From: Strigamia acuminata | Lineage: Eukaryota > Arthropoda > Chilopoda > Geophilomorpha > Linotaeniidae | Length of the DNA stretch: 60,000 nt | NCBI GenBank assembly: GCA_949358305.1 | Contig: OX442322.1 | Location: 6,822,001 to 6,882,000 of the forward strand | Direction of reading: 5' to 3' | Shown here: in pieces, positions 1 through 60,000 of the stretch | How positions within the stretch are numbered: the first letter of the stretch is position 1 | How the letters are laid out: the number at the start of each line of letters is the position of its first letter | Program-made: the position numbers and the translations under genes | The notes under the pieces: generated by a model | Told to the model about the DNA's origin: nothing | Databases searched by the model: none | The model's input: only the letters and a program-made list of their open reading frames with translations

Positions 1-1554
1 TTTAATGATACACAACGTTCTCCTCAAAAGGAACATTGGGATAATGCCATGGACGATGAGATCGGCACCATGACTGACCGAGGAGTATGGGAACTCTGTG
101 AACCTCCGCCTAGTCATGTTAAGCCTGTGACCTGTCGGTGGGTCTACACAATTAAAGATCATGCAGACAGAGTCACCACACGTTACAAAGCTCGATTGGT
201 GGCCCGTGGTTTCACTCAAGTTTACGGTGACACCTATGATGAGGTTTTCTCACCGGTGGTTGATTTTTCCATCGTGCGATTCCTCTTTACGCTCCTCGTT
301 GGGATGTTAGGCTGGGCACATGTGCAGATTGACGTGAAATGCGCTTACCTTTACGCTAATCTTCGTGAGACTATCTTTATGACTCAACCACAAGGCTATA
401 TAAAAGCCGGTCAGGAACACCTTCTCTGCAGACTGATTAAAGCCATCTACGGACTCCACCAGTCTGGTCGTGAATGGAATTCTGAGCTGGACCAGGTTCT
501 TCGGAAACTCGGTTTCGTGGGACTTGATTGGTGTAATTGCGTGTACAAGTTGGGCAATGACGTCATCATTATCGTCTACGTTGATGACATGGTTATTTTC
601 AGAAGGACTTTAAAGTGCGCTATGGATGCCATCTCCCTTATACAGAAGCATTTCGACTTAGTAATTTTGGGTGAAACTCGAAAACTGCTTGGCATCCAAT
701 TTGAGTTCTTTGGAAAAGTTGGCATCCAGATTCATCAACATGTGCTCATTACAAAGATATTGACCCAGTTCAACTCCTTTGGTACATCTTTTCAAACATC
801 TCCTATTGTTAAGTCAACCGTACTCACCAAGAGAGACTGTCCACAAACGCTTTTTGAAGTTGAGGAAATGAAAGGAATCTCATTTCGCAGCTTGCTTGGA
901 TCCCTCTCCTTCTTAGCCTCACGCACTAGGCCAGACATTGCTTATGCTGTGAACGTTATCAGCCAGTTCCAAGCAAATCCTGGTATGGCACACTGGAAAG
1001 TTCTATTGGACTTATTAGCCTATGTCAGATACACCAAGCATTATAATCTTGTTCTGACACAGGATAGTCAACCTCTTTTGTGTGCCTACGCAGATGCCGA
1101 CTACGCCAACAACCGAGATGATCGAGTTTCCATTGGAGGGACAGTCATCACTTTGGGGAATTCTATCATATCGTGGCGAGCTTTCAAGCAAAAATCTGTC
1201 GCCTTGTCTACGATGGAGTCGGAGTATGGAGCACTTGCAGAGACAGTTAAAGACTTCATTTGGCTACAACGTGTACTCCGAGAAGTCTTACCGTCTGAAA
1301 GCAATGTGAATTCATCCACAGTGTTTTGTGATAACACTTCGACGATCGACTTCACAAAATCTTGTATCGAGAACCGTCGCACAAAACATATAGACATTAA
1401 ATATCATTTTGTGCGTGCTCTTGTGAAGGATGAAACCATTTGCATTAAATACGTCGATACTCATGAAAACCCGGCCGATGTTATGACTAAAGCCATAGAT
1501 AGATCTGATTTATTATGTTTTTGTGTGAGGTATATGTGCATTAGTAAGAATTGA
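1..1554 (+). CDS. pol: COP-1 copia-type Pol, C-terminal part (reverse transcriptase + RNase H)
   Basis: The frame is open from the first base of the window to a TGA at 1552-1554, so the 5' end lies outside. The start of the visible part carries the HWDNAM..E motif of the copia RT lead-in. The RVT_2-type reverse transcriptase follows, with FSPVVDF, QIDVKCAYLYA (first catalytic Asp), IYGLHQSGREW and the active site YVDDMVIF. Copia RNase H comes next, with AYADADYA, STMESEY and FCDNTSTID, ending in the TKHIDIKYHFVR and NPADVMTKA motifs. No frameshift or internal stop is visible and the catalytic residues are present. It should copy element RNA in a cytoplasmic virus-like particle. Gag, protease and integrase would lie upstream of the window. 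COP-1's own 3' LTR is split by COP-2. Confidence 0.93.
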   Translation, partial: FNDTQRSPQKEHWDNAMDDEIGTMTDRGVWELCEPPPSHVKPVTCRWVYTIKDHADRVTTRYKARLVARGFTQVYGDTYDEVFSPVVDFSIVRFLFTLLVGMLGWAHVQIDVKCAYLYANLRETIFMTQPQGYIKAGQEHLLCRLIKAIYGLHQSGREWNSELDQVLRKLGFVGLDWCNCVYKLGNDVIIIVYVDDMVIFRRTLKCAMDAISLIQKHFDLVILGETRKLLGIQFEFFGKVGIQIHQHVLITKILTQFNSFGTSFQTSPIVKSTVLTKRDCPQTLFEVEEMKGISFRSLLGSLSFLASRTRPDIAYAVNVISQFQANPGMAHWKVLLDLLAYVRYTKHYNLVLTQDSQPLLCAYADADYANNRDDRVSIGGTVITLGNSIISWRAFKQKSVALSTMESEYGALAETVKDFIWLQRVLREVLPSESNVNSSTVFCDNTSTIDFTKSCIENRRTKHIDIKYHFVRALVKDETICIKYVDTHENPADVMTKAIDRSDLLCFCVRYMCISKN

Positions 1555-1592
1555 TATTTTTCTCCTTTCTTTAACAATATGAGGGGGCCGCT

Positions 1593-1616
1593 TGTTAATC
1601 TTAGACATGTATATAC
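1593..1616 (+). mobile_element. COP-1 3' LTR, first 24 bp (interrupted by COP-2)
   Basis: A purine tract (ATGAGGGGGCCG, about 1579-1590) lies 25 bp after the pol stop, followed by TGTTAATC at 1593, a typical polypurine-tract/LTR junction. The LTR is cut at 1616 by COP-2. The last five bases, TATAC (1612-1616), recur at 22164-22168, where this LTR resumes. Confidence 0.75.
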
Positions 1617-1800
1617 TGTTGGATTGATGTTTTGCTGTTTGTCCCCGTGCGCGCGTGTGAAGTTTAATGCACCTTTACGGCTTAGTGCATTTGATGTGTT
1701 ATTGCTTCTAGACCTGTTCATGTGATCGGTCAATCCTGGTTTTTATTCAATGCGTGTTACGGTACCGCGACCAATCATTATTTGCGATAACACATCTCAC
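1617..1800 (+). repeat. COP-2 5' LTR, left piece
   Basis: 184 bp starting TGTTGGATTGATG, nearly identical to the first 184 bp of the 3' LTR at 21694. It breaks off after CTCAC (1796-1800), where COP-3 begins with TGTTGGTCT. CTCAC is repeated at 19406-19410, where the LTR resumes. Confidence 0.92.
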
Positions 1801-2286
1801 TGTTGGTCTAAAGACCGTGTTTTTATCGATGAATATGTTTATACTTTGTTGATTTCGATGTTATAGTTGATTTTATGCTGTCTCGTATGTAATTCCATAC
1901 CTCCGTTACACTATCCTATGATTTGTTCTTGATTTCAATGATTTGTTCACACCTAATGTTAATTTCCGGCACCAGAGTGCCACCATCACTGTTATCCGAA
2001 TCCAAGATGGCGACACACACAGCCGTGTGTGTTTCTGCTGATTTTCATCCAAAATTGGACACTTTTGTAAAGTATTATGTTTATATTAAATTCCTTTTAT
2101 TCTTTTAAACATTGTCGTTCATTTGGTGCACATTTCAGTGCATTTACAGTGCATATAAGCGACCTTACGTCGCGCACTTTGTCCGCACACGATACGGATC
2201 GTATCGTCGCCGTCCGCGCGTGTAGCGCGGCTCCATTCACGCTTCCAATTGGTTCACACCGATATTTTGCGCATTCTCTGTCTACA
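1801..2286 (+). repeat. COP-3 5' LTR
   Basis: 486 bp, TGTTGGTCTAAAGACC to TCTGTCTACA. It contains a CCAAGATGGCG motif (2003-2013), a TATA-like ATATAAG just before 2159, and a hairpin at 2159-2173. The last 60 bp recur at 19346-19405 with two transitions. The start resembles the COP-6 (TGTTGGTCTGAAGACC) and COP-8 (TGTTGGTCTAAAATG) LTRs, so these are related families. Confidence 0.9.
2159..2173 (+). promoter_or_regulatory. Hairpin immediately downstream of COP-3 TATA box
   Basis: GCGAC-CTTAC-GTCGC, a perfect 5-bp stem with a 5-nt loop, directly after CATATAAG. The same hairpin with different but pairing bases sits at the same place in the COP-8 and COP-6 LTRs. It probably lies at or near the RNA 5' end. 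Confidence 0.6.
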
Positions 2287-2287
2287 T

Positions 2288-2305
2288 TGGTAGCAGAGGA
2301 TGGTT
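2288..2305 (+). other. COP-3 primer-binding site (initiator tRNA-Met)
   Basis: TGGTAGCAGAGGATGGTT begins two bases after the LTR end. It is complementary to the 3' 18 nt, including CCA, of animal initiator tRNA-Met. This is a 3'-terminal primer, unlike Drosophila copia, which uses an internal tRNA-iMet fragment. Confidence 0.9.
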
Positions 2306-3187
2306 GTTGGCTGAACAACCACTCCATTTACCTAATTTTCGACGCATTTTTCGCAAAATTCGCGAATTTGCGCCGATATTTCTATTTTCAGTTTTTCGGC
2401 CGCCATTTTGTCCTGTATTTCGTTTCGCCTACGCCGACGACGTTCTACCGACGTTCACAGACGACCAGGGTCGTCTATCACATCATCATCTGCCTAATTT
2501 TCTCCGAAATTCCGCGGGATTCGCGAATTTCGAGAGAAACCTTTTATATTTGCAGATTTTTCGCCGATTTTCCGTTCGTCAACGTCGAAGAGACGTTTAA
2601 CATCGAGAAACGGATCGAATTCCGCTGTGTCTTACCCCGGTGTATGCACAGTATCGACGATTTTGATTTGTTAGCGACGATTTTGCACTTTTCTTGCGAA
2701 GAGCCTCATTTAATGAGAAGAATTTGGGTTTTCGAGCCCAAATTGCGCTTTTTCTCCGGTTTTTTCGAGAAAAACCGCGCCGTGCCCTCATTTGCACGAG
2801 AAATTGCAACAGCAATCGATTCATCTATTTCTCCTTCTTCGTATTTACCTTTGTTAGTATTAAGAGGGGATTTTGGTGGGACATTTAGAATCCTCAACGC
2901 CCTACGTTCGATTCCGAACACCGCGTTGTTGTATTCTGTGACAAGGCTGAGCCCTGCGCCACCCGACACTCCCGTGACCCCAGGTGGTCGTAAAGGACGT
3001 CGGGGGGACACTTGTCACAGGTTGTCAGTCGATTGCAGCATCGACTCCCAATTTTGGTCTTCCGCTTCGAACAACGGGGGATCAGTGAAGTGCAGTGCTA
3101 CGGATTGTGAACAGTTTTGTGCGACGAGTCAGTACCACTTTCTGAGCTTTTGTGTTCTCCGCGTCGTGTCCCGTCTAGCGATTTACG
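2306..3187 (+). other. COP-3 untranslated leader
   Basis: About 880 nt between the primer-binding site and the gag ATG at 3188. It contains a perfect 14-bp palindrome, AAATTCGCGAATTT (2356-2369), also found at the same place in the COP-7 leader. A stop-free frame runs from the LTR through the primer-binding site into this leader, but it spans non-coding signals and looks like chance. Confidence 0.6.
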
Positions 3188-3408
3188 ATGCAGAAAGCGG
3201 CCAATTCGAACACTTTGATCCCGATTCTCGGCGTCGGCAACTATGAGGAGTGGCGGTTGTCGATGCAATTTTTGCTCAAATCTGAGGGGCTCTGGAGGCA
3301 CGTGACGGAGGACAAGGAAGCGGAGCACATTGCCACGTTGACGCCCAAGGAGTTGGACCGTTTCATGACAAAGAAAGACAAGGCCCTCGGCCATATTTAC
3401 ATTCATGT
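3188..3408 (+). pseudogene. gag: COP-3 gag, N-terminal piece (split by GYP-1)
   Basis: Starts at ATG 3188. The first ~74 residues include the NYEEWRLSMQ..L block typical of the copia Gag (UBN2/DUF4219-like) N-terminus, where a short peptide precedes a Trp motif. The frame is interrupted after KALGHIYIHV by GYP-1, inserted at 3409 with TSD ATGT (3405-3408). The sequence resumes at 17786 and the codons align when the element and one TSD copy are ignored. In its present state no full Gag can be made. Confidence 0.85.
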
Positions 3409-3728
3409 TGTGATGATTACAAATCCGTATTTATCAATGTTCACAATAGATGGCGCTGTTTACCAAAACGCGCGTAATTCAAACTCGATAAAACTAAAAA
3501 GTGTGATAAATAATTATTTAGACACGGTAAATAAAATATAACTATTTTATTTGACATAAACTAAAGTATTATTTACTTGACAATGTTGATTCTATCGAAT
3601 CAATATCCACGTTACTTACTTGTCGAAGGGAACCAATCGGACCCTTCCGGACCCCAACTGGGCCCATCTGGACATAGTCATATATTAGGTCCGGACTAGT
3701 GACCCACGAATCCGCCGATTCGTACGCT

Positions 3729-3780
3729 GATTGGTTGTCGCCAATCTAGTAGTTCTACAGAACTATATAAGCTCCAGTTT
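3729..3780 (+). promoter_or_regulatory. GYP-1 LTR core promoter: inverted CCAAT pair plus TATA box
   Basis: GATTGG (3729-3734), a 6-nt spacer, and CCAATC (3741-3746) form a perfect inverted repeat about 28 nt before TATATAA (3774-3780). The same arrangement is in the 3' LTR (TATATAA at 16383-16389) and, with one CCAAT arm changed, in the solo LTR. Confidence 0.65.
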
Positions 3781-4337
3781 CCACCCACTCACCCCCGTGG
3801 CTTGATAACTGAACTTGTATATTGTCTGTAGTTGAATTGTTATCGTTTGATTTCATTATTCTCTATCGACACATCAGGCCACCTCAGCTCTCCACAGTTA
3901 GTATTCATTACTATTTTGTTATTGCTGTTGTAGGGCTATTTCGGGAAGGCTAACTCCGGTAATAGACATGCATCCGCATGAAATGGCCCCGTAACGTTAG
4001 CCAGCTGTTCTACGGGACAGTAGGACTTCGTACGGTGGCTTAATATAACGGTCGTATACAGTACGACCTTGCTAAATGAAAGTAGGTCCCTCAGCTAACT
4101 GGCCTCAGTCCGCTGCAGGATGGCTGTTGTAAATAGCCCTCGCAGGTTCCTGTCTTTCTGCGATCAGTCCTTCCGCACGTTAAAAGTCGGTAAAGGCCTA
4201 ATACACAGGTAACACGCCGGGTTGGTAGCCCGTGAGTAATATCTTCAAGATGTTGCGATAAATAACTACCTGGATAATGGTAATCCAACGGCAGTGGCCA
4301 AATAATATTTTACCCGGTGCTCGATCATTGGATCCCG

Positions 4338-4692
4338 CCATCGTAAGGCATGCTGGCGGAGTCAAATCCTCCCGCGATGGTTCTCTCGACCGTCGTGACG
4401 GTCCCCGCCCCATCGTACCCTCCGGGTTAGTAACCCGTGAACAGGAGTTGAACAACACTGTGTTAAACAAATTACTCGGGCATTGGTAATCCTGTATTGG
4501 CAATATCTTTTAAACCCGGTAAGTCCATAGAAATGTTTACCTGGTGGTTGGTACCACCGATAGCGACTTAAAGCGTACAATTAAATACTCGGCGCCTGAT
4601 CACGAGATCTTGTCGTCGTAAGGCATGCTGGCGGATGGAGTCTCAACAACTCCCGCGACGTTCTCTCAATTGTCGTGACGGTCCCCGCCCAA
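4338..4692 (+). repeat. Two degenerate ~75-bp repeat units inside the GYP-1 LTR
   Basis: Both units contain GTAAGGCATGCTGGCGGA, then a CTCCCGCGA block, TTCTCTC, and GTCGTGACGGTCCCCGCCC. They lie about 270 bp apart (about 4338-4411 and 4611-4692). GTCGTGAC forms a short inverted repeat. The pair is kept in the 3' LTR (about 16965-17042 and 17238-17319) and in the diverged solo LTR, which suggests a kept structural or regulatory role. Confidence 0.7.
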
Positions 4693-5157
4693 TCAATATT
4701 TATACAACAATTCATTTGTTGTATTCCACTAATCATTTTACTTTTATTCATTTGAAACAATGGAATATTCTGCCGAATATTCCTGTTTATGCGAAGGACT
4801 CCTCGCATATTTAGATAATCGATGCTGCGGACCAAATACGTCTCCGTAGCGATATTTGTGACGATGCCGCAAGTCAGCCGTATCCCTCTGGCTTCGCCCG
4901 GATCCTCAACCAGTTGATGCCGCCCGTTTACACGCGTCCAGAACCCATCTTTGTTATTGATTAATATTTAATAATAAATATGTTATATCACACTAAAACT
5001 GTAAGTTATTTTCTGCTTGATCGCATAGTCATGTTTGTAAGGGCTTCCGTAGCTTATCTCGGTTAGGTTGTTGCTAAACTTAGCAACGTCTTGTATAAAC
5101 CGAATTATCTATCCCAAAAGGACTAATAAATTAGCCCAAAAGTAGAATCGTCACAAG

Positions 5158-5175
5158 TGGAGGTTCTACCGAGAT
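5158..5175 (+). other. GYP-1 primer-binding site (tRNA-Gln)
   Basis: TGGAGGTTCTACCGAGAT starts three bases after the LTR end. It is complementary to a tRNA 3' end reading ATCTCGGTAGAACCT-CCA, which fits animal tRNA-Gln (I recall one mismatch to the vertebrate form). GYP-4 uses the same primer. Confidence 0.8.
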
Positions 5176-6262
5176 AGGCTGCCAAATTTTAAATAAAATT
5201 TGAAGTTTTGCATGTCTATGATGAATTCGAGTAGTGTAACGTTTATGGTGATTTTTGTGTGTAAAATAAATTTCGTTTGAGATTTATAAGTGTTTAATAT
5301 ATTTTATTTTTTTTGAAAAGGCAATAAGTGTAACTCACTTTGTTCTTTATTCTCCACTGTGGAAATTATACGTTTTAACAAAATAATAATTTCTACCGCG
5401 TGGTCAGGCCTAAAGGCCCAACCCCGAGAATGGGAGTCTTGCCCGAACTTGTTGAAGTTGGTTCCGCCCGGGTAACGTCATTTTGTCATCGACAATCGGA
5501 CAAAACCACGCGGTCGGGCCTAATTTTGAAAAGTTGACTTTTTAATGGAATTCTTAAAGAATTCTATCAATTTAACAGTTGTTTTAATTTTTAGAATATT
5601 CTTTCACATATATTTTGCTTGAGACCTCAAGTTAAACCTAAATTTATTTGCCTAAATAAATAGAAGGAAAATTGACATTTTTCGAAGGAATTAAAATTTA
5701 TATTTTATTTCAAAATGGTTTACCTTATTTTTAAAATGTAGATTACATTAGAATGTTGGTTAAAAAACGTGATTTCAAGGCGTTGGAATCAAATTTTACG
5801 AATGGAGTACCGTTCGAATTTTAGCAAAGAAAATTTCTCATTGTTGTGTTGCCTAGCAACCAGGTTGTGCAGAAAAGCCGTCGATTCAAAAGATTTGACG
5901 CGCTTTATTAAAAATGTGGGTTTTAATACTTTAAAATTCTCATGGAATGGTCATTTTTATTAAATAAATTTGATAATATTTTAGAGTACTTTGAAAATTA
6001 TCCATATTGTTTGGGACTACGTCATAACCCTGAAATCTGACCAGATTAAGGTTCCACGAACTTAGTGATTTCCACCAATCTCGGATGAGATTGGACTCTC
6101 GCGAGATTAGCGTTGATACTTGACCAATCAGAGAGGTGTCTTGAAGTATCCATACTTCCTTTCGAATAGTGTGACCACTGCTTCGTTTGCAACCCTCCTG
6201 AACGTTTGCAACTTCATCGTTATCTCTCAGACTTAGGAAATTTTCTTAGTTTAAGTTTAGTT
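5176..6262 (+). other. GYP-1 leader with nested inverted repeats
   Basis: About 1.1 kb before gag, without a convincing gene. CCGCGTGGT (5396-5404) pairs perfectly with ACCACGCGG (5505-5513), and TTTTGTC pairs with GACAAAA inside that span. This is a possible packaging or dimerisation structure. Confidence 0.55.
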
Positions 6263-8509
6263 ATGACTAATAACCAGCATCACATGAACACCCGTGGTAA
6301 GGAAAGAACTTGTTTGACCGGTGGAATGAATCTATCCGGGTTTATACCTGTTCCTAATGGAACTGAAGAAGTGGAAAACCACGCGGTCCATAATGGCGTT
6401 TCAAATGAAACAGCCGGACCATCTGGAGAGAATAGGGCTCCACGTGAACCTACTCCGCCTGGAGAAGAGGAATGCATTCCTGAAGGTTCTCATTTAGGCC
6501 GAGGCGGTCTATTATTTTGTCAGGATCACGGTTTGAATCCAAACCAATTTAGATCTTTGACCGAAGTGTTAGATTTTGTACACGCGCAACGTGCTACGTC
6601 GGAGCAACCTAATTCCCCAGCCAGCCAAAGATTAAATAATTTTAGTCCCACTCCTTCGACGCCTATTTCTAGATATAGAAATAAAAATGTACAACCTCCT
6701 CGTCAAGATCAGTCGAATTTGACACCAGGAGATTTTAATCGTGCTTTCCAACAACGATTACGAGCGAATAACTTCGCTCGCAACCAACAAAGAGGATTTA
6801 CAAATCCAGAGAACTTTGAGAATACGTTCAACAGAGCGAATTTGGGTCCGCCTAATATGGCCAACCCTAATCCAAGTTTTCTAAACGGATCAAATAGTTG
6901 TCCGAATCTCGCTGGAAATTTGAACCCAAATTCAGGTGTGACAAGAGGACCAAACCGCCGTTTTGACCCAAATTCTAGATTTGCAAACAATTCTAGTCCA
7001 GTACCTAACATGCAAAGGGGTCCCCCAGTTCCTCCAAACTCGAATAACCCAAATAATCCGAATGATTTAAATAATCCTTCTACTGGAACTCCAGGAAATT
7101 CAAATAACTATTTGAATCGAGGTACGCCAGGTAATTCGAACTATCGTCCGAATTTTGGTAATCAAGAAAGTTCGAACAATCGTCCGAATTTTGACAATCA
7201 GGGTAATTCTAATAATCATTCGAATTATGGGAACCGAGGCAATTCGAATAACCATTCGAACTTTGGTAACCACAGCAGGTCAAATCAAGGAGGGTCGAAT
7301 AATTTCAACCCTAATAGTGGTGGCTCAAGTCAAAATAACTCGAGTCAACCAAATAATGGCGGGTCGTCAAACGACAACTCGCGGCCCCCCAGTAGCTTTG
7401 GAATGACGGCTGATGACCTCGCGTCAATTGCCACGACCATGCACAAGTTGATGCAGGCAGGAAAAAGTTCCGCCACTGTCCCTCAAACTAACTGTTTGAA
7501 ACCACCAGATATCCCTGTATTCTCCGGAAAAGCAGAAGAAAGCGAACGCTTTCTCAATATTGTAAAAAATGTCGCTTTCCTGCGAAACATGTCACTCGAT
7601 GACATGCTTGTTAAAGGCGTGGCCGGTTATTTAACCGAGCAAGCGCATGGTTGGTTTCATGAAAGGAGAGAAGATTTCATATCTTGGGAAGTATTTGAAC
7701 AGGCGTTCAAAGAACGGTTTGTAGCCACTCGACAAGAGCGGACGAACCAACTAACTAAGTTGAAACAACTGGAAACAGAAAGTCTTTACGACTTTATGCA
7801 CAAATATTACCAGTTATGGATATTACAAGACAGTCTTGATGCAAAAGGGGCTGGTTGTCTTTTTATCGGGAGTGTAACTCCTGCTAATGATTTGCTTTTG
7901 CATACGCAAGGCATAGCGGATTTGCCTCTGACAGAGATTTATACCGTTATAACAAAAAATAAAGGCTTGTACAGTCGTACAGCTAATGGAGCAAGGGAAA
8001 ATATTTCCAATCCAGTTATTTTCCCACCTCGGAAAACTGACATTCGTCCTCAGCCAAAGACAAAAGTTAAATCTTTAACTTTGGATTCACAAGAACAACT
8101 TAATATTTGTGAAGAAGAGTTACCTGAGGAATGCGAGGCCGTTTATTTAATAAATGGAGTAGTGGATCAGACCAGACGTGGTCAATTAGTTTGTTACCAC
8201 TGTAAGAAACCGGGACACATGCGTCGAGAATGTCCAGATTTAAAACCACGTGCAAATTTCAACTCTGAAGAGTTGCAAAAACGAAGTACGCCGGATTCCC
8301 CGACTGTGGATCCTACTTCTAAACGTCCTAATAATAGGTGGATAACTCAAGAAGTGTTGGATGCAACACTAGATGCTAAACTTGATGCGAAACTTAATAC
8401 TTTTGAAAATAAGTTACAAACTTCGCTGACCAACTCGTTGGCAGAAATGGTCAAGACTTTGATCAAGCCAGAATCTGCTGATTCAAGTGCGACTAGTTCA
8501 AAAAACTAG
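6263..8509 (+). CDS. gag: GYP-1 Gag (zinc-knuckle nucleocapsid protein)
   Basis: The open frame extends up to 6206 but the first ATG is at 6263, giving about 748 residues to the TAG at 8507-8509. Order: an N-terminal block with GLLFCQDHGLNPNQF (shared with the GYP-4 mini-Gag), a long Asn/Ser/Gly/Pro-rich region, a helical capsid-like region (from about KPPDIPVFSGKAEESERFL to the VFEQAFKERFVATRQERTNQL block, as in retrotransposon Gag families), a CCHC knuckle CYHCKKPGHMRREC, and a C-terminal predicted coiled coil with VLDATLDAKLDAKL. It should assemble the particle and bind element RNA. The middle contains 36-bp tandem repeats. It ends on AAC-TAG within a -1 frameshift signal. Confidence 0.93.
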   Translation: MTNNQHHMNTRGKERTCLTGGMNLSGFIPVPNGTEEVENHAVHNGVSNETAGPSGENRAPREPTPPGEEECIPEGSHLGRGGLLFCQDHGLNPNQFRSLTEVLDFVHAQRATSEQPNSPASQRLNNFSPTPSTPISRYRNKNVQPPRQDQSNLTPGDFNRAFQQRLRANNFARNQQRGFTNPENFENTFNRANLGPPNMANPNPSFLNGSNSCPNLAGNLNPNSGVTRGPNRRFDPNSRFANNSSPVPNMQRGPPVPPNSNNPNNPNDLNNPSTGTPGNSNNYLNRGTPGNSNYRPNFGNQESSNNRPNFDNQGNSNNHSNYGNRGNSNNHSNFGNHSRSNQGGSNNFNPNSGGSSQNNSSQPNNGGSSNDNSRPPSSFGMTADDLASIATTMHKLMQAGKSSATVPQTNCLKPPDIPVFSGKAEESERFLNIVKNVAFLRNMSLDDMLVKGVAGYLTEQAHGWFHERREDFISWEVFEQAFKERFVATRQERTNQLTKLKQLETESLYDFMHKYYQLWILQDSLDAKGAGCLFIGSVTPANDLLLHTQGIADLPLTEIYTVITKNKGLYSRTANGARENISNPVIFPPRKTDIRPQPKTKVKSLTLDSQEQLNICEEELPEECEAVYLINGVVDQTRRGQLVCYHCKKPGHMRRECPDLKPRANFNSEELQKRSTPDSPTVDPTSKRPNNRWITQEVLDATLDAKLDAKLNTFENKLQTSLTNSLAEMVKTLIKPESADSSATSSKN
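7139..7282 (+). repeat. Four 36-bp tandem repeats in GYP-1 gag
   Basis: Units at 7139-7174, 7175-7210, 7211-7246 and 7247-7282 encode 12-residue repeats of the type N-x-x-(P/S)-N-(F/Y)-(G/D)-N-x-x-x-S. They form part of a low-complexity Asn-rich linker. The units are degenerate, so the array is not a fresh expansion. Confidence 0.8.
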
Positions 8510-11049
8510 ATCCGGGGGACGAAGGTTTATTCCATCCCCCAGAAGTGGCTAATGCTACGTCGGAATCTTTATTTATGGATGTAGACACAACTTGTCTTGA
8601 AATAGTCACTAGTCATAGTGGCGGAGTAGAGGAAAATCTGCAAGAAATGACAGAACAATTAAAAAATCTGACATTGTTTCCCCACAAGTGTTACACGAAG
8701 AAATTCTGTAGACTTCGCCGACTCAACAGAGTCATAGGCGGCAATAATTTGCACAATATTACTTTAGGTAATAATAAAGATGATCCTCGAATGAAGATCA
8801 CAATTGGTGGGCTCACCTATAACGCGCTCATGGATACAGGAGCATCTCAATGTTACATTGGGGAACAACTCTTGTCTGAAACTCAGGCTTTGCCAGAATT
8901 TTTGCAAGAGGCCCCCAGAAACATGTTGGTTAACGCTGTAGGCGTAGCACACAAGCCTGTCGGACAAATAACTTTGTGCGTGCAATGGGCTGATGAATTT
9001 ACACCAATGAATTTCATCGTTTTAGCAAAACGAGTTTGTGGCTTGATACTTGGTCACAATTTCATGCGCAGACAGAAAATTAGTCCGCATCCACATTTAC
9101 AAGAGTTCTCTTGTGCAGATAAACCTAATTGGTCCGCTCCTTATGAATCGGAAGAAGCCAATTTGGCCCTCGCCCCGTTGAATCGAATTACTTTCGATTA
9201 TTTAAGACTGTCGTCCACTCTCAACTCAATTGAGTTAACAGACACCCCTGTGTTAACTTGGGATGAAAAATTAGTTGAGGAGAGCGACTGCACTCCGGAA
9301 CAAAGACTAGCACTTCGCGAAGTGGCTAACTCGATACCGAATGTATTTCGTGATCAAGTTGGGTGCACTAACGTGACCCAACATCGTATTAAGTTCAAAG
9401 AAGGGCATTCATTGCCCAAAATGCAGTATAGAATGTATAACCCGGCCAAGAGAGCCATTATGACCAAACTAGCTGCAGAATTGGAACAGGATGGACTCAT
9501 TGAAAAGGCCAAAGGGCCCTTCATAAGTCATCCCGTCATTGTTGCGAAGCCTGACGGCTCGTATAGGATGTGCATCGACTATCGGTGGCTGAATGCCATC
9601 ACCGAAGTCGAAGTAATACAAATGCCAAGTATTGACCTTTTGTTGCATAATACTGGTCCGGCAAAGTATTTTACGTCTATTGACCTTGTTAAAGGTTACT
9701 ACCAAGTCGAAATGTGTGAGGAAGATCGCCCAAAAACGGCGTTTTATACGCCAAACGGCCCTTATCAATTTGTGCGAATGCCGTTCGGCCTTTGCAATGC
9801 GCCTTGTACTTTCCAGCGTCTGATGGAAGGCATTTTAGGCTCAGCTTTACAAGACTACGCGTTAGTTTATTTGGATGACGTAATTGTGTATTCAGATAAT
9901 TGGGATGATCATCTCAAACATGTCCGAGATGTTTTGGAAAGGCTTAACCAAGCCAACATGACAATAAATAAAGCAAAATCTCGTTTTGGGCGTACAGAAT
10001 TAAAATTCTTGGGCCACTGGATTAAACCCGAAGGTCTCTTCGGTGATCCCGATAAAATATCGGCGATCATGAAATTTCCCACCCCCACGTGTGCTAAAGA
10101 CATTCAGCGCTTTCACGGCATGACTAACTTCTTCAGGAAGTTTGTTCCAAATTACGGAACTATTGCCGCACCATACACACGTATGATGAATGAGAAAACT
10201 CCATTTGAATGGGGAGATGAGCAGACAGAAGCTTTTAATAAAATTAAAGAGCTACTGTGTGGTGACAATTGTCTCCATAAACCAGACATGACTTTGCCAT
10301 TTGTCGTCATGACTGACGCTTCTCATGAAGGCTTAGGAGCTGTCCTTTGCCAAGATGTCGATATATTCGATGAAAAGAAGCAGAAAAACATTTCTGTACC
10401 CAGACCTGTAGCTTATGCAAGCAGAGTTTTACGTGGAGCGGAGAAGCGTTATACAACGCCGGAACTCGAATGTCTCGCAGTCGTGTGGGCTATCGATCGA
10501 TTTAAACCATATCTCGAATATGCTACGTTCACTTTAGAATCAGATGCAGAAGCACTGAAATGGTTGATGCGAACGCCTGAACCATCTGGGAAATTTGGCC
10601 GATGGGCCTTAAGAATCCAATGTGGAAATTTTAAAATTGTTTTTCGAAAAGGTGCTGCTAATCAAGTTGCAGATGCACTCTCTAGAGCCCCACTAACAGA
10701 GGAAGACATTCCTCTTCGAGATCATGTGGAACCTGTCGAAATTAAACAATACTGGCCTGAGTGGGACGGAAATCCTTCTGTTTCATTAAATCGTGCCCCA
10801 GAAAAACGAGAATTTTTGGCTAGTGTGCGTTCCTATTTTTCAGAAAATTCTAAAGAATGTTCTGAAGAAAAGGAGGGGGAGGAAGTACAAGAAACCTTGT
10901 ACAGTGCGTTGACTGAAGTACTTAAAGAAGTCCCTCTTACAAGGAGAGAAATAATAGATGCTCAGTTACTAGATAATGAATGCAAACGCATTCGAGAATA
11001 TTTATTGAATGACAAGGTTGTTGGGATACCACAATCTGAAATAAAATAA
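8497..11049 (+). CDS. pol: GYP-1 Pol, protease-RT-RNase H part
   Basis: Reached by -1 frameshifting from gag; the first in-frame codon after a stop is at 8497, and the GTG at 8545 is not needed as a start. Aspartic protease carries ALMDTGASQCYIG. Reverse transcriptase carries SIDLVKGYYQVE, MPFGLCNAPCTFQRLM and the active site VYLDDVIVYS. RNase H carries MTDASHEGLGAVL, PELECLAVVWA, ESDAEALKWL and VADALSR. All catalytic residues are visible. An in-frame TAA at 11047-11049 cuts it from the integrase, which follows in the same frame. This looks like a single point mutation in an otherwise intact Pol. Confidence 0.93.
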   Translation, partial: FKKLDPGDEGLFHPPEVANATSESLFMDVDTTCLEIVTSHSGGVEENLQEMTEQLKNLTLFPHKCYTKKFCRLRRLNRVIGGNNLHNITLGNNKDDPRMKITIGGLTYNALMDTGASQCYIGEQLLSETQALPEFLQEAPRNMLVNAVGVAHKPVGQITLCVQWADEFTPMNFIVLAKRVCGLILGHNFMRRQKISPHPHLQEFSCADKPNWSAPYESEEANLALAPLNRITFDYLRLSSTLNSIELTDTPVLTWDEKLVEESDCTPEQRLALREVANSIPNVFRDQVGCTNVTQHRIKFKEGHSLPKMQYRMYNPAKRAIMTKLAAELEQDGLIEKAKGPFISHPVIVAKPDGSYRMCIDYRWLNAITEVEVIQMPSIDLLLHNTGPAKYFTSIDLVKGYYQVEMCEEDRPKTAFYTPNGPYQFVRMPFGLCNAPCTFQRLMEGILGSALQDYALVYLDDVIVYSDNWDDHLKHVRDVLERLNQANMTINKAKSRFGRTELKFLGHWIKPEGLFGDPDKISAIMKFPTPTCAKDIQRFHGMTNFFRKFVPNYGTIAAPYTRMMNEKTPFEWGDEQTEAFNKIKELLCGDNCLHKPDMTLPFVVMTDASHEGLGAVLCQDVDIFDEKKQKNISVPRPVAYASRVLRGAEKRYTTPELECLAVVWAIDRFKPYLEYATFTLESDAEALKWLMRTPEPSGKFGRWALRIQCGNFKIVFRKGAANQVADALSRAPLTEEDIPLRDHVEPVEIKQYWPEWDGNPSVSLNRAPEKREFLASVRSYFSENSKECSEEKEGEEVQETLYSALTEVLKEVPLTRREIIDAQLLDNECKRIREYLLNDKVVGIPQSEIK
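8500..8540 (+). promoter_or_regulatory. Programmed -1 ribosomal frameshift signal at the GYP-1 gag/pol junction
   Basis: The heptamer A AAA AAC (8500-8506) is in the gag frame as X XXY YYZ and is followed at once by the gag stop TAG. Seven nucleotides downstream, GGGGGA (8514-8519) can pair with TCCCCC (8535-8540) as a 6-bp stem with a 15-nt loop. The -1 frame is open from 8497 and runs into the protease/RT ORF. The heptamer, spacer and stem match the retroviral pattern, giving a Gag-Pol fusion. Confidence 0.85.
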
Positions 11050-12693
11050 TGGAAAAACAAAGTAAAAAACTATTGTTTAGACAGAAAAGAAAAGGATGGT
11101 GATCAAATGATCATCTATTTTAACCCTTCGTTCGAAGAGGAATTAAATGATTCGGGAAACGGCTTTAAAGCCGTTGTACCCAATTCACTCGTAAAACGAG
11201 TAATCTTCGCTTGTCATGGCCACCCCCTAAGCGGTCACGCTGGGATGAGTAAGACGTTGGAAAAAACACGTTTAATATATTTCTGGCCGGGTATGAGTAG
11301 AAGTGTCAGGAACTACGTCAAAAGCTGCACGCACTGTGCTCAGTACAAGCCTATTCAACAGAAAAGGCACGCAGCTCCTTACACGCCACACAACATGACC
11401 AATCCTTGGGAATGTATTAACATGGACTTGATGGGCCCAAAACCCGCGGGAAGGTCCCAAAACCAGTATATTGACAATTGTACCAAGTTCGTTGAAATTA
11501 AGGCTTTGACCAAAGCCACGAGCGCTAACTGCGTTCAAGAATTAAGATCTGTTACAAACAGATGGGGACACCCCAAAAAGATTGTGAGCGATAACGGAAA
11601 ACAATTTGTTTCCGATATTTACAATGAGTATTGCGAAATGTACAACATTCGCCCGTCCCATACAAGCACATATCATGCCCAGGCGAACCCGACAGAGCGA
11701 GCCAATAGAGATATAAAGACGATGCTGGCCTTGTACACAGATGTGCACACGCAATGGCCACGATATTTAGACGAATTCGCGTTCGCGATGAGAAATAATG
11801 TCTCAGCGGCAACGGGCTCAAGCCTGATGTTACTGAACACGGGACGAATCGTAACATTACCTTTCGACCGAAGGATTATTAAACATGCCAATCCATTTGA
11901 CAAAGAAAATCCAGAAAAATATGTCAGAGTACTATTAGATATATTACGCAGATCGCATCAAGAGATGCATCGCAGAATTCAATTGAATTTTGAACGACAT
12001 AGGAAAATACACGAACAAAAGTTCGTAATTACGGAGTTCGAAGTTGGAGATTTAGTTTGGAAACAGACTCACATTCTCTCGTGCGCAGATAAAAATATCT
12101 CCGCTGGATTTGCCGAGAAGAGAGATGGACCGTGGGAGATTACTAAAGTACTTCCAGGCGGAGCGTATAAATTACGCAAATTAGCTGATTGTTCGATTGA
12201 AAAATCAGTAAATATTAAAGCGTTGTATCCCTATACTCCGTCGTACCCGATTGAGACTTGGAAAATAGGACAAAAGTCCGCCTCTTACTCGCCTCAAGAA
12301 AATCCTAAATGGATGGACGAAAGTAATCAACTTCCGGATGCTGAAGAAATGGAATTAACTCCTGAAACTTCCTCAGAAATTCCAATGGAATTATCCGACT
12401 CAACTTCAGTGCAGATTAACAAATCTGCGCCCACAAAGTCTAAACATAGACATAGACAACGCTTAACTGCTATGGAAAAGAAAGCGGCGTTAAAAAGAGG
12501 CGAAGTTCCAAAGAAACCGCCTCGAAAACCCCGCAAACCCCAACCGATAGTTCCACGAACTAGCACTCGTCCACGACGAGAACGAAAACCAAATCCTAAA
12601 TATGCAGATGAAAATTTCGTGCGAAACATCACTGCAGTATTTAAAAAACCTTACCAACAACGAGGAAAAGCCTCAAAGTTCTGTTGGAATTGA
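11050..12693 (+). CDS. pol: GYP-1 Pol, integrase part (after an in-frame stop)
   Basis: Same frame as the upstream Pol, separated only by TAA 11047-11049; the first ATG after it is at 11107. The zinc-binding HHCC region is CHGHPLSGHAGMSKT then CTHCAQ. The catalytic core has D (CINMDLMGPKP), D (IVSDNGKQF) and E (NPTERANRDIK). The QNQYIDNCTKFVE stretch looks a few residues shorter than usual between the first beta strands, which may be a small deletion. The C-terminus is basic (KKPPRKPRKPQP..RPRRERKP), suited to DNA binding. It would join element cDNA to chromosomal DNA. Confidence 0.9.
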   Translation, partial: WKNKVKNYCLDRKEKDGDQMIIYFNPSFEEELNDSGNGFKAVVPNSLVKRVIFACHGHPLSGHAGMSKTLEKTRLIYFWPGMSRSVRNYVKSCTHCAQYKPIQQKRHAAPYTPHNMTNPWECINMDLMGPKPAGRSQNQYIDNCTKFVEIKALTKATSANCVQELRSVTNRWGHPKKIVSDNGKQFVSDIYNEYCEMYNIRPSHTSTYHAQANPTERANRDIKTMLALYTDVHTQWPRYLDEFAFAMRNNVSAATGSSLMLLNTGRIVTLPFDRRIIKHANPFDKENPEKYVRVLLDILRRSHQEMHRRIQLNFERHRKIHEQKFVITEFEVGDLVWKQTHILSCADKNISAGFAEKRDGPWEITKVLPGGAYKLRKLADCSIEKSVNIKALYPYTPSYPIETWKIGQKSASYSPQENPKWMDESNQLPDAEEMELTPETSSEIPMELSDSTSVQINKSAPTKSKHRHRQRLTAMEKKAALKRGEVPKKPPRKPRKPQPIVPRTSTRPRRERKPNPKYADENFVRNITAVFKKPYQQRGKASKFCWN

Positions 12694-13768
12694 TAAGTTT
12701 TATTTAAAACTTGGAGACAGTAATTATTTTACATGTCTAACAGGTGTAGTGATTGAAACTCTCAACACCGGGGGACACTTTGATATGAAGAGTATCGAAA
12801 TTTATATTAGAATATGAATTTGCTGCGATAAGTTAAAATATTCGATAGAATATTTTATTATTTATTATTATTTTATTATTTGGTCCTATTTGTATGTATT
12901 TTAATTAAAATACAGAGAATTACTTTGAAAAGTGATAATCTCGCCTCTTCACGAGGGTATGAGACTTACGAGGTGTGATTAAACCTCGAACCCGACAATT
13001 AATAGGGAATAAAATTCCCAGGGTTCATTGCACACAAACACTTCGTAACACACGTGGGTATAAGTGACTTCGTCCCTTTATTCCTCTTCACTTTTTCGAC
13101 TTCGGAAAAACTTCAGCGCTAATTTATTTAGCCGGTCCTCGCTTCAAACAAGGAAAGCTTCACTTCCGACAGTAAGTAGTTTTCACATATATTCTTTGAC
13201 CAAAGAATTAGAAAATTGTTCGCAACAATTGAAATATCGGAGTCCCGATAAAAAGTTCACGTGTATTATAAACGTGAATCGGCATTAAATCACTCTGGAA
13301 GTATAACTATTCAGTCGAATAGTTTGTGTTAAATTCCAATAATGAATTATTGAAATTTAAGTACGTAGGCACTAATTATTTAAATCAAGTCGCGGTCGAG
13401 GCTTGGATAAATTATTTAACGATGAATTTTTAATGTGAGATATTTATTAGACTAAGTGTTAATTAATTAATACGAAGTTTATTTTTGATATTCAAAGATG
13501 GAATTAAATAGTTTATAGAAACTACGGGGATTTTTTCTTTTGAAAAATCAACAAGTTGCGATTTTCAATGAAAATCGCTGTCAGGCGAGTCCATTTTCGT
13601 GTCATAAACACAAGGGGAATGTGACTCATTAGTGTCACGTGTTAGGGGTTATAAATAACTCAAGTTGTGTATTTTCGTTGCGAACAATACGTTTTAATTC
13701 TTTGGACTCAAGGAATGATTATTTAGAGTGGAATTATTTTTAATAAAATAATTTATTTGCGTCTGCAG
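12694..13768 (+). other. GYP-1 untranslated spacer between pol and ORF3
   Basis: AT-rich, about 1.1 kb, no convincing ORF. A PPT-like CACCGGGGGAC lies about 70 nt after the pol stop (about 12766-12776), resembling the true PPT next to the 3' LTR. The spacer ends TTTATTTGCGTCTGCAG, which looks like a splice acceptor directly before the ORF3 ATG. Confidence 0.55.
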
Positions 13769-15286
13769 ATGGGAAGTGGTAAACACCGTTCGAAACGGAG
13801 TCATCGACGACACCGTCATGAAAGCTCCAGCTCGTCCACCTCGTCTAGTGACGAGCAACGCCGTTCAGCGGAACGTGCTTACATGAGGGCCCAACCAATA
13901 CCGACGGCGCCCGCCTCGATGTACGCCCTGACGCCGCTGCAACTGGCAACGCTAAATTGGCTGAGCGTCCATCCGGACGGACTTCCGCTCGACTTAAATG
14001 CGATGATGCAGGCCCCATCCACTTCTGCGCAGCCAACTGTTTATGAGTCGGCGCAATTGGCCCCGTTGGCCCAGGTAGCATATCCGCCTGTAAACGTTAT
14101 CAACGTCCCGTTGGCCCCGCATTCGCCAGAATTTCGGCCGCCAACTGCAAGCGTGGCGCCTACCATCGCCAACACGTCGAATGCAGCTGCACCGACTGTG
14201 GCAGGACAATCAACGTCCGTTGCACATCTGCCCGCCGGTGCTGAATCTTCGGCATCAGAATACGGATGGAACGAGCCGCCACCGGGCGCCCTGCGTTTTT
14301 CGGAGCTTGTTTCTCGCAACCGCGAGTACCGAGCCGCCAACAAGGCGAGAAAGAAGGACGAGAAGGCCCGCCTGCGCAAGGAGCAGTGCGAACGAGACAT
14401 GGCAGCCGGAATACCTCACGATAACATCGTGACGGACCAGGCAACAGAGACGATCTGCCCATTTTGCGTCGGCTGTGGGTGGTGCTGCGGTGCATCCGCA
14501 GGTTCTTCTCTAATGCGTTGTCCAAACTGCCGAGGAAGGAAAACGCGACCGCGTTCGGAGCCGTGGCGCAAGGAAGTTCAGCCCCACGTGGTGAAAGGCA
14601 TTAAGCCGAACGAAAAGCGATGTTGGGCTCACTGCCCAAAGTGCCGACTTTTCTTGAATAGTCGCGGCAAAGCGGTTTACATCGACCCGCGCTTCCTCAC
14701 CTGGGCCCGCGCTGAAGCCAACGCCGGTGTAAGAGTCGAACTCCTTCGACAGTCGCCGCCGCCATCCGAGGACTCCGAAGTTTCTACTGAAACTGTCCAA
14801 GCCGTCGAGAGCGCCGGAAGCGAGGTGCAGGAAGAATTCGTTCGACCAAGAGCGATGTCGCGTGGACGAGGCTGCCTGACGCTCGACCGAGCGAGAGAAA
14901 TTGCCAAAGTTCAACGCACCAACATCTTGGCACGAGGGCGAGCTCGTAAGCTTCAACAGGCTGTTGAAACGTCGTCTAAACCCGTGGAGGATCCTCCAGC
15001 GGCCGTCACCGACGTGTCTAGCGCCCCTCTAGCGTCTAAGTCTGAGACTTCGGACGACGCACAGTTCGAGGACGCCGAGGAGTTGCTCTCCGTCGTCGAT
15101 TTCGTGGCGGAGTTGCTCGAGGATCTGCCGTTCCCACCTCCGAGCCCAGAGGAAATTGAAGCGTCGGAGGAAGCTGTATTTTCTGCCGTCTCGACAGAGG
15201 CAACTGAAGAATCGGATTTTCTGACTTCTGCTGAAGTCGAGAAAAAGGAAGAGGAAGATTCGACTAACGTCGAAAAGAAGGAGTAA
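13769..15286 (+). CDS. GYP-1 ORF3, cysteine-rich accessory protein of unknown function
   Basis: 505 residues from ATG 13769; the frame is open a little further up but a TTG start is unlikely. I do not recognise the family. Seen: an N-terminal Lys/Arg/His-rich stretch (KHRSKRSHRRHRH) followed by poly-Ser, which could bind RNA or direct nuclear entry; a Pro/Ala-rich segment; a charged region (KARKKDEKARLRKEQ); a Cys cluster with CPFC, CGWCC and CPNC, then CWAHCPKC, resembling zinc ribbons; an Arg-rich MSRGRGC stretch; and a long acidic tail. No signal peptide or membrane span is evident, so it does not look like a fusogenic envelope despite its env position. The likely splice acceptor at 13768 suggests a spliced subgenomic mRNA. 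Codon use and length argue that it is a real gene. Confidence 0.75.
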   Translation: MGSGKHRSKRSHRRHRHESSSSSTSSSDEQRRSAERAYMRAQPIPTAPASMYALTPLQLATLNWLSVHPDGLPLDLNAMMQAPSTSAQPTVYESAQLAPLAQVAYPPVNVINVPLAPHSPEFRPPTASVAPTIANTSNAAAPTVAGQSTSVAHLPAGAESSASEYGWNEPPPGALRFSELVSRNREYRAANKARKKDEKARLRKEQCERDMAAGIPHDNIVTDQATETICPFCVGCGWCCGASAGSSLMRCPNCRGRKTRPRSEPWRKEVQPHVVKGIKPNEKRCWAHCPKCRLFLNSRGKAVYIDPRFLTWARAEANAGVRVELLRQSPPPSEDSEVSTETVQAVESAGSEVQEEFVRPRAMSRGRGCLTLDRAREIAKVQRTNILARGRARKLQQAVETSSKPVEDPPAAVTDVSSAPLASKSETSDDAQFEDAEELLSVVDFVAELLEDLPFPPPSPEEIEASEEAVFSAVSTEATEESDFLTSAEVEKKEEEDSTNVEKKE

Positions 15287-16027
15287 AAAGGGACAAAATT
15301 AACATTCGTTTATTTTTCCGAGTGGAGATTTTTATGACTAAAAATGCTCCAAGTGTTTGTTGTGTTTTTTCGCCATTACGAAATATTCCCACGAGTATTG
15401 TGTTTGTTTCAAGATTTTGAACTAATCATTAAATACTCGAACGAGTATAGTGTAATTTTAAAATTGGATTCAATTTAATTTGCTTGTTTTCGAATTCAAT
15501 TTGAATGTTTATTTCAACTAATCATATTAATATATGTTTGTTTGATTTATTTTGCGAGTTTCATAATTATTTGTGGAAATTGTGTTTGTTTTGCTTTGTT
15601 CAAAGTGTTGAAGAATTTCAAGTTGAAATTCAATAATTTTTATGACAATCGTAATAAAAATTAGTAGTTTAGATTTTCGATAAATAAAATTCTGCATAAG
15701 TTTATCTTTTATTGATTATCTTGTTGATTAATAAGCTTTGAATAAGTTTATTTGACGGAGAAATAAAATTTCTATCGAAATAAGTTTTCTCGAACATGTA
15801 TCCATGTTCGGACGAGTTCATTTCCGTCGCTTAGCAACCGGGAGTTGCGTTGTACAGGGAAACCGATTAGTCTAATCGGGTGATGAAGTTTCTGAAAGAA
15901 ATAACATGATTAAGTTTAATAAAATACTTACCAAGTGGATTAATTCGATAGAATTAGGTGAACATTTCTTATACATTAAGAATGACAATTAAAAGTTGGT
16001 AAACTCTATGATTGTCACCGGGGGATG
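15287..16027 (+). other. GYP-1 3' untranslated region and polypurine tract
   Basis: About 730 bp of AT-rich sequence without a credible ORF. It ends TGTCACCGGGGGATG, the polypurine tract that would prime plus-strand DNA, directly before the 3' LTR at 16028. Confidence 0.8.
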
Positions 16028-17781
16028 TGTGATGATTACAAATCCGTATTTATCAATGTTCACAATAGATGGCGCTGTTTACCAAAACGCGCGTAATTCA
16101 AACTCAATAAAACTAAAAAGTGTGATAAATAATTATTTAGACACGGTAAATAAAATATAACTATTTTATTTGACATAAACTAAAGTATTATTTACTTGAC
16201 AATGTTGATTCTATCGAATCAATATCCACGTTACTTACTTGTCGAAGGGAACCAATCGGACCCTTCCGGACCCCAACTGGGCCCATCTGGACATAGTCAT
16301 ATATTAGGTCCGGACTAGTGACCCACGAATCCGCCGATTCGTACGCTGATTGGTTGTCGCCAATCTAGTAGTTCTACAGAACTATATAAGCTCCAGTTTC
16401 CACCCACTCACCCCCCTGGCTTGATAACTGAACTTGTATATTGTCTGTGGTTGAATTGTTATCGTTTGATTTCATTATTCTCTATCGACACATCAGGCCA
16501 CCTCAGCTCTCCACAGTTAGTATTCATTACTATTTTGTTATTGCTGTTGTAGGGCTATTTCGGGAAGGCTAACTCCGGTAATAGACATGCATCCGCATGA
16601 AATGGCCCCGTAACGTTAGCCAGCTGTTCTACGGGACAGTAGGACTTCGTACGGTGGCTTAATATAACGGTCGTATACAGTACGACCTTGCTAAATGAAA
16701 GTAGGTCCCTCAGCTAACTGGCCTCAGTCCGCTGCAGGATGGCTGTTGTAAATAGCCCTCGCAGGTTCCTGTCTTTCTGCGATCGGTCCTTCCGCACGTT
16801 AAAAGTCGGTAAAGGCCTAATACACAGGTAACACGCCGGGTTGGTAGCCCGTGAGTAATATCTTCAAGATGTTGCGATAAATAACTACCTGGATAATGGT
16901 AATCCAACGGCAGTGGCCAAATAATATTTTACCCGGTGCTCGATCATTGGATCCCGCCATCGTAAGGCATGCTGGCGGATGGAGGAGTCAAATCCTCCCG
17001 CGATGGTTCTCTCGACCGTCGTGACGGTCCCCGCCCCATCGTACCCTCCGGGTTAGTAACCCGTGAACAGGAGTTGAACAACACTGTGTTAAACAAATTA
17101 CTCGGGCATTGGTAATCCTGTATTGGCAATATCTTTTAAACCCGGTAAGTCCATAGAAATGTTTACCTGGTGGTTGGTACCACCGATAGCGACTTAAAGC
17201 GTACAATTAAATACTCGGCGCCTGATCACGAGATCTTGTCGTCGTAAGGCATGCTGGCGGATGGAGTCTCAACAACTCCCGCGACGTTCTCTCAATTGTC
17301 GTGACGGTCCCCGCCCAATCAATATTTATACAACAATTCATTTGTTGTATTCCACTAATCATTTTACTTTTATTCATTTGAAACAATGGAATATTCTGCC
17401 GAATATTCCTGTTTATGCGAAGGACTCCTCGCATATTTAGATAATCGATGCTGCGGACCAAATACGTCTCCGTAGCGATATTTGTGACGATGCCGCAAGT
17501 CAGCCGTATCCCTCTGGCTTCGCCCGGATCCTCAACCAGTTGATGCCGCCCGTTTACACGCGTCCAGAACCCATCTTTGTTATTGATTAATATTTAATAA
17601 TAAATATGTTATATCACACTAAAACTGTAAGTTATTTTCTGCTTGATCGCATAGTCATGTTTGTAAGGGCTTCCGTAGCTTATCTCGGTTAGGTTGTTGC
17701 TAAACTTAGCAACGTCTTGTATAAACCGAATTATCTATCCCAAAAGGACTAATAAATTAGCCCAAAAGTAGAATCGTCACA
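16028..17781 (+). repeat. GYP-1 3' LTR
   Basis: 1754 bp, same ends as the 5' LTR. Differences I see: a few substitutions and an extra GATGGAG block near 16979, which accounts for the 7-bp length difference. TSD ATGT follows at 17782-17785. Confidence 0.95.
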
Positions 17782-17785
17782 ATGT

Positions 17786-18581
17786 TAGCCCTGGAAAGCG
17801 CTCGGTTCTGGAAACGTGCAACACGCCGAAGGAGGCGTGGGACACACTCGCCAAAATCTACGCGCCCAGTTCCAGAGCCCGCCGAGCAGCCATGAGATGG
17901 GAATTTCTCGGCCTTCAATTGCAACCCGGCGAGGATATGCCGGATTTCATTGCCCGAGTGGATGGCTATGTTCGCCAGCTGAAGGCGGTGAACGAGAAGG
18001 TAGAGGACGATCATCATGCCTACCAATATTTGAAGTGTTTACCGTCCGAATTCGCGCAGGCGACGTTCGCCATATACCACTGGCCCGACGATAAGTTTAC
18101 TCCGACACTGGTCGCCGAACAATTAGTTTCCAAACACATGCGGCTGAAATCCATCGGGCTACTCGGGACGAGCCAATCCACGGCTCATGCATCGATGAAA
18201 GGGCAATTCCGACCTCGAAATAAATCCGGACCTCGTGACATTTCAACCGTCAAATGCTTCAATTGTGACCAATTCGGACATTATGCAAACAAATGTCCAC
18301 GCCCGCCCCGTCAACAACAGGGGCAGGCAGCGGCTTCAGTGCAGCAACGGTCATCTCGAAAAGCCGCCGGCGCAATAAGAACGCCGCGGCGAAGGCAAAC
18401 AACACGCGTCCCCGTGAATCTTCGCATCCGCACCGAGAGGGGACATTCTTCGTCAATGCGCCGCAGGTCATTCAACGTCCAGTTGCCCACTTTATGCAAT
18501 CCAATGAGTGGATACTGGATTGCGGCGCCACAGATCACGTATCTCACGTACGTGCGGGATTCACTGAATTTATGGATGTAA
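17786..18581 (+). pseudogene. gag: COP-3 gag, C-terminal piece with zinc knuckle
   Basis: Continues the gag reading frame after GYP-1. It contains the TPKEAWDTLAKIYAPSSRARRA block and a UBN2-type Gag core (FIARVDGYVRQLK, YQYLKCLPSEF), then a CCHC knuckle CFNCDQFGHYANKC encoded near 18254-18297. After the knuckle the frame drifts into sequence unlike copia Gag. The protease is in another frame starting near 18293, so a frameshift in roughly 18300-18400 separates them, either mutational or a lost programmed shift. Confidence 0.85.
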
Positions 18582-19346
18582 TTCCCTTCGACATTGAGTT
18601 GGGACAGGGTAAGTCCCAAGTAACGGGCAAAGGAACAGTTCGTCTTCTCCTAGCAATCGACAAGACCCGATGCACCGTCAATTTGACGAATGTCCTCTAC
18701 GCGCCGAACTTCGAGGCAAACTTGATTTCGGTTTCGAAGATAGATAAGGCCCGACATCACATCCATGTCTTCAACAGTGAGATCCATGTTTACCAATTGG
18801 ACATTCGCAGCCCTCTCATCCGTGCAAAGGAGAGAGGTGGTCTTTACTATGTGGACGGTTTATGTTCGAATCCGACATTTGCGACGACTGTCTCTCCTAC
18901 GACACAACCGACGATTCCCGCGTCGCCAGCGCAAATGTACGTGACAACCGAAGAAGATTTCCCGAACATTCCAAAGCATAGACAGGGAAAAGGGTCAAAA
19001 CAACGAGAAATTTCGGATTTCCGGATTGAGATGCCAGCTATTGAACCTGTAAAGCAGATTTCCGTACAACAAGCTCCTCAAACCAATCCGATCCCTCCTC
19101 CCATTCCCACACAAATCCACAATGACCTGACCATTCCTCCTTCCTACGCGAGTGCCCTACAGTCAATTCCAACGACAATTCCTACCGCGATTCACAACGC
19201 AAATTCCTTCCCTCCCCTCGGCAATCCGTCTCAACCGAAAAAGAAGGTCATTGCCAAACCAGCTTCCGTCAAGGACGCCACCGGCTTATGGCACAGCCGA
19301 CTTGGCCACCTTCATACAAATGGAATGAAGTTGTTGGCCGCAAACG
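18293..19346 (+). pseudogene. pol: COP-3 pol remnant: protease and integrase N-terminus
   Basis: The protease core is WILDCGATDHVSH; copia proteases usually read D-S-G-A, so the Ser is replaced by Cys here. A long Pro-rich linker follows, then the GAG-pre-integrase motif LWHSRLGHLHTNGMKLLAAN. At about 19346 the codons run straight into the last 60 bp of the LTR, so integrase core, RT and RNase H are gone. COP-6 carries the same block with its continuation (57231-58326), which shows what is missing. Confidence 0.85.
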
Positions 19347-19405
19347 CGGCTCCATTCACGCTTCCAATCGGTTCACATCGATATTTTGCGCATTCTCTGT
19401 CTACA
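19346..19405 (+). repeat. COP-3 3' LTR remnant (last ~60 bp)
   Basis: GCGGCTCCATTCACG to TCTGTCTACA, matching the end of the 5' LTR with two transitions, followed by TSD CTCAC (19406-19410). Confidence 0.88.
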
Positions 19406-19410
19406 CTCAC

Positions 19411-19696
19411 ATTGTCATCCGCTCTAAAGAGCACTTATTGTTTGCTTTGTTTTGGATCAAGTTTATTGATTAACTTGGCCTGCTCTTAATGTAAAGAATG
19501 GATCATTGTGTAAAGACAATGATTCGTTCTGTCTTTTGTTTTGTACGAGATCGAGGACAATTAGCCTCGAACTCAAGTGATTTTTACTACACCTTTTGTA
19601 ATAAAGAAAATGGCGGACGCGTGTCCAATTTATCCGCCAAGCCGAAAACGATGTTTCGAGTTATTTAGACAGCGCACAGGCCATCACAACTCTTCA
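19411..19696 (+). repeat. COP-2 5' LTR, right piece
   Basis: Continues the LTR left at 1800 and matches 21878-22163 of the 3' LTR, ending CTCTTCA. It contains AAAATGGCGG and the hairpin TCGAGG/CCTCGA seen also in the COP-4 LTR. Confidence 0.92.
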
Positions 19697-19699
19697 AAG

Positions 19700-19759
19700 T
19701 GGTAGCAGAGGGTGGTTTCGATCCACCGGCCTCTGGGTTATGGGCCCAGCACGCTTCCG
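19700..19759 (-). other. COP-2 primer-binding site extended into a 60-nt antisense tRNA-iMet segment
   Basis: Starts TGG three bases after the LTR end. For 60 nt it reads as the reverse complement of initiator tRNA-Met: acceptor 3' strand with CCA, T arm (with the initiator-type AUCGAAA loop and a fully paired GGTGG/CCACC stem), variable region, anticodon arm with CAT, and part of the D arm. From memory of animal tRNA-iMet I count about three differences, all compatible with a different species. It stops in the D arm and is fused to mid-pol. A genuine tRNA gene is unlikely: the 5' acceptor half is missing and the non-genomic CCA is present. Confidence 0.88.
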
Positions 19760-21676
19760 GGGGATGATGGGAATTACTTCAACGTCTATCCTGACAATGA
19801 TGGAAAACCTGAAATTCCTCTCGGGATTCAAACACGACGTGGATCACGATCAAAGAAAAAGAAAGGGGACGTGATGTCACGCCCGGAACTACTGCCGTTA
19901 AATATGGCGGAATGGGAACGACGCGCATCCGTCCGCAAAGACGGAGCGACGGCGGGACAAATAGACGTTATTTACATCACGCCCTTAAAAGACAAAATAA
20001 GAAGTCGAGTTGATATTGCACGTTGGTGCGACGAGGAAGGGTACGCATATGATGCATCCCTATTTGACTTTAAGACATTAGAGGGGGACGGTGAGCCATT
20101 AGAGTTTGCAGGTTTCTGCGCCGTCGAGCCAGAAACCTACGAAGAAGCCATGTACCACATCAAGCGCCCTGATTGGATTAAAGCTATGAGGGAAGAAATT
20201 GATGTATTTGATGAAAGAACGGTTTACAAGGAAGTTGACAAAACAACTTTAGATGAGGGTACGACTCTCTTGGGATCGAAATGGATATATAAAATGAAGC
20301 GCGACCACACAGGTGTTATCCAACGCTACCGAGCCCGACTCGTCGCACAGGGCTTTAAGCAAAAGCCCGGAGTTGACTTTACGGAGGTGTTCTCCCCCGT
20401 CGTCAACTTCGTGCTAGTAATAGTGTTCTTTTGCACTTTGGTAATACTCAAGGGATGGCGGGATTTACACCTGGATATCAAGGCCGCGTACCTTTACGGG
20501 GACCTTGATACGGTACAGTACATGGAGATCCCCAAAGGATATCGTACCGCCCATAATAAGCATAAATGCTGGATGCTTTTAAAATCACTTTATGGATTAC
20601 ACCAGTCCGGTCGTATGTGGTACCAGGTCCTCCACATACGACTACTTGAATTAGGCTTTCAACCGTTGTTGGGTTTAAACTGTGTCTATGCCCTAGACAA
20701 CGACGCGATAGTCATCTTCTACGTGGACGATATCGTGCTATTCTCGAAGGATGACTATGTGGAACAATGCGTTTTGAAGTGGTTACGGGAATCGTTTGAA
20801 GTAGTGAGTCTGGGACCCGTAACTTTACTTTTAGGAATCGAGTTTGATAGGTCCGGGGGCATGATTAAAATCCACCAACGAAAATATATTGAAAAGCTTT
20901 GTAAAGCGTACGGGATTGACTTGTGCCATCGAGTGAAAGTTCCAGTAACCACGGGAACCATGATTCAAAGTGTGAGAACCGGGGAAAAAGTCGATACTTC
21001 ATTCCCGTACAGATCTTTGGTCGGAAGTCTATTGTTCATTGCCAGCCGAACCAGGCCCGACATACTATTTTCCGTAATAGTATTATCCCAATATAACGAG
21101 ACGCACTCGACGCGCCACGTTAATATGTTACTGCAAGTCTTGCGATATTTGGCGGCTACGTCGAATTATTCTATAAATTTGTCGAATTGCAAGAACGAAG
21201 ATTTAACAGTTTACACCGACGCGTCTTTTGCCCTCGACCAGGACAAAAGGCGAAGCTTTGGGGGACATATTGTCTACATGGGCGGCATTCCCATCTCGTG
21301 GAATTGCCACAAACAATCGATGACCTCCCTGTCGATCATGGACAGCGAATTTCTCGCCGTGGTCGATGGGGTGAAAGAAATCATTTGGTTAGACCGCCTT
21401 TACGACGCAAGCATTATGTTTTGCGTCGAGCGAAGTATCCCGTGTATCTATGCGGACAGCCAACCGGCTATCCAATGCTGCAAAAATAGAATAGAGAACA
21501 GAGCGAATAAACATATAGATGTGAAGCTGCATTTCGTTAGGGATTGGTACGAAAAAGGAACGTTCTCGATCAAGCATATTTCTGGCGAATTGAATGTCGC
21601 CGATATCCTAACGAAATGGTTAGCAAAGTCCCGGTTGAACGCGCTGTGCGAATACATTTTTGTGATAGACAAATAG
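19760..21676 (+). CDS. pol: COP-2 Pol remnant: integrase-RT linker, reverse transcriptase, RNase H
   Basis: The open frame begins inside the tRNA segment (a GTG at 19712), so its first ~16 codons are antisense tRNA. Authentic pol starts near 19760. It has the linker (RGSRSKKKKGD), RT with FSPVVNFV, HLDIKAAYLYG, LYGLHQSGRMW and YVDDIVLF, and RNase H with VYTDASFALD, IYADSQPAIQ, NKHIDVKLHFVR and NVADILTK. The RNase H block usually reading STxEAEF is SIMDSEF, a conservative Glu to Asp change at a likely metal ligand. The frame is otherwise unbroken. No start codon for independent translation is obvious. Confidence 0.88.
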   Translation, partial: GDDGNYFNVYPDNDGKPEIPLGIQTRRGSRSKKKKGDVMSRPELLPLNMAEWERRASVRKDGATAGQIDVIYITPLKDKIRSRVDIARWCDEEGYAYDASLFDFKTLEGDGEPLEFAGFCAVEPETYEEAMYHIKRPDWIKAMREEIDVFDERTVYKEVDKTTLDEGTTLLGSKWIYKMKRDHTGVIQRYRARLVAQGFKQKPGVDFTEVFSPVVNFVLVIVFFCTLVILKGWRDLHLDIKAAYLYGDLDTVQYMEIPKGYRTAHNKHKCWMLLKSLYGLHQSGRMWYQVLHIRLLELGFQPLLGLNCVYALDNDAIVIFYVDDIVLFSKDDYVEQCVLKWLRESFEVVSLGPVTLLLGIEFDRSGGMIKIHQRKYIEKLCKAYGIDLCHRVKVPVTTGTMIQSVRTGEKVDTSFPYRSLVGSLLFIASRTRPDILFSVIVLSQYNETHSTRHVNMLLQVLRYLAATSNYSINLSNCKNEDLTVYTDASFALDQDKRRSFGGHIVYMGGIPISWNCHKQSMTSLSIMDSEFLAVVDGVKEIIWLDRLYDASIMFCVERSIPCIYADSQPAIQCCKNRIENRANKHIDVKLHFVRDWYEKGTFSIKHISGELNVADILTKWLAKSRLNALCEYIFVIDK

Positions 21677-21693
21677 CTAAACAAAGGGAGATT

Positions 21694-22163
21694 TGTTGGA
21701 TTGATGTTTTGCTGTTTGTCCCCGTGCGCGCGTGTGAAGTTAAATGCACCTTTACGGCTTAGTGCATTTGATGTGTTATTGCTTCTAGAACTGTTCATGT
21801 GATCGGTCAATCCTGGTTTTTATTCAATGCGTGTTACGGTACCGCGACCGATCATTATTTGCGATAACACATCTCACATTGTCATCCGCTCTAAAGAGCA
21901 CTTATTGTTTGCTTTGTTTTGGATCAAGTTTATTGATTAACTTGGCCTGCTCTTAATGTAAAGAATGGATCATTGTGTAAAGACAATGATTCGTTCTGTC
22001 TTTTGTTTTGTACGAGATCGAGGACAATTAGCCTCGAACTCAAGTGATTTTTACTACACCTTTTGTAATAAAGAAAATGGCGGACGCGTGTCCGATTTAT
22101 TCGCCAAGCCGAAAACAATGTTTCGAGTTATTTAGACAGCGCACAGGCCATCACAACTCTTCA
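21694..22163 (+). repeat. COP-2 3' LTR
   Basis: 470 bp, TGTTGGATTG to CTCTTCA, preceded by the PPT AAACAAAGGGAGATT. AAAATGGCGG at 22074-22083. Hairpin TCGAGG (22018-22023) / CCTCGA (22032-22037). Followed by TSD TATAC. Confidence 0.95.
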
Positions 22164-22168
22164 TATAC

Positions 22169-22434
22169 ATTGTATATTGTTTATTTATTCATTTGATATT
22201 TAAATGTATAATGTTATAAGTATCATATTGTTATTCACCTTTATTGCATGTTACTGTATTTAACTTTAATGCACCTCTCTGCCTATAGGCTATGCTTTTG
22301 TACAGAGAGGGCGCCACTTTCCTTCTCTTGTTTTCTCAGTTATTAAATGGCTTGGTTGCTTCTCAACCTGTTTCTTGCCACAAAGATGGTTTTCTCATTT
22401 CATGTCCACTCACTGTGACTCTACTAAACTAACA
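22169..22434 (+). repeat. COP-1 3' LTR, remainder
   Basis: The AT-rich sequence after the COP-2 TSD continues the LTR begun at 1593. A natural end is AACTAACA at 22434, giving TGTTA...TAACA terminal repeats. The right end is inferred because the 5' LTR is outside the window. TACAT (22435-22439) would be the right TSD copy. Confidence 0.6.
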
Positions 22435-22687
22435 TACATGACGTATCGATCGAAACCCCGTAGCGTAACATGCGCACGGCTCGATCGCATGCGTCGTCCC
22501 CGTAGCTCCACGCTCACACGGACAAATCTCGTACCGTACAAGACGTGTCCGTGACCCACAATCCTCCGCGCCGATCAGTTCCGTTTCCGATTGTTTGCTG
22601 ACACGAGAAGCACGCGTTCCTGACGATTTCCCCGTGAAATCGTTTTCAGAACCTCTTTTTTTCACGAATAATTAGATTTTTTACTTG

Positions 22688-22810
22688 ATGGCTGATCGAC
22701 GCAACCCGAGAATTGACCCCGACGCCTCGTCCTCCAGAGACGAGAGCGAAGGATTGGTCATCGAGGCGGAGGAAGAAGATTGGGATGAGCCGGAGCAACA
22801 ACAACTACAG
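22688..22810 (+). CDS. ACC-1 possible leader exon (41 codons, acidic)
   Basis: ATG 22688 opens a frame rich in Asp/Glu and Gln, ending CTACAG at 22810 directly before GTAACATAAG, a good splice donor. A matching acceptor (TTAATGCTTCAG) ends at 23346 and keeps phase 0. The 536-nt gap contains stops, as expected of an intron. Function unknown. The exon could instead be a chance ORF; RNA data would decide. Confidence 0.45.
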
Positions 22811-23346
22811 GTAACATAAGATCTTCCCTTAAGATCGAAAATGTAATCCGCCGACATCCGACACCATGTCGGACTGTGGCGCGTGATAACTTGACTGATG
22901 AATTCTTTTTGTATTTATTTTGTTGATTTCGGTAGAATCAGAGCTCGAGCGCGGAAATCTTTTTCGTGCTCGAAGATCTCTGATCTCCAAACCCAGACAA
23001 AAGAATTGTTCGCCAAGATGGCGTCGCTAAAACTTAAAAATAAAACTTCAAAGTAACGTCAAAATCTCGTAATAAATTAAAATACAAGTAGAAAAGCTTA
23101 AATGATATACCCGATTCTTTTTATATCACGCGACGTTATCTTGTGCGGACCTCCTGAATCTAAAAAAGGTAGCAAGAGAAAGACTGAGCTACACCAGCGG
23201 CCAACCACCGCGGACCTGCGAATAATCAGGACGGAGAGGAGCGGCCACAACCGAAAGAAATTTTGGTGCCACCGCCAATCTCGCAATTTTTTATTCCAAA
23301 TATTTATAAAAAGGGCATCGAAATTAAAATGTATTTAATGCTTCAG

Positions 23347-23508
23347 GTCGACCCGCTACAATCGTGGGACGCCCTGCCGTCTACAGTGCCCACCAAGGGC
23401 TCCATCTTCCGGCTAGCAATGCCAGAATTCATCCGGCTAGCGTATCCAGAGGAGGACACCGATGTCTGGGCCTTGAGATTACGCTACTCCCGAACGATCG
23501 AAGAATAG
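23347..23508 (+). CDS. ACC-1 possible second exon
   Basis: Begins GTCGACCCGC after the acceptor at 23346 and continues the leader-exon frame for 53 codons (with MPEFIRLAYPEEDTDVW) to TAG 23506-23508. Beyond that stop the same frame stays open for about 150 codons, while the large ORF uses the next frame. Either a stop and a frameshift have broken one long protein, or this is a short separate product. I do not recognise it. Confidence 0.4.
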   Translation, partial: VDPLQSWDALPSTVPTKGSIFRLAMPEFIRLAYPEEDTDVWALRLRYSRTIEE

Positions 23509-23650
23509 TTTGACCGATCGAGGACGCTGGTCGAATGTTTGCCCAGGAAAATGCGAGAAAGAGTGGGGCCACGGATCAATCCCGCCTTTGATCCGTCGAG
23601 CCCTATCTTTTCGGAGCTACTTCGAGCTCGGTACGGTGGTACCGAAGCGG

Positions 23651-26101
23651 ATGAGCACACCGGCCTTCGGCGCCGCAACGCCAGAAGAGCGGAGACGAAT
23701 CGTCCGCGAGGAGATCGCTCACCTAGAGCGAACGGCAACCAGTGCCGTAATACGAGTTTTAGAACGGAATGGTTTCTCCACGGGAGAAATCAAAGAATGG
23801 TTACGAGAAGCCCGCGAAGACCGCCAAGCAACGCTGTGGGTGCCGCCCGTCGGCTTTATCGCCACTCAAGCCGAGATGTGGCAGCTGCATCGTGTCGGTA
23901 TCTTTCAGAGCGGCACACGAGTCAGGAGACTGAAGAGACAAGCCTCAAGCTCGTACAGCGGCCCCGCTCAGATTAGACAGGCCCTCTCCATTGAGGAGAG
24001 CGGCCCGTCGACGAGTGGGACGCAACCCGGCCATTCGAACAGTTCCGACTCAAGAACTCAAACAGTCGTCCAGTCGGGAGGCCTGCGCTCAGTTGTGATT
24101 GTACCCGCCTCATCCCACGAATTACGGATAAATCCAGAAGCCGGACCTTCCAACTCGTGGAGTGACCAGGTCGACGAACAGGAGAGGCAAACGGCTACCA
24201 CAGCCGCGCCCTCCCTCTTCCTAGTGCGCACCGTGTTTGATCAAGCGGAACCTCCGTACAAAATCCGAAGAGACTCAGTAACCCCTTTGCACGTCGTGAC
24301 CACCAACACCAGGCGCAACCGGAAGAGCAGAGCTCGCCGCAGGCAAAGAATGCAAACCCTGTTAGCAAAACTCGCCGCCGCCGAGGAGAGGCCGACCGCC
24401 GCCGGTATTTCGGATTCACTAAGAGTCGAACCCGCAGCCGTGTCGTCCTCCAATCGGAAGAAGGGACCCAAAGGGTGGTGCGAAACCATCAAAGAAAAAA
24501 TGGATCTGGACGAAGAGATGGAGCCGGAAAAGCCCATGTCCCGCAGAGAACTGGCGGAGGTACTCACCAGCGCCCTCCGCAGATTCTCCGCAAACCGGCC
24601 AACGTCCTACACGGGCCAAACCGCGCTTGCGCCATCCGCACCAACCTTCCATCCAGTACAACCAAGCTGGCCGCCTCTCCTTGAGGCCCCACCACCAGTC
24701 ATAACTAGATGGGCGCCCCCTGGAAGCATGCGACCAGGCGAGGCGTTCCTAGAATGCGTCCCGCACCAACCACCAGGACTATGTCCCCCGCCGGTTCCTC
24801 CGCCAGCCCAGGCACCGAGGCCGGATCGTAACGCCATGTGGTACGAGGAGAAAGAACGGGATGCCCGAAATCGCCGAGAGGCAGCGAATCCTACCTTGGG
24901 AGAACTGCAGGCCCACCAGGCTGAGTGTGAGCACCCCGCTACCGCCGAACGGGCCTTGACGCAAGCCGACGCCGCTCAGACGGAACACATCAATTGGGCA
25001 ATAGCCCAAATGCGCAACCTGTCTGCCACCTTTTCGGCGGATCCAAACTGCGCCCTGCCGTTCAACAGAAGCAGCTTAAACGCCGAAGTGACGCGAGTAA
25101 TGTCCGAAATTCTGTCTCCCGCCCTCTTCCTGGACGGCCGACAGTCGATGGCCGCCTGGACCATCATATTTCTGAACAGAGCCCTTTACCAACTTTGGGC
25201 CGAGTTTACGCCAGCCGCGGCCGACCTCCGGTTCGAGTTGGCCCGCTCCATGGAAAACCCGAATTTCCAGTTCGCAAAGTTACGCTCGATGGCGTTCCGC
25301 CACAGGAACCCAGGTGTCCACCCGACATTGCTGCGAAAAGTCGCCAAAGAAGCGACCGCTCAGAAGGAAGCCGTCCGCCCCACCATGGTGGTCGAGACGG
25401 TCCCTCCCGAAACCGCCGTCAGGAGTTATACCCCGACTCCAAAGCCAGTATTCCAGAAAGAACGAAAGACGAGTAAGCGGCCAAAGCTGATTCCGAAGCG
25501 GCCGCGCAAAGGACCCCAGACTCCTTCACTGCCATCACCCTCGCCACTTTCAACGAGCATGGACGCCCTGTCCATAGAGGAGACAACTCCACCATTGGAG
25601 ATTCCCCTACCACCGTCTCCACCACTTCCGCCTCCACCGGCTCCCGCGCCGACCCAACTTTACTTGCGATTGGAGGTGGAATACCCCAATCTGCAGATGT
25701 CCGAAGCAACGCGCCGAGCGTTGCTAGCCACTCATCGTCAGGGCGAATCGTTCCTGCAATGGATGGCGAAGGAGATACGGTTAACCAACGACCCGATTCT
25801 TCACCAACGGCTCCAGCGGGCTCACCGAGAGCCCCTCACACCGCCGGAAATGCATCGGATGCGTCGATGCCCCGACCACTTCCCAGCCTCAACCCGAATC
25901 TGGGTGCACGAAAGGAGAAGCAGCACAGACGGACCTCCCGGCCACGCTCAGTTTTTTATTAACGAATCTGAGAACCCATCCAATCTGACCACGTCGCTGC
26001 CCGATGGCCTTCCTCCGCCACCGCCAGCCGTTAATCTCCCAATCCTACGTCCCCGCGGAGGAAAGTTGCCCGCTATTGCGCTGAGGGACCAGATAGGGTA
26101 A
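23651..26101 (+). CDS. ACC-1 accessory ORF, 816-residue protein of unknown function
   Basis: First ATG 23651, stop TAA 26099-26101; the frame is open back to about 23510 without an ATG. I do not recognise the family. Seen: a charged N-terminal helix region (TPEERRRIVREEIAHLERT); a Ser/Gly-rich and basic middle (RRNRKSRARRRQRMQ); a Pro-rich stretch; a helical domain containing SPALFLDGRQSMAAWTIIF; a second Pro-rich stretch (PPLEIPLPPSPPLPPPPAPAP); and a C-terminal domain beginning EYPNLQMSEATRRALL. That C-terminal domain resembles the last ORF of ACC-2 in order and key residues (YP-L, LxW, HQRL, FP, WxH, GP). It ends 36 bp before the 3' LTR. No transmembrane segment or enzyme motif seen. Confidence 0.7.
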   Translation: MSTPAFGAATPEERRRIVREEIAHLERTATSAVIRVLERNGFSTGEIKEWLREAREDRQATLWVPPVGFIATQAEMWQLHRVGIFQSGTRVRRLKRQASSSYSGPAQIRQALSIEESGPSTSGTQPGHSNSSDSRTQTVVQSGGLRSVVIVPASSHELRINPEAGPSNSWSDQVDEQERQTATTAAPSLFLVRTVFDQAEPPYKIRRDSVTPLHVVTTNTRRNRKSRARRRQRMQTLLAKLAAAEERPTAAGISDSLRVEPAAVSSSNRKKGPKGWCETIKEKMDLDEEMEPEKPMSRRELAEVLTSALRRFSANRPTSYTGQTALAPSAPTFHPVQPSWPPLLEAPPPVITRWAPPGSMRPGEAFLECVPHQPPGLCPPPVPPPAQAPRPDRNAMWYEEKERDARNRREAANPTLGELQAHQAECEHPATAERALTQADAAQTEHINWAIAQMRNLSATFSADPNCALPFNRSSLNAEVTRVMSEILSPALFLDGRQSMAAWTIIFLNRALYQLWAEFTPAAADLRFELARSMENPNFQFAKLRSMAFRHRNPGVHPTLLRKVAKEATAQKEAVRPTMVVETVPPETAVRSYTPTPKPVFQKERKTSKRPKLIPKRPRKGPQTPSLPSPSPLSTSMDALSIEETTPPLEIPLPPSPPLPPPPAPAPTQLYLRLEVEYPNLQMSEATRRALLATHRQGESFLQWMAKEIRLTNDPILHQRLQRAHREPLTPPEMHRMRRCPDHFPASTRIWVHERRSSTDGPPGHAQFFINESENPSNLTTSLPDGLPPPPPAVNLPILRPRGGKLPAIALRDQIG

Positions 26102-26137
26102 TCGCCCCGATCGATGATCGAAGCTGAGGGAGGGACG

Positions 26138-26953
26138 TGTGGTGACCCTGCGGGAGGTCGTCCCTCTAGTGGACGCCACCCGCATGAGTCACTAGGAAAG
26201 GTCAGTTCCCTCGCGCTGGCTCCGCCTTCCCCCCCTGGGAAGCGCGTGCCCCGAGGGGGTGAGGCGATGCGTGGCCGGCCCCCATTGGCCAAGCCAGGCC
26301 CCTCACCCTGGCCTATATCAGGTAGAGTTTCGCGCCCTACGAGCAGAACTTACACAAACGACACCAAGAACACAGCAAATACCTCACCGTCAGGCCAACT
26401 CCACCAAAAGTTAGGATTGATAGAGGACCGCTGATTCCAGTGCAACTGTAACTCTCACGAATTTACACCGTGTTATTTCCCCGCGAAAGCAGGAAAATAA
26501 CCCTTGTGGATTCACACAGAATAACCGACCCAAGGTTATTCCATTGCGAAGTGTCCGAGTGCCCTGTAAGAAACTCCACGTTTCTGGACGGAGCCTTGCG
26601 ACGCTAAAAACTAACCCCTAGACAACAGGCACGGATAGAAGACTCGAAAGAGCATTCCACCGCGTCCGTGAACGACGAATCCGTGACGAATTTACGACAA
26701 CTCGACACGCCGCCTTTGTTCCGCCGACCACGCGGAACCGACGACGCCATCTTGGGAAATCCTTTGTTCGACTCTGACCAAGTCGACTCTAATTTTATAC
26801 TGAGTGTATTTTAAGGCTTACGCCTATTGAATAAACCTATTTGTTCATTTACATATACTTAGTATTCATTTGGGTAATTTACATATTTAGTAAGATCACA
26901 GGTAAAGTAATACACGTTAGCTCATTAAACCTATCACCAAGTAAGACGCAACA
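26138..26953 (+). repeat. ACC-1 3' LTR
   Basis: Starts TGTGGTGACCCTG right after a purine tract and ends GCAACA. It contains a TATA-like CCTATATCAGG near 26312 and AATAAA near 26830. The start resembles the ACC-2 LTR start (TGTAGTGACCC on the minus strand). There is no second copy in the window, so the ends are inferred. Confidence 0.65.
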
Positions 26954-27301
26954 AGTGTTAATTTTTACTAAAGGTGTTTGTATCTTTATTGGTGTTAATA
27001 ATTCAAAAACTGATTGTAACACTTTTGGCTTTATTAATTTCAAAAGTGAAGAAGAATCAAGTTCCTGTTGGGATAAAGAATCTTGGAAGTGATCTTCCTG
27101 GTTTATCTCAACAACTGGTTCCTCTTGTTTTGTTTCAACAACTTGTTCTTCCTCTATAACTTCAGGTTTAGTGTGTTTTATCTTTCCACTTCCTCTTTTA
27201 GTTATGATTTTGGGATTATCTACTGTCCTTTGTAGTTCTTGGTTTTGTAAATCTAGTAAATTATCCGTTTGTGTTTGTGTAAGCTTCACTGATTTCTCCA
27301 C
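26954..27301 (-). pseudogene. gag: GYP-2 gag, N-terminal piece
   Basis: ATG at 27301. It reads MEKSVKLTQTQ and then an acidic linker, matching in order the GYP-3 Gag N-terminus (MDKPVKLSQFN...LDLQ...TPxKxxP). Similarity ends at about 26954 where the ACC-1 LTR begins, so gag is interrupted and should continue outside the window. The role would be particle assembly, by homology. Confidence 0.7.
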
Positions 27302-27907
27302 TGTTAAGCTTTGAAATGCACTATAATTTTTATTTTCACTACTCTATAATGCACCTCACACATTCACTAATAACCACAATTCACAACACACAATCCTGAA
27401 ACAAATTTAAATATTAATAATCACCAATTTAAATTCAAAATATTATTAATATCACTAATTTCCTGAAAATAGACAAATTATTACTATTAATCATGAACAG
27501 AATCAATATAATTTTCACTGGAAAAACAAAATTATTTTATTAAAAGATTTTATTAAATAAATTATCATCAAAATAAATTCCCTCTTAATATTTAATATAC
27601 AACAATTATAAACAACTTTAACAGTTAAATCCAAAATATTATCTAATTCAATGCAACCTTATTAAATATTCAATCACTATACTGTCTTCAAACTCTGAGT
27701 CACTCTCTGATTCACTCTTATTTTTTCTATTATGCAAATTAATCTGCACTCTTTCTAAATTTTATAAGAATTTCTACTATTTTCACTAATTTTTTACAGG
27801 GTTTTTAGCTCTAACTTCTCAATTTTAACACAAAACTGGCTGATTTTACTGTAAACTTTAACTTAATCACTACTTTTATCAACCAATTAGTGGGTCTCAA
27901 AAGAAAA
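27302..27907 (-). other. GYP-2 leader (no gene seen)
   Basis: Very AT-rich, about 600 bp between the gag ATG and the primer-binding site. I see no ORF or strong structure. Confidence 0.5.
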
Positions 27908-27922
27908 CCGCAATCTCCACCA
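27908..27922 (-). other. GYP-2 primer-binding site (tRNA-Ala type)
   Basis: On the minus strand TGGTGGAGATTGCGG, three bases inside the LTR. It is close to the GYP-3 site TGGTGGAGATGCGG and to the complement of animal tRNA-Ala 3' ends (..GCATCTCCA-CCA), with one extra base. Confidence 0.65.
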
Positions 27923-27925
27923 CTT

Positions 27926-28322
27926 TGTTACGTGGCCCATTGGCCAATGTTGGACCACGTAATGGAGCTATTTATTTACTAAGTGAGTGACTTAACTAAA
28001 GAGTGAACTGAATGAAGAGTCAGAGTTTGAATTGAAATCATAACAGTATCTTTTATTCTTCTAATTACAAATCATAAACTTAAAACACAAAGCAAATAAA
28101 CTTAAGACTAAAGACATGAATAACACCTTCTCTCTATTTGTATACTAATCACGCCATTTACTGGCTGAACATTAATCAGTTGGAAGTCCTGGGAAGACTG
28201 AGCTCTAAGAGCCAAAGTGGCTCTTTTATACTCAAGTCACCCCCTCAGTTAATTCTAATTGACTCGTCCGTGATGTCACCATCACGTACGCTGTCTAGTG
28301 ATAGATTTTGATAATTCTAACA
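27926..28322 (-). repeat. GYP-2 5' LTR
   Basis: 397 bp, TGTTACGTGG to TTCTAACA, with TGTTA/TAACA ends. The internal end (CCACGTAACA on the minus strand) matches the GYP-3 LTR end. It abuts the COP-4 LTR on the right; ACAT (28323-28326) would be one TSD copy. Confidence 0.75.
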
Positions 28323-28888
28323 ACATTTGTGCTGGTTTGAGACGGTCGGCAGACGACGCGCCTCAACCGCATGACAATATGTTGATGAGAGGGGGTATGT
28401 AGGTTTTTGAGATCAAGCATATGACTGAAGTTTGGGTCGTGCCTTTTAGAATTAGCATGATCACGGCGCAACGTGATTGTTGTTGTATATCGTCTCAAGA
28501 TAGAGAATCGACTGTGTTTGGGTTTATTATTACGCGTGTTAATGCGTGTTATGCTTCTACAGTTGGCTCATGCCTTTCGATAATTTATCTCAGTTGTCGT
28601 CTGCTCAAACGAGCTTTTATCGTTTAGTTTGCCCCAGCTGCTTATCCATTGTTAAGGCTGGATTTATTGTTGATTATTTACTTTATATTGTAAAGGATAA
28701 ATCAACCACCGTATTAGGTTGATTTGTTCTATCAATTGGATCGAGGAGAAATAGCCTCGAACACTGTAGTATAATTTGACACTTTTATGTTGGATTAAAA
28801 TGGCGGCCACCATGTGTTATGGCTTGGCATTTTAGTAAATCGGTTTCTGCTGCTTCCAACATGCACTCACACGGATTAAAAGTCAACA
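28323..28888 (+). repeat. COP-4 LTR, right part
   Basis: Ends AAGTCAACA at 28888 before an iMet primer-binding site. It shares with the COP-2 LTR the hairpin TCGAGG (28741-28746) / CCTCGA (28755-28760) and AAAATGGCGG (28797-28806), in the same order and near the same distance from the end. The left end is either just after GYP-2 or lost by the GYP-2 insertion. Confidence 0.7.
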
Positions 28889-28889
28889 A

Positions 28890-28903
28890 TGGTAGCAGAG
28901 GAT
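28890..28903 (+). other. COP-4 primer-binding site (tRNA-iMet)
   Basis: TGGTAGCAGAGGAT one base after the LTR end. The leader lasts only a few tens of bases before the sequence becomes antisense copia integrase. Confidence 0.85.
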
Positions 28904-28917
28904 AATTTCTATGAGTG

Positions 28918-29267
28918 CTACGCTGGTTTAACGCCAAAAATCAAATCCGCGACGAAATTCTGGCCGGGAACGTCTTTTGCGCGTCGACGGGAAACACCGG
29001 AGCAGCGGGCGGCAATCGAGGGACGATGACCTTCAATTCCCTTTTCTTTGAGGTATCGGAGGAACTCGTTTGACATAAATTCCTCCCCTCGGTCGGAACG
29101 AATAGCTTTGATGCGTGTGCCGGCAACGTTTTCGATCCGAGCGACAAAGTCTTTAAAAACACCGAAAACCTGTGACTTTTGGGCCATCGGGATGATCCAA
29201 GAATAGCGGGTCGCATCATCGATAACGGTAAAAACGTAGCGTGCACGGCCAAAAGAAGTCATAGGCG
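28918..29267 (-). pseudogene. pol: COP-5 integrase fragment
   Basis: Minus-strand copia integrase core with VFTVIDDATRYSWIIP and IRSDRGEEF (second catalytic Asp), much like the COP-6 integrase. Similarity fades after about 29020, where the frame seems shifted. The right side is cut by the COP-6 3' LTR at 29268. The left side runs into the COP-4 leader in opposite orientation, so it belongs to a different element or to a rearranged one. Confidence 0.75.
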
Positions 29268-29831
29268 TGTAGCAGAGGAGTGCGCAATTATCGGCGTAAT
29301 TGCCGACTGGAAGCGTGAATTGACGCCAAAATGGCGTTGAAAATACTCGGCGGTTAATTCCGATAACGGAATGACGTTTTGGAAATGGCACGCGGTTTAT
29401 GACCGCTTATAATCGTCAGACTAGCACACAAAGTGCTTTAAATCAAAGACAAATATTTAAAAATATAAAAACGATTTAATAAAGGCAAAAATCTTACATA
29501 ATCTGCTTTGGAAAGCTGAGAGCTGCACAAACCCATGTGCAGCGCCATGTTGGAAAAGAGATGAGAGTGACGCAGCACTCTGGTGACAAATATTCGCATT
29601 AAGTTTTAAATTAAAAAACAAATCATCTAAGTAAAACATAAGCAAAGTATGGAATTACATACTGGACAGCAGAAATTAAATCCAAATAGAGAAAACAGTA
29701 AATAAATGATCAAATATCAATACAATGTGTTTGAACACAAAACATATAAAACATTTATATAAACATTTGATATAAATTATTAAACAAACTTAACATTTGA
29801 AATCAATAAACTGGCGGTCTTCAGACCAACA
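29268..29831 (-). repeat. COP-6 3' LTR
   Basis: 564 bp; on the minus strand TGTTGGTCTGAAGACC to CTCCTCTGCTACA. The PPT AAAGGGGGGATT precedes it. It contains CCAACATGGCGC (29542-29553) and the hairpin GCGGT-CATAA-ACCGC (29392-29406) after a TTATAAG box. Its end copies the tRNA-iMet 3' terminus except for one C. Confidence 0.9.
29392..29406 (-). promoter_or_regulatory. Hairpin downstream of COP-6 TATA box
   Basis: On the minus strand GCGGT-CATAA-ACCGC right after ATTATAA. It is equivalent to 2159-2173 and 45428-45442, with compensating base changes. Confidence 0.6.
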
Positions 29832-30039
29832 AATCCCCCCTTTGATCTTAAATGTTCAGGGGAAAGATAAACATATACTGGAATTACAGTGTAAACATTA
29901 ATTCAAAAGGGAAATAATAAAGTCGAATCACCGAGCCGGGTACTGTAATTGTAAAACTCTACGAAAGCCCGAATATTCCCACTGAAACTCGATGACTCTC
30001 ACAATCGGGAAAAACTAAATTAAGAATGTCACGATAAAG

Positions 30040-31629
30040 TTACAATCGGAAAATCCGAGATATCAACAATTGTAAACGTTCCGATCCGAGCCACTTCGTG
30101 AAGATGTCGGCGACGTTGAGATTGCCGGGCACTTTGCGGAGTTCGAAGCGTCCCACCGTATACCACTCCCTGAGCCAGTGATATCGCACACGAATGTGTC
30201 GAGTTTTCGAAGTTTCGACATCGTTGGAGGTAAACTGTATGGCCGAGAGAGCGTCGGAATAAATGACGGGTCGCGATAATCGGTTGAGGATCGGGAACTG
30301 AAGATAAACGTGGTCCAACCAGTAAAGTTCCTTGATGCACTCAACAAGGGCGATGAATTCCGCTTCCATTGTTGAGCACGCCACGGTGGACTGTTTTCGG
30401 CAAGACCAGCCGATGGGAATATTTCCGATGAAAGTAATATAACCGCCGAAACTTAATGATGTCTCCGGATCGCATGCCCACGAAGCGTCGGTGTAAGCCC
30501 ACAATTGTGAAGATGTACAGCCGGATAACTCAATGCAAAAGTCCGCGGTGTTTGCTATGTACTGCAGGACTTGAAGTAATGCTCGAATGTGGGTCTTATT
30601 ATAACAGGTGTTGTATTGCGATAAATGGATAACGGAGTAAAGTATATCGGGGCGTGTCCTCGAACCCAAGAATAACAGCGATCCTATCAGTGAGCGGTAT
30701 GGGAAATCTTCCAAATTCTCGGTCGATCCTCTGACGAGTGTCGTCCCGGGTGTCACGGGAACTTTCACGATCTTGTTGGTCGAGGTTCTAAACTTTTTGA
30801 TGATCTTCGCAATATAAGCACGTTGAGAGATGAATGTGCGTCCCATATCACGAATGAACTCGACGCCTAACAATTTCGTAATCGGACCGAGGTTAACGAT
30901 TCGGAATTTCGAACTGATAAGTTGGATCAATTGGTCGAAAACACTGTCGGACGCGTAGAATAAAATAATATCGTCCACGTAGACTAACATGATAGCGGAA
31001 TTTCCGAAGACGTAAACACAATTACATGCGGGCATTCTTCGGAATCCGAGGTCTCGAAGCGTTTCGTCCAATTTTTCGAACCACTGTCTTCCGGATTGGT
31101 GGAGTCCATAAAGGGATTTAACGAGTAGCCACACATTGTTGGGGTTGGAACATGTGGCACCTGCAAAGATCCGCATGTAGACTTTATGTTTAAGTTCGCC
31201 ATACAGGTACGCACATTTCACATCTAAGTGTGCATCCTTCCAACCACGCAACACGACGAGAAGACAGAAGAATAAACGGATTAAAACGAAATTCACCACC
31301 GGACTAAAAACTTCATCGTAGTCGACTCCGAGAGTTTGACGAAAACCCTGGGCGACTAAACGAGCTCGATATCTTGTAATCATCCCTGCTGCATCGGTCT
31401 TCAGCTTAAAAAGCCATTTGCAGCCAAGAATTGTAGTATCCGGTGGTCTTGGAACTTCGAGGTAAACTTCTCTTTCGGTGAATGTGTCGAGCTCTTCCTT
31501 AATGGCTTCGCGCCATTTCGGAGCGTCGGAGAATTTCGGGATTTCAGCGTAAGATGCTGGTTCCGTTCTGCAAAGATGAGCGGCATGACGAACACCCGGA
31601 ACAGTAGGTAATGTATACTCGATGTTACT
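30040..31629 (-). CDS. pol: COP-6 Pol: reverse transcriptase and RNase H
   Basis: Open from just after an in-frame TGA (31630-31632) to the stop at 30040. The first ATG is at 31383, but the RT lead-in (KWREAIKEELDTF, GCKWLFKLK) lies upstream in the same frame. RT motifs: FSPVVNFV, HLDVKCAYLYG, LYGLHQSGRQW and YVDDIILF. RNase H motifs: AYTDASWA, STMEAEF, IYSDALSAIQ, RHIRVRYHWLREW and NVADIFTKWL. All catalytic positions look intact. The upstream TGA, the interrupted linker and the integrase mutation make the whole Pol non-functional. Confidence 0.92.
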   Translation of the reverse strand, partial: SNIEYTLPTVPGVRHAAHLCRTEPASYAEIPKFSDAPKWREAIKEELDTFTEREVYLEVPRPPDTTILGCKWLFKLKTDAAGMITRYRARLVAQGFRQTLGVDYDEVFSPVVNFVLIRLFFCLLVVLRGWKDAHLDVKCAYLYGELKHKVYMRIFAGATCSNPNNVWLLVKSLYGLHQSGRQWFEKLDETLRDLGFRRMPACNCVYVFGNSAIMLVYVDDIILFYASDSVFDQLIQLISSKFRIVNLGPITKLLGVEFIRDMGRTFISQRAYIAKIIKKFRTSTNKIVKVPVTPGTTLVRGSTENLEDFPYRSLIGSLLFLGSRTRPDILYSVIHLSQYNTCYNKTHIRALLQVLQYIANTADFCIELSGCTSSQLWAYTDASWACDPETSLSFGGYITFIGNIPIGWSCRKQSTVACSTMEAEFIALVECIKELYWLDHVYLQFPILNRLSRPVIYSDALSAIQFTSNDVETSKTRHIRVRYHWLREWYTVGRFELRKVPGNLNVADIFTKWLGSERLQLLISRIFRL

Positions 31630-32173
31630 TCAAATAAACAAACTGGGATCATAATCAATGTTGTTGAGCATACAGTATTCATCAACATCCCTCTGAGATC
31701 TGAGTCGAATGCCGGGCATCGGAAAATAATAAACGTCCGTTTTAATCGATCCCGGGACTTGATCTTTCCGGAGGTGTTCCTCGCGTCTCCAATCACTGCA
31801 CTCGGAATCTCCTCCAACTGGCTGCCAAAAGTATGCAGTATGGCAATCCGTAGCAGGCAAAACTTCTGTTCCCACTACTTGTTGGATTGGAGCAGGAGAC
31901 ATTGGAGTATTGTCAAATACCGACACTGTATGAGAAAGATCTGCTCCACCGGTCTTCCGGCGATATGTGATGTATCTGGCTGGAGAACCTGGCGGTGACT
32001 GTCGAGGTGATTGCTCTGCAGACGTCCCAGTGAATTCAGATGTACCGGGATAAAGTGAAATCTCATCAATTTGATCATCGTTGATTTGTTCGGCATCATC
32101 CTCCGTATCACCCTCCTGATAAAGAATGGGATATGACTGAGAATGTCCTAGACTTGACGAACTCGGTAATTGC
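31630..32173 (-). pseudogene. pol: COP-6 integrase-RT linker, left piece
   Basis: Low-complexity acidic/Ser/Pro linker typical of copia Pol (EGDTEDDAEQINDDQIDEI, SPRQSPPGSPARYITYRRK), ending at an in-frame TGA (31630-31632) after YDPSLFI. The next codons continue the same frame into RT, so the stop is a point mutation. The right end, at 32173, is where COP-7 is inserted (TSD ATTGC 32169-32173). The longer frame running on to 32340 is LTR sequence, not coding. Confidence 0.85.
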
Positions 32174-32644
32174 TGTAGCAGAGGAGTGCGCTCACAGTAT
32201 GAAATACTGTGTGTGGAAGCGAATTTAAATGCCGAAACACGGCTAACATGAGCGCAATGACGTGCGCGCACCTCCAGCGCTTGAAAATGGTGGAAAATAA
32301 AGTCACTGCAATCTAAAGTGCTCATATATGACAAACACAATGTAAAAATAAACTAAATGTTTAATAAAAACGAAAATGCTTACATAATTTGGTCCATTTA
32401 AGTGGAGAAAATACATGAGTGCTTGCTGGCATGCAAGCGGCCATTGTGATTGTGAAAAACATACATGCACACCATCTGGTGTTAATAATAAGTAATACAA
32501 AAGCAAACAGTATAGAGGCAGCATTATGCCCAATGTTAAATAATGAAATAAATCCTAATAAATACACTAGGCTGCATAATGCAGTAATACATTAAGAAAT
32601 GCACGTAATGGATATGGAGGACTATTTGGCATCGATAAACAACA
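32174..32644 (-). repeat. COP-7 3' LTR
   Basis: On the minus strand TGTTGTTTATCGATGCC to CACTCCTCTGCTACA, 471 bp, matching 45653-46123 with few substitutions (for example, GGATATGG against GGATACGG). Confidence 0.95.
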
Positions 32645-32849
32645 ATTTCCCTTTTCGATGGCAAATAGCCGCAAAAATAAAGAATAAGTTAAGGGAAAAA
32701 CTTTAAATATAACTTTACATAGAATAATAATGAAAATAATAATTCGGAACATCGAGCCGGGTACTGTTAAATTAATCACTACGAAAGCCCGAAAATTCCC
32801 ACTGGAACTCGATAATCCTCAAAATTCGGGTAAAACTAAATTAAGAATG
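32645..32849 (-). other. COP-7 3' untranslated region and PPT
   Basis: About 200 bp between the pol stop and the LTR. It ends on the minus strand CATCGAAAAGGGAAAT, the PPT. It holds the copia-shared block CAGTACCCGGCTCGATG, also present in the COP-6 and COP-8 3' regions. Confidence 0.75.
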
Positions 32850-33801
32850 TCACGATAGGTTGAAATTGAAAATCCGGGAAATCAGGAGACGCAGCTGAGA
32901 TGAGCCCAACCATTTGGTAAAAATGTCTGCCACGTTCATTGATCCGGGGACTTTGCGCAATTGGAATGCACCTGCTGTGTACCATTCCCGAATCCAATGA
33001 AATTTCACTCGGATATGTTTCGTTTTACTGTTCTCCACGTCATTTGATGTGAATTGGATGGAAGAAAGCGCATCGGAGAACACTATAGGTGGTGAAGATC
33101 TATTCAGCATTGGGACGGAACTGTAGACGTAATCGAGCCAATACAGCTCCCTGACGCAATCAACGAGGGCTACGAATTCTGCCTCCATCGTTGAGCACGC
33201 CACGCTGGTCTGTTTTCTACAACTCCATCCGATGGGGACGTTTCCAATATAGGCTATATACCCGCCGAAACTCAAAGAAGTGCTGACTTCAGTGGCCCAG
33301 GACGCGTCAGTATATCCCCATAGTTGTCCATTGGAACAATTTGACAGTTCAATTGCGTAATCTAAAGTGTTGCCTACGTAGCGCACAACCTGCATGAGCG
33401 CCTTGATGTGAGTGTGGTTGTAGCAATTGTTGAACTGTGACAACATTATCACTGAGAATAATATATCAGGTCGTGTTCTTGATGCGAGGAAGAGAAGAGA
33501 GCCAATTAACGAACGATAGGGAAATTCTGGCAAGTCCTCTTTCGACCCTTTGACGAGCGTCGTTCCTGGTGTTACTGGGACCTTGATGAGTTTATCGGCG
33601 ATAATTTCAAATTTCTTGAGAATCTTCTGTATGTATGCGCGTTGAATGATGAATATTCCTTTGGGAGTACGGATGAACTCTACACCTAAAAGTTTCGTAA
33701 TTGGTCCTAAATTCACGACATCGAATTTGGTGCTAATAAGGGCAATTAATTGCGTCAGGACGCCATCCGTCGCGTAAAATAGAACTATATCATCGACGTA
33801 T
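32850..33801 (-). pseudogene. pol: COP-7 pol remnant: RT second half and RNase H
   Basis: Open from the GYP-3 boundary. The first complete codons are YVDD, the RT active site, followed by LVKVPVTPGTT-type RT sequence and RNase H (GYTDASWATEV, STMEAEFVALVD, VFSDALSSIQ, KHIRVKFHWIREW, NVADIFTKWL). The GTG at 33716 is not a true start. Everything upstream of the active site is missing. Confidence 0.9.
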
Positions 33802-34151
33802 TGTTACGTGGCTAAATGGGGATTGATTTAGTCCTACGTGACATAAAGTTAATCAAGAATGACACAGGGTTTTATATGTAAAATGCCTATTGGCTTTATT
33901 ATTCAAAGTCGGACATTTACTCATGTAAATGTTCGGTCAACAGCTCTTATTACATTTGTTCATTTATTAACCTAAAATATAAATCATTCATTCAAATCAA
34001 ATAAATAACTAAATAAGGATGATGCTGTTGTCAATTCAATTCAGTTTAGAAAACCTAGTCCTGCCTGACCGTCAACCGGCTGGCAGTAGTAGGTGAAGGT
34101 AACAGTTTGAGAATCAAAAGAGATCTGAGCTCTCTGGCTTAATCAACTCAC
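33802..34151 (-). repeat. GYP-3 3' LTR, left piece
   Basis: TGTTACGTGGCTAAATGG onward, nearly identical to 43790-44138. Cut after TCAC (34148-34151) by the solo LTR. Confidence 0.93.
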
Positions 34152-35665
34152 TGTTGCAAGACAGCGTGGAAGAATTGTTGTGCTGAGATTGTGTCAATAA
34201 ATATTACTAATTTGCTTTGATTTGTTTAATTTTCCTTTAGTGTTTTATTTTTCATAATTAAATGATATTTTTCACTTTACAGGAATTTTGACTTATTAAA
34301 CTTTTTCAATGTTATTTAGTGTTTTAGTGTTGTGAAATGGGATAATTCAATTTATTGTCACTTATTTTCAGTATTTTATTGCGTATTTTGTTTTATTTTA
34401 TCAATTCTAATGCATTTTTCTAGTTGTACGGCATTTTTGAGTGCATTCGTCGAAATGCAGCACAGTTACGCTATACGCGTGACGTCATTTTTCAATTCCT
34501 AGTCTTATTATTTCAGAACTTCTAACGTTTCGTTTTCACCTTTTTATGGTAGTTTTGTTGTGTTTTAGTATTGTTTTGTACTAATTCCGGTGTGCTCTTT
34601 CGTTTGGTGTGCTCAGATTTTGTCATAGAGTTTTCGTTTCGTCGTTACGAACGTTCGTCGTCGGCCACCATATGGGCGCGGCCGACGATGTTCGTTTCGT
34701 TCGTGTTACGATCCATTTCTGTGTAGTTTTGATTAAATAGTGTGATTTTGTTCGGGAAATTATATTTCCTATATTTATTTCAACATTGTCAGGTGTTTTT
34801 ATTCAAATCTTAAACTTGTATTTTCAAACTGTGTTGCTTTGCCGCCGATTAGGTGACCGTTGGGCGCCATGTTGATTTATCGGCAATTTTGATGATGTAA
34901 TCGTTTGCTTTGAATTTATTATACTATTATACTTATTTATTATTTCATTTCGAAGTGTTTTCACCTGTATTCTTTGCTATTTTTGCATTTTTATTCCGTT
35001 CGGAATTCAAATGTTTTGATGACATCATTTTGCTTGACGCTGATTGGCTGTCTCGATCGTCTGCTTGACGATCATTGTTTTTGCTCCGTTTGCACTGTTT
35101 TACTTTTCAGATCTTATTGTTGTGATTAGATTAAATATTCCTGGTATTCTTGTGATCATTTTAGTATGTCACAATCTTTATTTCGTGCAGTTTTTATGTA
35201 ACTACAACTTTGCTGTGATTTCGTTTCCTCCGTTGCTATGACAACGGAGTTTCTTTTGTTAATGTATTTCGCCGCTATCGGCTTGGCGCGTGCCGTAATG
35301 GTTACTGCGCATGTGCGGTTCCAAAAGAACCAATGTAATTGATGTATTTTCTTCACTCTTCTGTTTAACTTAGATTAAAGAAGTTGTTTTTAATTTTACT
35401 CCCGTTTCATGTTATTTAAGCAATGTGGCGCGAGTAGTTAAGCCTTTCCCTGGATTAGCCATTGATTCAGCACTCCATTGGATATTAATCAACGGTGTTC
35501 CCATCAATGCTCCATGCATTCAACAATAGTTTTCAGTGCGGATTTGTGTTCTCAGCGCGGTTTTCGTACGAATTTAACAATACGATCACTTGAGTTTTTT
35601 AGAGGCGGGAAATTCAAATAGCCCCAACCCCATTCCTAGCTGTTTGGTGTTGACAGACCGCAACA
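34152..35665 (-). mobile_element. Solo LTR (1514 bp) of an unseen family
   Basis: Ends TGTTGC and GCAACA (6-bp inverted repeat) and is flanked by TCAC (34148-34151 and 35666-35669), inside the GYP-3 3' LTR. No coding capacity; size and TG..CA ends fit a solo LTR of a gypsy-like element with 4-bp TSDs. It contains GGCGCCATGTTG (about 34863). No second copy in the window, so its orientation is not known and the strand is nominal. Confidence 0.75.
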
Positions 35666-35669
35666 TCAC

Positions 35670-35821
35670 TAAGTAAACTCTTATTCCCCCTATCAACTAA
35701 GTTGAACGGTCTGTGCATCTAATTAGGTGCACAGCGCCGTCTAGTGAGAATTCATTGCATTAAATGCCTAAACAGAGCGAGCAGAGCCAGCCGATACACG
35801 GTACGGCTCTACCGCGTAACA
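35670..35821 (-). repeat. GYP-3 3' LTR, right piece
   Basis: Matches 44139-44290, ends CCGCGTAACA. Followed by the PPT (AAAGGGGGGGGC on the minus strand, 35822-35833). Confidence 0.93.
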
Positions 35822-36212
35822 GCCCCCCCCTTTAATTTTTTCGGTCTCTCGAAAAACAATGAATTGTTCTAACTAACGCATCTCCTTTCACATAAAAATT
35901 TTCAAATCATAAACGCAATTTTACAATTTTGAGAATCTCTTTTCATCATCCTTATTTTTACAAAAATATAATATAACACACTTTTCAATGTTTATAAATG
36001 TCACAATCACTTTTTATTACACTTTTACATTGGAAACAATATTCAAAGTTTAAAATTAAATAAAACTAACACTTTTTGGTTTTTTTGTTTTATATTACTT
36101 TTTTTCCCAGTTTTCAATTTTCTATAAAATAAAAAAAAACACACACAAAAAAAAAATGTTCAAAGTTCGTGTTGATTTTACACTTATTCACTTAAAGAAG
36201 TTAAAGTTCACT
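35822..36212 (-). other. GYP-3 3' untranslated region
   Basis: About 390 bp, T/A-rich with homopolymer runs, ending in the G8 polypurine tract beside the LTR. No gene seen. Confidence 0.7.
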
Positions 36213-37586
36213 TCACTCTCCTCCTTCCGCTTGATCTTTCTTATCCTCTTCTTTGATCAACTCGAATGGGAGAATTTCACGATTTGCAATCTCGTACACA
36301 AATCGTAAGCGTAACTCACACGGCTCCCCAAACTGCATTAAGTCACGGTCTTCAACGTATCTTCTAATGAAGTAGAGTATGGTTGGGCCACAGCTGTCAT
36401 TATCCAATTGGTGCATACGTGGCGGGTCCCAACGTATGAATTTGTTTGGAAACTTTACTCCTGCATCCATCAACGAGTACCTTAAAGATTCCCACTTTGG
36501 ATATGTGCGCTCTATTGGTCCGCTTGGGTCATAAAGCACGTATTGGGTTGGCTTTTTCCGCCAGTCCACCATGAAAAGCTGCCAATGCTCTTCAATAGGA
36601 ACTGGAAACACCCAAATCTTCTTTTGAGCACTTGGAAGTCTCTTCATTAGCCAATAGATCGCTTCCTTTCGTTTAGCTGGGTCCACCATTTTGAAGACCC
36701 ACTCAGATTGAAATGGTGCCAATATCGGGTATCGCTCTTCTAAGAGTTGGAGGTAGTGATCAACGACGCTGTCATACGTCCAGCTCTGTCGTCCCGGCGT
36801 TAGATCGCCTAATGCTGCCATCTGATAGTATATGACTTTAATCGGCGGACAACCTACGGCGTCGAATGCTAAGTCGTATTTTGGCGCATTACTATAATCT
36901 AATGCAAGTCCGAGAGCCTGGACCTGTCGTGCAGCGTCCAACTCCACACGGTATACCCGTATAGGAGTGGGAAAAACTACACTAGGGTCCTGGAAGGACT
37001 CTCTTCTCGCTAGGGCGATGGCTTTTAAAATGTTTTTTCTTATTTTCGCCTCCTGGATCAGCAAAGCATTCGCCTCTGTTCTCCACAACTGGTAGTCGGG
37101 CAATCCCATCACTCCTTTTAATTTCCTGGCTCTAATGGCGTTGACCATATTCCGGTGCTCCATTCGCAAATCATCTAATCGGCGTTTGTTTCGATCAACG
37201 GTGTGACGCATTTCTTCTTCCCGGATTCTTTTCGATTGCTCATCAAACACTTTCTTCTTTTGTGCTTTCTTATCTCGTTTCAATTGTCGATTCTTACGAC
37301 GACGACGCAATAAGCCTTCTTCACCCTTTGTTAATGGTCCTGCATATTTCTTTTTGTCTTCCTCCGCCTTCCGTTTTCCTTCTGTAAACGGGCGTGGGCA
37401 GTTAACCAATTCGTCCAAAGTTTTACTTGTGCTCGGCTGATTTGCTAAATAAATTTCCAAGTCATCGCCTTTCTTAAGTTGACGTTCCAGAAGATCGCCC
37501 ACTTGCATCGAGCAAACCGAATCCGCATCGCTGTCACTGTCACTACGCACATCCATCCGATCAAATTTGCTTGCCATTTCGTCCAT
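36213..37586 (-). CDS. GYP-3 accessory ORF: Ulp1/C48-like cysteine protease
   Basis: 457 residues from ATG 37586. The N-terminal half is highly charged with a basic coiled-coil-like stretch (RRRRKNRQLKRDKKAQKKK). The C-terminal half has the signs of a C48 (Ulp1/SENP-type) fold: IWVFPVPIEEHWQLFMVDW with the catalytic His before Trp, VLYDPSGPIERTYP with the candidate Asp, and QLDNDSCGPTILYFIRRYV with the Gln (oxyanion hole) and nucleophilic Cys. Such proteases cleave SUMO or related modifiers, or act in viral maturation. It sits after integrase and before the PPT, in the element's sense strand, and is unbroken although gag and pol have mutations. Substrate unknown. The family call is from motif spacing only. 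Confidence 0.75.
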   Translation of the reverse strand: MDEMASKFDRMDVRSDSDSDADSVCSMQVGDLLERQLKKGDDLEIYLANQPSTSKTLDELVNCPRPFTEGKRKAEEDKKKYAGPLTKGEEGLLRRRRKNRQLKRDKKAQKKKVFDEQSKRIREEEMRHTVDRNKRRLDDLRMEHRNMVNAIRARKLKGVMGLPDYQLWRTEANALLIQEAKIRKNILKAIALARRESFQDPSVVFPTPIRVYRVELDAARQVQALGLALDYSNAPKYDLAFDAVGCPPIKVIYYQMAALGDLTPGRQSWTYDSVVDHYLQLLEERYPILAPFQSEWVFKMVDPAKRKEAIYWLMKRLPSAQKKIWVFPVPIEEHWQLFMVDWRKKPTQYVLYDPSGPIERTYPKWESLRYSLMDAGVKFPNKFIRWDPPRMHQLDNDSCGPTILYFIRRYVEDRDLMQFGEPCELRLRFVYEIANREILPFELIKEEDKKDQAEGGE

Positions 37587-38003
37587 TCGGATTCTAATAT
37601 ATTATTTGAAAAGAAAATAAAATAAATTAATTCATTAATCCAAAATATTCACAAAATTATTCCAATTTTCATTCACTATTTCATTTAACATTTCATGTTG
37701 CACTAAATTATACTAAATTTAACAATTCTTCAACTAATTAGTCACTTGATAATATATGCACACACTAAAATTTCATTTCAAAGTTTTAACACAATTATTT
37801 AAGCCTAAAATTCCATTTCGCGATGTTATTTTCTCACAAAATTCGCGATAGATTCGTTTCGTTCTCAAGTTATTTGTTCGCCAAATTCGTTCAAAAACCA
37901 CTCTTTTCACTTACGGAATCACACACAAATCAACTCAGCTGCTGTTATTAATGCTTTAGGTTTCTTTGAGTCACACAGTAAACCCGGTTCGTCTCAGAAA
38001 ACC
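37587..38003 (-). other. GYP-3 spacer between pol and the protease ORF
   Basis: About 420 bp of AT-rich sequence without a gene. How the downstream ORF is expressed (splicing or internal start) is not visible with confidence. Confidence 0.55.
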
Positions 38004-38963
38004 TTAACACAATCCACTGTAGTCACGACGAGCCTGTTTGCGAAGGCGACGTGACCGGAAACTCTCGATTTCAGGTGGCGACGCGTCATCGACTGCGTCA
38101 GCGACACCTGTCGGCGGTTTTCGCAATTGATTTTCTTTGTTTTTTTGTTCGTCTTCGTTTTGCCATCTTTCCATAATTTCTTTCGGTCCATAGAGCGCTT
38201 TTAATCGCTCTTTTTCACTTGGAATTGGGAAATTTGACGTTTTTATTGCATTTTCTTCAGGTTCAAAGAGTGTTTTTAACGAAATTTGATCGTCATCGCT
38301 AATGAATCGTTCTTTAGCGATCGGAATTGGCGAAATTGACGTGTTTTCTTCAATTTCTTGTTGTTTTTCACTCTGTGTTGCAGTTTCATCAGCAAATGTG
38401 ACTTTTTTAGCTGTCAATTCTTCTAATATCTCCGCTGGAATTTCTTCTCTGGGTTTATACGGTTTTAATCGTTCAATGTTAACAATATCTGTTTTCTTTC
38501 CATTTGAACTTCTAATTTCGTAGTCATTTGGCGCGGTTCTTCTTACTATTTCGAATGGGCCTGAGAATTGTGGCAGGAGTTTTTCACTTAACCCAACTTT
38601 TCTATTGGGTGTTTTGAGATATACTAACTCTCCTGGGTCAAATTCCACATGAACTCGGCCTTGATCGAATCTTTTTCTGCTTTTTTCTCCTTGCCACTCC
38701 AACCTTTCATTTGCTATCTTCCTAGCTTCTCTGATGGATTTTGAGGTTCGCAAGGTAAATTCTTTTTGAGGTAAGTTGAGGTTTACGTCCACGTTCAAAT
38801 CAACTTCATATCCTTTCAAAAGATAATAAGGTGTATATCCTGTCGTCTCGTGCACACCGGTATTATACGAGAAAAGCAAAAATGGCAAAAAATCATCCCA
38901 GTCCCTCTGGTCCTTATCAACATAAATCTGCATAAATCGCATTAAAACGCTCAGTAAGTCCAT
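38004..38963 (-). pseudogene. pol: GYP-3 integrase C-terminal part (frameshifted from pol)
   Basis: Continues integrase after the catalytic Glu: QIYVDKDQRDWDDFLPFLLFSYN, HETTGYTPYYLL, then the GPY/F-type module (ELVYLKTPNRKVGLSEKLLPQFSGPFEIV) and a charged tail. It is in a different frame from the upstream pol ORF. The break lies near 38945, between the RFNA motif and MQIYVDKD, and looks like a single-base indel. Confidence 0.88.
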
Positions 38964-41943
38964 TGGTCCTTGGATGGTACCCTGAAGTGGTTTTGTGTAG
39001 GGCTTTAAACATATTTGATACTTCTTCCACCATTTTGTTTCTGTATTCTGTGCCTCTATCGCTCAGGATTTCTCTCGGACTGCCTTCCTTCAACATTAAC
39101 TCATAAAGCAAGGTTCTAGCTGCTTCCAACGCTGTTGATGCTGGAGCTGCTCTAGCAATCACTGTCCGCGACAAATAATCTGTCATTACGAAAACATACT
39201 TGTTGCCCTTGTCGGAGGTCGGAAAACTTCCCAGTGTATCGATTCCAATCCTCTCGAAAGGCTTAGATATCGTAGACCACGGCTGCATTAAACCTTTTGG
39301 CGCTGTTGTCATTGATTTCAAGCTCGCGCAATGTGGACAAGAAAGTACGTAATTTCTAACGTCTTTATATATCCGGGGCCAGAAGAATCTTGTTCTCATT
39401 CTCTTCCATGTTTTGTTTAGGCCCAAGTGAGCACTCGTCAGTCCGTCATGCATTTCCTGAAGTACGTCAGTTTTTAGATGCTGCGGAACATATAACAGAT
39501 TTACTTCCGTGTCTAGGGAATTCAAAGAATTTTTCTTCCTAAACAACACATTGTCGAGAAGGACAAACTGCTTTAGAGGACGTCTTCTCTTCTTCGGAAG
39601 TTGCTCTACTTGATTCATTGCGGTGATCAATTCCAGTAGCTTCTTGTCCTTACGCTGCTCAGCAGGAAGGTCGAGCTGTTCGAGTAAAAGTGAGGGAACT
39701 ATTTCGTTTTCTTCCTCGCTTAAATCTTCTGGAATTCTACTCAAGGCGTCGGCATCTTTGTGCGCTTTTCCGCTCTTGTAGATCACATCGAAATCAAAGT
39801 CTACTAGCTGTAGGCTCCATCTAGCTAGTCTGCCATTGGGGTTTTTGACTGATTTTAGCCATTGGAGTGCCGAATGGTCTGTAATTATCTGGAACTTCTT
39901 ACCATACAGATAAGGTCGGTACTTTTCAATTCCAAACAGAATGGCCAGACATTCCCTTTCCGTGGCTGTGTAATTCTGTTCTGCTTGGCTGAGAAGTCTG
40001 CTGGCATAAGCTATCACATGTTCTTGTTTGTTTATCTTCTGTTTCAACACTGCTCCAAGACCATATGCGCTCGCGTCTGTCGATACCATAAAGGGTTCTT
40101 CAAAATTAGGGTGCGCAAGCACTGGCACAGTGATAAGGGCGGTCCTCAATGTTTTGAAGGCCTTGTCATGAGGTGGGCCCCAATCAAATTTCTCGTCCTT
40201 CTTCGTCAGATTGACTAAGGGCTTGGATATGTCCGCAAAACCTGGAATGAACTTCCTGTAATACGAACAGAGCCCTATGAATCCTCGAAGAAGTTTGAGG
40301 TTAGTAGGAACTGGAAACTTAGCTACGGATTCCAGATTCTTAGGGTCTGGTGATATACCCTCAGAGTCCACGACATGTCCCAAATACTTAATGGTGTTTG
40401 TCCCAAATGTGCACTTGCTCAACTTCACCTTTAAGTTAGATTGTCTAAGCTTGTCGAAAACGTTGTCTAGATCTTTCAAATGCTGATCGAATGTTTTAGA
40501 GAAAATGATAAGGTTGTCAATGTACGCTATACAAACTTTGCCCAGGAGGTTGCCTAAAACTTTGTTCATTAGCTTTTGAAAAGCTGCTGGACTATTGCAT
40601 AATCCCATTCCTAAGACGTTAAACTCAAAATGTCCGCTTGAAGTGGTAAACGCTGTTTTTTCACGATCTTGTTCATCTATTTCGACTTGATAATATCCTT
40701 GAATAAGATCCATCATGGAGAAGAACTGTGCACCTGCCAACTGATCTAAAGTGTCATCTATTCTTGGCAATGGGTACACCATTTTCTTTGTTATCGCATT
40801 CAAACGTCTCCAATCAACGCAAAATCTCCACTTACCATCTCTTTTCTTTATTAGCAATACAGGCGCGCTCCAGGGACTTTCTGATTCCCTTATCACTCCC
40901 ATATCAAGCAATTTCTTTGTTTCCTCAGCTTCGACTTCTTTTTCCTTCATAGAACGACGATACGGTTGCAAATGTATTGGTTCATGGCCTCCAGTATCGA
41001 TTTTATGCTTATACACTTGAACTCTTCCCAAATCCTTGTCAGAAACAGCAAATCTGTCTTGATTCTTTTGAAGAAGTTGTCGCATTTGCTCTTGTTGGTC
41101 TTTATTCATTTTGTCTTTTGCTATTGAGGAGTCAAAGTCAAAACAGTGTACCTGTTTTTCATCAAACACCCCAACATCAACCACATAATAAGCTTTTGCG
41201 ATTGCTGACTTCTCCTTCAGAAAGACTGTCTTCTTGGTTGGGTTAGCCACTCGAATGATGCCTTTTCCGTTCTTGAAATCTGTCAAAGTTTTACAACCTA
41301 TCACAGCAAATCTATCAGTAACATTATGCAATGGTTGTACAAACATGTCCAATGTTATTGCTTTATTCAAATAGATGGGAACAATGCACTCATGCAATGG
41401 TGGAATTGTGATATTCTTCATTACTCTCGCAACATAATTCTGATCAACAAAAGTTTTATTCATTGGAAATGACACTTCCTTTCCACTAGTTCGGCCCACA
41501 AAGATTTTTTGTTTGTCGTAGTCTAACACACACTTCGCGAACAGCATGAATGGGTCACTTAGCAGTAGTTCATAATGAAATCCTTTAACAATCAGGACCT
41601 CGATCCTGTATGTTAATTCACCAATTGTAATGTTCATCTTGGCTTTTCCTATTGGAGTCACAAGTTCTCCGCTTACCCCTTGTAATCGTATATTTGGGCT
41701 TGGCGGGTACTTCAACTGTAAAGCTTCAGCAAGCTCTTCGCTGATAACATTGCGTTTTCCTCCAGTGTCCATAACTGCCTTGACTTCCATGTTGTTCACT
41801 ATTACTGGAATTTCCAATAGAGATTCTGAAATGTTCATTTTGACTACGATTATCTTCTCTCTTCTATTCCTTCTTTTCTTCTTTGGATGACAACATCTTC
41901 CTTGTTGATGGTGACATCTTCTTTGTGGCCGACCCACTAGTTT
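38917..41943 (-). pseudogene. pol: GYP-3 Pol: protease, RT, RNase H, integrase core (mutated)
   Basis: Overlaps the end of gag in the -1 frame; the gag stop reads GAAAACTAG, close to the GYP-1 signal but with the weaker heptamer GGAAAAC. Protease: AVMDTGGKRN (DTGG, where DTGA/S is usual). RT: SMMDLIQGYYQVE, MGLCNSPAAFQKLM, and the active site AYIDNLIIF, in which the second catalytic Asp is Asn. RNase H: STDASAYGLGAVL, TERECLAILF, ITDHSALQWL, DADALSR. Integrase: HLGLNKTW, CPHCAS, D (IGIDTLGSF), D (ILSDRGTEY), E (GLTERFNA). The frame then ends (stop at 38917). Pol is inactive as written. Confidence 0.92.
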
Positions 41944-42935
41944 TCCTCTTCTTGTTGACCTTGTTGTGGGTTCTGCTTAGGATTAGGGTTCGTTTTACCG
42001 CCCCCTTGTGTCCTTTTCTTCTTAAACCACCTTTTGTTGTTTGGGTTCCCTCTATTTTCTTGAGATTGTTGCTCCTGTGGCGCTGATGTGTTATGTTCAC
42101 AACCATAACGATGCCAACATCCACATGAACGCGTTGTCGTCGGACTGCTATTTGACCGCTGACTACCTCTATTATATCTACCTCTAAAGTTCTGTCCGCG
42201 CTGCGATGCTGGAATATACCACTCGCCTTGTATGAATAATGGAACCGATTGTTGTGGCTCTACTGACTCACTCACGAGCTTTTGCTGTTTTAATTTGATA
42301 TTTTCAGCTAATAACTCGGCGTAGCTTACTGGGGATCCCCCTGTTCCAGACAGTATACCTGTTGTCGTAGGGTTCACCTTTTCATCTACAACTTTTTTGA
42401 ACATTGTGAGCAGTAGATCCGCTGGTTCTTCTGTTTTGTGACTTTCATACAATTTAAGTCTCTGTTCCATTTCTTCTAACGTCGATGGAAATACTGTTAT
42501 CATCATCTTCTGCATTGCAGGCTTCAAACCCTGGTAAACATAATTTATTTTCTGAGTTTCAGTCATTTCTGGTAGAATAAACGCACATTCGGCCAAGACT
42601 TTCTTCATGAAGGCATCTGCTGTACCCTCTTTGTGTTTCATGAAGTGGAGAGTATTGTAAACATTTTCTTGGCTTCTTTTAAATTTTTTCTCGATCTGTG
42701 GTTTCCAATCCGTCCATTTCCATGTCGGATTCTTCTTTAGTTGTTCCACAAACCATGCCAATCCATCAGTCTTTAAGGCTAATGCTAGATGTTTTACTCT
42801 CTCATCATCTGTTCCTATTGTAGCTTCATATGCCACTAGCCATTGGTCGATGTTGCCTATGGTCGCTTCTGCACTACCAAACTCTTCAGTAAGTCGGTCA
42901 ATACGTCCGTTGGAGTCTGTGATGATGTCATTTTT
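41937..42935 (-). pseudogene. gag: GYP-3 Gag, capsid-like and C-terminal part
   Basis: The coding-like frame starts at about 42935 (RIDRLTEEFGSAEATIGNID), the GTG at 42836 being internal. It carries the retrotransposon Gag helical core (DERVKHLALALKTDGLAWFV, FKRSQENVYNTLHFMKHKEG). The C-terminus lacks a standard CCHC knuckle but has CGCWHRYGCEH and a basic Asn/Gln-rich tail (NPNNKRWFKKKRTQGGGK), which may bind RNA. It is out of frame with the N-terminal piece. Stop TAG at 41937-41939. Confidence 0.85.
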
Positions 42936-43246
42936 GGAAAATTTGGTTCAATTGGTATTGAAACTGGTTTAGTCTTTACTGGTGTAAATGTCTTTATTAT
43001 TTCTTCTAAACCTTTTTGTGGAATTAATTTTATTAACGGAGTAGCGAAATCCAACTTCTGTAGGATTGATTGAGGTTGAGATCGGACTTCTTTATCTTCC
43101 TTCTGAGGTTCAGTGTCAGATTCGGATTTAGCGTTTTTACTTTTCCTAGTGGTGATATTCTTCAAATTTGGCCCAGGTAACTGCAGATCCTGCAGATCCT
43201 GAAGGTTATCCAAGTTGAATTGTGACAATTTCACTGGCTTATCCAC
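42857..43246 (-). pseudogene. gag: GYP-3 Gag, N-terminal part
   Basis: ATG 43246. MDKPVKLSQFNLDN followed by a charged linker and TPVKTKPVSIPI, similar to the GYP-2 Gag start. Near 42925 the real sequence switches to the -1 frame, and this frame ends in unrelated residues at 42857. The local sequence does not fit a clean slippery heptamer, so a mutational frameshift is more likely. Confidence 0.8.
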
Positions 43247-43771
43247 ACTGAAGCCTTATATTGCACTTTTTTATTCACTTCACTAGCACTAATCTCTTTC
43301 TAAACACTGAATACACTAACACGAATTCATTACCTGAAAACTTAAAGTGTTATTAGCATATAATACATAAATATTACACTCAAAATTACAAAGAAAATAA
43401 TCCATCAATAACATTTCAAAACAATTTTTCAATTCCTATAAATTCACAAAATTTCCTGTAAATAAATATCAAAATTAGTATTTATACACTATATATTTTA
43501 TTTATTCTAAATATAACAATTGTAAATCAATTTATTAATCCCTAATAAACAATTAAACTCTATTTTTATTACCAAAATGCAAATTATTTCACACAATGAC
43601 ATTAAATATTCAAGCTGTGACTTCACTTATTTTTACCAACTCTGAGTCATTCAAGATAATTGCTATTAAATCAGCAATTTTCAAGTTTTTATTTCTAGAT
43701 TTTTATTAAATTATTTTGGCAATTTTAATCCAATTTTAATGGGATTTTAAATCTAAACGGGTTACAATCGA
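43247..43771 (-). other. GYP-3 leader (no gene seen)
   Basis: AT-rich, about 520 bp between the gag ATG and the primer-binding site. No ORF; I see no strong structure. Confidence 0.55.
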
Positions 43772-43787
43772 GACCGCATCTCCACCA
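43772..43787 (-). other. GYP-3 primer-binding site (tRNA-Ala type)
   Basis: On the minus strand TGGTGGAGATGCGGTC, two bases after the LTR end. The first 13 nt fit the complement of animal tRNA-Ala 3' ends (GCATCTCCA plus CCA). Confidence 0.75.
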
Positions 43788-43789
43788 GT

Positions 43790-44290
43790 TGTTACGTGGC
43801 TAAATGGGGATTGATTTAGTCCTACGTGACATGAATTTAATCAAGAATGACACAGGGTTTTATATGTAAAATGCCTATTGGCTTTATTATTCAAAGTCGG
43901 ACATTTACTCATGTAAATGTTCGGTCAACAGCTCTTATTACATTTGTTCATTTATTAACCTAAAATATAAATCATTCATTCAAATCAAATAAATAACTAA
44001 ATAAGATGATGCTGTTGTCAATTCAATTCAGTTTAGAAAACCTAGTCCTGCCTGACCGTCAACCGGCTGGCAGTAGTAGGTGAAGGTAATAGTTTGAGAA
44101 TCAAAAGAGATCTGAGCTCTCTGGCTTAATCAACTCACTAAGTAAACTCCTATTCCCCCTATCAACTAAGTTGAACGGTCTGTGCATCTTATTAGGTGCA
44201 CAGCGCCGTCTAGTGAGAAGTCATTGCATTAAATGCCTAAACAGAGCGAGCAGAGCCAGCCGATACACGGTACGGCTCTACCGCGTAACA
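43790..44290 (-). repeat. GYP-3 5' LTR
   Basis: 501 bp, TGTTACGTGG to CCGCGTAACA. One 1-bp indel and few substitutions against the 3' copy. Confidence 0.95.
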
Positions 44291-44292
44291 GT

Positions 44293-44787
44293 ATTGAGCT
44301 TTCGGGCTGTAATTCTAGCCAACTGTGGGCTTTTACGGATGCGTCATGGGCGAGCGAAGCAGCCACGTCTCTAAGTTTCGGCGGCTATATCAACTTTATC
44401 GGAAATGTGCCAATTGGCTGGTCGTGCCGAAAACAGTCAACGGTTGCATGTTCCACCATGGAAGCAGAATTTATCGCTCTGGTGGAATGTGTGAAGGAAT
44501 CCTTCTGGCTCAACAACATTTACACCGAATTTCCGATTCTCGACAGGCAATCCCGACCGATCATCTATTCCGACGCTCTCGCGGCTATCCAGTTTACTTC
44601 GAATGACGTGGAAAATTCAAAGACCAAGCATATCCGCGTCAAGTATCATTGGCTACGAGAGTGGTATACGGCGGGATGTTTCGATCTTCACAAAGTATCC
44701 GGTGAACAGAACGTTGCGGATATATTTACCAAATGGCTGAGTTCCGAACGTTTGAAGTCGTTAATCTCCAAGATCTTCCGACTCTGA
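44293..44787 (+). pseudogene. pol: COP-8 RNase H fragment
   Basis: Starts at IELSGCNSSQLWAFTDASWA, lacks everything upstream, and ends at the normal copia C-terminus (LKSLISKIFRL, stop 44785-44787). STMEAEF, IYSDALAAIQ, KHIRVKYHWLREW and NVADIFTKWL are present. The nearest relative in the window is COP-6. Confidence 0.9.
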
Positions 44788-45006
44788 TTTCACCGTGACT
44801 TTCTCGTGACATTCTTCAGTTATTACCCGACATCGAGGATCATCGAGTTCCAGTGGGAATATTCGGGCTTTCGTAGTGTTCTTCAATAACAGTACCCGGC
44901 TCGATGATTCGACTTTATTATTTTCTTTTTTTCAGTCAATTATACACTGCAATTCCAGTATCCGTTTATTATTTCCCCTGATCCTATTTCCATCGAAAGG
45001 GGGAAT

Positions 45007-45558
45007 TGTTGGTCTAAAATGACACAGAATATATCGATGTGATATAGGATCACATATCGACCCGCATTATTTATTATCACGATGTAATTATCCATATTAT
45101 TTTATAATTTGGAATTGTTTAACCTCTTTTTCAATGTTTATATCGATTTTATGCATCTGTGCATGCAGTACCATGCTATGTCTAGCTTTACCTTATGTTT
45201 TCCTGCATTATTACTTTTTGTAACTCCTTTTTCCGACACAAGGTGTCGTTCCTATATGTTTTCCACCATCCAAGATGGCCACGCACAGCGATATGTGCTT
45301 TTTTCACTTTGTCAACTCTGAAAAGGAGTCTTATTGTAAGTTTTCTATCATTTAATAAATGTTTTATAGTTTTAGACAGTTGTCTTTCTTATTAGAGCAC
45401 CTTCTGTGCTTAGTCAAGCGCATATAAGCGGCCATAAGCCGCGCGCTTTCGTCGTTTGTCACGTCGCATTCGCGTTCACGTTCGTACGAGTCGTACGACG
45501 CCGCCATTCGCTTCCACGTTCGGTTCATACCGAATTTGCGCCGCTCTCCTCTGCTACA
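45007..45558 (+). repeat. COP-8 3' LTR
   Basis: 552 bp, TGTTGGTCTAAAATG to CTCCTCTGCTACA. CCAAGATGGC at 45270-45279; TATA-like ATATAAG just before the hairpin at 45428-45442; the end copies the tRNA-iMet 3' terminus. Confidence 0.88.
45428..45442 (+). promoter_or_regulatory. Hairpin downstream of COP-8 TATA box
   Basis: GCGGC-CATAA-GCCGC, a perfect 5-bp stem overlapping the end of CATATAAG. It is the counterpart of 2159-2173 and 29392-29406. Confidence 0.6.
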
Positions 45559-45650
45559 AATTTATCGCAAATTCGCGAATTTCGCGAAAATGGCGATAAA
45601 AATTAGCGGTTTCGGCGTGCTGCAAGGATAGCAACCATCCTCTGCTACCA
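45559..45650 (-). other. COP-7 primer-binding site and leader stub
   Basis: On the minus strand TGGTAGCAGAGGATGGTT (45650-45633) follows the 5' LTR after two bases and matches the tRNA-iMet 3' end. The stub includes the palindrome AAATTCGCGAATTT (45569-45582), as in COP-3. The stub ends at the COP-8 LTR. Confidence 0.85.
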
Positions 45651-45652
45651 CT

Positions 45653-46123
45653 TGTAGCAGAGGAGTGCGCTCACAGTATGAAATACTGTGTGTGGAAGCG
45701 AATTTAAATGCCGAAACACGGCTAACATGAGCACAATGACGTGCGCGCACCTCCAGCGCTTGAAAATGGTGGAAAATAAAGTCACTGCAATCTAAAGTGC
45801 TCATATATGACAAACACAATGTAAAAATAAACTAAATGTTTAATAAAAACAAAAATGCTTACATAATTTGGTCCAGCTAAGTGGAGAAAATACATGAGTG
45901 CTTGCTGGCATGCAAGCGGCCATTGTGATTGTGAAAAACATACATGCACACCATCTGGTGTTAATAATAAGTAATACAAAAGCAAACAGTATAGAGGCAG
46001 CATTATGCCCAATGTTAAATAATGAAATAAATCCTAATAAATACACTAGGCTGCATAATGCAGTAATACATTAAGAAATGCACGTAATGGATACGGAGGA
46101 CTATTTGGCATCGATAAACAACA
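45653..46123 (-). repeat. COP-7 5' LTR
   Basis: 471 bp, paired with 32174-32644. TSD ATTGC at 46124-46128. Confidence 0.95.
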
Positions 46124-46426
46124 ATTGCAACGCACACGCATCCAACAGTAACTGCTCTGGCGTTGTCGGAGGTGGCAATTGGATGACCGGTGTATGAACA
46201 GAGTGAGATGTCGATAAGCCGCTGGCATGGCTAGCTCCACCATTATCGGAATCGTTGTCGGAATGATCAGAATGTTCGGAATCGGATCCTCTTGGCCAGT
46301 CATGGAACTGGACGTTGTCGTTAAACGAAACCGATTGCTGTCCGACATCAGAAAAAGTTTCTTCGAGCCGTTGAGATGCGCCACGAAGAGATTTCCGATA
46401 TGATTGGCGTTCATCGATCTTGACGT
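46124..46426 (-). pseudogene. pol: COP-6 integrase-RT linker, right piece
   Basis: In the COP-6 pol frame this reads KIDERQSYRKSLRGASQR followed by a Ser/Asp/His-rich linker, the usual low-complexity region between copia integrase and RT. It is bounded by the COP-7 TSD on the left and the GACGT TSD of the 319-bp LTR on the right (46422-46426). Confidence 0.82.
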
Positions 46427-46745
46427 TGTTGAGTTTTAATTGTTAACTCATGCAGATAGTTTAGTTGCTGCAGTGGATTGGAAAAGTTAACAGGTGAAAT
46501 AATGAGACGCCATCTTTGCAGGTGAGAAACATAACATCAAGTGAGGTTTTATTAGCTTGTCACGTGACTCTTTTACAACAAGCGCCACCTTTAGGCAGCA
46601 TATACAAATAATATGTAAACAAACATCGTGTTTGTTTACAAAAGCAAACATAAACAAAGTGCAGACTAAATGGCACATTATCACTTGTTAATATGACCCA
46701 GAGATATGTATACTATACACGGCAATAACATATCACATTCTAACA
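46427..46745 (-). mobile_element. Solo LTR (319 bp), copia type
   Basis: TGTTGAG to TCTAACA, flanked by GACGT (46422-46426 and 46746-46750). Removing it and one repeat restores the COP-6 pol codons. The 5-bp TSD fits the copia elements here. No other copy seen in the window; orientation unknown, so the strand is nominal. Confidence 0.82.
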
Positions 46746-46833
46746 GACGTGAACCGTTTCGTAAACTCGATCTTCTACCGGATTCCAAACTCTATATCCG
46801 CGGGTACCAGTCGCGTAGCCAACGATATATCCC
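46746..46833 (-). pseudogene. pol: COP-6 integrase C-terminal piece
   Basis: Encodes IVGYATGTRGYRVWNPVEDRV, the conserved copia GYRVWNP block after the integrase core. It is separated from the core (57231-58326) by GYP-4. The codons join across the GYP-4 insertion at the Gly-Tyr of an EGY-IVGY motif. Confidence 0.85.
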
Positions 46834-48870
46834 TGTGACGGTGACGACCACAACTTCCTAGCTCTGCTAGTACCGGTTATAAGTCGCATAAACAGTGAAT
46901 ATATTGGAGATAAATACAAGACAAAGATGGCTATCAAAACAACTACATTTATTGTTACCAAACAATATGATCGCTTCTAAAGTTATACATGGGATTAAGC
47001 CGACATTTGGCCAGTTAAAAGTATAATTAAACTATACAAAAGTTGGCTGTAAAACAGCCCTGAAATAATATCATTACGTGTCCTGAATTCGGGAATGATT
47101 TGGTCACCACTCGACCGGGTTTACAGATGTCATCGGGGCCGGTCTGGCTGCGTCCTCGAGTCCGGGATGGCTTCGTGATCCTCGTGGCTTTTGTCGGTGT
47201 TTGTTAAGCGTAACTGGGTTCGTGTAATGCTTCGCTGGGTTGATAGATCAGTTGATCCGAGAGGTGCGGTTGACTCATGTGCACCGCCACAACTTTGGGA
47301 GGATATTGGTTTAAGTAAATGGATTCATTTACTTATCAATATTCCAACTTCGAATTATATTTAATTCGAGATGTTGTGATTTCATTTAAATGTTCCGCTT
47401 TAACAATTGTCGCCAAATTGTTGTTACATTGGGCTCAATGTAATGTAACTAAGTCTTCTTGACTTAATTGTTTAACTTGTATCCAAGTTAATATTGTTCT
47501 GTTGATAAAGTAATAATGATTAGTACTTCCCGTTGCAATCACGCAGTTGCCATCGATAAACAGGCCTTGCCATGCAGAACTGTATCAAGCGTCTCCGGCG
47601 TAGCAGCACGGTCGTCCATCGAGTAGTTGACGGCACCACATACACCGGGGGTTATAGCTCGCGGCTCCGCACAGCAGTTTTAGCCCTTCGTGGTACTAAT
47701 GACAAGCTGACTGCTTTGGCTCCGATCATCATGGGAATTAGTTTACCAAACACTTGGTGCTACTCGTGGTTACTGTAAACAGACTGCTTTGGCACCAACA
47801 GGCGATGGAACCAACTCCCAATAATAATTGGCGCTACTTGCGGTTACAGAATGCTTTCGTACCGCAAATGACCATTCTGTCCTGCCAGGAGGATACTGAA
47901 TTGCATAGAAGCGGGTTTCTCCTCGGCGAGACCGTTGATTGAACATTAGAATCCAACTAAAACCTTTAATCGGTTAAATGTATTGTTCGGCAGAACAATG
48001 CGCGGTTTCAAGCGATTAAACCATCAACAAGAAACCAAATAACTCATACTAAATACCGTACGAAACATATACCAAATGCCGTATAAAACATATACCAAAT
48101 ACCGTATAAAAACATATACGAATACCGTATAAATGCCGTATAAACTTATACCAAATGCCTTGAATACAAGAACTGTGAACTGTGTGAACTGAGAACTTCT
48201 TACTGACTATTGTGTGTCTATTGTCGGGGAATATATATCGTACTGGATTAAGGGATTTGATCACTTATCCAATTGGAACATGGGTTCCAGGAATCCCGCC
48301 AATCCCGTGATACCGGAAGTGGATACGGAGGAGCACAAACGGATTATGCAAATTACTTGGCACAACCGGAACTGGATACCCAGGACCGGAAATGGATTCC
48401 ACCAATCAAATCGATCGGTTGATCGATTGATCATAAAATGTTCTGTCCCGCAGAAACGGATGTTAAACTGTATTTAACATCAAAGACATTAATATATCTT
48501 TACATTAATGTTCACAAAGCTTTGTTTTACTCCAATGAATATAGTTTTATATTTATTTACACAATCTTTATTCATATTCATATTTACCGCTAAATTGCGA
48601 TCGCGCCATCTTGTGGCAACATCGCGCATTGACAAATGCGGGTTTTAGCAGACGACTCTTCGTAATTCGGCCGTGATATACTTATATCATGTGGTAAATG
48701 TTATTTAACATTCAATAATACAACATCTTTTGCATTGAAACCTTATAAATAGCTTTATTTAGGAATTATATCACTTTTACACGAAATATCTTCGAGATAT
48801 CATAATAATGGCGCAACAGCGCTTTCTTTGGAGAAAATAGGCATTTATAGCCATTGTAAACCGTCATACA
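46834..48870 (-). repeat. GYP-4 3' LTR
   Basis: On the minus strand TGTATGACGG to CCGTCACA. Includes a short tandem array at about 48050-48160. The small ORFs repeated in both LTRs (for example 47572-47778) show no coding signs. Confidence 0.95.
48050..48160. repeat. Short tandem array in GYP-4 LTR
   Basis: Imperfect repeats of about 23 bp built on CATATACCAAATRCCGTATAAA, about four to five units. The same array is in the 5' LTR at about 56408-56518. Confidence 0.75.
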
Positions 48871-49479
48871 TCCCCCTTAATAACACAACTATATAAGACT
48901 TTATAGAGTTTTCGTTATTCTCCTGATTAACATAAATGCTATTTTTCGGACTTGTTGCATCTTGGAGATACTATAACTTCCAATTTTGGAATTGATTTTA
49001 CGTAAATCAGTTGAATTATCTAAATTCTGGATTTCTGCCGAAATAACTTTCCTAATAACACAATTTCAAGTTGAGAATTTGTTTTCTAGTCTTCTTTTGA
49101 AGAGCCTACGTCAGACATAGAATCATCATTTGTATTATCACAACATATTTATTTCATATGCTCAGTCAAATGTATCGCTATAAATATATAATTATGGATT
49201 CAGATGATAAGATTTGACAATTAGAAATCATAATTGTCCCCCTTAATTGTCAAGTCTGGAGTCAATTTTTTGGAAAGACTTTGGATTTCTTCGTATAATT
49301 TGACTAATTTAATTAAACTAGTTGTCTTAATCATGTAGTATTACATTTCCCAAGATTTTATATTAATTCTAACTTTTATATTTTTTGTCCCCCTTTTCTT
49401 TAGAAACGAGGTCATAATTCATAGAGAAAGGATTTTCCTATACTCTATAATCGGGAGATCTTTTGATCTGAAGAATTCC
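48871..49479 (-). other. GYP-4 3' untranslated region and PPT
   Basis: AT-rich, about 600 bp, with purine-rich blocks. The PPT lies at 48871-48884, adjoining the 3' LTR. No gene. Confidence 0.7.
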
Positions 49480-50331
49480 CTACATTTTGTGTCGAGAAAG
49501 CTTCTCAAATAAGTCGGACATAGACTTATTAATAACCGTTGTTATTCTGTTTTCTATTTCTGCTGTTATTCTGGTTTCCATTTCTGTAAACCGTTGTTCC
49601 AATACTTCGGTGGTGACCCAATTTGGTCGGGGTCGATTAAATGAGTCCTTTGACATATTTGAACAATCAAAATTCTTATTCTGATTATTAAATTTTCGTT
49701 TAGACCATGTGGGACAATTTTGTTTCGTATGTCCCGGTTGTTTACAATGAAAACATTTGCGGACGTAAGTGAAGGTGGCATCCTGTGGATTTGTAGTTTC
49801 AGGTACTGAAAGGCGTATGCCATTTTCACCACACATAAATTTGTTGGTCTGATGGCTAGTTGAACTAATATTAGATCGACTAGGCAAGTTTTCTTCAAAC
49901 ACCGTTTTTGTGGAGAAAGTACTTTTTTCGCGAAACGTTAGATCGAACGGTCCATTTGCGCAAAATGAAGAATAAACGTCCGTGCTCTCTAACTTTCTTT
50001 TAGAAGCTTGAGGATTGTGAATATGATCTCCCAACCTTTGTCGTGGTGGACTGGATTGGTCACGTCCTCTAAACGGCAAATCTTTTGTGAACGATTGTTC
50101 GACAATTACTTGATTTGGATTGGAAATTGGCGGTGAAACAATATCTTGGGGTTTCAGTTTATACTTTGCTATATACATATTTATTTCGTCTAGGGTCGCA
50201 AATTGATTTTGATCTAGATTATAACTTTGACATAAGAATGTCAGAAAGTCGAACGGTGGATAACTTAAATCTAGGTTTGCCTGTTCATCTCTCTCTTTGA
50301 GATCGACCATATTCAATGGTTTTTGAGCCAT
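49480..50331 (-). CDS. gag: GYP-4 mini-Gag (zinc knuckle, no capsid-like core)
   Basis: 283 residues, ATG 50331. The N-terminal block FLTFLCQSYNLDQNQFATLDEI aligns with the GYP-1 Gag block LLFCQDHGLNPNQFRSLTEV. A knuckle CFHCKQPGHTKQNC and a C-terminal coiled-coil-like segment (VLEQRFTEMETRITAEIENRI) also match GYP-1 in order. What is absent is the roughly 200-residue helical capsid-like region found in GYP-1 Gag and the long Asn-rich repeat. The frame is intact. It may still bind element RNA and join particles made by a helper Gag, but that is inference. The matching ends argue for descent from a full Gag by deletion. Confidence 0.85.
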   Translation of the reverse strand: MAQKPLNMVDLKERDEQANLDLSYPPFDFLTFLCQSYNLDQNQFATLDEINMYIAKYKLKPQDIVSPPISNPNQVIVEQSFTKDLPFRGRDQSSPPRQRLGDHIHNPQASKRKLESTDVYSSFCANGPFDLTFREKSTFSTKTVFEENLPSRSNISSTSHQTNKFMCGENGIRLSVPETTNPQDATFTYVRKCFHCKQPGHTKQNCPTWSKRKFNNQNKNFDCSNMSKDSFNRPRPNWVTTEVLEQRFTEMETRITAEIENRITTVINKSMSDLFEKLSRHKM

Positions 50332-51628
50332 AATAAATTCAAAATTTGAAGTTTTGATCCTTTAATTATAAAGAACACGAATATATTCTTTTAAAAGAAT
50401 AATATAATACACTTTCAACGAGAAATACTTCTAAATTTTACTTTTAACAAAGTAAAATTAAACTTTGCGTTTGTTTAACACGTGTTAGCTTTGCAGGTTA
50501 CACGGTACACAAAACTTCGAATCGTGACTAGAATCGGTCAGCGTGGTCAAGATGGATACTGGAACACGTCTGCAGGTCTGGTCTGGAAGCGAATGATCAA
50601 ATGTCTGATCTGGTCCATCTTTAATAGCAGGGGGCTGGGGATCCCTAGATCTCCTAACTCCTGATTGGCTGGTTTGATGTCAACCAATAGTATGAAGAAC
50701 GTAATATTTTCGTTAACAGTTCTCTACTAAGTCCGTTCCTTTTGAAATTTCAATTTTACCGATAAAATAAAAATTCCTTCGAAAATATTCATAAATATCT
50801 CCAAAAATGTATTTTCAATAAAATAAAATAAAATAAATCTACTTCAATCTTCTTGAACTTTTGGTTTTTTGTACCAATCTAAATATTTAAATAATTTTCT
50901 TCGAAAATATTTTTCTTTAATTATTCCGTTAGTGTGTAATATCATTACGATCACATTTTTAATAAAGTTTTCTTAAACTCTCAATTTTACTATCCTATCC
51001 TTTTTTTTAAATTATCTTTCAAATAATTATTCATTTTTTGATCGGAATCTTATTTTTGATTTCCAACATTGTGTATTTAATTTCCCAATAGTAAACATAA
51101 TTTGACCAAGTCTTTTACACTTTTCAGGGCTAAATTCCATTTTTCGAGTGTACAAATAAATTTTCTAAATGTTTGATAACATCTACTTCCCCCTTTTTTA
51201 ACAAATCTTTTAACAAAATAAAAATTTGTTAAAATCCTTTTACAGTAAATTTACTACGAGAAAAATTCTCTAATTTTCTAAGAGAAAATATTCGAAATTT
51301 CACTTTAAACGATAAAGTTATTGTTACAAATGTGTACTTGTTTTTCGGGAGAAAACTTATTCGATAATCCTTTAGACTTTTGGGTGAAAATTATTCATCA
51401 AATCTTTTTTGATTGCTTCTTGATTTTTCGAGAGAAAATATCTAACTAAGTTCCAATTTTCCTGAGCGGACAATTGTTTTCACAATTGGTTAAATCCTTT
51501 GCAGTACTTACGAAGGACGTGTCTTTGATTATTCGTTTTTTTAATAATTCGTCCCCCTTATCTCTAACAACGAGATGTTTTGTAGAAATCTTTTATCTTT
51601 CTAATGAAAGAATATTTATATCGCAATT
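50332..51628 (-). other. GYP-4 internal non-coding region, first part
   Basis: AT-rich (runs of A/T, repeated TTTTCGAGAGAAAA-like short inverted motifs). No ORF beyond chance size. Ends at the nested solo LTR (TSD AATT 51625-51628). Confidence 0.6.
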
Positions 51629-53246
51629 TGTGATGATTACAAATCGATAGTTATCAATGTTCACAGTAGATGGCGCTGTTTAACCAACGCGCGTAATTCA
51701 AACTCGGTTAAAACTAAAAAGTGTGATAAAAAATTATTTAGACACGGTGAATAAAATATAACTATTTTATTCAAATATAAATTAAGTATTAACTACTTAA
51801 TGATGTTGATTCTGCTGAATCAATATCCACATTACTTACCTGTCGAAGGGAACCATTTGGACCCTTCCTACCCCCAACTGGGCCCATCTGGACATAGTCA
51901 TATTTTAGGTCCGGACTAGTGACCCACGAATTCGCCGATTCGTACGCTGATTGGCTGTCGTCAATCTAGTAAGTTCTACAGAACTATATAAGCATCAGTT
52001 TCTCACCCACTCGACCCCCTGGCTTGATAACTGAACTCGTATACTGTCTGTAGTTGAATTGTTGTTATCGTTTGATTTCACTTTCTCTATCGACACATCA
52101 GGCCACCTCAGCTCTCCACAGTTGGTATTCATTACTTTATTGTTATTGCTGTTGTAGGGCAATTTCGGGAAGACCAACCCGGTAATAGACATGCGTTTGC
52201 ATGAAATGGTCCCGTAACGTTAGCTTGCTGTTCTACGGGACAGTTAGATTTCGTACGGTGGCTTAATATAACGGTCGTATACAGTACGACCTTGCTAAAT
52301 GAAAGTAAGTCCCTCAGCTAACTGGCCTCAGTCAGATGTTGCGATAAAAAACTACCTGGATAATGGTAATCCAACGGCAGTGGCCAATTAATATTTTACC
52401 CGGTGGTCGATCTACTGATCCCGTCATCGTAAGGCATGCTGGCGGATGGAGGAGTCAAATCCTCCCGCGATGGTTCTCTCGACCGTCGTGACGGTCCCCG
52501 CCCCATTGTACCCTCCGGGTTAGTAACCCGTGAACAGGAGTTAAACAACACTGTGTTAAACAAATTACTCGGGCATTGGTAATCCTGTATTGGCAATACT
52601 TTTTATTCCGGTAAGTCCATAGAAATGTTTACCTGGTGGTTGGTACCACCGATAGCGAATTAAAGCGTACAATTAAATACTCGGCGCCTGATCACGAGAT
52701 CTTGTCGTTGTAAGGCATGCTGGCGGATGGAGTCTCAACCACTCCCGCGACGTTCTCTCAATTGTCGTGACGGTCCCCGCCCAATTAATATTAATATAAC
52801 AATTCATTTGTTATATTCCATTAATCTCTTTACTTTTATTCATTTGGAACATGGAATATTCTGCCGAATATTCCTATTTATGCGAAGGACTCTTCGCATT
52901 ATTAGATACTCGAGCTGCGGACCAAATACGTCTCTGTAGCGTTATTTGTGACGATGCCGCAAGTCAGCCGTATCCCTCTGGCTTCGCCCGGATCCTCAAC
53001 CAGTTGATGCCGCCCGTTTACACGCGTCAAGAACCCAATTATGTTATCATTAATATTTAGTAATAAATATGTTATGTCACACTAATACTGTAAGTTATTT
53101 CTACTCAGTCATGAATTCACATTTTACACAGACTTCCGTAAGCTTATCTCGGTTAGGTTGTTGCTACTCCTAGCAACGTCTTGTTTAAACCGATTATTTA
53201 TCTATCTTAAATGGCTATTAAACTAGCCTAAAGTAGAATCGTCACA
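51629..53246 (+). mobile_element. Solo GYP-1-family LTR
   Basis: TGTGATGATTAC to GAATCGTCACA, 1618 bp, flanked by AATT (51625-51628 and 53247-53250). It is clearly diverged from the two GYP-1 LTRs and lacks about 130 bp near 52336. A product of LTR-LTR recombination within GYP-4. It lies in the opposite orientation to GYP-4. Confidence 0.93.
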
Positions 53247-55171
53247 AATTTCCGTAAATACCTTCCTCTGTTGCAGTATTTCCTCAATTTAACTTTTCAA
53301 ATGAAAAAGACAAATCTGGAGAACTTCACTGTCAGACTTCTATTCCTATCGCACTAAAATTCGTAATTCACTTGTTTTGAATTTTGAATATTTCGTGACA
53401 CAATAACAGTATCGATGTCACCATTAAGCAGTTCACTACTCGGTCCGCACGAGGTCACGTAAATTACTTTTTAACGATAAAATAATTTTTCTTGAAAATA
53501 TTTGTAACCGATTTTTCACTACAATAAAATAAAATGAATTTATCCCAGATTTTTGTTAATTGATTCTATACAACATAACATTCCCTTTAATGTTGGATTT
53601 GCATCGAAATTCCATTTTTAAAAAGAACTTTTCCTTTTACTTATCGCAAATAAAACATTACAATCGTTTTTTGTTTAAACTTTGACACGTAAAATTTACT
53701 TAGAAAATATGATCATATTCCCTTAGTTTTTTAGGAAAATTAACTCAATTCTTAATTTTTAGAGAAAATAATATATCTACTCGTAGAATATCTCTTTTTC
53801 CGAATAAAATCTATGTTCAATAGAAAATAAACTTTTTCTGCGATTCTTAGTTTTTTGAATGGAAAAATACAACTTATTTTTCGTTTAAATCAAACATCCG
53901 ATTTTTTAAAATTACAATCCGGTCAAATGGATTTGCTATTCCGGTTAAGGAATTTTCCACGGGGGAAAAATGTCCGATTACATTTTCTAAAAATATTCGT
54001 TGTTTTTTAAACAGCTAAATTTCATTTAAAATTTCTCAAAATTTGGGAGATCCAAGTATCGTTGGAAACTTTAAAACACTGTTAACATTTCCGAAAAAAG
54101 AAGATTGGATAAAATCTTTTACTTTTCCGAGGAAAAGCGTTTATCGTGATTCGTAATTTTTTGACGAAATAATACTACTCCACGTGGTTGGCAACTTTGT
54201 TCCTTCGTCGCCATTTTATATTTCCATTGTTTCCGAAGAAAACCGTACTTTTTGAAAAATAGTTAATTCCTTCAGAAAAAGGTAATATTTATTTCGATTT
54301 GCAAATCTTTTTCGCGAAAGGAGTGTGTTGTTTTTTCAAACAACTAAATCGTTTTTTGGGTACTGACGGCAGTGGAAAATAAGTTCACAACATTTAAAAT
54401 AAATCTCTACGAACCTTCAGTAACATTTCCACGCTGTTTCTTATCCGTTGTCCGCCGTAATTTCCAAGCATTCGTTCGCACCTTGCATCGAAGGTTTTGA
54501 GTGGCTTTCCGGTCATGCTTTTTAACGGAGATCGTCGCATGTCGATACGGCGCGTGATCGCTGGGTATCGGCGTCGACGTACCGTTACAGGAAACTTTAA
54601 TTTCTTGTAAATATTTCTGAATAGTTGCGGTGTTTTCTTTATCTTAACTTTCAAGTGGAAAGATAAATTCGTAGGAAGTCCGCCTTTTAAACTTGTATGT
54701 GTTTAGCTTTCAAAATAAAACAAACATCAAAAATATCTGTGTTCTTATTTCACTCGAAACTTTTTATTTTGCCTATTGAAGTATTTCGTATTCCTTAAAT
54801 TTTCGAACGAAAATAGTAAAGAAAATTTGCTAAACGTTTCCATTTCGTCAGTTTAACTTTTCACATGAAAATATAACTGAAAATCCGCTTGTCTGTTTTT
54901 TAACTAAATCTTTTTTGTTAAGTATTTAGTTCAAGATTCATTTTTGCAAATTCAATCGAATTAACTTGCTACCTATCTGGATAGAACCTTTTACGTGTGA
55001 TAAGTTTAAGATTTCGAAATTCCTTTTGTAAAAGACTGGGTTTTTAATTTTCTTCGAGAAAATAAAATATGTTTTGAAACTGTTACTTGTCAAACTTATT
55101 TAAAGTTTTTAATCTCAATTTATCTCTGAATTCACTTTATTAAATTCTCTTGAATTTAACCTTTGCAACCT
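53247..55171 (-). other. GYP-4 internal non-coding region, second part (leader)
   Basis: About 1.9 kb, AT-rich with many short A/T hairpins (for example TTTTCGAGAGAAAA-type). A 86-codon minus frame at 54394-54654 (basic, VKIKKTPQLFRNI) is the only one of note and may be chance. No recognisable gene. Confidence 0.55.
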
Positions 55172-55189
55172 ATCTCGGTGGGACCTCCA
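55172..55189 (-). other. GYP-4 primer-binding site (tRNA-Gln)
   Basis: On the minus strand TGGAGGTCCCACCGAGAT, two bases after the LTR end. It differs from the GYP-1 site at two positions and fits tRNA-Gln. Confidence 0.82.
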
Positions 55190-55191
55190 CG

Positions 55192-57226
55192 TGTGACGGT
55201 GACGACCACAACTTCCTAGCTCTGCTAGTACCGGGTATAAGTCGCATAAACAGTGAATATATTGGAGATAAATACAAGACAAAGATGGCTATCAAAACAA
55301 CTACATTTATTGTTACCAAACAATATGATCGCTTCTAAAGTTATACATGGGATTAAGCCGACATTTGGCCAGTTAAAAGTATAATTAAACTATACAAAAG
55401 TTGGCTGTAAAACAGCCCTGAAATAATATCATTACGTGTCCTGGATTCGGGAATGATTTGGTCACCACTCGACCGGGTTTACAGATGTCATCGGGGCCGG
55501 TCTGGCTGCGTCCTCGAGTCCGGGATGGCTTCGTGATCCTCGTGGCTTCTGTCGGTGTTTGTTAAGCGTAACTGGGTTCGTGTAATGCTTCGCTGGGTTG
55601 ATAGATCAGTTGATCCGAGAGGTGCGGTTGACTCATGTGCACCGCCACAACTTTGGGAGGATATTGGTTTAAGTAAATGGATTCATTTACTTATCAATAT
55701 TCCGACTTCGAATTATATTTAATTCGAGATGTTGTGATTTCATTTAAATGTTCCGCTTTAACAATTGTCGCCAAATTGTTGTTACATTGGGCTCAATGTA
55801 ATGTAACTAAGTCTTCTTGACTTAATTGTTTAACTTGTATCCAAGTTAATATTGTTCTGTTGATAAAGTAATAATGATTAGTACTTCCCGTCGCAATCAC
55901 GCAGTTGCCATCGATAAACAGGCCTTGCCATGCAGAACTGTATCAAGCGTCTCCGGCGTAGCAGCACGGTCGTCCATCGAGTGGTTGACGGCACCACATA
56001 CACCGGGGGTTATAGCTCGCGGCTCCGCACAGCAGTTTTAGCCCTTCGTGGTACTAATGACAAGCTGACTGCTTTGGCTCCGATCATCATGGGAATTAGT
56101 TTACCAAACACTTGGTGCTACTCGTGGTTACTGTAAACAGACTGCTTTGGCACCAACAGGCGATGGAACCAACTCCCAATAATAATTGGCGCTACTTGCG
56201 GTTACAGAATGCTTTCGTACCGCAAATGACCATTCTGTCCTGCCAGGAGGATACTGAATTGCATAGAAGCGGGTTTCTCCTCGGCGAGACCGTTGATTGA
56301 ACATTAGAATCCAACTAAAACCTTTAATCGGTTAAATGTATTGTTCGGCAGAACAATGCGCGGTTTCAAGCGATTAAACCATCAACAAGAAACCAAATAA
56401 CTCATACTAAATACCGTACGAAACATATACCAAATGCCGTATAAAACATATACCAAATACCGTATAAAAACATATACGAATACCGTATAAATGCCGTATA
56501 AACTTATACCAAATGCCTTGAATACAAGAACTGTGAACTGTGTGAACTGAGAACTTCTTACTGACTATTGTGTGTCTATTGTCGGGGAATATATATCGTA
56601 CTGGATTAAGGGATTTGATCACTTATCCAATTGGAACATGGGTTCCAGGAATCCCGCCAATCCCGTGATACCGGAAGTGGATACGGAGGAGCACAAACGG
56701 ATTATGCAAATTACTTGGCACAACCGGAACTGGATACCCAGGACCGGAAATGGATTCCACCAATCAAATCGATCGGTTGATCGATTGATCATCAAATGTT
56801 CTGTCCCGCAGAAACGGATGTTAAACTGTATTTAACATCAAAGACATTAATATATCTTTACATTAATGTTCACAAAGCTTCGTTTTACTCCAATGAATAT
56901 AGTTTTATATTTATTTACACAATCTTTATTCATATTCATATTTACCGCTAAATTGCGATCGCGCCATCTTGTGGCAACATCGCGCATTGACAAATGCGGG
57001 TTTTAGCAGACGACTCTTCGTAATTCGGCCGTGATATACTTATATCATGTGGTAAATGTTATTTAACATTCAATAATACAACATCTTTTGCATTGAAACC
57101 TTATAAATAGCTTTATTTAGAAATTATATCACTTTTACACGAAATATCTTCGAGATATCATAATAATGGCGCAATAGCGCTTTCTTTGGAGAAAATAGGC
57201 ATTTATAGCCATTGTAAACCGTCATA
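55192..57226 (-). repeat. GYP-4 5' LTR
   Basis: Matches 46834-48868 almost base for base. At its outer end the first two bases (TG on the minus strand) present in the 3' copy are missing. Confidence 0.95.
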
Positions 57227-58326
57227 TCCCTCCCACGCACGCGGATCTAGTTTCTTGCGACCTGGTGCGGTGTAATGCACCCAGCATTTGGACCCCATTT
57301 TGCGTAGGGGTCTTAAAGACAATGCTCGTTGTCGCCATAGGATATAGGGAATTTGGTTATTCAATCTCGAATGCGGACTTCGGTTCTTCACATACGCAAA
57401 TGTGACGGCGAGTTCCGCCCAAAGGTCGTCCGGGAGTTGAGTTTCAGAGATAAGTGATCGGACACTATCGGTCATTGTTAGATTTATGCGCTTTGCAGTC
57501 CCGTTCATTTGAGGTGATGCGGGATTGGTCCTCTGCCCTTGGATGCTCTTTTCTTTGAGGTAGTTCAGGAATTCATTTGACATGAATTCGCCGCAGCGGT
57601 CGGATCTAATCGCTTTCACACGCGTATTCTGAATTCGTTCAACGCGGGCGACGAAGTCTTTGAATGCCCCAAAGGTTTGCGACTTCTGGGCCAACGGGAT
57701 AATCCACGTGTAACGCGTGGCATCGTCGATAATGGTGAAAACATAATCCAAACCGCCCAGTGACGTGAGCGGGGCTGGTCCCCACAAATCCATGTGCAGA
57801 AGGTCCAAAGATTTCGATGTACAGGGGTTCGGGTCCGGTTTATGCGAAGCTCTGGTCGATTTAGCGATTCTGCAGTCGTTGCACGATAATTCTTGACGAA
57901 CTTCAGCTGGTTGCAAACCATAAACCTGGTCGTTAGCTGCCAGAAGCTTCATTGCATTAGTATGCAAGTGACCGAGACGACTGTGCCATAGACCGGTGGC
58001 GTCTTTAACCGAAGCAGGATTAGCAATTATCTTTTTCTGTGATGGAGGTAAATTGCCGAGAGGAGGGGAACTTGGCAGGAATTGCAGAGCATTGGAATAG
58101 GACTGCGTGGTCGGATTGACAATGACCGGTGGAGGAATAGGAGTAAGGACGGAAAAATGTGTAGGATCAGTCAGGTTTGGAATTGGTTGGGTGGGAATTG
58201 CTTTCGCACTCTCAACCGCTGGCGGATCAAAACGATAGTCTGTAATTTCCCGTTGCTTTTGTTTTCCTTTAACCGGTTTCGGAACATTGTCAAAATCCAC
58301 TTCTGTCGTGACCAGTGTTTTGACAG
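57227..58326 (-). pseudogene. pol: COP-6 integrase (catalytic Glu mutated)
   Basis: Open minus frame cut by ACC-2 at 58327 and by GYP-4 at 57227. It contains a Pro/Asn-rich linker, the GAG-pre-integrase zinc region (LWHSRLGHLH ... CNDC), and the integrase core: D (LHMDLWGPAP), YVFTIIDDATRYTWIIPL, and D (IRSDRCGEF, with Cys where Gly is usual). The third catalytic position reads MNGTAKRINLT where copia integrases have N-G-x-A-E-R, so Glu is replaced by Lys (codon AAG). The core continues to DPRAWEGY and resumes at 46833. Confidence 0.92.
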
Positions 58327-59355
58327 TGTAATGAACTCAAATTACGGCTAGGATTTATAACAATAAAACTAAGCTCATTGATGCCGTGCCAGGACTTATA
58401 CAAATACTTCTCAAATAACTCAATTTTAACTCAAACTTCAAGTTAAAGACTAGGAGAAATAATGACTCAATTATTTCTCAGTAAAAAGGATGATTTATTC
58501 AAACTTAGAATAAATACTAAATCAAATACAATGTTATTAATAAAAGATATTATTTTGTGATAAAATGATAGATTAAATGACTGAAGAAATAATTTACTAA
58601 AAGAAAAGTAATCAGAAACAATGGAAAATGATAAAGAATACAATCGATTCGACGACTCCACTTCTCGGGAACGCCGAACGCTTGGATTCGCTTCACTCGA
58701 CGCTCGGCTCGGCCTCGGCGTTTCTTCAACACGGACTCAATTCCGTTCCGACTACTTTCTCCTGACTCGTTCGGGCTCAATCCCGCTCTCTTCGTCCTCT
58801 CCAAGTCGCAACGTCGTCGTCGCGGCGTCGTTGTGGCTGATTCCGCTCAACAATCCCACACGGTCGCAGTCACTTCGCTTCGTCGCGAGTGAGGAAACCT
58901 CAGTCCAACAATGGTTGCTGGCCAAGATTAGAAATCCCTCCAAACAATACTTGTTTGGCAAGATGAAAATCCCACTGTCACTAACTGAGGTAACAGCAAG
59001 AAATATCTCACAAATTGCTCTGGCAATCTGTAAGAATGAGTCCAAATACTCAGACAATCTTTCACCAAATCTTCTTGTAGAAATGTGTTTCTCAGGTTGG
59101 ATTTTGGTGACTGGTTGCTCTCAAAGTAAGTTTTAAACTGAGGAGTTTTTCTCCTCACAGGAAGTGTTTCCTGCTTCAGGAGGTTGCGGGCTGGTTTCCC
59201 TGGCGACCACCCACAATTCCTCCCACCCTGCCTAGCTTCCTTTGTCTAGACAGGAAATCATAAAAAATATAAAATAAAATAAAACAATCTCAAATTTAAT
59301 ATTTTATTTCGGGCTCATTCCCGATACTTCATTAGTGACCACTAGGGTCACTACA
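58327..59355 (-). repeat. ACC-2 3' LTR
   Basis: 1029 bp; on the minus strand TGTAGTGACCCTAG to GTTCATTACA, directly after the PPT. The start resembles the ACC-1 LTR. A 171-codon plus-strand frame inside it (58621-59136) looks like chance. Confidence 0.72.
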
Positions 59356-59400
59356 CCTCCCCTCTTTTTAGGAAGGTTCTCCGATTCTTCCTTTAACTTC

Positions 59401-60000
59401 TTATTTCTCGATTCGGAAAACTAACTCCGGAGTTGGAGCTTTGCTTTCGGAAACCGAAAATTTCGGCAAATGACGGGTTGGTCCCGAGGTGGCGCCATTA
59501 TTGACATGGAACCAGACTTCTTCGATGAACTTGGTCCTCGGGAATACTCGATCATAGTCGATATCGTATTTTTCGCGGGATCCAGTGGGTGGTCTCCGCA
59601 CTGCAACTAATCGTTGATGCTGAATTATACGCTTTGGCTCTCTAACAGCATTCTCGAGCCATTTCAATGCCTCATGGCATAACGTCACATTATAAATTAG
59701 CAGAGTTCGAGCGTATTCGGGGAACTTCAGACCTGGATATAGTTGTTTTATCTTCCTAAAGTCTTGGTTGGGATTCTTCTTCGTTTCTTTCGTAGCCGCT
59801 GAACTCTTGGACGACGCCGTCTTTTGCGAACTTCCACTAGCTTTGTTTAAGGGCTCATTCCCTTCAACATCAAACATTTCCGTATCTGTGGTCAATTTCA
59901 ACTCGACATCGGATTCTGGAGCTATTGCTTTTTTGGTTGGCTGGTGGCTTGGCGTGGCAGTCATAAAGACTGTGGGCACCGCCCTTTCCGCTGTTGGTGG
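59401..60000 (-). CDS. ACC-2 accessory ORF, C-terminal part
   Basis: Open from the window edge to a stop at 59401-59403, so the N-terminus is missing; the apparent start at 59979 is a GTG. A Thr/Ser/Lys-rich linker leads to a domain beginning LYPGLKFPEYARTLLIYNV, with ALKWLENAV, IIQHQRL, VFPRTKFIEEVWFHV and SGPTRHLPKFSVSES. This matches in order the end of the ACC-1 ORF. Function unknown; no enzyme motif, signal or membrane segment. Both ORFs end within about 50 bp of a PPT and 3' LTR, so the gene occupies the env position. Confidence 0.7.
   Translation of the reverse strand, partial: PPTAERAVPTVFMTATPSHQPTKKAIAPESDVELKLTTDTEMFDVEGNEPLNKASGSSQKTASSKSSAATKETKKNPNQDFRKIKQLYPGLKFPEYARTLLIYNVTLCHEALKWLENAVREPKRIIQHQRLVAVRRPPTGSREKYDIDYDRVFPRTKFIEEVWFHVNNGATSGPTRHLPKFSVSESKAPTPELVFRIEK

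Follow-up and report, generated by a model that had tools for sequence, protein, structure and literature searches.

The 5′ end of a COP-2 element of Strigamia acuminata runs, behind its long terminal repeat (LTR), into 59 nt of antisense initiator tRNA (tRNA-iMet) and from there directly into the middle of pol. This arrangement is very probably best explained by read-through of the primer tRNA during plus-strand strong-stop synthesis, with synthesis then resuming in pol. Arrest of the plus strand at the methylated A58 of the primer (m1A58) belongs to the textbook account of how retroelements replicate, and has been studied mostly in HIV-1. The element lies in a stretch of 60,000 nucleotides, here called the window, and over-extension products also occur in independent elements of the same genome, both with and without a deletion.

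Structure of the window element

The sequence-only reading had noticed that antisense tRNA-iMet continues beyond the primer-binding site (PBS), and this held, although at 59 rather than 60 nt and after a spacer of AAG (19697-19699) between the LTR end and the tRNA. Aligned with the tRNA-iMet genes of the species, the tract is the exact reverse complement of tRNA-iMet plus CCA, ends at G18 in the D loop and shows no mismatch to gene variant 2 (100% over 56 nt at L037 and L038). It is contiguous with the LTR and PBS and passes position 58, where it carries the expected T, so that the window alone gives no sign of A58 methylation. ARAGORN, run with the bacterial code, called no tRNA gene in the window. 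At COP-2 5′ LTR loci, similarity to the window ends at 19711-19713, at the PBS, in all 13 relatives fetched, and no other copy with the joint was seen among them. The seven that were printed have a 14-nt PBS, TGGTAGCAGAGG[A/G]T, followed by AAAAACG..., a leader unlike that of the window. The A or G in this PBS mirrors the two gene variants of tRNA-iMet, which is what rewriting of the PBS by the primer would give.

In all 39 non-self rows (40 of 70 candidates scored), and in 29 of 29 fetched pol relatives after realignment, homology to pol on the other side of the joint starts exactly at 19759. Counted by coordinates against the C8 copy, 4,070 nt have been lost between PBS and pol. The joint is precise, the LTR and PBS are fully kept, and the microhomology that had been proposed for inspection at this point was not found: the next bases of the tRNA copy would be ACTG, and the parental pol has CGAA just ahead of the joint, which leaves zero bases in common.

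Domain scans and the gap of about 4.07 kb agree with the earlier claim that the tRNA is joined to mid-pol and that gag and integrase are gone. The genome holds many COP-2 relatives; Retrotran_gag_2 lies close to the 5′ end of such elements (L002, L003), and in L073 the order is gag-pre-integrase, rve, SH3, a methyl-CpG-binding domain (MBD) and RVT_2, the first three of which lie upstream of the joint. The open reading frame of the window element contains the MBD and RVT_2 only and gave no match to gag or rve, leaving incomplete the set of gag, protease and integrase that an autonomous COP-2 copy would have. The protease, also said to be missing, was probably lost as well, to judge from the size of the gap; no Pfam protease was matched in any sequence scanned. 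TG...CA LTRs, a 5-nt target site duplication (TSD), RVT_2, integrase upstream of reverse transcriptase (RT) in the relatives and a PBS complementary to the 3′ end of tRNA-iMet are all features of Ty1/copia, the last being common among copia elements, and the element in the window counts as a non-autonomous derivative of copia. The MBD of the COP-2 polyprotein (PF01429), which sits between integrase and RT (amino acids 550-605 in L073), is perhaps a chromatin-targeting module; titles in the literature searched indicated no copia element with an MBD.

The LTR is 470 nt long, and the perfect outer TSD bears out the earlier statement that the product was competent to insert. Position 19406 was considered as the LTR start and rejected, because the 5′ LTR is split in two pieces around a later insertion with a TSD of its own, CTCAC. 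This insertion is a copia element with an iMet PBS at 2288, a nested element at about 3405-17782 and a truncated 3′ end. Besides the PBS at 2288 (+), the window has further iMet PBS at 28890 (+) and 45650 (-), and the latter belongs to a leader group marked by GCTATCC behind the PBS, which was the most frequent group among the listed two-mismatch sites of the survey described below. The surviving frame is open from 19706 to 21673, following a TAG stop at 19703-19705, and has its first ATG at 19874. Its first 17-18 codons are antisense tRNA, as had been noted, but only when the frame is read from stop to stop, since all of these codons lie upstream of the first ATG.

Table 1. Features of the COP-2 element in the window (coordinates within the 60,000-nt stretch)
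Feature	Position	Strand	Basis or remark
TSD TATAC, left	1612..1616		Matches right copy
5′ LTR, first 184 nt	1617..1800	+	98% to 21694-21877
Later 17.6-kb insertion in 5′ LTR	1801..19405	+	5-nt overlap CTCAC = TSD
5′ LTR, remainder	19406..19696	+	99% to 3′ LTR; begins with the duplicated 5-nt CTCAC
Family-standard 14-nt PBS (TGGTAGCAGAGGGT)	19700..19713	+	COP-2 relatives
59-nt antisense tRNA-iMet, CCA to G18, variant 2	19700..19758	+	No mismatch
Joint tRNA G18 / pol	19758..19759	+	No microhomology
Pol remnant	19759..21676	+	MBD about 19907-20077, RVT_2 about 20255-20947, stop 21674-21676
Presumed polypurine tract ACAAAGGGAGATT	21681..21693	+	Position and composition
3′ LTR, 470 nt, TGTTGG...TCTTCA	21694..22163	+	6/470 differences from 5′ LTR
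TSD TATAC, right	22164..22168		Matches left copy

Antisense tRNA tracts elsewhere in the genome

A search of the genome (237.5 Mb, 157 contigs) with the pattern TGGTAGCAGAGGRT returned 1,361 sites, compared to one for the reversed control. Extending the pattern by seven bases past position 59, to 25 nt, left 15 exact sites and 12 with one mismatch, one of which is a tRNA gene; 7 of these 12 mismatches fall at position 58. With up to two mismatches there were 139 sites, of which 100 were listed, and of the 73 two-mismatch sites among those listed, four were fetched besides two tRNA genes. After the examined sequences had been merged by their flanks, this survey comprised at least 21 events, and for 8 of 21 a second copy of the LTR, or relatives, served to check the LTR (the window, L032, L039, L040, L041/L095, L044, L045 and L057). 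Some twenty similar tracts look like fossils of an enzyme passing its usual stop.

Three loci join the tRNA copy to different parts of an element. In L044 (C6:15609.7k), the clearest case, the tRNA was copied to position 13 and is followed by a second PBS and a normal leader, which amounts to a 61-nt insert compared to relatives, with a 2-nt overlap (TG); its 28 listed relatives are 96-100% identical and have a single PBS (40 of 193 candidates scored). The combination of LTR, tRNA copy and deletion seen in the window recurs in L057 and L039. In L057 (C12:6980.8k) the LTR is followed by a tRNA copy to G12 and then by gag; about 755 nt are missing, and the joint has one additional A. In L039 (C13:7819.5k) the copy reaches C11, about 159 nt of leader are lost and the overlap is of 3 nt (GCG). 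A further candidate, outside the LTR-checked set, is a 44-nt copy in L059, joined to the gag ATG at a place where relatives are only 70-82% identical. PBS length varies within the L044 family (12 nt in L103, 14 nt in L128, 18 nt in L126), as if the tRNA-copied end had been pasted onto the leader in different registers, and in L127 a 16-nt PBS is followed by unrelated sequence.

In L040 and L032 the tRNA copy follows an LTR that pol precedes, i.e. a 3′ LTR, as expected for the right end of a cDNA with its primer still attached. In L040 and in L032-L035 the copy runs into a second LTR, with 25 nt between them in L032 and a 2-nt overlap in L040. The four structures of L032-L035 (C6:15.38-15.49 Mb) are near-identical, each consisting of LTR, 66 nt of tRNA, 25 nt and LTR, and the PBS of the second LTR is again joined to mid-protein sequence. 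Insertion of element B of L040 into an older tRNA tract was rejected, as behind its far LTR there are neither the matching 5 nt nor any further tRNA. The idea that C9:1391847 holds a complete copy of LTR-A, serving that element as 5′ LTR, was likewise rejected, since the copy there is 5′-truncated.

Other arrangements were also seen. In L041 and L095 the end of an LTR together with antisense tRNA sits in inverted orientation within a copia gag region, the site differing between the two; the LTR family is that of an apparent solo LTR inside L067, and no 5′ PBS of the L041 element was found in the 1 kb examined. The tRNA copy in L093 lacks the anticodon arm, as if RT had jumped across the hairpin. 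Tandem iMet PBS arrays are present in L114, L115, L116 and L092, with units of 30, 24, 17 and 62 nt, respectively, and the array of L115 mixes both tRNA variants, as if different tRNA molecules had served as templates for its units.

Among the merged tracts, ten are 58 nt or longer; their end points are 58, 59, 63, 63, 64, 65, 66, 66, 66 and 66 nt, and none of the ten passes G10. With CCA, tRNA-iMet is 75 nt long, so that a 66-nt tract takes in G10 as its final base and leaves G9 uncopied. Human initiator tRNA is reported to carry m1G9 (PMC7293042), and by likeness to it the end points at G10 may reflect a stop before the same modification. The tract overlaps its acceptor by 3 nt in L039 and L041 and by 2 nt in L040, L044 and L045, and in these five the tRNA copy possibly ended 2-3 nt earlier; unqualified 66-nt ends are those of L032 and L047 only. 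G9 does not account for the stop at G18 in the window or for the shorter tracts.

Position 58 was changed in 5 of 21 events, as compared to 5 of 954 other copied positions (Fisher p 7e-7). The corresponding figures were 5 of 21 against 3 of 500 within the 25-nt search pattern (p 3e-6), 3 against 3 of 645 in a subset of 11 events (p 7e-5) and 2 of 8 against 3 of 504 in the eight LTR-checked events (p 0.002). Misincorporation by RT opposite m1A has been documented (PMC4787781). Related leaders have G (L111, L107) or A (L106) in the register of position 58, and L126 (C64), one of the 28 relatives of L044, has an 18-nt PBS followed by C, the same base as in L044. The C at position 58 of L044 was therefore rejected as a base beyond the reach of descent. 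Together these bases mean that descent can explain part or all of the changes at position 58, none of which lies outside its reach; given the L126 copy the signature is not a clean one, and the excess is no more than suggestive of m1A58.

Origin of the window element

Under the read-through account, COP-2 plus-strand strong-stop DNA would have passed A58 of the attached tRNA-iMet primer, copied 59 nt of it and halted in the D loop. With a 3′ end too long to be extended in register on the minus-strand PBS, the strand would have resumed synthesis on minus-strand DNA within pol, skipping the gap; the product, keeping both LTRs, would then have integrated and yielded the TSD. The template was presumably mature, modified tRNA, capture and deletion may have been a single event, and integrase would have been supplied by another copy. 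A one-step origin of the deletion is the parsimonious one. Since the antisense tRNA stands in the coding strand directly after U5, plus-sense DNA copying the tRNA is the only polarity that fits; a minus strand jumping onto the tRNA would have left sense tRNA in the coding strand, which is contradicted by what is observed. The earlier proposal of strong-stop synthesis beyond A58 is supported by this polarity, by the complement of CCA, by the relatives and by comparable joints in other copia families of the genome.

The complement of CCA also bears on the source of the tract. It is extremely improbable that the tract is an ordinary leader or was brought to the joint, as a tRNA gene or pseudogene, by DNA-level recombination, although the 14-nt PBS is common to tRNA genes and tRNA-iMet genes do exist in the genome. 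TGG is contiguous with the tract and is absent from all 15 gene-like tRNA-iMet loci, which shows that the tract is not a copy of a tRNA gene; those loci, moreover, reach the 5′ end of the tRNA, whereas the ten long retro tracts all end at G10 or short of it. The pseudogene was rejected on this ground, the tract lying inside one element with a perfect TSD, and the normal leader because COP-2 relatives diverge after the 14-nt PBS, with no such extension in 13 of 13 fetched and no relative examined having these nucleotides as a leader before gag.

Two other routes keep the tRNA as template and differ in how pol was reached. In one, a COP-2 copy would first have taken up a longer stretch of tRNA with no accompanying loss; a template switch, or a deletion at the DNA level, would later have removed the 5′ part of the tRNA, the leader, gag, protease and integrase. 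L044 is such a capture without deletion, and the end of the window tract at G18 differs from the G10 stop of the longest tracts and lies outside the favored zone of G10-C13. Nevertheless, this route appears improbable: the 33 matches of a 69-nt search included no COP-2 copy that has both tRNA and leader, and of these matches the window alone has an adjoining COP-2 LTR in the sequence examined (three were examined only as short pieces, L092 and L093), and in L057 and L039 the tract ends near the stop zone with the deletion beginning right there, which favors one step in those two. In the other route, a read-through fragment consisting of the LTR and the tRNA copy would have been ligated to a cDNA truncated in pol and then integrated. 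The lack of microhomology at 19758/19759 leaves room for such end joining, and L040 and L032 resemble cDNA ends joined to a second LTR, with their 2-nt overlap and 25-nt filler. It is nonetheless rather unlikely, given a precise joint without loss from the LTR or PBS and the overlaps of 2-3 nt in L039 and L044, which fit strand transfer. End joining would alter the last step and leaves the read-through itself intact.

Known systems and possible tRNA traces in leaders

Read-through itself is already known in HIV-1, and the genome-wide series of tracts is the new part. Extension of the HIV-1 plus-strand primer beyond A58 has been seen in assays and in TRMT6-mutant cells, where, as proposed for the window, strong-stop DNA continues along the tRNA through A58 if methylation is absent or bypassed (PMC13191261). 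Those products come from assays or mutant cells, while the tracts described here are integrated, reach up to 66 nt, belong to copia elements with a tRNA-iMet primer and in some cases adjoin deletions. Integrated tRNA-iMet read-through tracts in copia were not described in the literature searched, which lacks most subscription papers. The tRNA copies reported at nef deletion joints, at 63-65 nt, are close in length to the tracts described here. They are of tRNA-Asp and tRNA-Glu and replace a hairpin inserted in nef, whereas here the primer tRNA is continuous with its own PBS; L041 and L095, inverted into gag, are somewhat closer to the nef case than the window is. PMC12220202 describes a cloned MMLV circle with a tRNA between its LTRs (Colicelli and Goff 1986) and a deleted HIV-1 provirus with tRNA-Gly beside it; both resemble L032 and L040 in placing reverse-transcribed tRNA at a retroviral LTR end. 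They differ in involving tRNA-Gly and in being known from a cloned circle and from clones of cell lines, not from the germline. In HITME recombination the minus strand jumps to the 3′ end of a tRNA, so that the coding strand would be expected to hold sense tRNA; unlike this, the window tract is antisense in the coding strand, and the orientation is reversed in L041 and L095.

Ty1 and copia belong to one superfamily. Like the window element, Ty1 uses a tRNA-iMet primer and has complementarity past the PBS, where Box 0, Box 1 and Box 2.1 are complementary to tRNA-iMet (PMC5454406). The Ty1 boxes are 6-7 nt long and part of a normal leader, while the window has one continuous 59-nt copy. The 66-nt tRNA copies of L045 and L047 may be fresh additions to the leaders of one clade, and candidate decayed traces of the form CCTCTG...GCACGCTTCCACT...CTGCGC were found in L106, L107, L108, L111 and L112. 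When 16 leaders were aligned to the tRNA and compared to letter shuffles, with the clade delimited by eye, L111 gave p 0.001, the other clade members (L106, L107, L108 and L112) 0.037-0.28, L114 0.005 at an inverted PBS, and the remaining ten leaders 0.24-0.9. These alignments weakly suggest tRNA traces in the clade leaders, and on the same slight evidence the L106-L112 leaders may be an analog of the Ty1 boxes. More tentatively, and rather doubtfully as it stands, read-through could be a recurrent heritable input, in which strong-stop DNA ending at m1G9 re-enters the leader, the leaders of a clade with dozens of copies are built from or renewed by antisense tRNA-iMet, and tRNA-binding boxes like those of Ty1 possibly originate.

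The genome records failure of the arrest at m1A58 in the form of the tRNA copy, its length, the base opposite position 58 and the next site of the strand. For the over-extended strand these next sites are pol, gag, the leader, its own PBS or another LTR, and a mechanism is thereby offered for internally deleted elements. The modification pattern of a past primer tRNA may be readable from DNA, and the origin of tRNA-binding leaders by primer capture becomes testable.
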